Source: Crossaster papposus
Lineage: Eukaryota; Echinodermata; Asteroidea; Velatida; Solasteridae
Reading direction: 5' to 3'
DNA length: 64,000 nucleotides
Assembly (NCBI GenBank): GCA_037893245.1
Contig: JBAIAA010000011.1
Location: 306,397-370,396 of the forward strand
Of the stretch, positions 1 to 64,000 are shown in pieces. The notes beneath the pieces were generated by a model. It was not told the DNA's origin and searched no databases. It worked only from the letters and a program-made list of their open reading frames with translations. Position numbers and translations under genes: made by a program. Each line of letters opens with the position of its first letter. The first letter of the stretch is position 1.

Positions 1-259
1 TACTCATACAAATTTTTTGTTGGGGTAGACCGTGCGGCAGTATGGAGTTATTACCCGGAATTTGTGCACGGTTTCTATTGTTTAACGGCGGTTAACCTGT
101 AAAAACCCTCTCTATCTATGGGGCTCCGCCCTATGGGCGTCGGGAGACCCAGAGTTCTAGGGGTACATCGACGGCACTGGCCGTCGTGGCCGCCGTGTAA
201 TTCGAGGCCTGGCATGTCGGGGAATCAGATTGTCATTTTATTAACTACTCTTTTTTTAG
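1..259. other. Left-edge non-coding DNA, probably intron
   Basis: No convincing gene is visible here. It ends in a pyrimidine-rich stretch and an AG (258-259) that serves as the acceptor of the USP44-like exon at 260, so it is most simply read as intron of that relic gene. The GC-rich patch at 120-220 was not recognised. Confidence 0.4.
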
Positions 260-500
260 GCTTGCTTGAGCTGCACCAATGAAGCTTGTTGACGCTACAA
301 TGAAGAGCATGCTGTGAAACACTTCCAGGAGACCAAACACCATTGAGGTCAATGACAGATATGTGTTTTGGTGAGTTAGGGTGCCATACTCTACAAACAA
401 TTGGTTGGTCACCACTCAAAATCGATAATTACACATTTGATGTGAAACTGCCTTGTTGAATTTACTAGAAACCATAACTATATCCTGGCAAATTCAAACA

Positions 501-537
501 CCATATGTGACCTGTTCCCACGAAACCCGGACAAAGT
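501..537 (+). repeat. Left 37-bp terminal inverted repeat
   Basis: Identical over 37 bases to the reverse complement of 6894-6930. Identity stops at the next inner base (A at 538). Confidence 0.93.
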
Positions 538-539
538 AG

Positions 540-1480
540 CAAAAATAAAAATTGAGTTTAGGCTATTTTCAAATTCTCCAGCTATTCAGCTTTCTAATGA
601 TATATAATTTGTATAGTTTTTCCCTCCATATGATCCCATGTGAAGGAATTTAGACCCCAGCTTTCACCCACCCATAAACAATTATTACGAGAAAACGAGA
701 GCTGTGTTCACAGGAAAAAACTCCACAAACACGTGGTGAATGTAATGTACACGCGTCAGCGCACTCCACAAGGTCAATCCAAAACCCCATAGCAACCACT
801 GTGTTCCTATTATTGGATTAATCTGACAATTGGCACACATCAAGAACATCTCTCGACAAATATTTTCTGAAAGTTTGAACAAAGTTTATTCAATAATGCA
901 AAAGTTATGACAGTTTATTTCTGTAGTGTTTTAAGTGAAATAAAAATATATCGGCACATCCACAAAAAATACTACAGGTACATGTACGTATACATGTACA
1001 TGTACTTTACAAACACATTTTCTGTACACGTGTACATTGTTTTGTATTGTGCTTATTTGTGTACGACCTTATGTTGAATTATAGTGATCTGATATTTTGA
1101 TTACTTTACCGGTTAATGCATTTTTTTGTATTGAACAAAAATAGATGAACCAAAACATAAACAAAGTTTCAATGTGACTGGCATTAGCAATTATTAGGCC
1201 AATTAAACGTTACTGAAAATGTAAAAACTAATACCAGTACTTTAGATGCGTCACCTTTACTTCTATTAAAATTGTTAACTAAACTGTCAAGTACATGTAT
1301 CTTTGGCAATGGTACAGCGTGAACTTTCGCAAAACGTTTTATAATATTTTCCAAATACAGGTACATGTATTTTGATTATTTTAAAATGTCGGCTATCTAG
1401 AGTATACATACATCTATACTGTTTTCTTTCTGCAATTTAATAGGCTTCTGGCACTATGTATCACACACTTTAATAAGGGT
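540..1480. other. Left non-coding arm of the transposon, with GTACAT repeats
   Basis: AT-rich and without coding signal. Short palindromic TACATGTAC runs cluster at about 975-1010 and recur at 1360-1370. Such GTACAT microsatellites are frequent in several marine invertebrate genomes. Confidence 0.5.
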
Positions 1481-1748
1481 CACATGACATTCATAATAAT
1501 GCAGCTACCAGCTCTGCTTGTACAGACAAAAATCATAATGGACACCGGATTACTATTAATAGAACATCAACAAAAATATAGTATGTCCATGTATGCATAC
1601 GTAGTGGTTAACCCCCACCCCCTCCCCCCCCCCCCCAAGTTTCAAGCATGTAAGTATGTACAGTACATGTATGTAAAATGTACATGTACATGTAAAATAT
1701 ACATGTACATTATACATGTTACATGTACATGTTACATGTTACCATTAA

Positions 1749-1982
1749 CCAGTTCTCGCCGGATGACGTATATAAACGCAAACATTTCCCCAGATTCAAA
1801 ACGGATGACGCATAAACACGCCAAGTTCAAGTTCGGAAATGTATGTCAGCAGCGGGCAAGGCCGGAAATGCGTGGGTGTGCTTCCCGGCACTATCAGCCT
1901 GAACACGCTTCGGATTGAGTTTCGTTAAAAATAATCCCGCCCGTGGGCTCGGCGATGTTAAAATAATCCTGGCGCGAACTGG
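1749..1982. mobile_element. 234-bp MITE flanked by TTAA (copy 1)
   Basis: The ends are CCAGTTCTCGCCGG and, inverted, CCTGGCGCGAACTGG, immediately flanked by TTAA at 1745-1748 and 1983-1986. A TTAA target duplication with ends starting CC fits the piggyBac type, although some Kolobok-like elements also use TTAA. It has no coding capacity. Confidence 0.72.
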
Positions 1983-2190
1983 TTAATAGAACATCCAAAA
2001 AAATATAGTATGTCCATGTATGCATACGTAGTGGTTAACCCCCACCCCCCCCCCACCCCCAGTTTCAAGCATGTAAGTATGTACAGTACCGGTACATGTA
2101 TATAAAATGTACATGTACATGTAAAATATACATGTACATTGTACATGTACCTTATACATGTTACATGTACATGTTACATGTTACTATTAA

Positions 2191-2424
2191 CCAGTTCGCG
2201 CCGGATGACGTATATAAACGCAAACATTTTCCCAGATTCAAAACGGATGACGCATAAACACGCCAAGTTCAAGTTCGGAAATGTATGTCAGCAGCGGACA
2301 AGGCCAGAAATGCGTGGGTTTGCTTCCCGGCACTATTAGCCTGAACACGCTTCGGATTGAGTTTCGTTAAAAATAATCTCGCCCGTGGGCTCGGCGATGT
2401 TAAAATAATCCCGGCGCGAACTGG
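2191..2424. mobile_element. 234-bp MITE flanked by TTAA (copy 2)
   Basis: Nearly identical to the copy at 1749-1982, with a cleaner terminal repeat (CCAGTTCGCGCCGG and its inverse). TTAA lies at 2187-2190 and 2425-2428. The surrounding DNA is duplicated too, so this copy arose by tandem duplication rather than a second insertion. Confidence 0.72.
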
Positions 2425-2502
2425 TTAATAGAACATCCAAAAAAATATAGTATGTCCATGTATGCATACGTAGTGGTTAACCCCCACCCCCTCCCCCCCC
2501 CA

Positions 2503-2632
2503 GTTTCAAGCATGTAAGTATGTACAGTACATGTATGTAAAATGTACATGTACATTTTACATGTACATTATACATTGTACATGTTACATGTTACATGTTA
2601 CATGTACTGTACATACTTACATGCTTGAAACT
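2503..2632. repeat. Palindromic GTACAT-rich hairpin
   Basis: CAGTTTCAAGCATGTAAG on the left is matched by its reverse complement ending at 2632. The interior is TACATG and TTACATG repeats, so nearly the whole segment can fold on itself. Confidence 0.7.
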
Positions 2633-2634
2633 GA

Positions 2635-2803
2635 AGTGTTGAATCAACATTATAAGTGTGTGGTCAGTGACTATACTCTTTAAAATTTGGATATTCAAAC
2701 TGATAAATTTAACACTCGCGTGTTGAGCTGTATTATGCATGTAATCCAACATTTTAAAGAGTAGTCACTGACCGCACGCTTTTAATGTTGATTTTTCAAC
2801 ACT
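2635..2803. mobile_element. ~170-bp fold-back MITE
   Basis: The first ~55 bases (AGTGTTGAATCAACATTA onward, including GGTCAGTGACTA and CTTTAAAAT) match the reverse complement of the last ~57 bases with only a few differences and gaps. The loop is about 50 bases. No coding frame and no clear target duplication are seen. Confidence 0.72.
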
Positions 2804-3035
2804 TGTTGGGGTACATGTTTGTGCACATTAAAGAGTGTCATGAATAAAGGGGTTGGGTGTTGATTTCTTGTGGGAAAACTTAAATTCACACGTGTGTAGC
2901 AGATTCAGACAACACATACATGCATAATTTGTCATTATGTATAAATTAAATACTGTTGTTTTTCTTTCTCGTTAGCGAGCTGACAGCCGAAGACATTGCG
3001 TGATCCCTATAAGTTTTAAGTTCATGGTCATGTAT

Positions 3036-6000
3036 TTAGGGAAGACGAGCACGACGAGCCAGTTTGATGAGTGGTTCATCGTCATCTGTAGAGTCTACAG
3101 TTGAAGATGAATCTCCAGACGAATCTGCATCCTCAGAATCTTCCGAATCGGTCTCTGCTGGTTCAGGCGACTTAGGAGGTGGACGTGGGCAAGTGATGTC
3201 CCGTGTCGAGGCACTGCAAAACTCTCGGATGTGCTTGTGCAAATACTCCATGCGGGCAAAGGACAAACCTTGAATTAGCAGAGGCTCAGGCAAGACCCTC
3301 GGTGGCAGGTTAGATGCATCCAAGAGAAGTTGGAACTCCTGTTCAACACTCTCTGCATGCAGCTTGGAGAACACCTTTCCAGGGTGATCATGACTAAACC
3401 TGAAGTGAATAAAATGAGGGAAAAATCATAGGATCAAAAATTGTGTTGGCATTTTTGGAGATTGACCTTCATAATAATTATCTTATCCTTCAAAATATTG
3501 AAACAAACAAGTTTTTATACATGTGATGGTGTATCACAAGACTACAATAATAAGTAAACAATAAATCTTACCTCATGTGGTGGCAAGACTTGATCTTCGG
3601 CATAGGTCGAAAATATGGGGACAGGAACTCCTGCCAGTTGTACGTTGGGACGATGCCATGGCCCTTCTCTGTGCCAACAACTCGTGGCACATTTACCCCC
3701 TTCACCGAGCTTGACCGTACCACTTCTTCTAAGTCAGCCAAGCAGCTGACCATGGTTCTGCGGTACCTCTGCTTTACTAAGCCAAAACACCAATCAGGGG
3801 CAAATTTGGTGTGTCCGGCAATCATAAAGTTCACGGTGATGGACTTATGTAACCTTGTCATTGCTCTCCAGGCAAAATACCACATTACGTATTTGTTTTT
3901 ATTTTGCCCTCCACAGTTGTCACAGTGTAAATGTACCTGTTCTTCCCCGAGACCAAAGTTCTCAAAGAAGTCGTGCAAATAGCTGATGACGGCATTTGAC
4001 CCCTTGCCAACCGAAACACCTTCGTCTATTAGGTAGTTGGCCTGTTGAGGGATTGCTTCACAGCACACTCCAAAGATCCCACACTTTCTAGGACAGAGAA
4101 AGTACATGGGCCCAGGCTGAAGGGGGTCACTTGGATAGTGGACTTGCTGGGCAAAGTCAAAAGCATAATGCATTTGACCAGGTCTGCTGCAGGCATCATT
4201 GCGGCCGAGCTTCTCCCCTTCGTTGACTGCTCTCTTAGCCTCCTCTACCATGTTGCGGTACAACTCCCTCTCCATGTAGACCAGACGCAGATGCTCCTCT
4301 TGGCATTGAAGGCGTTGGAGTTTCTGGTCCTCTGGCAAATTGGCGCTGCGGTACACCCCGTTGTTATTTTGTTGACATTGCCAACACAAGTCACTCATTG
4401 GTTTTGTTGTTAAGATGAAGGGTGTGTATCTTCTCCACATCTTTGTGAAGGTCGATCGCCTCGCAACCCTGTATTCTGGATCTCCTGTGAAAATAAAGCA
4501 ATTTTTTTTTCATTAAACAATTTAATGAATTATTAACATCAGACCTTTAAAATCGCGGCGTGAATAACATCAATTACATGTACAGGGTATGTTTCTCAAT
4601 TTTTATTTTTTTTATTAACCCTAACTCCCTAGGGTGTGTGCAAAATCATATTGATTTCGGAGGATTTTAAGGACTGTAGGGTTTAAAAAATTAAATAAAA
4701 CAAATATCAATGCAAATAACAACAACAAAATTGTTTACTCGTGTATGCAAGAGGTCTATAAAACCCCAAACAGAAATAAACAACATTCTACCTGCTACAA
4801 GACGGTCTTCGTTCGTTGACTCGAGCTGCGATTTGTACTGCCGCCATATTATTGATTTATTGTCCCGCGACGGAAGGAGTCTCACTCGGGGGTCAGAACA
4901 CTTGACCCCTGGTATGCGACCTGGAATGACCATGCCCTCCCTCTCTGCATAGTTCACGATGAATGTGATGGCTCGGGTGACGTCCTTGTCTGTCAATGCT
5001 CGTGTGTTATTCCTCCTCCCCCCAGCTCTGGTTTTAATTGGAACAACGCCGTTCTGTTCATAATGCCGAATGATGCTGGACAGCTGGTCATTTCCAATAC
5101 TAAAAATAAAATACAAATCATTATAAATATCAATAAAGCCTGTATTTTACCGTTACAAAGCAGTGAAATAATACAAATCACATGCCAAAATTAAGTCGTA
5201 AAAAGAACCTCAAGCCCATTTTTATTTTGAACCCCAATAGTACTTGAATCTAAAATTTAAAACAAAACATTACTCACTATAAACACTACTGTTACTTTTG
5301 GATTACTAAGTCATTATTGTTTTCATGGATATAACAATCTTAATTTCATGCGGAAGAACGCAAATATAAATATTTTGGTTGCACCTCAACAAGAACAAAA
5401 GTGATTATATTTATTGTAAAAGCATGCTTAGCCTTAATTGTTTTTCTTAATTGAACATTATACTTACTTGTGCATGAAAAGAAATGATTTGCGGCAGACA
5501 TGTGTTCCGTCGACGAGGTACGTCACTCGGCTTCTCGTTCTGTCTGTTTGACGTGCCCGTTTAGAGCATAGATTTTTTTTATTTTTTTTTATTGTTGAGC
5601 TGATTCGTCCCATTATGAACATCTTTCTCTCTCGCTTCGTCATCTCTGCATCAGACATCTGTGCACGCAGCTGCAAGATGTAGGCTGGCTCAAACTGGTT
5701 GGTACAAGGATCTTTGTTTGGGGGGCATGTACACTTGCTAAAGTTATTAATTTTGGCCAACTCTTCGTCATTGTCTGGAGAGGTCCAGTCATCGGTACCT
5801 TCAATATCGATGATTTGCTGGGCAAGGTCAGGTACCAGGCCAACAGCACCGTCTGCTGCACCGTCTATCTCCTCTTCAACTTCAGATTCCGATGAAGGAA
5901 AATCATCGATGTCCATGGGTTCCGGCTCAGACAAATCTGAGTACAGGTCATCATTCACATCATCATCATCATCTGAAGAAATACTGTCCACGAAATATTT

Positions 6001-6126
6001 GTTCAGAAGATCAGACAAATTTGCGCTGTCCCTCCCCGACAAGCCAAGAACGAGTGCTTCGTTTAACGCTGTCTTCAGCGTCGACGAGTCAGATTTCCCC
6101 GACGAGGTTGCAGCCTTGTCCGCCAT
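3036..6126 (-). CDS. DUF7869-type putative transposase, four exons, 747 aa
   Basis: Exons are 6126-5468, 5099-4792, 4484-3572 and 3399-3036. All three introns (368, 307 and 172 bases) have GT/AG ends, and phases join without a stop to a TAA at 3038-3036. The start is the ATGGCGGAC at 6126. Residues ~50-90 are very acidic. Residues ~221-322 form a basic segment (SIIRHYEQNGVVPIKTRAGG) that could bind DNA. Residues ~338-600 match the DUF7869 family of animal proteins as I remember it: a CWQC motif near 356-359, YAFDFAQQV (Asp ~432), RKCGIFGVCCEA, HCDNCGGQNKN (Asp ~511) and GHTKFAPDWCFG (Asp ~553). The C-terminal exon has FSHDHPGKVF and a Ser/Asp/Glu-rich tail. The three Asp residues are my candidates for a DDD/E centre. 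Lying alone between perfect terminal inverted repeats makes a transposase the best reading. Domain naming is from memory. Confidence 0.8.
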
Positions 6127-6893
6127 GGAATCGGGCTGCTTTCGTGACCTTTCCGTTGTGAAATATCACAAATATGTTTGGTAACTAATACTGGATAATA
6201 ACTCACTTCAATAGGCGTAAAATCGATGTCAAACACCCACTTCTAAACACGGAAATATCTCTCTAGTCTAACAGTAGCTAGCTACAGTAGCTTACCGCTC
6301 TCGGCATGCAGCGCGGCGCGTTCCACGTTGGCTAATTCTCGTACAAACGAGATAGTCTGGTTCTCAATGCTAGCGCAAAAAACTGTACTGATAATGTACA
6401 TGAACGTTCTAAGGGAACTCAACGATAGAGTAGATCATGTGATGCAAATTGACGAATCATGCTTCTCGTTATAGACGACCTAAGCAACAAGAAAATGGTT
6501 GTTTACAAGTTTTAGCTCAGTAAAGTGCGCTCCTACTGGCTTATTATGACGTCATTTCCCAATTTTATCAATGAAAATAAATTCTGCAAGACGCCAGCTT
6601 TACGGTGATACCAAATTTGTCAAGGGGGGGAGTGTTCCGCTTTGTATGAAAGCTATTTATTTTCGGTAACTTTGCGGTGATTTGCGAACTTTTGTATAAG
6701 TCCACGCTTCTATTGTTCACCGACATCGCTCCGAAAATGGGGAAAATAAGTATTTTACGTTAACTAATTTTACTAATTTTTAGATTAAAATGATAGACGA
6801 ATATGTATAGTATATGATCATCCCCTAAATTTTTTTTGACGATTCCACCCCGAAATGACTTTGCACGCTGTTTACGCAAAATGAATCGGTGCG
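6127..6893. other. Non-coding arm upstream of the transposase gene
   Basis: It should hold the promoter and 5' leader of the minus-strand gene at 3036-6126. No TATA box at a convincing distance or other named motif was identified. The last part merges into the right terminal repeat. Confidence 0.4.
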
Positions 6894-6930
6894 ACTTTGT
6901 CCGGGTTTCGTGGGAACAGGTCACATATGG
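6894..6930 (-). repeat. Right 37-bp terminal inverted repeat
   Basis: Perfect inverted partner of 501-537. It ends 260 bases before the second USP44-like exon. Confidence 0.93.
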
Positions 6931-7374
6931 CAAACTGTACACACAAACTGTTGGACTTTGATTCTGGAGGTATGCCTAACCCAGTGTAAAAGACTGTCAG
7001 CTTAGGGGTCCAGTACCCATCCTAACGGATTTCAACAAAACCTGGTGTTGAAGTTTGACTGGATGGGGATTGGGGTGTGGTACACAAGGTATTGGTGTAA
7101 GAATTCATTTTACAGTATATAAAATATCTCACATACGCTGTTGACATGTTTGTTGATAATTTCAATTGTAAATGTGAATGTTTATTGTAGTTATGAATGC
7201 GATGACTATATTCTGAATGACAATGCACCGGGTGATTTGAAACTGCTGCGTACAACCTTGGATGCGATCACCAAACAATTGCTGTATGAAAGTCAGACGA
7301 GGAGTGGTCGTCGTCTCTTGAGGGCGCTGTCCGTTGACACTGGAGAACAAATCAAACGCAGGTATTTGTGAATT

Positions 7375-7714
7375 ATGCTGCGTTCCAATCGCGTCGTGTT
7401 TATCGTGTTCACGAGTTCACGAGTCGTATAATGGCGTTCTAATCGCCTGGTAACTCGTGTTCACCAGTGGTGAACTCGAGGTGGGTTTTTTTTTCTCCAT
7501 GTTTACGACTTCATAACCAATGAAATACTCGCACATGCGTGTTGGTTCACGTACGAGTTCTTGCTCGATAAAGAATGTCCTTACCGCACGACTAACTCGT
7601 CTGTGCGCAAGCGTCTTGGTGAGTAGCGTTTGGAATGCAACCCACTCGTGAAAATGGAGAAATTCACGGTGAACACGATAAATATGACGCGATTGGAAGT
7701 TTGGAACGCAGCAT
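7375..7714. mobile_element. ~340-bp MITE with inverted ends ATGCTGCGTTCC
   Basis: The start reads ATGCTGCGTTCCAATCGCG and then TTTATCGTGTTCACG. The reverse complement of the end (7670-7714) gives the same sequence with a small insertion (AAACTT) and a few changes. It has no coding frame. It lies in the intron after the second USP44-like exon. Confidence 0.7.
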
Positions 7715-7718
7715 GTAT

Positions 7719-8131
7719 CCCCGGCTAGCGAATTGTTTTTTCACCGTAGGTGGGTGAGTCAAACTTCATGAATTATTCAGTAGTTGTATTGATCACTGTA
7801 CAACACTTAGGTTCTAGGTCTCTTTTCCCCTTTAAATTAAAAATTATCCAAAGATTTTAATTTGACTAGAAAAAAAGTGACCTACAGCAGGATTCGAACC
7901 AGGGATCTTAAATTCATAGCCCATCCCACTATCCACTACACTACGTATAGCAGTTCGACAACAGCTGTTCTTTAAAGCGATTTTAACTTGTTAACTATAA
8001 CAACAATGCTGTGACGTCATGTTTTATTCTGATGAATAAACATAACTTCTTATCCAAACTACTGAATAATTCAAAAAGTTTGACTCGCCCACCTGTACCG
8101 TACCTACGAAAAAAAATTCGCCCCCGGCTAG
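7719..8131. mobile_element. ~410-bp inverted-repeat element holding a tRNA-like segment
   Basis: The left arm (GCGAATTGTTTTTTC, then GGTGGGTGAGTCAAACTT and GAATTATTCAGTAGTT) matches the reverse complement of the right arm (8030-8131) with gaps. A tRNA-like sequence lies between the arms. Exact ends and a target duplication could not be fixed. Confidence 0.65.
7876..7952 (-). repeat. tRNA-derived (SINE-like) segment
   Basis: The minus strand reads GTAGTGTAGTGGATAGTG (A-box like), then 25-30 bases on GGTTCGAATCC, a perfect B-box core. The T stem pairs poorly and no acceptor stem forms with the flanks, so this is not a working tRNA gene but a tRNA-derived promoter remnant, probably a SINE head or pseudo-tRNA. 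Confidence 0.55.
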
Positions 8132-8980
8132 ACTCCGTGCAACTGACCTCTAGTGGCCGTTAAATCCAAGATTTGCATCCCATGTGGTTTTTTTTGTCAA
8201 ATTCTAATGCCGCGAAGCCTCCGAGGAAAGTTGATTTCCGAAGTGAAGGTTTTCTCTAAATTTTCGCTGTACTAAGTACAACTCAGTAGTAGGTAAGTTA
8301 AACCCCGCCACTCACTTCATATTTGAATACTAGGGTAAACACCCAAACAAATCTGCAAATAAACCTGGCCGACATTCTGACAAACAAACCTGATACTGAA
8401 TGTGCGCAAACCTATGGAGCCGAGTACCAGTTTTTTATCGATCGGTTGATTTCAACAGGTGGCGCCCTGTGCTACGGCGTACTTAGTAAAGAAAGGGAGC
8501 ATCGCGCGCACGGCTAACCACTCGAAAATATGTCCTCAAAAAAATTCCTCAATCTAAAAAGAAGACCAACTCTCATCGTATTTGAGGGCCAGAGGTGTTG
8601 TAGTAAATGATGAAAAGCACAAAGAGCTTGCCGAGAAGGCATACCGGGCCGAAAAGCTTGGTTTAGTTACAAAACCGCTCCCTTTGTCTCCTCATCATGC
8701 TTTGCGCTACGTCTTTGGGATTGCGATCAGCAACCTTATGTATGCTTTTATATTGTATTTTGAGAATAATTGTGGAAATCTTTTCACACATTGTTGCACT
8801 AGTAATTAAATTTAATAAAGCCTAGCATTTAGCCAATTTGATGTCGAACGTTAGACTGAACAATGTATTTTTAAGGTCGAACAAAACAAAACATGCTGTC
8901 ACGTGGGTTTGTTATTTAAAATTCGGTCTCAGAATTCATTGCTCACAACTGAGCCAACTCGACCGTAGGTCCGATAAATG
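8132..8980 (+). other. Intergenic DNA with a possible SAP-like coding fragment
   Basis: At 8558-8700 one plus-strand frame reads EDQLSSYLRARGVVVNDEKH followed by KELAEKAYRAEKLGL. This resembles the SAP-type helix pair found at the start of some transposon-linked proteins in marine invertebrates. No intact start or continuation is visible and the frame runs on into AT-rich DNA. An open frame at 8323-8517 was not recognised. The rest appears non-coding. Confidence 0.35.
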
Positions 8981-11900
8981 GAAAGACACGCCGACCGTTG
9001 AGACACGCCGACCGTTGAGACACGCCGACCGTTGAGACACGCCGACCGTTGAGACACGCCGACCGTTTGAGACACACCGACCGTTAAGACACGCTTACCG
9101 TTGAGACACGCCGACCGTTGAGACAGGCCGACCCTTGAGACAGGCCGACCGTTGAGACAGGCCGACCGTTGAGACAGGCCGACCGTTGGGACACGCCGAC
9201 CGTTTAGACAACTCGCCGTTGAGTGGGTTGAGTGGGTTGAGTGGGTTGAGTAGGGTGGGTAGGGTGGGTAGGGTGAGTAGGTGTAGAGAAGGGTGGGAAG
9301 GGTGAGTAGGTGTAGGGGAGGGTGAGTAGGTGTAGGGAAGGGTGAGTAGGGTGAGTAGGTGTAGGGAAGGGTGAGTAGGTGTAGGGAAGGGTGAGTAGGA
9401 TGAGACAGGCCGACCGTTGAGACGACGCCGACCGTTGAGACACGCCGACCGTTGAGGTACGCCGACTGTTGAGACACGCCGACCGTTGAGACACGCCGAC
9501 CGTTGAGACATGTGTCTCAACGGTCGACAGGTCTCGACACATCAAAGTGTCTCATTACGTCAACCCACGTCGACCCACGTCTTGACACGTCGACCCACGT
9601 CGAGACACGCCGACCGTAGGGTGAGTAGGTGTAGGGAAGGGTGGATAGGTGTAGGGAAGGGTGAGTAGGTGTAGGGAAGGGTGAGTAGGTGTAGGGAAGG
9701 GTGAGTAGGTGTAGGGAAGGGTGAGTAGGGTGAGACAGGCCGACCGTTGAGACGACGCCGACCGTTGAGACACGCCGACCGTTGAGGTACGCCGACCGTT
9801 GAGACACGCCGACCGTTGAGACACGCCGACCGTTGAGACACGTGTCTCAATGGTCGACAGGTCTCGACACATCAAAGTGTCTCTTTACGTCGACCCACGT
9901 CGACCCACGTCTTGACACGTCGACCCACGTCGAGACACGCCGACCGTAGGGTGAGTAGGTGTAGGGAAGGGTGAGTAGGTGTAGCGAAGAATGAGTAGGT
10001 GTGGGGAAGGGTGAGTAGGGTGAGTAGGTGTAGGGAAGGGTGAGTAGGGTGAGACAGGCCGACCGTTGAGACGACGCCGACCGTTGAGACGACGCCGACC
10101 GTTGAGGTACGCCGACCGTTGAGACACGCCGACCGTTGAGACACGCCGACCGTTGAGACACGTGTCTCAACGGTCGACAGGTCTCGACACATCAAAGTGT
10201 CTCATTACGTCAACCCACGTCGACCCACGTCTTGACACGTCGACCCACGTCGAGACACGCCGACCGTAGGGTGAGTAGGTGTAGGGAAGGGTGGATAGGT
10301 GTAGGGAAGGGTGAGTAGGTGTAGGGAAGGGTGAGTAGGTGTAGGGAAGGGTGAGTAGGTGTAGGGAAGGGTGAGTAGGTGTAGAGAAGGGTGAGTAGGG
10401 TGAGACAGGCCGACCGTTGAGACGACGCCGACCGTTGAGACACGCCGACCGTCGAGGTACGCCGACCTTTGAGACACGCCGACCGTTGAGACACGCCGAC
10501 CGTTGAGACACGTGTCTCAATTGTCGACAGGTCTCGACACATCAAAGTGTCTCATTACGTCAACCCACGTCGACCCACGTCTTGACACGTCGACCCACGT
10601 CGAGACACGCCGACCGTAGGGTGAGTAGGTGTAGGGAAGGGTGGGTAGGTGTAGGGAAGTTTGAGTAGGTGTAGGAAAGGGTGAGTAGGTGTAGGGAAGG
10701 GTGAGTAGGTGTAGGGAAGTGTGAGTAGGGTGAGACAGGCCGACCGTTAAGACGACGCCGACCGTTGAGACACATCAAGGTCTCGACACATCAAGTAGGG
10801 TGAGTAGGTGTAGGGAAGTGTGAGTAGGGTGAGACAGGCCGACCGTTGAGACACGCCCACCGTTGAGGTACGCCGACCGTTGAGACACGCCAACCGTTGA
10901 GACACGCCGACCGTTGAGACACGCCGACCGTTGAGACACGCCGACCGTTGAGACACGCCGACCGTTGTTATTCAAAATTCGGTCTCAGAATTCATTGCTC
11001 ACAACTGAGCCAACTCGACCGTAGGTCCGATAAATGGAAAGACACGCCGACCGTTGAGACACGCCGACTGTTGAGACACGCCGACCGTTGAGACACGCTT
11101 ACCGTTGAGACACGCCGACCGTTGAGACAGGCCGACCGTTGAGACAGGCCGACCGTTGAGACAGGCCGACCATTGGGACACGCCGACCGTTGAGACAAGC
11201 CGACCGTTGAGACAACTCGCCGTTGAGTGGGTTGAGTGGGTTGAGTAGGGTGGGTAGGGTGAGTAGGTGTAGGGATGGGTGGGATGGGTGAGTAGGTGTA
11301 GGGGAGGGTGAGTAGGTGTAGGGAAGGGTGAGTAGGTGTAGGGAAGGGTGAGTAGGATGAGACAGGCTGACCGTTGAGACGACGCCGACCGTTGAGACAC
11401 GCCGACTGTTGAGGTACGCCGACCGTTGAGACACGCCGACCGTTGAGACACGCCGACCGTTGAGACACCTGTCTCAATGGTCGACAGGTCTCGACACATC
11501 AAAGTGTCTCTTTACGTCGACCCACGTCGACCCACGTCTTGACACGTCGACCCACTTCGAGACACGCCGACCGTAGGGTGAGTAGGTGTAGGGAAGGGTG
11601 AGTAGGTGTAGCGAAGAATGAGTAGGTGTGGGGAAGGGTGAGTAGGTGTAGGGAAGGGTGAGTAGTTGTAGGGAAGGGTGAGTAGGGTGAGGCAGGCCGA
11701 CCGTTGAGACGACGCCGACCGTTGAGACACGCCGACCGTTGAGGTACGCCGACCGTTGAGACACGCCGACCGTTGAGACACGCCGACCGTTGAGACACGT
11801 GTCTCAACGGTCGACAGGTCTCGACACATCAAAGTGTCTCATTACGTCAACCCAAGTCGACCCACGTCTTGACACGTCGACCCACGTCGAGACACGCTGA

Positions 11901-13010
11901 CCGTAGGTTGAGTAGGTGTAGGGAAGGGTGGATAGGTGTAGGGAAGGGTGAGTAGGTGTAGGGAAGGGTGAGTAGGTGTAGGGAAGGGTGAGTAGGTGTA
12001 GGGAAGGGTGAGTAGGTGTAGGGAAGGGTGAGTAGGGTGAGACAGGCCAACCGTTGAGACGACGCCGACCGTTGAGACACGCCGACCGTTGAAGTACGCC
12101 GACCGTTGAGACACGCCGACCGTTAAGACACGCCGACCGTTGAGACACGTGTCTCAATGGTCGACAGGTCTCGACACATCAAAGTGTCTCTTTACGTCGA
12201 CCCACGTCGACCCACATCTTGACACGTCGACCCACGTCGAGACACGCCGACCGTAGGGTGAGTAGGTGTAGGGAAGGGTGAGTAGGTGTAGCGAAGAATG
12301 AGTAGGTGTGGGGAAGGGTGAGTAGGTGTAGGGAAGGGTGAGTAGTTGTAGGGAAGGGTGAGTAGGGTGAGGCAGGCCGACCGTTGAGACGACGCAGACC
12401 GTTGAGACACGCCGACCGTTGAGGTACGCCGACCGTTGAGACACGCCGACCGTTGAGACACGCCGACCGTTGAGACACGTGTCTCAACGGTCGACAGGTC
12501 TCGACACATCAAAGTGTCTCATTACGTCAACCCAAGTCGACCCACGTCTTGACACGTCGACCCACGTCGAGACACGCTGACCGTAGGTTGAGTAGGTGTA
12601 GGGAAGGGTGGATAGGTGTAGGGAAGTTTGAGTAGGTGTAGGAAAGGGTGAGTAGGTGTAGGGAAGGGTGAGTAGGTGTAGGGAAGTGTGAGTAGGGTGA
12701 GACAGGCCGACCGTTAAGACGACGCCGACCGTTGAGACACATCAAGGTCTCGACACATCAAGTAGGGTGAGTAGGTGTAGGGAAGTGTGAGTAGGGTGAG
12801 ACAGGCCGACCGTTGAGACACGCCCACCGTTGAGGTACGCCGACCGTTGAGACACGCCAACCGTTGAGACACGCCGACCGTTGAGACACGCCGACCGTTG
12901 AGACACGCCGACCGTTGAGACACGCCGACCGTTGTTATTCAAAATTCGGTCTCAGAATTCATTGCTCACAACTGAGCCAACTCGACCGTAGGTCCGATAA
13001 ATGGAAAGAC
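8924..13010. repeat. ~2-kb higher-order period inside the satellite
   Basis: The non-satellite sentence CGGTCTCAGAATTCATTGC, continuing through CTGAGCCAACTCGACCGTAGG, appears at about 8924, 10979 and 12946 (spacing ~2055 and ~1967). It marks a large duplication layer above the 330-bp units. The first copy is joined to unique DNA on its left, so it may be the original flank carried along with the array. Confidence 0.8.
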
Positions 13011-15901
13011 ACGCCGACCGTTGAGACACGCCGACCGTTGAGACACGCCGACTGTTGAGACACGCCGACCGTTGAGACACGCTTACCGTTGAGACACGCC
13101 GACCGTTGAGACAGGCCGACCGTTGAGACAGGCCGACCGTTGAGACAGGCCGACCGTTGAGACAGGCCGACCATTGGGACACGCCGACCGTTGAGACAAG
13201 CCGACCGTTGAGACAACTCGCCGTTGAGTGGGTTGAGTGGGTTGAGTAGGGTGGGTAGGGTGAGTAGGTGTAGGGATGGGTGGGATGGGTGAGTAGGTGT
13301 AGGGGAGGGTGAGTAGGTGTAGGGAAGGGTGAGTAGGTGTAGGGAAGGGTGAGTAGGATGAGACAGGCTGACCGTTGTGACGACGCCGACCGTTGAGACA
13401 CGCCGACTGTTGAGGTACGCCGACTGTTGAGACACGCCGACCGTTGAGACACGCCGACCGTTGAGACACGTGTCTCAATGGTCGACAGGTCTCGACACAT
13501 CAAAGTGTCTCTTTACGTCGACCCAAGTCGACCCACGTCTTGACACGTCGACCCACGTCGAGACACGCTGACCGTAGGTTGAGTAGGTGTAGGGAAGGGT
13601 GGATAGGTGTAGGGAAGGGTGAGTAGGTGTAGGGAAGGGTGAGTAGGTGTAGGGAAGGGTGAGTAGGTGTAGGGAAGGGTGAGTAGGTGTAGGGAAGGGT
13701 GAGTAGGGTGAGACAGGCCAACCGTTGAGACGACGCCGACCGTTGAGACACGCCGACCGTTGAGGTACGCCGACCGTTGAGACACGCCGACCGTTGAGAC
13801 ACGCCGACCGTTGAGACACGTGTCTCAATGGTCGACAGGTCTCGACACATCAAAGTGTTTCTTTACGTCGACCCACGTCGACCCACGTCTTGACACGTCG
13901 ACCCACGTCGAGACACGCCGACCGTAGGGTGAGTAGGTGTAGGGAAGGGTGAGTAGGTGTAGCGAAGAATGAGTAGGTGTGAGGAAGGGTGAGTAGGTGT
14001 AGGGAAGGGTGAGTAGTTGTAGGGAAGGGTGAGTAGGGTGAGGCAGGCCGACCGTTGAGACGACGCCGACCGTTGAGACACGCCGACCGTTGAGGTACGC
14101 CGACCGTTGAGACACGCCGACCGTTGAGACACGCCGACCGTTGAGACACGTGTCTCAACGGTCGACAGGTCTCGACACATCAAAGTGTCTCATTACGTCA
14201 ACCCAAGTCGACCCACGTCTTGACACGTCGACCCACGTCGAGACACGCTGACCGTAGGTTGAGTAGGTGTAGGGAAGGGTGGATAGGTGTAGGGAAGGGT
14301 GAGTAGGTGTAGGGAAGGGTGAGTAGGTGTAGGGAAGGGTGAGTAGGTGTAGGGAAGGGTGAGTAGGGTGAGACAGGCCAACCGTTGAGACGACGCCGAC
14401 CGTTGAGACACGCCGACCGTTGAGGTACGCCGACCGTTGAGACACGCCGACCGTTGAGACACGCCGACCGTTGAGACACGTGTCTCAATGGTCGACAGGT
14501 CTCGACACATCAAAGTGTCTCTTTACGTCGACCCACGTCGACCCACGTCTTGACACGTCGACCCACGTCGAGACACGCCGACCGTAGGGTGAGTAGGTGT
14601 AGGGAAGGGTGAGTAGGTGTAGGGAAGGGTGAGTAGGTGTAGGGAAGGGTGAGTAGGTGTAGGGAAGGGTGAGTAGGTGTAGGGAAGGGTGAGTAGGTGT
14701 AGGGAAGGGTGAGTAGGGTGAGACAGGCCGACCGTTGAGACGACGCCGACCGTTGAGACACGCCGACCGTTGAGGTACGCCGACCGTTGAGACACGCCGA
14801 CCGTTGAGACACGCCGACCGTTGAGACACGTGTCTCAACGGTCGACAGGTCTCGACACATCAAAGTGTCTCATTACGTCAACCCACGTCTTGACACGTCG
14901 ACCCACGTCGAGACACGCCGACCGTAGGGTGAGTAGGTGTAGGGAAGGGTGGGTAGGTGTAGGGAAGGGTGAGTAGGTGTAGGAAAGGGTGAGTAGGTGT
15001 AGGGAAGGGTGAGTAGGTGTAGGGAAGGGTGAGTAGGGTGAGACAGGCCGACCGTTGAGACGACGCCGACCGTTGAGACACGCCGACCGTTGAGGTACGC
15101 CGACCGTTGAGACACGCCGACCGTTGAGACACGCCGACCGTTGAGACACGTGTCTCAACGGTCGACAGGTCTCGACACATCAAAGTGTCTCATTACGTCA
15201 ACCCACGTCTTGACACGTCGACCCACGTCGAGACACGCCGACCGTAGGGTGAGTAGGTGTAGGGAAGGGTGGGTAGGTGTAGGGAAGGGTGAGTAGGTGT
15301 AGGAAAGGGTGAGTAGGTGTAGGGAAGGGTGAGTAGGTGTAGGGAAGTGTGAGTAGGGTGAGACAGGCCGACCGTTGAGACGACGCCGACCGTTGAGACA
15401 CGCCGACCGTTGAGGTACGCTGACCGTTGAGACACGCCGACCGTTGAGACACGCCGACCGTTGAGACATGTGTCTCAACGGTCGACAGGTCTCGACACAT
15501 CAAAGTGTCTCATTACGTCAACCCACGTCGACCCACGTCTTGACACGTCGACCCACGTCGAGACACGCCGACCGTAGGGTGAGTAGGTGTAGGGAAGGGT
15601 GGGTAGGTGTAGGGAAGGGTGGGTAGGTGTAGGAAAGGGTGAGTAGGTGTAGGGTAGGGTGAGTAGGTGTAGGGAAGGGTGAGACACGTTGACCCACGTT
15701 GAGACACGCCGACCCACGTTGAGACACGCCGACCCACGTTGAGACACGCCGACCCACGTTGAGACACGCCGACCCACGTTGAGACACGCCGACCCACGTT
15801 GAGACACGCTGACCCACGTTGAGACACGCCGACCCACGTTGAGACAGGCCGACCGTTGAGACAGGCCGACCGTTGAGACACGCCGACTGTTGAGACACGT
15901 G
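8981..15901. repeat. ~6.9-kb two-component satellite with 320-350-bp higher-order units
   Basis: Two monomers alternate in blocks: a 17-bp unit (GACACGCCGACCGTTGA) and a 20-bp unit (GTGAGTAGGTGTAGGGAAGG). They are joined by a fixed linker containing GGTCGACAGGTCTCGACAC and then TTGACACGTCGACCCACG. The landmark GTCTCGACAC recurs at 9531, 9861, 10181, 10531, 11488, 11818, 12168, 12498, 13489, 13839, 14169, 14499, 14849, 15169 and 15489. Spacings are 320, 330 or 350, with two longer gaps. Linkers come in two versions (CTCATTACG and CTTTACG) that partly alternate. The open frames across this block are repeat artefacts. Confidence 0.93.
15683..15850. repeat. 20-bp variant block CCCACGTTGAGACACGCCGA
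   Basis: About eight to nine copies of a 20-bp derivative of the 17-bp unit, with CCCACG replacing part of CCG, at the right end of the satellite. This local homogenised variant is confined to the array edge. Confidence 0.85.
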
Positions 15902-18900
15902 ATGATACATGAAGAGGTTTGGTTTTTGTTCGGGCGGTGCCGGGTGATCAATACGGCTGGGGTTGCCGCTGGGTGAGATGAAAGGTTTAGCTGCTTTAGT
16001 TTAGGAAAATGATGGTGCTATCCCATTCAAACTAAGTACTACAAATGTAATTGAAAACTGGGTTAAAATACCATGTAAACTAGGAGGTACATTGGGCATT
16101 ACAAATATGCCGTTTGTTGCATATTTAACACTTGAATAAGATTAATACTGCTGCAAACTGCTTACTGGCTGGAATGACCTGAAATATACAAATCAAATAA
16201 GTTAAGAGGGCCTAATATTTCAATCTTAATCTTAACAAGATCTTCTTCAGAGACTAAATGGCTGTGTACAAGAAACAAACATACAGCATGATGCACATCA
16301 TGGATGCTGAAGAAACACAAAAGAAAAATATTTAACACTTATTATTTTTCTATTTACAGATGAGGCGGTGGCTCGCCAATGAACCATTTGTGTTGCATGA
16401 GACGATTGTAGTGCTGTCCGTGATGAATCGCAGTCATTTCAAGACTGACAAGTTCACATTCATGACGAAATTAAAAAAACCTTGGGCTATCAGTATCAGG
16501 TTATAAATTTATAATCTAAACGCCTTCAAGAATCGAAAAAGTGTAGAGATATGTACACATTTGTTTTAGATCAATCAAGCACTCGGAACAGTTTTCTAAA
16601 AACAAATCCTTACGACGTATTTAGTTTATTTGGATAAGAATTCAATACGAATTTAGAATTTTATAAAAATGTACTTTGAGACCTGGCGTTTCCTAAAAAA
16701 AAATGGAAAAAAATATGCAGGTAGACATTGTGACACACAAACTAACTTCTTTTATAATGGACATTAGTCAAAAAAATATGTTTGTAATGCACAAGTTTTT
16801 CAAATGAAATGCTTGCAAATGTGATTATTGTCTCTCCTTATTAAGTATAATACAGAAGCATGTACATGTACATCAACGGTCGACTTGTCTCAACGGTCGA
16901 CTTGTCCCGAGTCGAGTTGTCTCAACGGTCGACTTTTCTGACATCCTCTGGAAGCATCGACCTCTCAATGCTATTTTTTCCTTGTAATAACTGACCTCAC
17001 AATGAAATTATTTCCTGCGAGGTAGGGATGGGTCTGGATCTCGAAGTCTGCACTAGAAAACAAATTATGGGAAAACAAATTATGGGTCTCCATGCAGATG
17101 ATTCGGTTGCACACAACAAAAATTGGCAAAGGTGGGTGGGTCACTGGTCAGATTCAGATTTATATTTCCGAAGACCCTCGATAAGGAGAAACAAAAATAT
17201 TCACACAGGGGTAATAATAATTATGTGAACAATAAGTTTCTTAATACAGAGGGAAAACTACACACACGACTCTGCTAGATAGAACTGACAATTTTAATTT
17301 TGTTAAGAGGGTACGGGGTGATATAGTGTAATTATATACTGGTTTGGTTTCATCATGCGCGTTTTCGAATTCAAATTGGAGTGACTGCGGTATCCGAATG
17401 AAAATATTGAGAAAAATATGCTAATTTAATATTATAATTTCAAAGCTTTCAACCATCCTAAATTTGCACTAAGCACATAACCGTGCTTAGTAAAACCAGC
17501 TTACCAGACGTTTAAAATTATTTACTTTTATAGTTATAATTAACTTTTATATATATATATATTTTTTTTAAAGCCTGATTTATACTAACAGGCCAGAATC
17601 GCGGAATATGTTGGTGTGTAGAAATACAACGAGTGGTCTGCCAAGACTGTGACACGTGCCCGCCTGCTCTTTCATTTAGCCAGCTGGTGTTGCGTGTGAA
17701 GATCCGTCTCTACGGGTAAAGAGAATTGTGGCCATTTCCCCGCAGCTACAGACTTGGTGAGCTTATAAAGATGCTTCTTGCTAAATCCATGGAGAAATAA
17801 GAACGATGTTAAATGTTTGAAGCAAACCTTGATCAGGTAAAAGTAATTTGCAGTACAAGTCAACTCGATTAATACCCCCCCTCCACCCGGTTGGTTAGGG
17901 GTTATTAATTATACTATAGGGTCATTATCGTTCATTTAATCGTTAGGCGTTAACGTGGGAAGATCCCCGCAACTTGGTGAGATTATGAAGGTGCTTCTTG
18001 CTGAACCGGGCCATGGCGTTGCATTTTAAAAGGTTCTAACGTGACAAACTAAACCCCAAAAAACCCGAGCCTGAACATTCTCAGAAACCATATAATTAAA
18101 TCAAGTTCATAATTTGTTAATGTTTACTTATTGATTGACAGATGATGACTTTTATTTATCTTTGGGGTAAACAGTTTCTCTATAATTGTTTCCGTAGGGA
18201 GACACAGCAACCTCAATTGTTAGCAAATGTTTTTTTAGATTGCCTCAATTTGACGATCAGTCCGACAACTTGTTTTGAATTGTTGGTCCACTGTGTTTTG
18301 CACTGAGATTTGCAAAATAAAAACAGCATCAGGGATTTTTGTCGAAACTACGACCCTCTTTGCTGAGGCCATGCATTGTTTGCTTCTGGGCAACTTGAAA
18401 TGTTTTAACTTTTAGTTTTCCGTACCTTTCTGGCTGCACTTGCCTTGATATGTGATTGATATTCTAATTACCAGTTATTTCTTGTTTACCCAATTTAATT
18501 TGATCTGTGTTTTATTTTTGGTAGTTGTTTTTGTGATAGGTTGTATTCTGTTAAACCACTATAGTTCATAGTTTGCTTTATTGTCACACATTTATTGAAA
18601 CGTGCCTTAATTGTTTTGCGTTCTAAAATTTAGATACAATGTACTGTGCAAGTGTAGACTCAAAATTAATTCATTATATATTGTCGTCTTAATTGTCTGT
18701 GCAGGTCCATGTACTTTTTACCACCGAAATGAACATCTTTGGGGTATTCATTGCATCCATGGAGAAGATTGCTGATTTCATCAGTTTTGCGAACGAGTAC
18801 CATTCACAGCCAAAGTCGGTAAAGTATCTTTATTCTTCCTTTATATGCAAGTTAGCATCAGTCAGAACCACTTGTTACCAGCATCTAGTACAATCCTACC

Positions 18901-19065
18901 GACTCTCCTTCGTACTTGCAATAGAGGAGACTGGGGTTAGTTGGATCGATTTGTACCAAAACATATATACTTCACAAGCTAGTTTTATTCAGAAAAACAA
19001 TGGATATACCAGTTTGTGCATTTCTGTGTAGCTTTATGTATCTACCTGTTTGGTGAAGTTGAAAT
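15902..19065. other. Intergenic DNA, AT-rich, no gene recognised
   Basis: A stray piece of satellite-like sequence (CAACGGTCGACTTGTCTC, three degenerate copies) lies at 16875-16937. A short internal duplication (ACTTGGTGAG and GTGCTTCTTGCT) is at about 17751-17793 and 17970-18010. TTAAACCACTATAG followed by TTTATTGTCAC at ~18555-18590 matches the tails of repeats at 34080 and 39180. A short open stretch after an AG at 16361 was not recognised. Confidence 0.5.
18704..18819 (+). other. Possible orphan exon, unrecognised
   Basis: A pyrimidine-rich tract and GTGCAG are followed by an open frame reading NIFGVFIASMEKIADFISFA and NEYHSQPKS, then a donor-like GTAAAG at ~18820. The composition looks protein-like, but I recognise no family and no neighbouring exon. 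Confidence 0.25.
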
Positions 19066-19077
19066 ATAAATGTATGG

Positions 19078-21418
19078 TAATAATAATAATAATACATTTA
19101 TAATGCGCACATTCCATTAAAAAAGGTTCATGTGCGCAGAACAACTTAATAAGGCGATAAACTTAATAAAGCTAACAAAACTTACTATGCAATACCAAAA
19201 TACACTACCCATAAAACATTAATTAAAAGCCATGTTAAACAAATATGTTTTCAGTTTGTTTTTGAATGTTGTGAGAGAGTGAACACATTGAATTTATATG
19301 GTAACTTATTCCACAGAAATGGTGCAGCTGCATTAAAACTTCTTCCCCCCAATGTTTTCAACATCCGTCCTTGAGGGTAATTTAAGGCAAATTTATTGCA
19401 TGAACAAAGAGAATATCTCCCAGGCCTTCTCACAATAATTAAGTCAGCCAAATAAGTAGGAGCTAAACCATGAAGAATTTTAAATGTAAGCAGCAACACC
19501 TTAAACTGAATACGAAAGGATACCGGGAGCCAATGTAAATCGCACAATGTTGAAGTTATGTGGTCACGTCGTGACAAACCGCACACTAGACGTGCAGCTT
19601 CATTCTGAACTCTCTGTAATTTAACAAGTTGAGTGTTAGGAAGGCCATAAAATAAAGCATTACAATAGTCTAAACGACTAGTCACAAAAGCATGGATTAA
19701 AACCTCCAAGGTGCCCTTAGTCAGGTATTTTCTGATCCTCCGAATGTTATGTAAGTGATAAAAAGCAACCGAGCAAACTTTAGTTATGTGCTTGTCCATA
19801 GAAAGGTTAGAATCAAGCCAAATTCCCAAATTTCGTACACATTGTGAGGAATCCACACTGACATCCCCAACTGTTAGACTGGATACGGTTGATTTGGAAA
19901 GTTGTTGCCTAGTGCCAATTGCAATGAACTCTGTTTTTGCATCATTGATCATGAGACGATTATGCAACATCCACTGACGTAAATCAGTGATGCAATTTTC
20001 CATACCAGCTACTGCTTGCTCCTGGCAAGCAGTGTCATGTGGCCTAAATGACATATATAGCTGTGTGTCATCAGCGTAACAGTGAACATTTGGAAGATGA
20101 TGTTTAATGACATCAAATAAACCAGATGAATAAATAATAAAAAGTAACGGTCCTAAACAGGATCCCTGTGGAACTCCACAATCAAGATCAAAATAGTCCG
20201 ACAGTGTTCCTTGCATCAGCACACGCTGACGTCTACCATTCAAATAGGAGCGAAACCAGTTCAATGCCAAACCAGTAACCCCAAATTTTGTTTCCAGTCT
20301 CCGCAACAAAATCCCATGGTCAACCGTATCGAAAGCGGCACTAAGATCCAACAGTACCAAAAGGGTAACATGCTGTGAGTTCATTTTCATGAGTATGTCA
20401 TTAGTGATCTTGACCAAGGCCGTTTCCGTGCTGTGGTTCTTCCTGTAGGCTGACTGTTGAGGTGGATAGAGAGAATTTAATGTCATATAACCATGAATCT
20501 GATCGTAAACCGCTCTTTCTGTCAATTTAGATACAAACTGAAGATTACTAATTGGCCAATAGTTCTAAAAGTTACTAATGTCCAAATTGACCTTTTTTAA
20601 AAGTGGAATTACAACAGCTTCCTTCCATTCATTTGGAAAAATACCAGACTGAAGCGATTGGTTAATAATTCTAGTCAATGTTGGTAACACAACATCCAAG
20701 CAATTAACAAGCAACTGTGTAGGCATGGGGTTCAAAAAGCAAGTTTTTTTTAGAGGCATTTTGAATAAGAGCCCTTACATCATGCTGGGTAAGCGCGACA
20801 AAACGATCAAACTGCACGGCTGGTCTATCCACATCAAGTTCATTAACCAAATTACATGCACCACCTGTAGAAATGATATTATCTACCGGTAATTGATTAT
20901 GAATACCGTTTATTTTCTGGACAAAAAAAATTCCAATATTATTAGCCCATTCCTGGTTGACAGTGTTATCAGACAAAATGTGTCTGTCACAGGGTTTCAG
21001 AAGTTTATTGACTAGACTAAAAAGTCTACGAAAATTGCCACTATTATCACTGACAAGGTTACTGTAAAAATCTTGACGTGCTTTATACATCATAAAATTG
21101 GTCCGATTTCTTAAGATCTTAAAACTGATCAAATCAGAGTCTTTACCAGAAAGTCGCCACTTCTTTTCAGCCTTACGACGTAACCGTTTAAGTTGTTTAA
21201 TGTGTTGGTTAAACCAGGGCACAAGTGGTCTTGAGCTGATAACTTTATTCTGCACAGGAGCATGACGATCAAGAACATTCAAAAGACTTTCATTATAGCA
21301 GTTAGTAAGATCATCAAGGTTTTCAGGTGGATTTAAACAAACTTCTGACAGAGCCAAATCATCCTTAAAGGATTCGATTTTAATTGATTTTACTCTTCGG
21401 TAATGCGGTAATGACTTA
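19078..21418 (-). mobile_element. 5'-truncated CR1-like LINE, inactive
   Basis: Minus-strand reverse transcriptase sequence ends in a 3' tail of ATT repeats (19078-19095 on the plus strand). The endonuclease domain is absent, because homology starts near 21418, so the copy is 5'-truncated as is usual for LINEs. It carries a frameshift and a stop (see the gene entry). Confidence 0.88.
19251..21418 (-). pseudogene. LINE ORF2 remnant: linker and reverse transcriptase
   Basis: In the non-LTR family this protein nicks DNA and copies its RNA at the nick. Segment ~21418-20750 is the region between endonuclease and RT (LDRHAPVQNKVISSRPLVPW). Segment 20759-20565 has the RT start (WKEAVVIPLLKK). Segment 20525-19251 has the palm: [29 protein letters not shown] and the catalytic YADDTQLY, followed by thumb and C-terminal sequence ([18 protein letters not shown]). 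A one-base slip in the T run at ~20740-20752 breaks the frame, and a stop follows DISNF near 20565. The clade is CR1/L2-like by motif style. It is not functional. Confidence 0.88.
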
Positions 21419-23160
21419 AAAACTACATTTAATATTTGAGTTCAAGTAAAAGCACTATAGGCCATGCACCCAGCATGTAAACAAAAATGTACTGACATAA
21501 ATATGCAGGGAAGTTATACAAATACTCTATAAAAGGGTTAAGATTTGTTTAACCATTTAAAAAACAATACTTTTAGTTTTCAGGGAAAAAAACGATTCCT
21601 ATTACCTTTGTGCATTTTTTTTTTTAACAAACAATTACCACACGATTTTATTGTTATTTTTTTCCACTACAAATTCCGGCATATAAAGCAATAATGTGTG
21701 ACAGGTGGAAATGGGCTTTTCAAGTCTGGAGATGGAATTCATGCTTTTATTCCTTCATCATCAGTGGCTGCATTGCAGCATGTGCAGCCTCCCCGCCCCT
21801 CCTTTGTGGTGATCATTGGGCTTGCGGAATGTTGTGGTTTCTTTTTAGGTAACAATAGTCAAGAGAATGTATAGGTATGGCGTATGAAGCGCAATATGTG
21901 GCAGAGATAACCCCCCCCCCCTCTTTTGTGTTGACCATTGTTTTCCCGGAATCTCAGGAATTCCTTTTAGGTTTCAAGGGGGGTGGGTTAGGTTACATTT
22001 GTGTTGAGTGTGTATAAAGTATAGGGATAAGAGGGGGGTATAAGGTATGGGGGACTAATACCATGCTGGGTACGATAAATTCCAGAGCGCGGCTGGTGAA
22101 TTTCAGTTATCTGGCCCATAAACCTGTAGGCAAGTAACAATGAATTTGCATATTAGTGTGTTGCGTTTTTGGGGGTTACAAAATGCAGCACTGTCTTAAT
22201 TGTTGTGTGAGCACATTTGTATGCATAAGTTACATAACGATACCAGTCAGGCATGCCAATGGTGTACTGACTTGCATGCCTTTGCTTTTCCTTTCAAGTT
22301 ATTGCTACAACAATTTATTCATTCTGTAGTGGAGCTCTCTGGGGTGAGCAGCTATTGCTACAATGAATTAGTCATTGCGTTTTTGAGCTCCCTGCAGTGA
22401 ACAGCTATTGCTGCAATGATTTAGTCATTCTGTTTTTGAGCTCGCATGGAGTGACCAGCATCAACTCGTCTCTCCTGATATTACTTGGCCATTAGTGCTA
22501 TTGCTATAGCCAGTTTCAGTGTTTAATATGTATATACCTCTTAATTTATCGGTGCTGTTTTCCGTTTTGCAAAGTTTGACTGGCACCAGTTGAGGAACGT
22601 CACATACATGGTAAGTAAAGTGATCTTTACTGTTTTATTAAAACGTAGCTTGAATTTTGTTATTTAACTCTTGTGCAAGTTTAGGGAGTTGGACATAGTG
22701 TGACGTTATCAGCAGCGCACTTGATGAATTAATAAGTCAACAGATTTTGCGTGTGATTCATTTCCACACGCTGTCGGCGCGCAGCTCATGAAGCTCAAAG
22801 AAATTGCCCCTTTATATTCATATTTCTGAAGGTTTAGAGTAGACAAGTGTTTTTGTGATTTTGTTAGATTTGTTATTGAGGGGGGATGATTTTATAATAC
22901 AGGTAAAGTATTGAGAATGTTTAACTTTAGTTTAGGGCCTAATGTAGGCGGCAAAAGGAAAGTTTGTTTAACACATTGGCTGAATTTTGTGTCAATCTAG
23001 ATATGCTCTTTGTTTGTATAAGCCTATAAGATTAATGAAGTCGGCAGCTCGTATCCAACAAAGCCCTTCAACTGTTTAGTTTCGATTCTAAACGCTCTAT
23101 AACTTAAGGTGCACTAGCCTAATTCGAGCCCCATTGAAACTAGTGTAAAATCAATATCGT
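21419..23160. other. Intergenic DNA, no gene recognised
   Basis: No family-level coding signal. A ~58-bp imperfect repeat (GAGCTC, then CAGCTATTGCTACAATG and TTAGTCATT) occurs about three times at 22300-22465. At 22575-22612 a small exon-like piece ends in ATG followed by GTAAGT, but nothing supports a gene. Confidence 0.5.
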
Positions 23161-24570
23161 TCCGGGCCAAGTTTTTTGTGTTCCGCGTTTCCACTATTTG
23201 GTGTTCCGCGTTTCCACTATTTTGTGTTCCACTGGAATCGACAATTATAATAATGTAAATTATTTATGTAATATCGTAGCTAGAAATGTTGGTTTTGAAA
23301 AAAAGAAACAAAAAGGGCCTCCTTTCTTTTACAAAAAAGGCATGACGCTTCATTTTTTTAAATTGGCCTAATAGACTATTTCTGCTTCCGAAAAAGAACC
23401 ATTCGTGTGATCAGCTACTAGCACACTACTTAGCCCACACTGATTCCCTTTTTCTCAATCTAAGAACCCTGAAACTGCACGATATTTACTCTCTTTAGTT
23501 AGGAACAATCATGTACCATCTCGCTCACAATACATTACTCATTTGTCTTGCATCGATATTTTCCAGAAATCGTCATATTCATACTCGTGTACTCATCAAG
23601 CTTCTCACCTTCATATCCACTTTTTACAAACAAATTTTACCCCGTGTTCCATCTTTACTTCTTGTTCCAACTTTAACCCTGTGTTTCACCTTTTTTTATT
23701 CCACGTTTTAAATTGTTGTATTCCGCGTTCAATCTTTGTTTATTTCGCATTCCACCTTTTTTTATTCCGCGTTCCAACTGTTTTTATTCCGCGTTCCAAC
23801 TTGTTTTATTCCCACGTTCCAACCTTTTTTTATTCCGTGTTCCAACCTTTTTTTATTCTGCGTTCCAACTTTTTTTTATTCTGCGTTCCCAACTTTTTTT
23901 TATTCTGCGTTCCCAACTTTTTTTTATTCTGCGTTCCCAACTTTGTTTTATTCTGCGTTCCCAACTTTGTTTTATTCTGCGTTCCCAACTTTGTTGTATT
24001 CTGCGTTCCCAACTGTTTCTACTCCGCGTTCCCAACTGTTTCTACTCCGCGTTCCCAACTGTTTCTACTCCGCGTTCCCAACTGTTTCTACTCTGCGTTC
24101 CCAACTGTTTCTACTCCGCGTTCCCAACTGTTTCTACTCCGCGTTCCCAACTGTTTCTACTCCGCGTTCCCAACTGTTTCTACTCCGCGTTCCCAACTGT
24201 TTCTACTCCGCGTTCCCAACTGTTTCTACTCCGCGTTCCCAACTTTTTCTACTCCGCGTTCCCAACTTTTTCTACTCCGCGTTCCCAACTGTTTCTACTC
24301 CGCGTTCCCAACTGTTTCTACTCCGCGTTCCCAACTGTTTCTACTCCGCGTTCCCAACTGTTTCTACTCCGCGTTCCCAACTGTTTCTACTCCGCGTTCC
24401 CAACTGTTTCTACTCCGCGTTCCCAACTGTTTCTACTCTGCGTTCCCAACTGTTTCTACTCTGCGTTCCCAACTGTTTCTACTCTGCGTTCCCAACTGTT
24501 TCTACTCCGCGTTCCCAACTGTTTCTACTCCGCGTTCCCAACTTTTTATACTCCCGTTCCAACTATTTTT
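23160..24570. repeat. 23-bp satellite (CGCGTTCCCAACTGTTTCTA core)
   Basis: Degenerate forms begin at 23165-23240 (TTCCGCGTTTCCACTATTT). The array restarts at ~23640 with T-rich versions (GTTCCAACTTTTTTTTATT) and becomes homogeneous from ~24000 to 24545, about 24 near-identical 23-bp units. Divergence falls from left to right. Because 23 is not divisible by 3 and the unit lacks stops, all three plus frames stay open, which is not evidence of a gene. Confidence 0.92.
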
Positions 24571-24724
24571 ATTCCGCGTCCCTTCCGCCCAGACCTGCAC
24601 GCCTAGACCGAAACAAAGTTACGTTAATGTTTTAAGAGGTCAAATTGACTAGGGGACTAATTATTTAGATTTTGTTTGGATACTGTGCAAGTGTAAACTG
24701 TTTGTCATTGCAGGCGCCAACAAA

Positions 24725-24774
24725 ATGAACCGGCGCTGAGCCGCCTTGCCCGCCGCCGTCAACGCTGGTTCATT
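24725..24774 (+). repeat. ~50-bp hairpin module, first copy of the 24.7-33.3 kb set
   Basis: It runs from ATGAACCGGCGCTGAGCC through a CCCGCCGCC loop to ACGCTGGTTCAT. In the best copies elsewhere the arms are 17 bases (AATGAACCAGCGCTGAG and its inverse). Ten more copies follow at the positions listed for the tandem array, most with GCTTGTTCAT in the right arm, which weakens pairing. Confidence 0.85.
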
Positions 24775-24949
24775 TCAGTGGCGCCTGAGACAAGAAGACA
24801 CGAAGACACGAAAAGGAATATAAAAAAAAACCACCTAAATACTGACACACAGTTGCGAGTAATTTTCTAAGAGATGCCAAACTGATTATGAGACTAAGTT
24901 TGTTGACTTTGTTTGGATACCCGACTGCAAGTGTAGACTTGAAATGAAG

Positions 24950-25035
24950 TCGTTGGACACTGTCGTGTGTAGTCGCCATCCAAAAAACCAACGCTAAGCC
25001 ACTATGCATGGACAAAGACGACAGTGTCTAACAAC
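24950..25035. repeat. Second inverted repeat of the ~850-bp unit
   Basis: GTCGTTGGACACTGTCGT on the left pairs with ACGACAGTGTCTAACAAC on the right, around a ~40-base loop containing CGCCATCCAAAAAACC. It is repeated in each unit, for example at 25793-25880. Confidence 0.75.
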
Positions 25036-28000
25036 AAATTTTTTGCCCATCCAAGGTCAACTTTTGTTTGTGTGTATTTTAAACCACTTTAGAGGAAGAC
25101 TGTTGTCGGATAAGGGAGTGACAGCCCAAGATGATGACAGGACTGGAAGACTGGACGATTGGTGGGTGTTTTATGACACGTTCTGTTATATTAAAGCACT
25201 GTAGTGCATATTTTGTGCATAAATAGATACATATAATGCGCCTCTATATTTGGCGTGATGAAATTTGTTTGAAATTACACCTTAAATACCCGACTCCAGT
25301 AATAATCAAAACAAGTATAACAATGTATACAGCTTTGCCCATCCAAAGTTGATATTTGATTATTGTTATTGTTTTAATTTTAAACAGCTTGAGATGGAGA
25401 ATTAAAGAATGCGACAACAAGACCGCACGCCCAGACCAGCACGCCTAGACCGAAACAAAGTTAAGTATATGATTTAAGAGAGGTTAAATTGACTAGGGGA
25501 CTAATTATTTAGATTTTGTTTGGATACTGTGCAAGTGTAAACTGTTTTTGTCATTGCAGGCGCCAACAAAATGAACCGGCGCTGAGCCGCCTTGCCCGCC
25601 GCCGTCAACGCTTGTTCATTTTAGTGGCGTCTGCTCGGAGAAAGACAAGAAGACACGAAAAGGAATGAAAACAAAACCCACTCAAATACTGACACACAGT
25701 TACGAGTAATTTTCGATGCCAAACTGCTTATGAGACTAATTTTGTCGACTTTGTTTGGATACCCGACTGTGCAAGTGTAGACTTGAAATGAAGTCGTTGG
25801 ACACTGTCGTTTTTGTATGTGTAGTCGCCATCCAAAAAAACCAACGCTGAGCCACTATGCATGGACAAAGATGACAGTGTCTCACAAGAAACATTTTGCC
25901 CATCCAAGGCCAACTTTTGTTTGTGTGTATTTTAAACCACTTTAGAGGAAGACTGTTGTCGTATAAGGGAGTGACAGCCCAAGATGATGACAGGACTGGA
26001 AGACTGGACGATTGGTGGGTGTTTTATGACACGTTCTGTTATATTAAAGCACTGTAGTGCATATTTTGTGCATAAATAGATACATATAATGCGCCTCTAT
26101 ATTTGGCGTGATGAAATTTGTTTGAAATTACACCTTAAATACCCGACTCCAGTAATAATCAAAACAAGTATAACAATGTATACAGCTTTGCCCAATGTAT
26201 ACAGCTTTGCCCATCCAAATTTGATTATTGTTATTGTTTTAATTTTAAACAGCTTGAGATGGAGAATCAATGAATGCGACAACAAGACCGCACGCCCAGA
26301 CCAGCACGCCTAGACCGAAACAAAGTTAAGTATATGTTTTAAGAGAGGTTAAATTGACTAGGGGACTAATTATTTAGATTTTGTTTGGATACTGTGCAAG
26401 TGTAAACTGTTTTTGTCATTGCAGGGGCCAACAAAATGAACCGGCGCTGAGCCGCCTTGCCCGCCGCCGTCAACGCTTGTTCATTTTAGTGGCGTCTGCT
26501 CGAAGAAAGACAAGTAGACACGAAAAGGAATGAAAACAAAACCCACTCAAATACTGACACACAGTTACGAGTAATTTTTGATGCCAAACTGCTTATGAGA
26601 CTAATTTTGTCGACTTTGTTTGGATACCCGACTGTGCAAGTGTAGACTTGAAATTAAGTCGTTGGACACTGTCGTTTTTGTATGTGTAGTCGCCATCCAA
26701 AAAACCAACGCTGAGCCACTATGCATGGACAAAGACGACAGTGTCTAACAACAAACTTTTTGCCCATCCAAGGCCAACTTTTGTTTGTGTGTATTTTAAA
26801 CCACTTTAGAGGAAGACTGTTGTTGGATAAGGGAGTGACAGCCCAAGATGATGACAGGACTGGAAGACTGGACGATTGGTGGGTGTTTTATGACACGTTC
26901 TGTTATATTAAAGCACTGTAGTGCATATTTTGTGCATAAATAGATACATATAATGCGCCTCTATATTTGGCGTGATGAAATTCGTTTGAAATTACACCTT
27001 AAATACCCGACTCCAGTAATAATCAAAACAAGTATAACAATGTATACAGCTTTGCCCATCCAAAGTTGATATTTGATTATTGTTATTGTTTTAATTTTAA
27101 ACAGCTTGAGATGGAGAATTAAAGAATGCGACAACAAGACCGCACGCCCAGACCAGCACGCCTAGACCGAAACAAAGTTAAGTATATGATTTAAGAGAGG
27201 TTAAATTGACTAGGGGACTAATTATTTAGATTTTGTTTGGATACTGTGCAAGTGTAAACTGTTTTTGTCATTGCAGGCGCCAACAAAATGAACCGGCGCT
27301 GAGCCGCCTTGCCCGCCGCCGTCAACGCTTGTTCATTTTAGTGGCGTCTGCTCGGAGAAAGACAAGAAGACACGAAAAGGAATGAAAACAAAACCCACTC
27401 AAATACTGACACACAGTTACGAGTAATTTTCGATGCCAAACTGCTTATGAGACTAATTTTGTCGACTTTGTTTGGATACCCGACTGTGCAAGTGTAGACT
27501 TGAAATTAAGTCGTTAGACACTGTCGTTTTTGTATGTGTAGTCGCCATCCAAAAAAACCAACGCTGAGCCACTATGCATGGACAAAGACGACAGTGTCTC
27601 ACAAGAAACATTTTGCCCATCCAAGGCCAACTTTTGTTTGTGTGTATTTTAAACCACTTTAGAGGAAGACTGTTGTTGGATAAGGGAGTGACAGCCCAAG
27701 ATGATGACAGGACTGGAAGACTGGACGATTGGTGGGTGTTTTATGACACGTTCTGTTATATTGAAGCACTGTAGTGCATATTTTGTGCATAAATAGATAC
27801 ATATAATGCGCCTCTATATTTGGCGTGATGAAATTTGTTTGAAATTACACCTTAAATACCCGACTCCAGTAATAATCAAAACAAGTATAACAATGTATAC
27901 AGCTTTGCCCAATGTATACAGCTTTGCCCATCCAAATTTGATTATTGTTATTGTTTTAATTTTAAACAGCTTGAGATGGAGAATCAATGAATGCGACAAC

Positions 28001-31000
28001 AAGACCGCACGCCCAGACCAGCACGCCTAGACCGAAACAAAGTTAAGTATATGTTTTAAGAGAGGTTAAATTGACTAGGGGACTAATTATTTAGATTTTG
28101 TTTGGATACTGTGCAAGTGTAAACTGTTTTTGTCATTGCAGGGGCCAACAAAATGAACCGGCGCTGAGCCGCCTTGCCCGCCGCCGTCAACGCTTGTTCA
28201 TTTTAGTGGCGTCTGCTCGAAGAAAGACAAGTAGACACGAAAAGGAATGAAAACAAAACCCACTCAAATACTGACACACAGTTACGAGTAATTTTTGATG
28301 CCAAACTGCTTATGAGACTAATTTTGTCGACTTTGTTTGGATACCCAACTGTGCAAGTGTAGACTTGAAATTAAGTCGTTGGACACCGTCGTTTTTGTAT
28401 GTGTAGTCGCCATCCAAAAAACCAACGCTGAGCCACTATGCATGGACAAAGACGACAGTGTCTAACAACAAACTTTTTGCCCATCCAAGGCCAACTTTTG
28501 TTTGTGTGTATTTTAAACCACTTTAGAGGAAGACTGTTGTTGGATAAGGGAGTGACAGCCCAAGATGATGACAGGACTGGAAGACTGGACGATTGGTGGG
28601 TGTTTTATGACACGTTCTGTTATATTAAAGCACTGTAGTGCATATTTTGTGCATAAATAGATACATATAATGCGCCTCTATATTTGGCGTGATGAAATTC
28701 GTTTGAAATTACACCTTAAATACCCGACTCCAGTAATAATCAAAACAAGTATAACAATGTATACAGCTTTGCCCATCCAAAGTTGATATTTGATTATTGT
28801 TATTGTTTTAATTTTAAACAGCTTGAGATGGAGAATTAAAGAATGCGACAACAAGACCGCACGCCCAGACCAGCACGCCTAGACCGAAACAAAGTTAAGT
28901 ATATGATTTAAGAGAGGTTAAATTGACTAGGGGACTAATTATTTAGATTTTGTTTGGATACTGTGCAAGTGTAAACTGTTTTTGTCATTGCAGGCGCCAA
29001 CAAAATGAACCGGCGCTGAGCCGCCTTGCCCGCCGCCGTCAACGCTTGTTCATTTTAGTGGCGTCTGCTCGGAGAAAGACAAGAAGACACGAAAAGGAAT
29101 GAAAACAAAACCCACTCAAATACTGACACACAGTTACGAGTAATTTTCGATGCCAAACTGCTTATGAGACTAATTTTGTTGACTTTGTTTGGATACCCGA
29201 CTGTGCAAGTGTAGACTTGAAATGAAGTCGTTGGACACTGTCGTTTTTGTATGTGTAGTCGCCATCCAAAAAAACCAACGCTGAGCCACTATGCATGGAC
29301 AAAGACGACAGTGTCTCACAAGAAACATTTTGCCCATCCAAGGCCAACTTTTGTTTGTGTGTATTTTAAACCACTTTAGAGGAAGACTGTTGTTGGATAA
29401 GGGAGTGACAGCCCAAGATGATGACAGGACTGGAAGACTGGACGATTGGTGGGTGTTTTATGACACGTTCTGTTATATTGAAGCACTGTAGTGCATATTT
29501 TGTGCATAAATAGATACATATATTTGGCGTGATGAAATTTGTTTGAAATTACACCTTAAATACCCGACTCCAGTAATAATCAAAACAAGTATAACAATGT
29601 ATACAGCTTTGCCCAATGTATACAGCTTTGCCCATCCAAATTTGATTATTGTTATTGTTTTAATTTTAAACAGCTCGAGATGGAGAATTAAAGAATGCGA
29701 CAACAAGACCGCACGCCCAGACCAGCATGCCTAGACCGAAACAAAGTTAAGTATATGATTTAAGAGAGGTTAAATTGACTAGGGGACTAATTATTTAGAT
29801 TTTGTTTGGATACTGTGCAAGTGTAAACTGTTTTTGTCATTGCAGGCGCCAACAAAATGAACCGGCGCTGAGCCGCCTTGCCCGCCGCCGTCAACGCTTG
29901 TTCATTTTAGTGGCATCTGCTCGAAGAAAGACAAGAAGACACGAAAAGGAATGAAAACAAAACCCACTCAAATACTGACACACAGTTACGAGTAATTTTC
30001 GATGCCAAACTGCTTATGAGACTAATTTTGTCGACTTTGTTTGGATACCCGACTGTGCAAGTGTAGACTTGAAATGAAGTCGTTGGACACTGTCGTTTTT
30101 GTATGTGTAGTCGCCATCCAAAAAAATCTACGCTGAGCCACTATGCATGGACAAAGACGACAGTGTCTCACAAGAAACATTTTGCCCATCCAAGGCCAAC
30201 TTTTGTTTGTGTGTATTTTAAACCACTTTAGAGGAAGACTGTTGTTGGATAAGGGAGTGACAGCCCAAGATGATGACAGGACTGGAAGACTGGACGATTG
30301 GTGGGTGTTGTATGACACGTTCTGTTATATTAAAGCACTGTAGTGCATATTTTGTGCATAAATAGATACATATAATGCGCCTCTATATTTGGCATGATGA
30401 AATTTGTTTGAAATTACACCTTAAATACCCGACTCCAGTAATAATCAAAACAAGTATAACAATGTATACAGCTTTGCCCATCCAAAGTTGATATTTGATT
30501 ATTGTTATTGTTTTAATTTTAAACAGCTTGAGATGGAGAATTAAAGAATGCGACAACAAGACCGCACGCCCAGACCAGCATGCCTAGACCGAAACAAAGT
30601 TAAGTATATGATTTAAGAGAGGTTAAATTGACTAGGGGACTAATTATTTAGATTTTGTTTGGATACTGTGCAAGTGTAAACTGTTTTTGTCATTGCAGGC
30701 GCCAACAAAATGAACCGGCGCTGAGCCGCCTTGCCCGCCGCCGTCAACGCTTGTTCATTTTAGTGGCATCTGCTCGAAGAAAGACAAGAAGACACGAAAA
30801 GGAATGAAAACAAAACCCACTCAAATACTGACACACAGTTACGAGTAATTTTCGATGCCAAACTGCTTATGAGACTAATTTTGTCGACTTTGTTTGGATA
30901 CCCGACTGTGCAAGTGTAGACTTGAAATGAAGTCGTTGGACACTGTCGTTTTTGTATGTGTAGTCGCCATCCAAAAAAATCAACGCTGAGCCACTATGCA

Positions 31001-34000
31001 TGGACAAAGACGACAGTGTCTCACAAGAAACATTTTGCCCATCCAAGGCCAACTTTTGTTTGTGTGTATTTTAAACCACTTTAGAGGAAGACTGTTGTTG
31101 GATAAGGGAGTGACAGCCCAAGATGATGACAGGACTGGAAGACTGGACGATTGGTGGGTGTTGTATGACACGTTCTGTTATATTAAAGCACTGTAGTGCA
31201 TATTTTGTGCATAAATAGATACATATAATGCGCCTCTATATTTGGCGTGATGAAATTTGTTTGAAATTACACCTTAAATACCCGACTCCAGTAATAATCA
31301 AAACAAGTATAACAATGTATACAGCTTTGCCCAATGTATACAGCTTTGCCCATCCAAATTTGATTATTGTTATTGTTTTAATTTTAAACAGCTTGAGATG
31401 GAGAATTAAAGAATGCGACAACAAGACCGCACGCCCAGACCAGCACGCCTAGACCGAAACAAAGTTAAGTATATGATTTAAGAGAGGTTAAATTGACTAG
31501 GGGACTAATTATTTAGATTTTGTTTGGATACTGTGCAAGTGTAAACTGTTTTTGTCATTGCAGGCGCCAACAAAATGAACCGGCGCTGAGCCGCCTTGCC
31601 CGCCGCCGTCAACGCTTGTTCATTTTAGTGGCGTCTGCTCGGAGAAAGACAAGAAGACACGAAAAGGAATGAAAACAAAACCCACTCAAATACTGACACA
31701 CAGTTACGAGTAATTTTCGATGCCAAACTGCTTATGAGACTAATTTTGTCGACTTTGTTTGGATACCCGACTGTGCAAGTGTAGACTTGAAATGAAGTCG
31801 TTGGACACTGTCGTTTTTGTATGTGTAGTCGCCATCCAAAAAAACCAACGCTGAGCCACTATGCATGGACAAAGACGACAGTGTCTCACAAGAAACATTT
31901 TGCCCATCCAAGGCCAACTTTTGTTTGTGTGTATTTTAAACCACTTTAGAGGAAGACTGTTGTTGGATAAGGGAGTGACAGCCCAAGATGATGACAGGAC
32001 TGGAAGACTGGACGATTGGTGGGTGTTTTATGACACGTTCTGTTATATTGAAGCACTGTAGTGCATATTTTGTGCATAAATAGATACATATATTTGGCGT
32101 GATGAAATTTGTTTGAAATTACACCTTAAATACCCGACTCCAGTAATAATCAAAACAAGTATAACAATGTATACAGCTTTGCCCAATGTATACAGCTTTG
32201 CCCATCCAAATTTGATTATTGTTATTGTTTTAATTTTAAACAGCTTGAGATGGAGAATTAAAGAATGCGACAACAAGACCGCACGCCCAGACCAGCACGC
32301 CTAGACCGAAACAAAGTTAAGTATATGTTTTAAGAGAGGTTAAATTGACTAGGGGACTAATTATTTAGATTTTGTTTGGATACTGTGCAAGTGTAAACTG
32401 TTTTTGTCATTGCAGGCGCCAACAAAATAAACCGGCGCTGAGCCGCCTTGCCCGCCGCCGTCAACGCTTGTTCATTTTAGTGGCGTCTGCTCGGAGAAAG
32501 ACAAGAAGACACGAAAAGGAATGAAAACAAAACCCACTCAAATACTGACACACAGTTACAAGTAATTTTCGATGCCAAACTGCTTATGAGACTAATTTTG
32601 TCGACTTTGTTTGGATACCCGACTGTGCAAGTGTAGACTTGAAATAAAGTCGTTGGACACTGTCGTTTTTGTATGTGTAGTCGCCATCCAAAAAAACCAA
32701 CGCTGAGCCACTATGCATGGACAAGGACGACAGTGTCTAACAACAAACTTTTTGCCCATCCAAGGCCAACTTTTGTTTGTGTGTATTTTAAACCACTTTA
32801 GAGGAAGACTGTTGTTGGATAAGGGAGTGACAGCCCAAGATGCACCCGCCCCAGATGACAACAGGACTGGAAGACTGGACGATTGGTGAGTGTTTTATGA
32901 CACGTTCTGTTATATTAAAGCACTGTAGTGCATATTTTGTGCATAAATAGATACATATAATGCGCCTTCATATTTGGCGTGATGAAATTTGTTTGAAATC
33001 ACACCTTAAATACCCGATTTCAGTAATAATAAAAACAAGTATAACAATGTATACAGCTTTGCCCATCCCAAGTTCATATTTGATTATTGTTATTGTTTTA
33101 ATTTTAAACAGCTTGAGATGGAGAATTAAAGAATGCGACAACAAGACCGCACGCCCAGACCAGCACGCCTAGACCGAAACAAAGTTAAGTATATGTTTTA
33201 AGAGAGGTTAAATTGACTAGGGGACTAATTATTTAGATTTTGTTTGGATACTGTGCAAGTGTAAACTGTTTTTGTCATTGCAGGCGCCAACAAAATGAAC
33301 CGGCGCTGAGCCGCCTTGCCCGCCGCCGTCAACGCTTGTTCATTTTAGTGGCGTCTGCTCGGAGAAAGACAAGAAGACACGAAAAGGAATGAAAACAAAA
33401 CCCACTCAAATACTGACACACAGTTACGAGTAATTTTCTAAGAGATGCCAAACTGATTATGAGACTAATTTTGTCGACTTTGTTTGGATACCCGACTGTG
33501 CAAGTGTAGACTTGAAATGAAGTCGTTGGACACTGTCGTTTTTGTATGTGTAGTCGCCATCCAAAAAAACCAACGCTGAGCCACTATGCATGGACAAAGA
33601 CGACAGTGTCTCACAACAAACATTTTGCCCATCCAAGGCCAACTTTTGTTTGTGTGTATTTTAAACCACTAGAGGAAGACTGTTGTTGGATAAGGGAGTG
33701 ACAAGATGCACCCGCCCAAGATGACGACAGGACTGGAAGACTGGACGATTGGTGGGTGTTTTATGACACGTTCTGTTATATTAAAGCACTGTAGTGCCTA
33801 TTTTGTTTATTTGTTTATTGTCACAGATATATATACATATAATGTGCCTTCATATTTAGCGTGATGAAATTCGTTTAAAATTACACCTTAAATACCCGAC
33901 TCCAGTCATAATAAAAACCAAGTATAACAATGTATACAGCTTTGCCCATCCAAAGTTGATATTTGATTTTTGTTATTGTTTCAATTTTAAACAGCTTGAG

Positions 34001-35392
34001 ATGGAGAATCAATGAATGCGACTGGAAGCTATGAAGGACTGGAAGATTGGTGAGTGTTTTATGACACGTTCTATTATATTAAACCACTATAGTATATATT
34101 TGGAGTTTTTGTTTATTGTCACAGTTATAGATAGTTATAATGCACCTTCATTTCGCTAGCTAAAGTTCGTTTAAAAATACACATTGAAAACGTGACTCGT
34201 ATATTTCAGTATTCTATTACAGAAAATATGTCACCTCCGATACTTACATATGCATTTCTTTGCGCATGCGCAAGGAATTTGCTGAAACGAAAACAAAGGC
34301 TATGACGTCACCCACACACTGCACCTCCCAGAAGCCCTATATGAATCGTCCTTATTTCAGCGTGCATTAAGTGTACACGTGTTGTTAGGTTTACTCCTAG
34401 CGATACACTCTACAAGCGTAAAGATTGTATTTTCGACACGACATGGCTGAACCAAAATCTAAGAAAAAGACAGCGAATCGCAGCAATATTTGCCGTTCCT
34501 GTGGTAGTTCACCTTTGGACTTTGATATACATCCTTCCTGCTTCCGTTGTCGTCTATGCTCACAGGATAACCCTTGCTGAATCTGTTCATAGTTTCATCC
34601 TACAGTCGCCCTATTCCCGCCTCGTCAGAGAGACGGAACGACCTTTCTTTTTGGGCTGAGCTTGGGCGTACTTCCCTAACGATCCCCGTCAGTACGGGCC
34701 GCCGATGCATCTCTCTTGCCTGCCTTTGAGCTACTTTCCTACGTACTACACTCCGGAGATGTCATATCATGGCACTATATGCTGACGATGATTACAGCCA
34801 GTGCGATAGTAGCCACTATTTCAGAGGCCACGCTACACATTCTTTGTCTCGTGATAGTGCCTACTGCTCTCAACACTACGTCGGAGATCATTTTCCGGAG
34901 GGAATTTTTCGTCTTCGTTCTGGGGATTTTTATCGTTTCCGCTCCCGTTCTCGATCGACTACCAGGTCGTCTCATCGACTATCAGGTCGTACACACACGG
35001 CCATCCTTTGTCTTTTTTACCGACTTCCAGTGACTCGGATCTAGACAGTCGGGAGCCCAAAGTGATCATCCCAGAAGTGGGTAAGATTTTTACAGTTTCC
35101 CCCTCCTTCTTCTATAGAAGCCTCCCGCTCCTCCTTCCGAAGAGAGACAGCTAGACCCACTCCTCTGAATTTTGTGCTTCCCATTGACATTTGTTTGGCG
35201 GACATCATGGATAAAGCCTTTTCTCTCATTCAGAAGAAAAAACCTCCCAAAGCCTCCTCCAGAGAACATTGACTTTTTAAAACCAAAGATGATAACTCCA
35301 ATCAGTTTTGTACTATCCCAACAATTCTTTCAGCAGTCAAAGACAAATTGTGTTCTTCCAACCCGTCCAAGAGAAGCTTTTTCCCAGACAAG

Positions 35393-35560
35393 ATGGAAAC
35401 CCTGGCCACTGTCCTGCAATCCCTTCCCCAGGGCTGGTGGGCTGCAACCCTGGATCTGAAGGATGTTTATCTTCATATCTCCATCCACAGAGACCATCAG
35501 AGGTTCTTGCAATTCATGTATCGGAACATCACTTATCAGTTTACCCAAAAATTGGACTCT
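35393..35560 (+). pseudogene. DIRS-type reverse transcriptase fragment
   Basis: METLATVLQSLPQGWWAATL, then DLKDVYLHISIHRDHQRFLQ and FMYRNITYQF, matches the start of the RT palm of DIRS/Ty3-like enzymes, including the LDLKDxYLHI motif that carries the first catalytic Asp. The following fingers/palm and YxDD block are missing and the frame jumps directly to RNase H-end-like sequence. Confidence 0.8.
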
Positions 35561-36539
35561 TTCATCAACCAGGAATGCATGCTAACCTGGAGTCTACTCA
35601 CTTGGTGCAATCTCTCTACAAGCGAGCCACCTCTCCGGGAAAGAGAACATCATAGTGGATGCCCTTTCACGAGAGAGAAACAGATCTTCAACGTCCTAGA
35701 CACCCTACACACGCGCCCTCCTACCCAGAGTCTTATCAAAGATCGACCAAGAGAGGTGCTAGATAATCTTAATAGCCCCCCCCCCCCTGGCCAAGATAAC
35801 CATGGTTCCCTCAACTTCTGGACTTCCCATTATTCTACCAAAGAGACCAGACCTTCTCACACAACCCGTGTCCAAGATGTTGCTGCACCCAGATCCGGAC
35901 AGTCTTTATCTTTGTGCTTGGATGCTATCAAGTCTTCCCTCCGAACGGCTGGCCTATCTTTAGACGCTGCTTCCCTTGCAGCAAAATGCCAAGGAAGGTT
36001 TCGATCCCAATTCTGCATCTGTAACTGTGATGGGGGATTTTCTACTTCATCTCTTTAATTCTGGCCTCCAGATTAGAACCATTTGAGGCTACAGATCAGC
36101 CATCTCAGTAGTACATCTTACCAATCTTACCAATAATACTGCTATATCTCAACTGATAAAAGGCATGTTTTTAGAGAGACCACTTCTTCTTGGGACCTCG
36201 GTTGACGAAGCCTCCCTTTGAACACAACCTCACGGTCAAGACAGTCTTCCTTTTAGGAAAAGGAACAGGGAGGTGTTTGTCTTGTCCCACGTATCAACTT
36301 CCTAACCAAGAACCAATCACCAAGTTTTTCCCCTCCAGACATATTCGTCGCGAGCTTGACTTCATTTTCAAGTGTCATTTTGAACACTACACAACTCTTC
36401 ATCACAACAGTCCGTCCGTTCAACCCCGCCGAAGCCATACTACCAGATTTACCAGGCGAACTGTTGATGGGAGCAATTAATAGTATCTACTCTGACACGG
36501 AACACACCCCCCTCAACCAGTTGCATGACTACCTCACGG

Positions 36540-36620
36540 GCTCATTTCCAAGGTGTTCCTATCACAGATATTATGGAGGCAGCTTGTTGGAGGGGCACAT
36601 GGGCAGACAAGTTTTGCAAG
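36540..36620 (+). pseudogene. Tyrosine-recombinase C-terminal fragment of the DIRS relic
   Basis: One frame from 36553 reads VPITDIMEAACWRGTWADKF, resembling the conserved end of DIRS recombinases (IMEAAxW before the nucleophilic Tyr region). The expected Tyr is not seen in frame. Confidence 0.55.
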
Positions 36621-37529
36621 CAGCAGCACGTTCTTCAGCCCAGAAACACCGCAGGACTGTCAACTCATCCTCATAAGAGCTTTTGAGTACAATTGCTTGC
36701 GCATGCGCATAGAAATGCATATGTAGGTATCGGAGGTGAGTATTTTCTTAGATAGATTAGGAAATCCCTACAGATTTAGGGAGAATACGATTGCGGTACA
36801 TAGTGAGATATTTGAGGGTATATTCATTGCATCCAACGAATACCACCATGTACTTTTATTAACAGTTTAAGTCAGCCATTTTTTGTTGTTCTTTTTTTGA
36901 AGTGGGAACCGCTTGAATCTAGCATCTACTACAACCAACCGACACTCGCTTAATCTAAAAGTGTGATTTCGTGCGATTTGTGGCGCCGAGTTGGACTTCA
37001 AATACCAAGCCAGAATTATGAAGGGTTTCTTCAGACAAGACGGTTTCTTCTTTGCTCAATCGAGCTACATGCATGGCATAGCTGCCAATGAGCCTTAGTC
37101 CCTACTAACACGACGGTCAAATTAATTGCATCCACTTTATCTTCACAGTCTAATACCCCTGAACCTGAAGGTGCGTGACATCCTGCTGTGGCGTCTCTAG
37201 TCTCTCCTGACAGACCTGCTAAACCGGAAGGATTTCCAACTGCGCTAACAAGACCATCTGAAATTCGGGCATTGGACATTCATTGGAGATCAGCAAGTGT
37301 CCTCATTAGCCTGCGACTGTCTGACATTCCTCAACTGCCTTGTCTTGATCGAGTTGTGTGTATGCAGGCATTTTGTAGCACCGGCCGGTAGGCGGATCAC
37401 TCTGTCTCCGATGTAGCAGGAACTAACGGTCGCTACCGCATGAATGGAGATATTTACATGCATACCAGCCAATGTTTTTATTGTACGCCTTCACCCAGTG
37501 TTGCCTACCTTGGCATTGTCAAGACGAAG

Positions 37530-37710
37530 TGGTGACTGTCAGACAGGTTCACCGAGCATCTCTGTAGCGTTACACTTGTTACTCGTGGCTTAACTGTGGT
37601 GCAGTACTTTTCTTCATCGGGCCAAACCATTATAGACACGAGCGTCCGTTTCTTGGTTGCCACGGGTACCGACATGAAATGCAAATGCGCTGAGCAACAT
37701 ATCATCTTCC
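37530..37710 (-). repeat. Inverted, diverged copy of 38295-38480; protein-like
   Basis: On the minus strand it reads LLSAFAFHVGTRGNQETDAR and VYNGLAR before a stop. The plus strand at 38295-38400 carries the same sentence (CATTTGCATTTTATGTCGG, CGTGGCAACCAAGG) with many changes. The family was not recognised; it is probably a decayed transposon or gene fragment. Confidence 0.5.
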
Positions 37711-37820
37711 ATGCCCTGACAAAGAACAGTAATTAAAAACAATTGCACCTCGCGAAATTGTGAGCCCTTTTTAAATTTGTTTTTAATCAAGTCGTTTTTG
37801 TCCGTAAGGGCGTTACCTAA

Positions 37821-37869
37821 ATGAACCAGCACTGAGCCAGCATGCCCGCCGCCGTCAGGGCTGGTTCAT
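37821..37869 (+). repeat. Hairpin module, forward loop
   Basis: Arms ATGAACCAGCACTGAG and GGCTGGTTCAT around the loop CCAGCATGCCCGCCGCC. It is followed by GTCAGTGGCGCC, as in the ~850-bp units. Confidence 0.8.
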
Positions 37870-38037
37870 GTCAGTGGCGCCTACTGGGACAAAGACACGA
37901 TTACATCGAAATGAATTACAATGAGCAAATAATGACCGACAGTGTTACAATCAATTTTCTAACAGATGTGCAATTTGTTATGGACAAAGTTTTTCGATTT
38001 TGTTTAGATACTGTGCAAGTGTAGAAGTGTAGACCGA

Positions 38038-38085
38038 AATTAACCAGCACTGAGCCAGCATGCCCGCCGCCGTCGGCGCTGGTTG
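38038..38085 (+). repeat. Hairpin module, forward loop, diverged arms
   Basis: AATTAACCAGCACTGAGCC, loop CATGCCCGCCGCC, then GCGCTGGTTGATT. It is preceded by GATACTGTGCAAGTGTAGA, shared with the tandem array. Confidence 0.75.
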
Positions 38086-39799
38086 ATTTTGGACAAAGAC
38101 ACGAAGACACCTAAAGGAATTTTAAAAATATAAAAAAATTGACTGTGACACAGACTTTCGAGCAATTTTAAAAAAGAAGTCAAATTGACTATGGTTTTAG
38201 ATTTTGTTGCGATACTGTGCAAGATAGTACAGTGCTTACCTTTTGGTTGGGGTGCAACATTTTGGGACATACTGTCAGCGTACAGAGATAGAAGATTATA
38301 CGCTACTCAGTGCATTTGCATTTTATGTCGGTCCCCGTGGCAACCAAGGCGCAGACACTCTTGTCTTTGATGGTACGGTCTGATGTGGAGAAGCTCGGTG
38401 CTACAGCTAAGTTGTGGGTACCAAGTAGTTGTGCTACGAAGATGCTCGTCGAACATGCCAGGCAGTGGCCGCTTTTTCTTTACGATGTGAAGAAGGCGAC
38501 AATGGGTGCGAGTGATGCAATAAACAGCATTTGGCGGTGTGCATGCGAATAATCCTTTGATGGGGTTTACGGCTCGCGGAACCTGTTATTATTGGAAGAC
38601 AGTGGGGTACAAGTATCGAAAAGTGTTGCAAGTGTCTGTTTGCATGGCTGATCTTGCCTCGGTAGGGGGAATTGTTTGTACAGCCGTGACTAGTGGGGTG
38701 CACTGGTTGAATCTTAGTGGGTGAAAAATGTCTGAATCGCGGATGAGCTTGTCGGCAAAGTTGTTTGAGATCCTGATGGTAAGCAGGTTCATGTCAAGAG
38801 GGTCTCTAAATGTCGTAGCAGGAGGTCTCGCGCACCTCTTTGGTTCAGGAGTTTAGATGTGAAGACGAAGTAGACGCGATGTTTTGACCATCGTTGAGTA
38901 GTGGCTAGTGCTTGTTGGCGGCCCGTGGATGTAGCTCGGTTGAGAGCAGAAGAAACTGGGTTGTCTGGTTAAGAAACCTTTTACAATTCCGGATTTGGGA
39001 TCGCATTCTTAGATGAGTGTCAGTTGGCCTGTGGTAGATGTAAGTAATGAAGCGGTTCTGAGATGGCGGCTATACCCCGTAAGATGACGGCCAGGAATGG
39101 ATGCCATGAAGACTGAATGATTGGTAGGTGTATTTAAAAATAATGGTAATTCAAGCAATTACCAATGGTGTATCCTACTATTAAACCACTATATTAATGT
39201 TTGTGCATGCCTAAAAGTTTTGCAAGTGATTTGCATGTTTTCATATAACGCATAAGGTGACCTTTAGTTGTAGCAAGTTTTCTTCTGTGGGCTTCGAACA
39301 GAGAAGACCAACATAAAATGTAAACCATGTAAACCAACTCCCAGTGAGTAACGTTGTATTTTATTTGATATTTGTACTGATAATTGTGACCTTTTTGCGA
39401 CCGTGTGTGTATTTTTATTATTTGTATTGTCAGATTTGTAGATGTAATGTGCAGCTATCCAGGTGACATTTGACCTTCATGTTATTGTACTACGGTCGTA
39501 AATAATACTGTGCCTTTATTGCAATGAGTGTTTTCTTGTAAAGTTATATTCAGGAGATAGGTGTGGTCCGCTACATTAACAAATACAAACTGAAAAGCCT
39601 GGCTCGTACTTTTAAATGCTCACAAAGCGTTTTGTAGCCGAATTTGGCGATTTTAGAAAACAGTACCCCTACATCTCGATCAATAGTAACCTAGCAAATT
39701 TCATGTGTCAAAATAGATGGGATGTGATGTGATGAGATGCAACCGTCTTGTAACAAGCTGGATGAGAGAGACGGCCTGGAAGCCCCGAATACTGGACGA

Positions 39800-41540
39800 T
39801 AGGTAGGTTTTTATATTATACGTTCTCCTCGCATGTTATCCCAAACTCATATCTTTAATTCATAATCTACTGGGCACAATATATGTTTGTATAGTGCCTA
39901 ATTAATCCCTTAAATCGAACCCTTAAGTGTACCTCGCATGTTATCCAAAACTCTTTTTTTTAGTTCCTAATCTACAACCTCGTGATACTTTGGTATGGAC
40001 TGAAGCCGAATAATAATTAGTACAGTGCTTAATTACTGCAGCATTATGAAGCGTTATTTTTGCTGCGAATATCTCTTTAAAACAAACTAGTAATGCGTTC
40101 TTTTGGCTGTGAATATCTTTGAAACAAAGTGTACCTTACATGTTATCCCAAACTCGTATCGTTATTTCCTAATTTAAGCTTTAGCCGAACACTTATTAGT
40201 GCATAATTAATCCTTTAAATATAAAACCCTTGATTACTGCAGCATTGTAAAGCATTATTTTGGCTGCGAATATGTCTGCCTCGCATGTTATCCAAAAGTC
40301 ATATTTGTTTTCTTAATCTACAACATTATGATACTTGGTATAGACTAAAGCCGAATAATAAATAGTGCCCAATTAGCCAAACACTAATTATTTTCTCATT
40401 CCCTTAAATAGAACCCTTTCTTACTGCAGCATTGTAAAGTTCTTTCGAATCTTTAAAACAAAGTGTACCTTACATGTTATCAAACTTTAAATTTTATTTC
40501 ATACTCTGCAAGATTAGTTTAATTAGTTTATAATTTATTCCCTTCAATAGGACCCTTTCTTATTTAAAGAAAATGTACCTCGCATTTTATCGAAATTTTC
40601 CTAATCTACAAGATCATGCTTAATTTTGGATTAAGCTTTATATCTCTTAAATATAGAAGCCTTTGTTACTGAATAATTTTAATGTGTTCTTTCGGACTTT
40701 ATCTTTGCCTAAAACCAGTGTACCTCGCATGTTATCCCAAACTGTTTCATTTTAGTTCCTAATCTACAGTACCATGATACTTGGCACACTTACTTTAAGC
40801 CGAATAATAATTAGGGCCTAATTAGCCAGTTAAAGAAATCTCTTTTTACTGCAGTATTGTGATGTGTTTAACATTAAATGTACCTCACATGTGATACAAA
40901 AACCTCATCTTCCTATTTCAAAACCCTCAAGACCATGCTACTAGGCACACCTAATTTGTATATAGGCTTTAGCCGAACACTAATTAGTGCTTTATTAATT
41001 TCTGCCGCATTGTAATGCGTTATTTTGGCTGCGAATATCTCTGCCTCTTTAAAACTAAGTTTACTTTACATATTATACCAAACATATTATACTAATTCTT
41101 GTAGAAGCTTAAGCCAAACACTCATTAGTGCCTTTTTAATTCCATAAATAGAAGCCTTTCTTACTGCAGCATCATATTGCGTTTTTTCGGCTGCGAATTT
41201 CCGTTTTCCGTTTGCATGTTATCCAAAACTCTTTCAATAATTAGTGCATAATCTTTTCACTGCAGTATTGTAATGCCTTGTTTTCAGATGAAATGTACCT
41301 CCCATGTGGAGACAAAAAACCTCATCTTCCTATTTCAAAATCCTTAAGACCATGCTACTAGGCACACCTAATTTTTATATAGGCTTTAGCATTGTAATGC
41401 GTTATTTTGGCTGCGAATTTTGGCGTTCAAAATCATGATACTTGACATAGACTAAAGCCGATTAATAATTAGTTCATAATTAGCCAGTTAAAGATGACTT
41501 TTCACTGCAGCATAGCGTTTTTTAGATGCGTATATCGGTC
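39800..41540. repeat. Degenerate AT-rich repeats, left flank of the 27-bp satellite
   Basis: Recurrent phrases are GTACCTCGCATGTTATCC, AAAGCCGAATAATAATTAG, ACTGCAGCATTGTAATGCG and GGCTGCGAATATCTCTGCC, spaced roughly 110-200 bases apart at 39827, 39930, 40131, 40268, 40465, 40575, 40719, 40880 and on to 41295. Copies differ strongly, so this is an old array. No gene is visible. Confidence 0.8.
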
Positions 41541-44500
41541 TCTCACATTACAAATCTGTTGCAAGTCCCTTGCATTATAAGTCTGTCACAAATCCCTCGC
41601 ATTATAAGTCTGTCGCAAGTCCCTTGCATTATAAGTCTGTCGCAAGTCCCTCGCATTATAAGTCTGTCGCAAGTCCCTCGCATTGCAAGTCTGTCACAAG
41701 TCCCTCGCATTACAAGTCTGCCACAAGTCCCTCGCATTACAAGTCTGTCACAAGTCCCTCGCATTACAAGTCTGCCACAAGTCTCTCGCATTACAAGTCT
41801 GTCGCAAGTCTCTCGCATTACAAGTCTGTCGCAAGTCTCTCGCATTACAAGTCTGTCGCAAGTTTCTCGCATTACAAGTCTGTCGCAAGTTTCTCTCATT
41901 ACAAGTCTGTCGCAAGTTTCTCTCATTACAAGTCTGTCGCAAGTTCCTCTCATTACAAGTCTGTCGCAAGTTCCTCTCATTACAAGTCTGTCGCAAGTTC
42001 CTCTCATTACAAGTCTGTCGCAAGTTCCTCTCATTACAAGTCTGTCGCAAGTTCCTCTCATTACAAGTCTGTCGCAAGTCCCTCGCATTACAAGTCTGTC
42101 GCAAGTCCCTCGCATTACAAGTCTGTCGCAAGTCCCTCGCATTACAAGTCTGTCGCAAGTCCCTCGCATTACAAGTCTGTCGCAAGTCCCTCGCAATCCA
42201 AGTCTGTCGCAAGTCCCTCGCAATCCAAGTCTGTCGCAAGTCCCTCTCATTACAAGTCTGTCGCAAGTTCCTCTCATTACAAGTCTGTCGCAAGTTCCTC
42301 TCATTACAAGTCTGTCGCAAGTTCCTCTCATTACAAGTCTGTCGCAAGTTCCTCTCATTACAAGTCTGTCGCAAGTTCCTCTCATTACAAGTCTGTCGCA
42401 AGTTCCTCTCATTACAAGTCTGTCGCAAGTTCCTCTCATTACAAGTCTGTCGCAAGTTCCTCTCATTACAAGTCTGTCGCAAGTTCCTCTCATTACAAGT
42501 CTGTCGCAAGTTCCTCTCATTACAAGTCTGTCGCAAGTTCCTCTCATTACAAGTCTGTCGCAAGTTCCTCTCATTACAAGTCTGTCGCAAGTTCCTCTCA
42601 TTACAAGTCTGTCGCAAGTTCCTCTCATTACAAGTCTGTCGCAAGTTCCTCTCATTACAAGTCTGTCGCAAGTTCCTCTCATTACAAGTCTGTCGCAAGT
42701 TCCTCGCATTACAAGTCTGTCGCAAGTCCCTCGCATTGAAAGTCTGTCGCAAGTTCCTCGCATTACAAGTCTGTCGCAAGTCCCTCGCATTCCTAGTCTG
42801 TCGCAAGTCCCTCGCATTACTAGTCTGTCGCAAGTCCCTCGCATTACAAGTCTGTCGCAAGTCCCTCACATTACAAGTCTGTCGCAAGTTCCTTTCATTA
42901 CAAGTTTGTCGCAAGTTCCTCTCATTACAAGTCTGTCACAAGTTCCTCTCATTACAAGTCTGTCGCAAGTTCCTCTCATTACAAGTCTGTCGCAAGTTCC
43001 TCTCATTACAAGTCTGTCGCAAGTTCCTCTCATTACAAGTCTGTCGCAAGTCTCTCGCATTACTAGTCTGTCGCAAGTTCCTCTCATTACAAGTCTGTTG
43101 CAAGTTTCTCTCGCATTACTAGTCTGTCGCAAGTTCCTCTCATTACAAGTCTGTCGCAAGTTCCTCTCATTACAAGTCTGTCGCAAGTCCCTCTCATTAC
43201 AAGTCTGTCGCAAGTCCCTCGCATTACTAGTCTGTCGCAAGTTTCTCGCATTACAAGTCTGTCGCAAGTTTCTCGCATTACAAGTCTGTCGCAAGTTCCT
43301 CTCATTACAAGTCTGTCGCAAGTTCCTCTCATTACAAGTCTGTCGCAAGTTCCTCTCATTACAAGTCTGTCGCAAGTTCCTCTCATTACAAGTCTGTCGC
43401 AAGTCCCTGGCATTGAAAGTCTGTCGCAAGTTCCTCTCATTACAAGTCTGTCGCAAGTCCCTCGCATTACAAGTCTGTCGCAAGTCCCTCGCATTACAAG
43501 TCTGTCGCAAGTTCCTCTCATTACAAGTCTGTCGCAAGTTCCTCTCATTACAAGTCTGTCGCAAGTCTCTAGCATTACAAGTTTGTCGCAAGTCTCTAGC
43601 ATTACAAGTTTGTCGCAAGTCTTTCGCATTGAAAGTCTGTCGCAAGTCCCTCGCATTACTAGTCTGTCGCAAGTCTCTCGCATTGCAAGTCTGTCGCAAG
43701 TCTCTCGCATTGCAAGTCTGTCGCAAGTTCCTCTCATTACAAGTCTGTCGCAAGTTCCTCTCATTACAAGTCTGTCGCAAGTTCCTCTCATTACAAGTCT
43801 GTCGCAAGTTCCTCTCATTACAAGTCTGTCGCAAGTTCCTCTCATTACAAGTCTGTCGCAAGTTCCTCTCATTACAAGTCTGTCGCAAGTTCCTCTCATT
43901 ACAAGTCTGTCGCAAGTTCCTCTCATTACAAGTCTGTCGCAAGTCTCTCGCATTACTAGTCTGTCGCAAGTCCCTCTCATTACAAGTCTGTCGCAAGTTC
44001 CTCTCATTACAAGTCTGTCGCAAGTTCCTCTCATTACAAGTCTGTCGCAAGTCCCTCTCATTACAAGTCTGTCGCAAGTCCCTCTCATTACAAGTCTGTC
44101 GCAAGTCCCTCTCATTACTAGTCTGTCGCAAGTCCCTCTCATTACAAGTCTGTCGCAAGTTCCTCTCATTACAAGTCTGTCGCAAGTTCCTCTCATTACA
44201 AGTCTGTCGCAAGTTCCTCTCATTACAAGTCTGTCGCAAGTTCCTCTCATTACAAGTCTGTCGCAAGTTCCTCTCATTACAAGTCTGTCGCAAGTTCCTC
44301 TCATTACAAGTCTGTCGCAAGTTCCTCTCATTACAAGTCTGTCGCAAGTTCCTCTCATTACAAGTCTGTCGCAAGTTCCTCTCATTACAAGTCTGTCGCA
44401 AGTTCCTCTCATTACAAGTCTGTCGCAAGTTCCTCTCATTACAAGTCTGTCGCAAGTTCCTCTCATTACAAGTCTGTCGCAAGTTCCTCTCATTACAAGT

Positions 44501-47500
44501 CTGTCGCAAGTTCCTCTCATTACAAGTCTGTCGCAAGTTCCTCTCATTACAAGTCTGTCGCAAGTTCCTCTCATTACAAGTCTGTCGCAAGTTCCTCTCA
44601 TTACAAGTCTGTCGCAAGTCTCTCGCATTACTAGTCTGTCGCAAGTCCCTCTCATTACAAGTCTGTCGCAAGTTCCTCTCATTACAAGTCTGTCGCAAGT
44701 TCCTCTCATTACAAGTCTGTCGCAAGTCCCTCTCATTACAAGTCTGTCGCAAGTCCCTCTCATTACAAGTCTGTCGCAAGTCTCTCGCATTACTAGTCTG
44801 TCGCAAGTCCCTCTCATTACAAGTCTGTCGCAAGTTCCTCTCATTACCAGTCTGTCGCAAGTTCCTCTCATTACAAGTCTGTCGCAAGTTCCTCTCATTA
44901 CAAGTCTGTCGCAAGTTCCTCTCATTACAAGTCTGTCGCAAGTTCCTCTCATTACAAGTCTGTCGCAAGTTCCTCTCATTACAAGTCTGTCGCAAGTCTC
45001 TAGCATTACAAGTTTGTCGCAAGTCTCTAGCATTACAAGTTTGTCGCAAGTCTCTAGCATTACAAGTTTGTCGCAAGTCTTTCGCATTGAAAGTCTGTCG
45101 CAAGTCCCTCGCATTACTAGTCTGTCGCAAGTCTCTCGCATTGCAAGTCTGTCGCAAGTTCCTCTCATTACAAGTCTGTCGCAAGTTCCTCTCATTACAA
45201 GTCTGTCGCAAGTTCCTCGCATTACAAGTCTGTCGCAAGTTTCTCGCATTACAAGTCTGTCGCAAGTTTCTCGCATTACAAGTCTGTCGCAAGTTTCTCG
45301 CATTACAAGTCTGTCGCAAGTTTCTCGCATTACAAGTCTGTCGCAAGTTCCTCTCATTACAAGTCTGTCGCAAGTCCCTCGCATTACTAGTCTTTCGCAA
45401 GTTCCTCTCATTACAAGTCTGTCGCAAGTTCCTCTCATTACAAGTCTGTCGCAAGTTCCTCTCATTACAAGTCTGTCGCAAGTTCCTCTCATTACAAGTC
45501 TGTCGCAAGTTCCTCTCATTACAAGTCTGTCGCAAGTTCCTCTCATTACAAGTCTGTCGCAAGTTCCTCTCATTACAAGTCTGTCGCAAGTTCCTCTCAT
45601 TACAAGTCAGTAGTAAGTTCCTCTCATTACAAGTCTGTCGCAAGTTTCTCGCATTACAAGTCTGTCGCAAGTTTCTCGCATTACAAGTCTGTCGCAAGTT
45701 TCTCGCATTACAAGTCTGTCGCAAGTTCCTCTCATTACAAGTCTGTCGCAAGTCCCTCGCATTACTAGTCTTTCGCAAGTTCCTCTCATTACAAGTCTGT
45801 CGCAAGTTCCTCTCATTACAAGTCTGTCGCAAGTTCCTCTCATTACAAGTCAGTCGCAAGTTCCTCTCATTACAAGTCTGTCGCAAGTTTCTCGCATTAC
45901 AAGTCTGTCGCAAGTTTCTCGCATTACAAGTCTGTCGCAAGTTTCTCGCATTACAAGTCTGTCGCAAGTTCCTCTCATTACAAGTCTGTCGCAAGTTCCT
46001 CTCATTACAAGTCTGTCGCAAGTTCCTCTCATTACAAGTCTGTCGCAAGTTCCTCTCATTACAAGTCTGTCGCAAGTCTCTCGCATTACTAGTCTGTCGC
46101 AAGTCCCTCTCATTACAAGTCTGTCGCAAGTCCCTCTCATTACAAGTCTGTCGCAAGTCCCTCTCATTACAAGTCTGTCGCAAGTCCCTCGCATTACAAG
46201 TCTGTCGCAAGTTCCTCTCATTACAAGTCTGTCGCAAGTTCCTCTCATTACAAGTCTGTCGCAAGTTCCTCTCATTACAAGTCTGTCGCAAGTTCCTCTC
46301 ATTACAAGTCTGTCGCAAGTTCCTCTCATTACAAGTCTGTCGCAAGTTCCTCTCATTACAAGTCTGTCGCAAGTTCCTCTCATTACAAGTCTGTCGCAAG
46401 TTCCTCGCATTACAAGTCTGTCGCAAGTTTCTCGCATTACAAGTCTGTCGCAAGTTTCTCGCATTACAAGTCTGTCGCAAGTTTCTCGCATTACAAGTCT
46501 GTCGCAAGTTCCTCTCATTACAAGTCTGTGGCAAGTTCCTCTCATTACAAGTCTGTCGCAAGTTCCTCTCATTACAAGTCTGTCGCAAGTTCCTCTCATT
46601 ACAAGTCTGTCGCAAGTTACTCTCATTACAAGTCTGTGGCAAGTTCCTCTTATTACAAGTCTGTCGCAAGTTCCTTTCATTACAAGTCTGTCGCAAGTTC
46701 CTTTCATTACAAGTCTGTCGCAAGTTCCTCTCATTACAAGTCTGTCGCAAGTTCCTTTCATTACAAGTCTGTCGCAAGTTCCTCTCATTACAAGTCTGTC
46801 GCAAGTTCCTCTCATTACAAGTCTGTCGCAAGTTCCTCTCATTACAAGTCTGTCGCAAGTTCCTCTCATTACAAGTCTGTCGCAAGTTCCTCTCATTACA
46901 AGTCTGTCGCAAGTTCCTCTCATTACAAGTCTGTCGCAAGTCCCTCGCATTGAAAGTCTGTCGCAAGTTCCTCTCATTACAAGTCTGTCGCAAGTCCCTC
47001 GCGATACAAGTCTGTCGCAAGTTCCTCTCATTACAAGTCTGTCGCAAGTTCCTCTCATTACAAGTCTGTCGCAAGTTCCTCTCATTACAAGTCTGTCGCA
47101 AGTTCCTCTCATTACAAGTCTGTCGCAAGTTCCTCTCATTACAAGTCTGTCGCAAGTTCCTCTCATTACAAGTCTGTCGCAAGTTCCTCTCATTACAAGT
47201 CTGTCGCAAGTTCCTCTCATTACAAGTCTGTCGCAAGTTCCTCTCATTACAAGTCTGTCGCAAGTCTCTCGCATTACTAGTCTGTCGCAAGTCCCTCTCA
47301 TTACAAGTCTGTCGCAAGTTCCTCTCATTACAAGTCTGTCGCAAGTTCCTCTCATTACAAGTCTGTCGCAAGTCCCTCTCATTACAAGTCTGTCGCAAGT
47401 CCCTCTCATTACAAGTCTGTCGCAAGTCTCTCGCATTACTAGTCTGTCGCAAGTCCCTCTCATTACAAGTCTGTCGCAAGTTCCTCTCATTACCAGTCTG

Positions 47501-49283
47501 TCGCAAGTTCCTCTCATTACAAGTCTGTCGCAAGTTCCTCTCATTACAAGTCTGTCGCAAGTTCCTCTCATTACAAGTCTGTCGCAAGTTCCTCTCATTA
47601 CAAGTCTGTCGCAAGTTCCTCTCATTACAAGTCTGTCGCAAGTTCCTCTCATTACAAGTCTGTCGCAAGTTCCTCTCATTACAAGTCTGTCGCAAGTTCC
47701 TCCCATTACAAGTCTGTCGCAAGTTCCTCTCATTACAAGTCTGTCGCAAGTTCCTCTCATTACAAGTCTGTCGCAAGTTCCTCTCATTACAAGTCTGTCG
47801 CAAGTTCCTCTCATTACAAGTCTGTCGCAAGTCTCTAGCATTACAAGTTTGTCGCAAGTCTCTAGCATTACAAGTTTGTCGCAAGTCTTTCGCATTGAAA
47901 GTCTGTCGCAAGTCCCTCGCATTACTAGTCTGTCGCAAGTCTCTCGCATTGCAAGTCTGTCGCAAGTTCCTCTCATTACAAGTCTGTCGCAAGTTCCTCT
48001 CATTACAAGTCTGTCGCAAGTTCCTCTCATTACAAGTCTGTCGCAAGTTCCTCTCATTACAAGTCTGTCGCAAGTTCCTCTCATTACAAGTCTGTCGCAA
48101 GTTCCTCTCATTACAAGTCTGTCGCAAGTTCCTCTCATTACAAGTCTGTCGCAAGTTCCTCTCATTACAAGTCTGTCGCAAGTTCCTCTCATTACAAGTC
48201 TGTCGCAAGTTCCTCTCATTACAAGTCTGTCGCAAGTTCCTCTCATTACAAGTCTGTCGCAAGTCCCTCGCATTACTAGTCTGTCGCAAGTCCCTCGCAT
48301 TACTAGTCTGTCGCAAGTCTCTCGCATTACAAGTCTGTCGCAAGTTCCTCTCATTACAAGTCTGTCGCAAGTTTCTCGCATTACAAGTCTGTCGCAAGTT
48401 TCTCGCATTACAAGTCTGTCGCAAGTTCCTCTCATTACAAGTCTGTCGCAAGTTCCTCTCATTACAAGTCTGTCGCAAGTTCCTCTCATTACAAGTCTGT
48501 CGCAAGTTCCTCTCATTACAAGTCTGTCGCAAGTTCCTCTCATTACAAGTCTGTCGCAAGTTCCTCTCATTACAAGTCTGTCGCAAGTTCCTCTCATTAC
48601 AAGTCTGTCGCAAGTTCCTCTCATTACAAGTCTGTCGCAATTCCCTCGCATTACTAGTCTGTCGCAAGTCTCTCGCATTACAAGTCTGTCGCAAGTTCCT
48701 CTCATTACAAGTCTGTCGCAAGTTCCTCTCATTACAAGTCTGTCGCAAGTTCCTCTCATTACAAGTCTGTCGCAAGTCCCTCACATTGTAAGTCTGTCGC
48801 AAGTCCTTCCCGTTGCAATTCCCTCAAAGTCTCTAGCATTACAAGTTTGTCGCAAGTCTCTAGCATTACAAGTTTGTAACAATTCTCTAGCGTTACAAGT
48901 TTGTAACAATTCTCTAGCATTACAAGTTTGTCGCAAGTCTCTAGCATTACAAGTTTGTCGCAATTCTCTAGCATTACAAGTTTGTCGCAATTCTCTAGCA
49001 TTACAAGTTTGTAACAATTCTCTAGCATTACAAGTTTGTCGCAATTCTCTAGCATTACAAGTTTGTCGCAATTCTCTAGCATTACAAGTTTGTCGCAATT
49101 CTCTAGCATTACAAGTTTGTAACAATTCTCTAGCATTACAAGTTTGTCGCAAGTCTCTAGCATTACAAGTTTGTCGCAAGTCTCTAGCATTACAAGTCTG
49201 TCGCAAGTCTCTAGCATTACAAGTTTGTAACAATTTTCTAGCATTGTAAGTCTGTCGCAAGTCCCTCGCATTGTAAGTCTGTC
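41541..49283. repeat. ~7.7-kb satellite of 27-bp units (~287 copies)
   Basis: The unit is 27 bases with core TACAAGTCTGTCGCAAGT, followed by TCCTCTCAT or CCCTCGCAT. Length divisible by 3 and absence of stops leave very long frames open on both strands (2,421 codons on plus, 1,978 on minus). These are artefacts. A marked five-monomer block (CTTTCGCATTGAAAG) recurs at 43621, 45079 and 47887, spaced exactly 54 and 104 monomers. The right end (48830-49240) holds a distinct subfamily with CTCTAGCATTACAAGTTTG. Confidence 0.95.
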
Positions 49284-51130
49284 TCTGCCTCTCTAAAACC
49301 AAGTGTGCCTCCCATGTTGTTCAGAAGTCATATGTTTATTTCTGAATCTACAACATTATGATACTTGACATAGACTAAAGCCGATGAATAATTAGTTCAT
49401 AATTAGCCAGTTAAAGATGACTGCGAATTTTTCTGCCTTTTTAAAACAGTGTACCTCGCACATTATCCAAAACTCTTTTGTTGTGTTCTTAATCTTCAAC
49501 ATCATGATACTTGGTACACTTAATTTTGGTATAGACTAAAGCCGAATAATAATTAGTGTATAATTAAGCCCCTAAATAGAACCCTTTTCTACTGAAGAAT
49601 TGTAACCCGTTATTTCAGGTCCAAAAACCTCAATCTTTGAAACCAAGTGTAAGATTATACTCCTGGGCACACTTAATACTTGGAGATGTTTCAGCCGAAG
49701 TACTTGTTGCCTAATTAATTACTGAAATAAAACCCTTTCTCACTGCAGCAGCATAATTTATTATTTCGGCTGCAAATTTCTCTTCCTCTTTAAAACGGTG
49801 TACCCCGCATGTTATTCCAAAATCTACAACATCATGATACCTGGCACACTTACTTTGGGTATAGACTAAAGCCGAATAATAATTAGTGCATAATTAGCCA
49901 GTTTAAGAAATTTATTTTCACTGCAGTATTGTAATATATATTTTAATATGTGATAAAAAAACTCATCTTCTTGATTCCTAATCCTGAAGACCATGCCACT
50001 AGGCCCCCTTAATTATGGTATAAGCTGTAGCCGAATACTTATTAGTGCACAATTAATCCGTTAAATATAGAACCCTTTGTTACTAATGCATTGTAATGCG
50101 TTTTTCGGCTGCAAATATTTATGAATCTTCAAAACCAAGTGTACTTTACATATTATTCAGAACTCTAAAATTTATTTCATAATCTACAAGATTATACTAC
50201 TGGGCACACTTAATACTTGTGGAAGCTGAAGCCAAACACAAATTAGTGCCTAATAAATTCCTTAAATGGAACCCTTTCTTACGGCAGCATCATATTGCGT
50301 TCATTCGGCTGCGAATTTCTCTGTGTACCTCGCATGTTATCTAAAAATTTCTCATTTTAGTTCCTAATGTACAATACCATGATAAAAAGCCGAATAATAA
50401 TTGGGGCACAATTAGCCAGTTAAGAAATCTCTTTTCACTGCAGTATTGTGATGTGTTCTTTTCAGATGCGATTATCAGTGACATGTGATAAAAAAAATCA
50501 TCTTCCTATTTCATAATCTGCAAGGCCATGCTACTAGGCACACTTAATTTTGATGAATAATTAGTTTGTAATTAATCCCTGTAATAGAACCTTTTCTTAC
50601 TGAAGCATTTCAATGACAGGTAACCTTATTAATCGTTAAAATACCCATTACAATTAATATATATATTTTGAAATAAAGACGTAAGAAAAAAATACCCAAA
50701 ACGTCAATAAAATGTAAATTTTAAAAAACGCCAGTGAATAAAAGATATATATTTCCACACTTTTCCCACTTGAATTAATGAGATCAATATAATATGGAAT
50801 TAGGCTATTTCTGAACCGACGTGTTTTAGCTAGAAGAGTTATGAAGGTTCCTTAAATTTAAGGACAACGTGGAGTGCAGAATCATATGAAAGATAGTTCC
50901 TGCCCAAAATTATTCTACAAGCTCTTTTCTGTATACTTTCAATACCGTACTCATTGCCCCTTTAATAACAAAAGGTATGACTTGTTGATAACATGCGAGG
51001 TACATATTACGGTACCAAGAAAATTTAATTTTGGTATAGGCTTTAGCCGAACACTAATTAATCGCTCAAATAGAACCTTGCTTACTGCAGCATTGTAATG
51101 CGTTGTATGCGAATATCATATTACCCAATA
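49284..51130. repeat. Degenerate AT-rich repeats, right flank of the 27-bp satellite
   Basis: The same family as 39800-41540 resumes (CTGCCTCTCTAAAACCAAG directly after the satellite, then ACTAAAGCCGAATAATAATTAG). An open stretch at 50874-51098 ends in the same repeat sequence and is not convincing. Confidence 0.75.
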
Positions 51131-51516
51131 CTCTGTCTAGTGTAACCATTTATTTGTTGGGTCTTGTGTACCCATTTTATTTGGGTGTGGTGTACCCACT
51201 AATAATTGTTCATTGAAGTAGGAGTACAACCAGCACGCTAAATATTACCCTTGCCCTGCCAACGTCGATTTTTTTTTCTTTCTTGTTTTAACATGCAGAG
51301 ACAGTGACTGGAAGATTCATCCGCCAAAGATGACGATTTGAAATGGAAGTAATGAAGATTGGACTATTGGTTATAATACGTTCTATGCTAATAAATAAAG
51401 TTCATATAGTTGTGTTGTGTTGTGGTGTTGTTGTCTTGTTGTCGTATTTGTCCGTAAAGTAAATGAACCAAGGTTGAGGGCGGCGGGCATGTTGGCTCAG
51501 CGCTGGTTCATTTACC
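51131..51516. other. Spacer with an exon-like relic and one hairpin
   Basis: 51297-51372 (CAGTGACTGGAAGATTC, GCCAAAGATGACGA, TTGGACTATTGGT) resembles the exon-like part of the ~850-bp units, followed by ATACGTTCTATGCTAATAAA. A hairpin module is at 51462-51514. No intact gene. Confidence 0.5.
51462..51514 (-). repeat. Hairpin module, loop in reverse orientation
   Basis: AATGAACCAAGGTTGAG, loop GGCGGCGGGCATGTTGG, then CTCAGCGCTGGTTCATT. The upstream flank TTGTCCGTAA is shared with the forward-loop copy at 37821, but the loop is inverted. Confidence 0.82.
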
Positions 51517-52084
51517 ATGTCCCTTTGTTACCATGTCCCTTTGTTACTATGTCCCTTTGTTACCCTCTCCCATTGTTACCCTCTCCCATTGTTACCCTCT
51601 CCCATTGTTACCCTCTCCCATTGTTACCCTCTCCCATTGTTACCCTCTCCCATTGTCACCCTCTCCCATTGTTACCCTCTCCCTTTGTTACCCATCTCCC
51701 TTTGTTACCCATCTCCCTTTGTTACCCATCTCCCTTTGTTACCCAACTCCCTTTGTTCCCAACTCCCTTTGTTCCCAACTCCCTTTGTTCCCAACTCCCT
51801 TTGTTCCCAACTCCCTTTGTTCCCAATTCCCTTTGTTCCCAATTCCCTTTGTTCCCAACTCCCTTTGTTCCCATCTCCCTTTGTTCCCAATTCCCTTTGT
51901 TCCCAACTCCCTTTGTTCCCATCTCCCTTTGTTCCCATATTGCACTGTCGTTATATTGCACTGTCGTTATATTGCACTGTCGTTATATTGCACTGTCGTT
52001 ATATTGCACTGTCGTTATATTGCACTGTCGTTATATTGCACTGTCGTTATATTGCACTGTCGTTATATTGCACTGTCGTTATAT
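51517..52084. repeat. 16-bp satellite with three successive sequence blocks
   Basis: Block 1 (to ~51690) is GTTACCCTCTCCCATT and similar. Block 2 (to ~51935) is GTTCCCAACTCCCTTT. Block 3 (51940-52084) is ATATTGCACTGTCGTT. All three keep a 16-base period although block 3 has a quite different sequence. Open frames here are artefacts. Confidence 0.92.
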
Positions 52085-52231
52085 TATTTTAAACTTTAAA
52101 TTACTTTTTTTTTTTAGCCTCCCACCTCTAAAACTGTACCTTCTTCACAATCTCTCATCCTGTAATTAGCGCTGTTGGGTGTTGAATGAAATCAATAAAA
52201 CTCTTTTTGTATCTTTCAATGTACATTGCAG

Positions 52232-52667
52232 TGTGATCCTACTCGCTAAGACCATAACTGTCCTGAATCTCGGCTTTAACAAACTGACGACATTGCCGAC
52301 GGAACTCCAAATGATGGTGAGCCTTAGGTAAGACATTGCGACATCCTGATCTACTAAATTTGGGGCCCAGCGGCTCAAGATCAGCCGCAATTTGGTTTGT
52401 AGCTTGTTAGGGTTTGAAACCGCATACCATCCCACATGAGTCAATCGCCGTAACCCTTGGACCGTATCACCCTAATTAATTAATTAATTTTTATTTTGGT
52501 ATCAGGAACAACGCGATCAGCACAACTCCCCTCTGAGTGGAGCACCCTGTCGAAGCTGAGGGAGATCTGTGTGTCCTGCAACCGACTCAAAGAGATCCTG
52601 GCCGTGGTCTACCAGTGGGCTGAGCTAGAGAACCTCCTCCTGGGCGGCAACCAGTTGGCCGTGATCG
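52232..52667 (+). pseudogene. LRRC40-like leucine-rich-repeat gene fragment
   Basis: Two exon pieces encode leucine-rich repeats. Exon 52232-52327 (after TTGCAG; donor GTAAGA at 52328) reads TITVLNLGFNKLTTLPTEL. Exon from 52506 (after ATCAG) reads RNNAIST and, after a one-base insertion near 52524, LPSEWSTLSKLREICVSCNR, then LKEI and ELENLLLGGNQLAVID. The exon phases agree (AG plus G gives Arg before NNAIS). Order and spacing resemble the C-terminal repeats of LRRC40, a cytosolic or nuclear LRR protein of unclear role. Coding similarity stops at Asp (~52668), exactly where the 115-bp tandem repeat begins. The frameshift and truncation make it a pseudogene. Another LRR family is possible. Confidence 0.65.
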
Positions 52668-53270
52668 ACTTTAAATTATGTTTAACTTTAATTTACTTTT
52701 AATTTAGCCTTTTTTTTAGACTAATTTTTTTAAACCAGCACTGAGGGCGGCGGGCATGTTGGCTTAGCGCTGGTTCATTAGACTTTAAAATATTGTAAAC
52801 TTTAATTTACTTTTAATTTAGCCTTTTTTTTTTAGACTATTTTTTTTTAAACCAGCGCTGAGGGCGGCGGGCATGTTGGCTTAGCGCTGGTTCATTAGAC
52901 TTTAAAATATTGTAAACTTTAATGTACTTTTAATGTAACCTTTTTTTTTAGACTATTTTTTTATAACCAGCGCTGAGGGCGGCGGGCATGTTGGCTTAGC
53001 GCTGGTTCATTAGACTTTAAAATATTGTAAACTTTAATGTACTTTTAATGTAACCTTTTTTTTTAGACTATTTTTTTATAACCAGCGCTGAGGGCGGCGG
53101 GCATGTTGGCTTAGCGCTGGTTCATTAGACTTTAAAATATTGTAAACTTTAATGTACTTTTAATGTAACCTTTTTTTTTAGACTATTTTTTTATAACCAG
53201 CGCTGAGGGCGGCGGGCATGTTGGCTTAGCGCTGGTTCATTAGACTTTAAAATATTGTAAACTTTAATTT
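52668..53270 (-). repeat. 115/116-bp tandem array, five copies, each with a hairpin
   Basis: AACCAGC(G/A)CTGAGGGCGG starts at 52733, 52849, 52965, 53080 and 53195. Each hairpin (loop reversed relative to the 24.7-33 kb copies) ends in GCGCTGGTTCATT. They are separated by AGACTTTAAAATATTG, a TTTAATTTAC stretch and a T run. The arms AACCAGCGCTGAG/TTAGCGCTGGTT remain well paired in all copies. Confidence 0.93.
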
Positions 53271-53289
53271 ACTTTTAATGTATCCTTGT

Positions 53290-56200
53290 TTTTAGACTAT
53301 TTTTTCCGCATTTTTGTAGACTCGTTTTTCTCGAGTGACTTTCTTCCGCAGTTTTTTAGACTCGTTTTTCTCGTGTTATTTTTTTCCGCAGTTTTTTAGA
53401 CTCGTTTTTCTCGTTTGACTTTTTTCCGCAGTTTTTTAGACTCGTTTTTCTCGTTTGACTTTTTTCCGCAGTTTTTTCGACTCGTTTTTCTCGTTTGACT
53501 TTTTTCCGCAGTTTTTTAGACTCGTTTTTCTCGTGTTATTTATTTCCGCAGTTTTTTAGACTCGTTTTTCTCGTTTGACTTTTTTCCGCAGTTTTTTAGA
53601 CTCGTTTTGCTCGTTTGACTTTTTTCCGCAGTTTTTTAGACTCGTTTTTCTCGTTTGACTTTTTTCCGCAGTTTTTTAGACTCGTTTTTCTCGTTTGACT
53701 TTTTTCCGCCGTTTTTGAGACTCGTTTTTCTCGTTTGACTTTTTTCCGCCGTTTTTTAGACTCGTTTTTCTTGTTTGACTTTTTTCCGCAGTTTTTTAGA
53801 CTCGTTTTTCTCGTTTGACTTTTTTCCGCAGTTTTTTAGACTCGTTTTTCTCGTGTTATTTTTTTTCGCATTTTTTTAGACTCGTTTTTCTCGTTTGACT
53901 TTTTTCCGCAGTTTTTTAGACTCGTTTTTCTCGTTTGACTTTTTTCCGCAGTTTTTTAGACTCGTTTTTCTCGTTTGACTTTTTTCCGCAGTTTTTTAGA
54001 CTCGTTTTTCTCGTTTGACTTTTTTCCTCATTTTTTTCGACTCGTTTTTCTCGTTTGACTTTTTTCCGCAGTTTTTTAGACTCGTTTTTCTTGTGTTATT
54101 TTTTTTCGCATTTTTTTAGACTCGTTTTTCTCGTTTGACTTTTTTCCGCAGTTTTTTAGCCTCTTTTTTCTCGTGTTATTTTTTTTCGCATTTTTTTAGA
54201 CTCGTTTTTCTCGTTTGACTTTTTTCCGCAGTTTTTTAGACTCGTTTTTCTCGTTTGACTTTTTTCCGCAGTTTTTTAGACTCGTTTTTCTCGTTTGACT
54301 TTTTTCCGCATTTTTTCTGACTCGTTTTTCTCGTTTGACTTTTTTCCGCAGTTTTTTAGACTCGTTTTTCTCGTTTGACTTTTTTCCGCAGTTTTTTAGA
54401 CTCGTTTTTCTCGTTTGACTTTTTTCCGCAGTTTTTAAGACTCGTTTTTCTCGTGTAATTTTTTTCCGCAGTTTTTTAGACTTGTTTTTCTCGTTTGAAT
54501 TTTTTCCGCAGTTTTTTAGACTCGTTTTTCTCGTTTGACTTTTTTCCGCAGTTTTTTAGACTCGGTTTTCTCGTTTGACTTTTTTCCGCATTTTTTTCGA
54601 CTCGTTTTTCTCGTTTGACTTTTTTCCGCAGTTTTTTAGACTCGTTTTTCTCGTTTGACTTTTTTCCGCAGTTTTTTATACTCGTTTTTCTCGTTTGACT
54701 TTTTTCCGCAGTTTTTAATACTCGTTTTTCTCGTGTTTTTTTTTTTCGCAGTTTTTTAGACTCGTTTTTCTCGTTTGACTTTTTTCCGCAGTTTTTTAGA
54801 CTCGTTTTTCTCGTTTGACTTTTTTCCGCACTTTTTTAGACTCGTTTTTCTCGTTTGACTTTTTTCCGCATTTTTTTCGACTCGTTTTTCTCGTTTGACT
54901 TTTTTCCGCAGTTTTTTAGACTCGTTTTTCTCGTGTTATTTTTTTCCGCAGTTTTTTAGACTCGTTTTTCTCGTTTGACTTTTTTCCGCAGTTTTTTAGA
55001 CTCGTTTTTCTCGTTTGACTTTTTTCCGCAGTTTTTTAGACTCGTTTTTCTCGTTTGACTTTTTTCCGCAGTTTTTTAGACTCGTTTTTCTCGTTTGACT
55101 TTTTTCCTCATTTTTTTCGACTCGTTTTTCTCGTTTGACTTTTTTCCGCAGTTTTTTAGACTCGTTTTTCTTGTGTTATTTTTTTCCGCAGTTTTTTAGA
55201 CTCGTTTTTCTCGTTTGACTTTTTTCCGCAGTTTTTTAGACTCGTTTTTCTCGTTTGACTTTTTTCCGCAGTTTTTTAGACTCGTTTTTCTCGTTTGACT
55301 TTTTTCCGCAGTTTTTTAGACTCGTTTTTCTCGTGTTATTTTTTTCCGCAGTTTTTTAGACTCGTTTTTCTCGTTTGACTTTTTTCCGCAGTTTTTTAGA
55401 CTCGTTTTTCTCGTTTGACTTTTTTCCGCAGTTTTTTAGACTCGTTTTTCTCGTTTGACTTTTTTCCGCATTTTTTTCTACTCGTTTTTCTCGTTTGACT
55501 TTTTTCCGCAGTTTTTTTAGACTCGTTTTTCCCGTGTTATTTTTTTCCGCAGTTTTTTAGACTCGTTTTTCTCGTTTGACTTTTTTCCGCAGTTTTTTAG
55601 ACTCGTTTTTCTCGTTTGACTTTTTTCCGCAGTTTTTTAGACTCGTTTTTCTCGTTTGACTTTTTTCCGCATTTTTTTCGACTCGTTTTTCTCGTTTGAC
55701 TTTTTTCCGCAGTTTTTTAGACTCGTTTTTCTCGTTTGACTTTTTTCCGCAGTTTTTTAGACTCGTTTTTCTCGTTTGACTTTTTTCCGCATTTTTTTCG
55801 ACTCGTTTTTCTCGTTTGACTTTTTTCCGCAGTTTTTTAGACTCGTTTTTCTCGTTTGACTTTTTTCCGCAGTTTTTTAGACTCGTTTTTCTCGTTTGAC
55901 TTTTTTCCGCAGTTTTTTAGACTCGTTTTTCTCGTTTGACTTTTTTCCTCATTTTTTTCGACTCGTTTTTCTCGTTTGACTTTTTTCCGCAGTTTTTTAG
56001 ACTCGTTTTTCTTGTGTTATTTTTTTTCGCATTTTTTTAGACTCGTTTTTCTCGTTTGACTTTTTTCCGCAGTTTTTTAGCCTCTTTTTTCTCGTGTTAT
56101 TTTTTTTCGCATTTTTTTAGACTCGTTTTTCTCGTTTGACTTTTTTCCGCAGTTTTTTAGACTCGTTTTTCTCGTTTGACTTTTTTCCGCAGTTTTTTAG

Positions 56201-58260
56201 ACTCGTTTTTCTCGTTTGACTTTTTTCCGCATTTTTTCTGACTCGTTTTTCTCATTTGACTTTTTTCCGCAGTTTTTTAGACTCGTTTTTCTCGTTTGAC
56301 TTTTTTCCGCAGTTTTTTAGACTCGTTTTTCTCGTTTGACTTTTTTCCGCAGTTTTTAAGACTCGTTTTTCTCGTGTAATTTTTTTCCGCAGTTTTTTAG
56401 ACTTGTTTTTCTCGTTTGAATTTTTTCCGCAGTTTTTTAGACTCGTTTTTCTCGTTTGACTTTTTTCCGCAGTTTTTTAGACTCGGTTTTCTCGTTTGAC
56501 TTTTTTCCGCATTTTTTTCGACTCGTTTTTCTCGTTTGACTTTTTTCCGCAGTTTTTTAGACTCGTTTTTCTCGTTTGACTTTTTTCCGCAGTTTTTTAT
56601 ACTCGTATTTCTCGTTTGACTTTTTTCCGCAGTTTTTAAGACTCGTTTTTATCGTGTTTTTTTTTTTCGCAGTTTTTTAGACTCGTTTTTCTCGTTTGAC
56701 TTTTTTCCGCAGTTTTTTAGACTCCTTTTTCTCGTTTGACTTTTTTCCGCACTTTTTTAGACTCGTTTTTCTCGTTTGACTTTTTTCCGCATTTTTTTCG
56801 ACTCGTTTTTCTCGTTTGACTTTTTTCCGCAGTTTTTTAGACTCGTTTTTCTCGTGTTATTTTTTTCCGCAGTTTTTTAGACTCGTTTTTCTCGTTTGAC
56901 TTTTTTCCGCAGTTTTTTAGACTCGTTTTTCTCGTTTGACTTTTTTCCGCAGTTTTTTAGACTCGTTTTTCTCGTTTGACTTTTTTCCGCAGTTTTTTAG
57001 ACTCGTTTTTCTCGTTTGACTTTTTTCCTCATTTTTTTCGACTCGTTTTTCTCGTTTGACTTTTTTCCGCAGTTTTTTAGACTCGTTTTTCTTGTGTTAT
57101 TTTTTTCCGCAGTTTTTTAGACTCGTTTTTCTCGTTTGACTTTTTTCCGCAGTTTTTTAGACTCGTTTTTCTCGTTTGACTTTTTTCCGCAGTTTTTTAG
57201 ACTCGTTTTTCTCGTTTGACTTTTTTCCGCATTTTTTTCGACTCGTTTTTCTCGTTTGACTTTTTTCCGCAGTTTTTTAGACTCGTTTTTCTCGTGTTAT
57301 TTTTTTCCGCAGTTTTTTAGACTCGTTTTTCTCGTTTGACTTTTTTCCGCAGTTTTTTAGACTCGTTTTTCTCGTTTGACTTTTTTCCGCAGTTTTTTAG
57401 ACTCGTTTTTCTCGTTTGACTTTTTTCCGCATTTTTTTCTACTCGTTTTTCTCGTTTGACTTTTTTCCGCAGTTTTTTTAGACTCGTTTTTCTCGTGTTA
57501 TTTTTTTCCGCAGTTTTTTAGACTCGTTTTTCTCGTTTGACTTTTTTCCGCAGTTTTTTAGACTCGTTTTTCTCGTTTGACTTTTTTCCGCAGTTTTTTA
57601 GACTCGTTTTTCTCGTTTGACTTTTTTCCGCATTTTTTTCGACTCGTTTTTCTCGTTTGACTTTTTTCCGCAGTTTTTTAGACTCGTTTTTCTCGTTTGA
57701 CTTTTTTCCGCAGTTTTTTAGACTCGTTTTTCTCGTTTGACTTTTTTCCGCATTTTTTTCGACTCGTTTTTCTCGTTTGACTTTTTTCCGCAGTTTTTTA
57801 GACTCGTTTTTCTCGTTTGACTTTTTTCCGCAGTTTTTTAGACTCGTTTTTCTCGTTTGACTTTTTTCCGCAGTTTTTGAGACTCGTTTTTCTCGTTTGA
57901 CTTTTTTCCGCATTTTTTTCGACTCGTTTTTCTCGTTTGACTTTTTTCCGCAGTTTTTTAGACTCGTTTTTCTCGTTTGACTTTTTTCCGCAGTTTTTAA
58001 GACTCGTTTTTCTCGTGTAATTTTTTTCCGCAGTTTTTTAGACTTGTTTTTCTCGTTTGAATTTTTTCCGCAGTTTTTTAGACTCGTTTTTCTCGTGTTA
58101 TTTTTTTCCGCATTTTTTTAGACTCGTTTTTCTCGTTTGACTTTTTTCCGCAGTTTTTTAGACTCGTTTTTCTCGTTTGACTTTTTTCCGCAGTTTTTTA
58201 GACTCGTTTTTCTCGTTTGACTTTTTTCCTCATTTTTTTCGACTCGTTTTTCTCGTGTGT
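53290..58260. repeat. ~5-kb T-rich satellite of 40-bp units (~124 copies)
   Basis: Core phrases of the 40-base unit are TTTTTTAGACTCGTTTTTCT and CGTTTGACTTTTTTCCGCA. Variants (CGTGTTATT, TTTCCTCATT, TTTTCGACTCG) recur in the same order 1,921 bases apart: TTTTTCCTCA at 54021 and 55942, and again at 55101 and 57022. This shows a higher-order repeat of 48 monomers. Strand composition is extremely skewed (T on plus). Lysine-rich minus-strand frames at 57518-58471 are artefacts. Confidence 0.95.
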
Positions 58261-58465
58261 TTTTTTCGCGTCGTTTTTTTCGCGTATTTTTCAAGTCTGG
58301 TTTTTTTCGCGTAGTTTTCGAGTTTTTTTTTTTTCGCGTAGTTTTTTTCTCGTAGTTTTCGAGTATTTTTTTTGCGTAGTTTTTTTCGCGTACTTTTCGA
58401 CTGTCGTTTTTTTCGCCTTTTTTTTTGAACGAAATTTGGTCCAGTTTCCGGACAATTTTTTTAAA
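58251..58465. repeat. Degenerate T-rich edge with CGCGTAGTTTT units
   Basis: The 40-bp satellite decays into short TTTTTTCGCGTAGTTTTCGAG-like pieces of uneven length. Confidence 0.7.
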
Positions 58466-59009
58466 ATCCAATAAATTTCAATAAATTTAAATAAATTTGA
58501 ATAAATTTACATAAAATCTTTCAAATTTACATAAAATCTTCCAAATTTAAATAAATTTAAATAAATTTAAATAAATTCCCCCAAATTCCCCCAAATTCCC
58601 CCAAATTCCCCCAAATTTACATAAATTTACATAAATTTACATAAATTTACATAAATTTACATAAATTTACATAAATTTACATAAATGTACATAAATTTAC
58701 ATAAATTTAAATAAATTTACATAAATTTAAATAACTTTAAATAACTTTAAATAAATTTACATAAATTTACATAAATTTACATAAATTTACATAAATTTAC
58801 ATAAATTTACATAAATTTACATAAATTTACATAAATTTACATAAATTTACATAAATTTACATAAATTTACATAAATTTACGTAAATTTACATAAATTTAC
58901 ATAAATTTACATAAATTTACATAAATTTACATAAATTTACATAAATTTACGTAAATTTATGTAAATTTACATAAAAATACATAAAAATTAGCATAAATTA
59001 ACATAAATT
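58466..59009. repeat. 10-bp satellite ATAAATTTAC
   Basis: About 50 copies of the 10-base unit, with a short CCCCCAAATT interruption at 58576-58615. It ends directly against the interstitial telomere tract. Confidence 0.93.
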
Positions 59010-59592
59010 TTAGGGTTAGGGTTAGGGTTAGGGGTTAGGGTTAGGGGTTAGGGTTAGGGTTAGGGTTAGGGTTAGGGTTAGGGTTAGGGTTAGGGTTAGG
59101 GTTAGGGTTAGGGTTAGGGTTAGGGTTAGGGGTTAGGGTTAGGGTTAGGGTTAGGGTTAGGGTTAGGGTTAGGGTTAGGGTTAGGGTTAGGGTTAGGGTT
59201 AGGGTTAGGGTTAGGGTTAGGGTTAGGGTTAGGGTTAGGGTTAGGGTTAGGGTTAGGGTTAGGGGTTAGGGTTAGGGGTTAGGGTTAGGGTTAGGGTTAG
59301 GGTTAGGGTTAGGGTTAGGGTTAGGGTTAGGGTTAGGGTTAGGGTTAGGGTTAGGGTTAGGGTTAGGGTTAGGGTTAGGGTTAGGGTTAGGGTTAGGGTT
59401 AGGGTTAGGGTTAGGGTTAGGGTTAGGGTTAGGGTTAGGGTTAGGGTTAGGGTTAGGGTTAGGGTTAGGGTTAGGGTTAGGGTTAGGGTTAGGGTTAGGG
59501 GTTAGGGTTAGGGTTAGGGTTAGGGTTAGGGTTAGGGTTAGGGTTAGGGTTAGGGTTAGGGTTAGGGTTAGGGTTAGGGTTAGGGTTAGGGA
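59010..59592. repeat. Interstitial telomere tract (TTAGGG)n
   Basis: About 97 TTAGGG units in the same orientation as the terminal telomere, with a few TTAGGGG variants. It ends at GATAGGCTACTTG. Confidence 0.95.
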
Positions 59593-60905
59593 TAGGCTAC
59601 TTGTCGGTAGTCTATTTCGTGCGACCCCCCTCGATTTTTTTTTAATTAATAGAGGTCAAAGGTCACAACCCACTTGACCCATACGTGACCTCCTGGTTCT
59701 TAACTAGTACAGACGGGGGGGTGGGGGGGTCAGAGGTCAGTGCACAAAGCATAGGAAGTAAACTTTGAGAGGTCACGACCTTTGAACCCGTACTAGTTAA
59801 GAACCCAGAGGTCACCAAAAACTGCGCCCGGGGGGGTCGAACCTTGACCCCGACCCATGACCCCCGGGGTCAAACTAGGCGGAAGGGGCGTAACTTTGCG
59901 TATGCAAATATGCCCAGTCTTCGGACACAACAACAGAGATAACATAAGATTCGTAGTCTTGTTTATCGTTAGTGTATAATACAAGTGCCATAAAAGGTCA
60001 TAACGTTTGACCCGTGGGTAGTAACGGACTCCAAGTTTAATAGAAGAGACCTCGTGTCGAGGCGAACATCCACTCCGACCCACGACCCCAGGGGCCATCT
60101 GAAATAACAGAAATAACATAAGAAATTCCCAAATACAGAAATAACATAAGAAATTCCAAATTTCTGAAATCGTTTGAAACATATGCAGAACATATAACCA
60201 TTTGCAAAATTTTGGTATGAAAACTCTACGCAAATGTATAAGAATATACAAATAAAATAAAATATTACAAGGACACCAGTCAGGCTCTTGATTCTAATAC
60301 AGTTGAGAGAGTATACACTCACAATTTTTCATGCCAAATTTGGACCACGTGGCATTTTCAGTTTCAAAGTTACATGACTTTGTAAATCCCAATACCAACT
60401 GAGGGCGCCCTTTATTAACTTTGAATGTTAATAACTCCACCCCCCATTGTCCGATTGACCTCTAATTCAGGGATTGACCTCCTCTGACCCACGCACTCCA
60501 CCTGAATTTTTTTGGACCCTCAGCTTTGAACTTACATTTTTTTGAGACTTTGATAATATGATGGTGTGTAACCCTAGGTCCTACATCCCGTCCGTTTTGT
60601 GTTTCTAAGCCAAAACTCCACCCGCGAACAGTCGGTAGTCACGGACCCAAAGTTTACCATAAGTAACCTCGTGTCGAGGCGAACATCCACCCCGACCCAC
60701 AATCCCATAGACCATCTGACCTTGGAGTTATAAGAAACTTAAGATTTGAAAATAAAGAAAAACATAAGTAATTTCTGAAATCGTTCGAAACATGTGCAGA
60801 ACATAAAATCATTTTCGTAATTTTGGTAAGGAAAACACTTGTAATTTTTTCGTCCCATAAACATTAGGCTATTCTCTGTGCACAAACCTATGGAGACTGT
60901 TTGGG
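59593..60905. other. Subtelomeric segment with a diverged internal duplication
   Basis: No gene recognised. 60011-60225 and 60629-60838 are diverged copies 617 bases apart (CCTCGTGTCGAGGCGAACAT, then TGCAGAACATA). An inverted repeat pairs 59685-59710 with 59790-59815 (GGTTCTTAACTAGTAC), with two mismatches in 26 bases. Open minus frames at 59793-60322 overlap these repeats and are not convincing. Confidence 0.6.
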
Positions 60906-60928
60906 TTAGGTTGATTGGTTAGGTTTAT

Positions 60929-60929
<1 letters not shown>

Positions 60930-61001
<72 letters not shown>

Positions 61002-61028
61002 AGGTACACGGTACACGGTACACGGTAC

Positions 61029-61059
<31 letters not shown>

Positions 61060-61076
61060 TACACGGTACACGGTAC

Positions 61077-61126
<50 letters not shown>

Positions 61127-61128
61127 TT
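60930..61128. repeat. 7-bp satellite CACGGTA
   Basis: About 27 copies of CACGGTA with interspersed CTACACGGTA variants, between two stretches of degenerate telomere-like sequence (GGTTAGGTTTATTGG). Confidence 0.93.
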
Positions 61129-61226
61129 ATGGGTTAGGTTAATTGGTTAGGTTTATGGGTTAGGTTTAGGGTTAAGGTTAGGGTTTAGAGGTTAGGGTTA
61201 GGGTTAGTGTTTGATGTATGGGTTAG
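61129..61226. repeat. Degenerate telomere-like repeats
   Basis: TTAGGTTTATGGG, TTAGGGTTTAGAGG and similar variants grade into pure TTAGGG. This is the usual proximal edge of a telomere. Confidence 0.8.
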
Positions 61227-63617
61227 GTTCGGGGTTAGGGTTAGGGTTAGGGTTGGGGTTAGGGTTAGGGTTAGGGTTAGGGTTAGGGTTAGGGTTAGGG
61301 TTAGGGTTAGGGTTAGGGTTAGGGTTAGGGTTAGGGTTAGGGTTAGGGTTAGGGTTAGGGTTAGGGTTAGGGTTAGGGTTAGGGTTAGGGTTAGGGTTAG
61401 GGTTAGGGTTAGGGTTAGGGTTAGGGTTAGGGTTAGGGTTAGGGTTAGGGTTAGGGTTAGGGTTAGGGTTAGGGTTAGGGTTAGGGTTAGGGTTAGGGTT
61501 AGGGTTAGGGTTAGGGTTAGGGTTAGGGTTAGGGTTAGGGTTAGGGTTAGGGTTAGGGTTAGGGTTAGGGTTAGGGTTAGGGTTAGGGTTAGGGTTAGGG
61601 TTAGGGTTAGGGTTAGGGTTAGGGTTAGGGTTAGGGTTAGGGTTAGGGTTAGGGTTAGGGTTAGGGTTAGGGTTAGGGTTAGGGTTAGGGTTAGGGTTAG
61701 GGTTAGGGTTAGGGTTAGGGTTAGGGTTAGGGTTAGGGTTAGGGTTAGGGTTAGGGTTAGGGTTAGGGTTAGGGTTAGGGTTAGGGTTAGGGTTAGGGTT
61801 AGGGTTAGGGTTAGGGTTAGGGTTAGGGTTAGGGTTAGGGTTAGGGTTAGGGTTAGGGTTAGGGTTAGGGTTAGGGTTAGGGTTAGGGTTAGGGTTAGGG
61901 TTAGGGTTAGGGTTAGGGTTAGGGTTAGGGTTAGGGTTAGGGTTAGGGTTAGGGTTAGGGTTAGGGTTAGGGTTAGGGTTAGGGTTAGGGTTAGGGTTAG
62001 GGTTAGGGTTAGGGTTAGGGTTAGGGTTAGGGTTAGGGTTAGGGTTAGGGTTAGGGTTAGGGGTTAGGGTTAGGGTTAGGGTTAGGGTTAGGGTTAGGGT
62101 TAGGGTTAGGGTTAGGGTTAGGGTTAGGGTTAGGGTTAGGGTTAGGGTTAGGGTTAGGGTTAGGGTTAGGGTTAGGGTTAGGGTTAGGGTTAGGGTTAGG
62201 GTTAGGGTTAGGGTTAGGGTTAGGGTTAGGGTTAGGGTTAGGGTTAGGGTTAGGGTTAGGGTTAGGGTTAGGGTTAGGGTTAGGGTTAGGGTTAGGGTTA
62301 GGGTTAGGGTTAGGGTTAGGGTTAGGGTTAGGGTTAGGGTTAGGGTTAGGGTTAGGGTTAGGGTTAGGGTTAGGGTTAGGGTTAGGGTTAGGGTTAGGGT
62401 TAGGGTTAGGGTTAGGGTTAGGGTTAGGGTTAGGGTTAGGGTTAGGGTTAGGGTTAGGGTTAGGGTTAGGGTTAGGGTTAGGGTTAGGGTTAGGGTTAGG
62501 GTTAGGGTTAGGGTTAGGGTTAGGGTTAGGGTTAGGGTTAGGGTTAGGGTTAGGGTTAGGGTTAGGGTTAGGGTTAGGGTTAGGGTTAGGGTTAGGGTTA
62601 GGGTTAGGGTTAGGGTTAGGGTTAGGGTTAGGGTTAGGGTTAGGGTTAGGGTTAGGGTTAGGGTTAGGGTTAGGGTTAGGGTTAGGGTTAGGGTTAGGGT
62701 TAGGGTTAGGGTTAGGGTTAGGGTTAGGGTTAGGGTTAGGGTTAGGGTTAGGGTTAGGGTTAGGGTTAGGGTTAGGGTTAGGGTTAGGGTTAGGGTTAGG
62801 GTTAGGGTTAGGGTTAGGGTTAGGGTTAGGGTTAGGGTTAGGGTTAGGGTTAGGGTTAGGGTTAGGGTTAGGGTTAGGGTTAGGGTTAGGGTTAGGGTTA
62901 GGGTTAGGGTTAGGGTTAGGGTTAGGGTTAGGGTTAGGGTTAGGGTTAGGGTTAGGGTTAGGGTTAGGGTTAGGGTTAGGGTTAGGGTTAGGGTTAGGGT
63001 TAGGGTTAGGGTTAGGGTTAGGGTTAGGGTTAGGGTTAGGGTTAGGGTTAGGGTTAGGGTTAGGGTTAGGGTTAGGGTTAGGGTTAGGGTTAGGGTTAGG
63101 GTTAGGGTTAGGGTTAGGGTTAGGGTTAGGGTTAGGGTTAGGGTTAGGGTTAGGGTTAGGGTTAGGGTTAGGGTTAGGGTTAGGGTTAGGGTTAGGGTTA
63201 GGGTTAGGGTTAGGGTTAGGGTTAGGGTTAGGGTTAGGGTTAGGGTTAGGGTTAGGGTTAGGGTTAGGGTTAGGGTTAGGGTTAGGGTTAGGGTTAGGGT
63301 TAGGGTTAGGGTTAGGGTTAGGGTTAGGGTTAGGGTTAGGGTTAGGGTTAGGGTTAGGGTTAGGGTTAGGGTTAGGGTTAGGGTTAGGGTTAGGGTTAGG
63401 GTTAGGGTTAGGGTTAGGGTTAGGGTTAGGGTTAGGGTTAGGGTTAGGGTTAGGGTTAGGGTTAGGGTTAGGGTTAGGGTTAGGGTTAGGGTTAGGGTTA
63501 GGGTTAGGGTTAGGGTTAGGGTTAGGGTTAGGGTTAGGGTTAGGGTTAGGGTTAGGGTTAGGGTTAGGGTTAGGGTTAGGGTTAGGGTTAGGGTTAGGGT
63601 TAGGGTTAGGGTTAGGG

Positions 63618-63658
<41 letters not shown>

Positions 63659-64000
63659 GGTTAGGGTTAGGGTTAGGGTTAGGGTTAGGGTTAGGGTTAG
63701 GGTTAGGGTTAGGGTTAGGGTTAGGGTTAGGGTTAGGGTTAGGGTTAGGGTTAGGGTTAGGGTTAGGGTTAGGGTTAGGGTTAGGGTTAGGGTTAGGGTT
63801 AGGGTTAGGGTTAGGGTTGGTGGGTTAGGGGTTAGGGTTAGGGTTAGGGTTAGGGTTAGGGTTGGGTAGGGTGTTAGGGGTTAGGGGTTAGGTGGGTTAG
63901 GGTTAGGGTTAGGGGTTAGGGTTAGGGTTAGGGTTGGGTGTAGGGTTTGGGTTAGGGTTAGGGTTAGGGTTAGGGTTAGGGTTAGGGTTAGGGTTAGGGT
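61227..64000. repeat. Terminal telomere (TTAGGG)n
   Basis: About 2.77 kb of nearly perfect TTAGGG running to the window edge, with the G-rich strand oriented towards the right end. A single TTTAGGG lies near 63637 and a cluster of irregular units at 63815-63955 (GTTGGTGGG, GGGTAGGGTGTTAGGGG). The long Leu-Gly and Val-Arg frames are repeat artefacts. Confidence 0.97.

Follow-up and report, generated by a model that had tools for sequence, protein, structure and literature searches.

A DUF7869 gene between the inverted repeats of a probable Sola2-type DNA transposon in Crossaster papposus

The element, its gene and its target site

The window analysed, a stretch of 64,000 nucleotides from the genome of the sea star Crossaster papposus, contains an element of 6,418 bp at positions 507-6924, the boundaries of which were set from empty sites (see below). 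The following features were distinguished, where TSD denotes target-site duplication and TIR terminal inverted repeat:

351..502: left flank, tested portion of a tandem repeat unit (~2.4 kb) seen close to contig ends; the similarity extends outward
503..506: left TSD, ATAT, present singly in six of the eight empty sites read (L059-L066)
507..541, plus strand: left TIR, perfect for 507-537 and 34/35 overall
1745..1986: copy 1 of a repeat with palindromic ends, TTAACCAGTTC...GAACTGGTTAA, nested in the element, with similar stretches in L041 and L058
2187..2428: copy 2 of the nested repeat, belonging to a ~430-bp internal direct repeat
3036..3399, minus strand: exon 4 with the stop codon, from the translation
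3572..4484, minus strand: exon 3, with the predicted catalytic core and most of DUF7869
4158-4156, 3921-3919 and 3795-3793, minus strand: codons in exon 3 for D432, D511 and D553, respectively, computed from the exon coordinates
4792..5099, minus strand: exon 2, with a weak HTH_28 match (aa 219-249, E 0.17) followed by a stretch aligning with bacterial GLPDPGR
5468..6126, minus strand: exon 1, with the start codon at 6126, an acidic N-terminus and a cysteine cluster with invariant C141; colinear with bacterial ORFs
6890..6924, minus strand: right TIR, inverted counterpart of the left TIR
6925..6928: right TSD, ATAT, from the empty sites
6929..7080: right flank, the tested part of the continued ~2.4-kb repeat unit

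As the initial annotation had described, a single four-exon DUF7869 gene is located between the inverted repeats. It lies on the minus strand, its exons join at GT/AG borders into a stop-free reading frame of 747 codons, and residues 481-641 of the encoded protein match the Pfam family DUF7869 (PF25273; E = 2.8e-18, 66.7 bits), membership of which was defined by a profile score of >26 bits. Five of the seven proteins scanned from the same genome also exceed the gathering score, including members of both paralogue clades, while the distant paralogues L092 and L093 remain under it with 22.5 and 20.5 bits. The genome also contains DUF7869 proteins of 804-818 aa (C28, C45, C283 and C17). Three aspartates (D432, D511 and D553, with 78 and 41 residues in between) have near-fixed spacing across the DUF7869 alignment, and this D-D-D triad is kept, in bacteria as well as animals, by each of the 16 rows (of 17) extending as far as the first aspartate. 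A second cysteine cluster has the form D354-L-C356-x2-C359. Sequence searches of solved structures did not find a transposase; one produced just a match to SMYD2 (E 0.027), rejected as spurious, and the others no match.

The inverted match between 501-541 and 6890-6930 is 41 nt long (98%) and is indeed perfect in its first 37 nt, but the earlier reading of these as perfect 37-bp terminal repeats has to be corrected to a perfect TIR of 31 bp. A joined-flank search for empty sites gave 1,908 candidates, of which 40 were scored and 8 read. The junction is spanned by 39 of the 40 scored matches, and the target ...AAACACC-ATAT-GGCAAAC... is exact in six of the eight sites read, which assigns 501-502 (CC), 503-506, 6925-6928 and 6929-6930 (GG) to the target. 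The outer 6 bp of the apparent 37-bp repeat thus belong to the target, and were counted in because ATAT is a palindrome and the two bases next to it are already symmetric in the empty site. Comparison with the empty sites thereby defines a target duplication of 4 bp, ATAT at the window element. For element M2, the joined-flank search did not find an empty site, as 38 of its 40 scored rows represent another abundant repeat adjoining the insertion, and the other two the locus itself.

Copies in the genome

With at most three mismatches, the end 37-mer matches the 1.02-Gb genome 1,275 times in forward and 1,220 times in reverse orientation, compared to 0 for the reversed-pattern control, so the ends are shared by many other copies. 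Exon 3 has 134 matches genome-wide, pieces included, and is enclosed in all 22 pairs of exact ends, in line with the association of ends and DUF7869 genes that had been proposed initially. These 22 gene-bearing copies are located within duplicated segments, mostly near contig ends, and the window-type gene-bearing copies have one common pair of flanks. They look like a single insertion in the 2.4-kb tandem unit that was multiplied with the unit, rather than 22 transpositions. Since the flanks are common, repeated transposition of the full element is not demonstrated by these copies, and a history of many recent transpositions of it was rejected. A second gene-bearing insertion, group B, is found in a different tandem unit; it is defective, and its copies likewise have common flanks. 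These arrangements suggest how a single insertion within a subtelomeric repeat could be spread to many chromosome ends without transposing.

Many copies are short (~0.42 kb) and lack the gene. The ends therefore do exist independently of DUF7869 genes, but the short copies concerned agree with the others in ends and duplications, as is usual for non-autonomous derivatives. In nine out of ten short copies the 4 bp to the left and to the right are identical and of the type AWWT (ATAT, AAAT, AATT); two of these nine have the non-palindromic AAAT. A 6-bp duplication, CATATG, was considered and rejected, since bases 1 and 6 vary among the short copies while the middle four agree in the same nine of ten. 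The short copy L058 has the same 31-bp ends as the window element, and the left end (~110 bp) of three short copies is 76-78% similar to it; some other end matches among those listed carry a CCAACG variant. Short copies with divergent ends may have been mobilised by a relative of the window enzyme.

Bacterial relatives

DUF7869 is rare in bacteria (one of 395 genomes in a phylum sample). Relatives were found at 11 bacterial loci, with a single match per genome in nine of the 11 genomes, and all seven bacterial proteins scanned exceed the PF25273 cut-off (52.8-88.9 bits). L102, which has frame breaks, was excluded from alignment A4 with its 13 DUF7869 proteins, the colinear alignment and the trees, and the partial L103 and L104 were excluded from the colinear alignment only; the latter alignment, with eight of the 11 bacterial proteins, shows 29-33% identity and 75 invariant positions. 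No relatives were found in viral contigs by peptide-pattern scans or in plasmids and phages by tblastn, and a PHROG search with one protein gave no match.

Inverted repeats of 39-61 nt bracket the gene at seven of the bacterial loci, and no acceptable inverted repeat is present at the other four. Exact AWWT duplications (AATT, ATTT and AAAT) flank three of these seven elements; an exact duplication is absent in four. In six of the seven, the DUF7869 ORF takes up 73-93% of the stretch, other frames of at least 100 codons being shorter and antisense, and L104, the seventh, has the gene broken into two overlapping frames. The Desulfocicer element has ends of 43 bp. Being compact, with one ORF in about 2.1 kb, the bacterial elements would be convenient for laboratory work on the enzyme.

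In its core, the animal family of the window is 39-43% identical to ten of the 11 bacterial proteins and 32% to one, compared to 25-30% (aligned) or 34% (best local match) for the other DUF7869 family that this animal carries. This closer similarity to intronless bacterial insertion sequences raises the possibility, which we rate as less likely than not, that DUF7869 elements represent a trans-domain lineage. In that case one or more transfers between bacterial and animal hosts would have taken place, with the preference for AWWT targets retained and introns acquired.

Predicted activity, alternatives and classification

The combination of bacterial elements and a conserved D-D-D triad indicates that a DDD transposase is the most likely identity of DUF7869, and the bacterial elements are the strongest new evidence for this predicted role. 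The Pfam annotation gives the function of the domain as unknown, whereas here it is sited in mobile elements with defined ends and duplications, and it would thus gain a testable function. We consider it highly probable, on comparative sequence evidence, that the window element is a cut-and-paste DNA transposon with the DUF7869 gene encoding its transposase, a role that the initial annotation had already suggested; the ~2,500 ends, the empty sites and 4-bp duplications, exon 3 in all 22 exact-end pairs, the triad and the single long frame of six bacterial elements all point in this direction. Counting against it are the lack of a transposase match among solved structures, the common flanks within each gene-bearing group, the divergent ends of some short copies and, in bacteria, the four elements with no exact duplication, the split gene of L104, the four loci with no acceptable inverted repeat and the scarcity of matches. 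The DUF7869 domain would form an RNase-H-like nuclease core with D432, D511 and D553 as catalytic triad, and the cysteine clusters (around C141 and at D354-L-C356-x2-C359) and N-terminal parts probably bind the element ends. The enzyme would recognise the GTGACCTGTTCC... inverted repeats, cut at them and join the cut DNA to AT-rich 4-bp AWWT targets, which would thereby be duplicated. The ~0.42-kb gene-less copies may be moved by this enzyme or by one closely related to it, and the bacterial form would be an intronless, single-gene insertion sequence with the same kind of enzyme. A transposase function implies that DUF7869 gene models should be checked as mobile elements before they are counted as host genes.

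An alternative would be that DUF7869 is a passenger gene and that the real transposase is encoded elsewhere, mobilising the ends in trans. Gene-less ends far outnumber gene-bearing copies (~2,500 end matches versus 134 exon-3 matches, pieces included), and all window-type gene-bearing copies stem from one insertion, as might be expected of a passenger. However, the acidic triad shows no variation across bacterial and animal sequences, and the DUF7869 ORF is the sole long frame between the inverted repeats in six of seven bacterial elements, so that no other gene is left as transposase, which makes a passenger role very improbable. A host gene resident in the subtelomeric repeat, surrounded by an inverted repeat by chance, would fit the location of the 22 exact-end copies in duplicated segments, mostly near contig ends. 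This is practically negligible as an explanation, given 2,495 genome matches of the end against a control of 0, the TSDs, the group B insertion in a different tandem unit and the bacterial counterparts, and it is refuted by the empty sites. If the transposon reading is followed, the element could still belong to a separate DDD lineage outside the Sola superfamily, with a coincidental AWWT target. Pfam and NCBIfam scans did not return a transposase name for the family, and the ISAzo13 DDE domain (PF07592) is weakly matched by three of 13 DUF7869 members, at best with E 0.018; the best score in a profile scan, 14.5 bits, lies far under the cut-off of 26.9 for ISAzo13 membership. We regard a separate lineage as unlikely, since the length and sequence class of the TSD, the element size, the D-D-D triad and the occurrence in bacteria fit the descriptions of Sola and Sola2 in the literature (PMC10741241, PMC3627910).

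Among the named groups, hAT, MuDR, P and Merlin elements have target duplications of about 8-10 bp, compared to 4 bp here. Kolobok and piggyBac resemble the window element in having TIRs, 4-bp AT-rich duplications and a DDD/E transposase (here predicted), but their targets are TTAA (PMC9587614), whereas the duplications found here are ATAT, AAAT and AATT, with ATTT in a bacterium; a Pfam scan of the 747-aa protein matched no Kolobok or piggyBac transposase domain.

The superfamily of the element has probably been named already, as Sola, for which the founding paper is reportedly that of Bao et al. in 2009. Sola elements are described as having DDD transposases and 4-bp duplications and as occurring in bacteria and metazoans (PMC10741241), and Sola2 elements as having AWWT duplications, namely ATAT, AAAT and ATTT (PMC3627910). 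Duplications of 4 bp were found in nine of ten short copies, at the empty site and, exactly, in three of seven bacterial elements, and all are of the AWWT type, in the animal and in the three bacteria. Because of this agreement we file the element within the Sola superfamily, as a probable member of the Sola2 type, placed by the published descriptions of Sola2, which also give a size range (2-9 kb) that includes it and a DDD-type transposase (here predicted). Sola2 consensus elements have been catalogued in bivalves, according to PMC3627910, PMC10741241 and PMC10294476. The Sola2 elements described from Dictyostelium and Polysphondylium have TIRs of 12-21 bp and Fanzor genes, whereas the window element has TIRs of 31 bp and a single gene.

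Ends, target site and gene of the element

The initial annotation had placed a transposon with perfect 37-bp terminal repeats at 501..6930. The underlying inverted match (501-541/6890-6930) is real and its initial 37 bases contain no mismatch, but comparison of filled and empty sites moves the edges to 507-6924, with a terminal inverted repeat perfect over 31 bp and a 4-bp target duplication; the filled site reads AAACACC-ATAT-GTGACC...GGTCAC-ATAT-GGCAAAC. Empty sites were identified by joining the two element flanks and matching them against the source genome. The junction is crossed by 39 of the 40 scored matches (1,908 candidates), 37 of them covering the entire query, and the remaining match is the window's own left flank. 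AAACACC-ATAT-GGCAAAC is exact in six of the eight empty sites read, with variants in two. The proposed genome search with bases 501-537 did recover other copies of the end: 1,275 + 1,220 matches with at most 3 mismatches in 1.02 Gb, against none for the reversed control.

A single gene lies between the repeats, with four exons as previously annotated:

Exons of the DUF7869 gene
6126-5468, 5099-4792, 4484-3572, 3399-3036; minus strand; GT/AG at every border

The joined exons give 747 stop-free codons, and Pfam calls DUF7869 in the protein (E 2.8e-18). Conserved acids D432, D511 and D553 occur in the motifs FDF, DNCxGQNKN and GHTKFxPD, spaced by 78 and 41 residues, compared to 76 and 42 in a distant animal family and 82 and 41 in one Thiomargarita protein. 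The full D-D-D triad is present in all 16 alignment rows reaching the first D; one of the 17 rows is cut short.

Copies in the source genome and their chromosomal setting

Gene-bearing copies similar to the window element sort into group A (window type) and group B. In group A, 21 bases of outer left flank are common to 23 contigs, all carrying exon 3, as a single full-length match on 19 (16 stop-free) and split on four. Exact-end pairs (5.7-24.3 kb apart) flank DUF7869 sequence, all 22 enclosing exon 3. Fetched group A ends have the same flanks as the window element, with insertions within the flanks in a few. Group B has 23 exon-3 rows that all contain a single TAA and end at residue 293, as well as two broken rows; comparison of four of its loci shows that residues 69-262 of the window protein are missing there. 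Its host sequence is a separate tandem unit of ~3.14 kb; all 40 scored joined-flank matches (910 candidates) cross the junction, 35 of them on contig C489, and exceed the joined query by 7 bases. Each group thus looks like a single insertion, multiplied along with the host repeat. On C489, at least 35 tandem copies of the ~3.14-kb unit occupy 3387458-3709194. Adjoining a group B element, a 612-codon open frame with an NHEEADTR stretch (locus L045 7663-9498, minus strand) may be a gene of this unit.

About 475 TTAGGG units close the window (61145-64000), with the G strand running to its end. The window thus extends to a telomere, placing the element ~54 kb from a chromosome end. A second, shorter TTAGGG stretch lies at ~59,000-59,600. 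Of the 23 group A contigs, 11 were examined for position; the copy lies 46.8-85.4 kb from a contig end in ten, and the remaining one has a total length of just 47.6 kb. The insertion sits in a ~2.4-kb tandem unit (window flanks 351-502 and 6929-7080) on no fewer than 22 contigs; in those examined, the unit lies close to a contig end. Apparently, one insertion has spread through exchange between chromosome ends.

Identities of further DUF7869 matches lie between 84% and 24%. Some of these matches, at 33-34%, are open frames 804-818 aa long. These frames form a second, multicopy and apparently intronless family (C28:1130862, C45:400375, C283:284714, C17:787201).

Short copies without the gene seem to make up the majority of the 2,495 end matches. 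Used as a query, one of them yielded 1,594 candidates, and the 40 that were scored have 97-100% identity; the copy in locus L058 measures 423 bp between its duplications. Of ten short copies taken from that search, nine have identical four-base flanks, which are ATAT in six copies, AAAT in two and AATT in one; the exception is L073 (ATAT/ATGA). As L067, L069 and L085 have common flanks, they look like one insertion, so that seven of eight distinct sites carry the duplication. These duplications fit AWWT, a 4-bp AT-rich class. Further short elements with the same duplication type, paired by eye, are probably sister families:

Short elements with GTGACCCGCTCC-like ends
L041 33-374; duplication ATAT; paired by eye
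L053 4621-5044; duplication ATAT; paired by eye
L053 8464-9233; duplication AAAT; split by a copy of the first short kind

Bacterial relatives, proposed mechanism and probable kinship

A pattern plus tblastn scan of bacteria and archaea, with one genome per species, yielded 29 candidate stretches. Eleven of these are relatives, from Desulfobacterales, other Deltaproteobacteria, Nitrospirales, Legionellales, Thiomargarita (two), Cycloclasticus and Verrucomicrobia. One is a ~2.1-kb element of Desulfocicer vacuolatum, with perfect 43-bp inverted repeats and filled by a 657-aa ORF. Inverted repeats of 39-61 nt (87-100% complementary) surround the gene in seven of the 11 loci (L094, L097-L101, L104). 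In six of these seven, the DUF7869 ORF occupies 73-93% of the inter-repeat stretch, remaining frames of at least 100 codons being shorter and antisense; L104 has the gene as two overlapping frames. No acceptable repeat pair was found at L095, L096, L102 and L103, where L095 begins within the ORF, L103 contains a fragment, and L096 and L102 gave just a pair of 64 nt at 75% and one of 28 nt at 71%, respectively.

Target duplications are exact in three of the seven elements (AATT, ATTT, AAAT) and flanks inexact in four (AAAT/ATTT, ATAT/ATTT twice, ATAT/ATGT). The Desulfocicer element starts within an ORF (L097 2638-3168) that by its motif resembles an IS3-type transposase. The right flank seems not to continue this ORF, which may explain the absent exact duplication. 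Nine of the 11 genomes have one match and two have 2-3 pieces; a search at E 1e-10 of 395 genomes sampled from one phylum matched in the query genome only.

Eight bacterial proteins align nearly full-length with the animal protein (29-33% identity, 75 invariant columns). A 100/100 branch parts the window protein, two own-genome paralogues and ten bacterial proteins from the distant family (L090-L093, four rows) in a tree rooted by midpoint only, where the order within the window/bacterial side is partly open. Paralogue L089, with a broken end and without the last motif, was kept in alignments A1-A3 and left out of the tree, as was L102. The window gene has introns and the bacterial ORFs have none; introns may also be missing from the 804-818-aa frames of the animal.

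The ends, the duplication, the empty site, the lone gene in bacteria and the conserved acids are established observations. In the mechanism we propose, an RNase-H-like core would cut at the ends, which are GTGACC in the animal and GGG-type in bacteria, and join them to an AWWT target. End recognition probably falls to the N-terminal cysteine cluster and to the stretch around GLPDPGR.

Some transposon families make duplications of about 8-10 bp; these are ruled out by the 4-bp length found here. Kolobok and piggyBac, whose target is TTAA (PMC9587614), are ruled out by the AWWT-type target. DUF7869, PF25273 and two motif strings are mentioned in none of the papers searched. Published descriptions report AWWT duplications for Sola2, a group of the Sola superfamily (PMC3627910). 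Sola elements are described from bacteria and metazoans as having a DDD transposase and making 4-bp duplications (PMC10741241), and are assigned to the RNase-H-like superfamily (PMC3985635); a bivalve catalogue holds 14 Sola2 and 8 Sola1 consensus elements (PMC10294476). The AWWT class is thus common to the element and to Sola2 as so described, and on this basis the element is filed as a probable Sola2-type member.

Other features of the window

Repeats with palindromic ends TTAACCAGTTC...GAACTGGTTAA at 1745-1986 and 2187-2428 perhaps represent a short TTAA-targeting element nested in the transposon and doubled with a ~430-bp internal repeat. A 27-bp minisatellite of ~287 copies (41542-49283) has long open frames on both strands. 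Minus-strand open frames at 19254-21441 resemble a non-LTR reverse transcriptase in their motifs.
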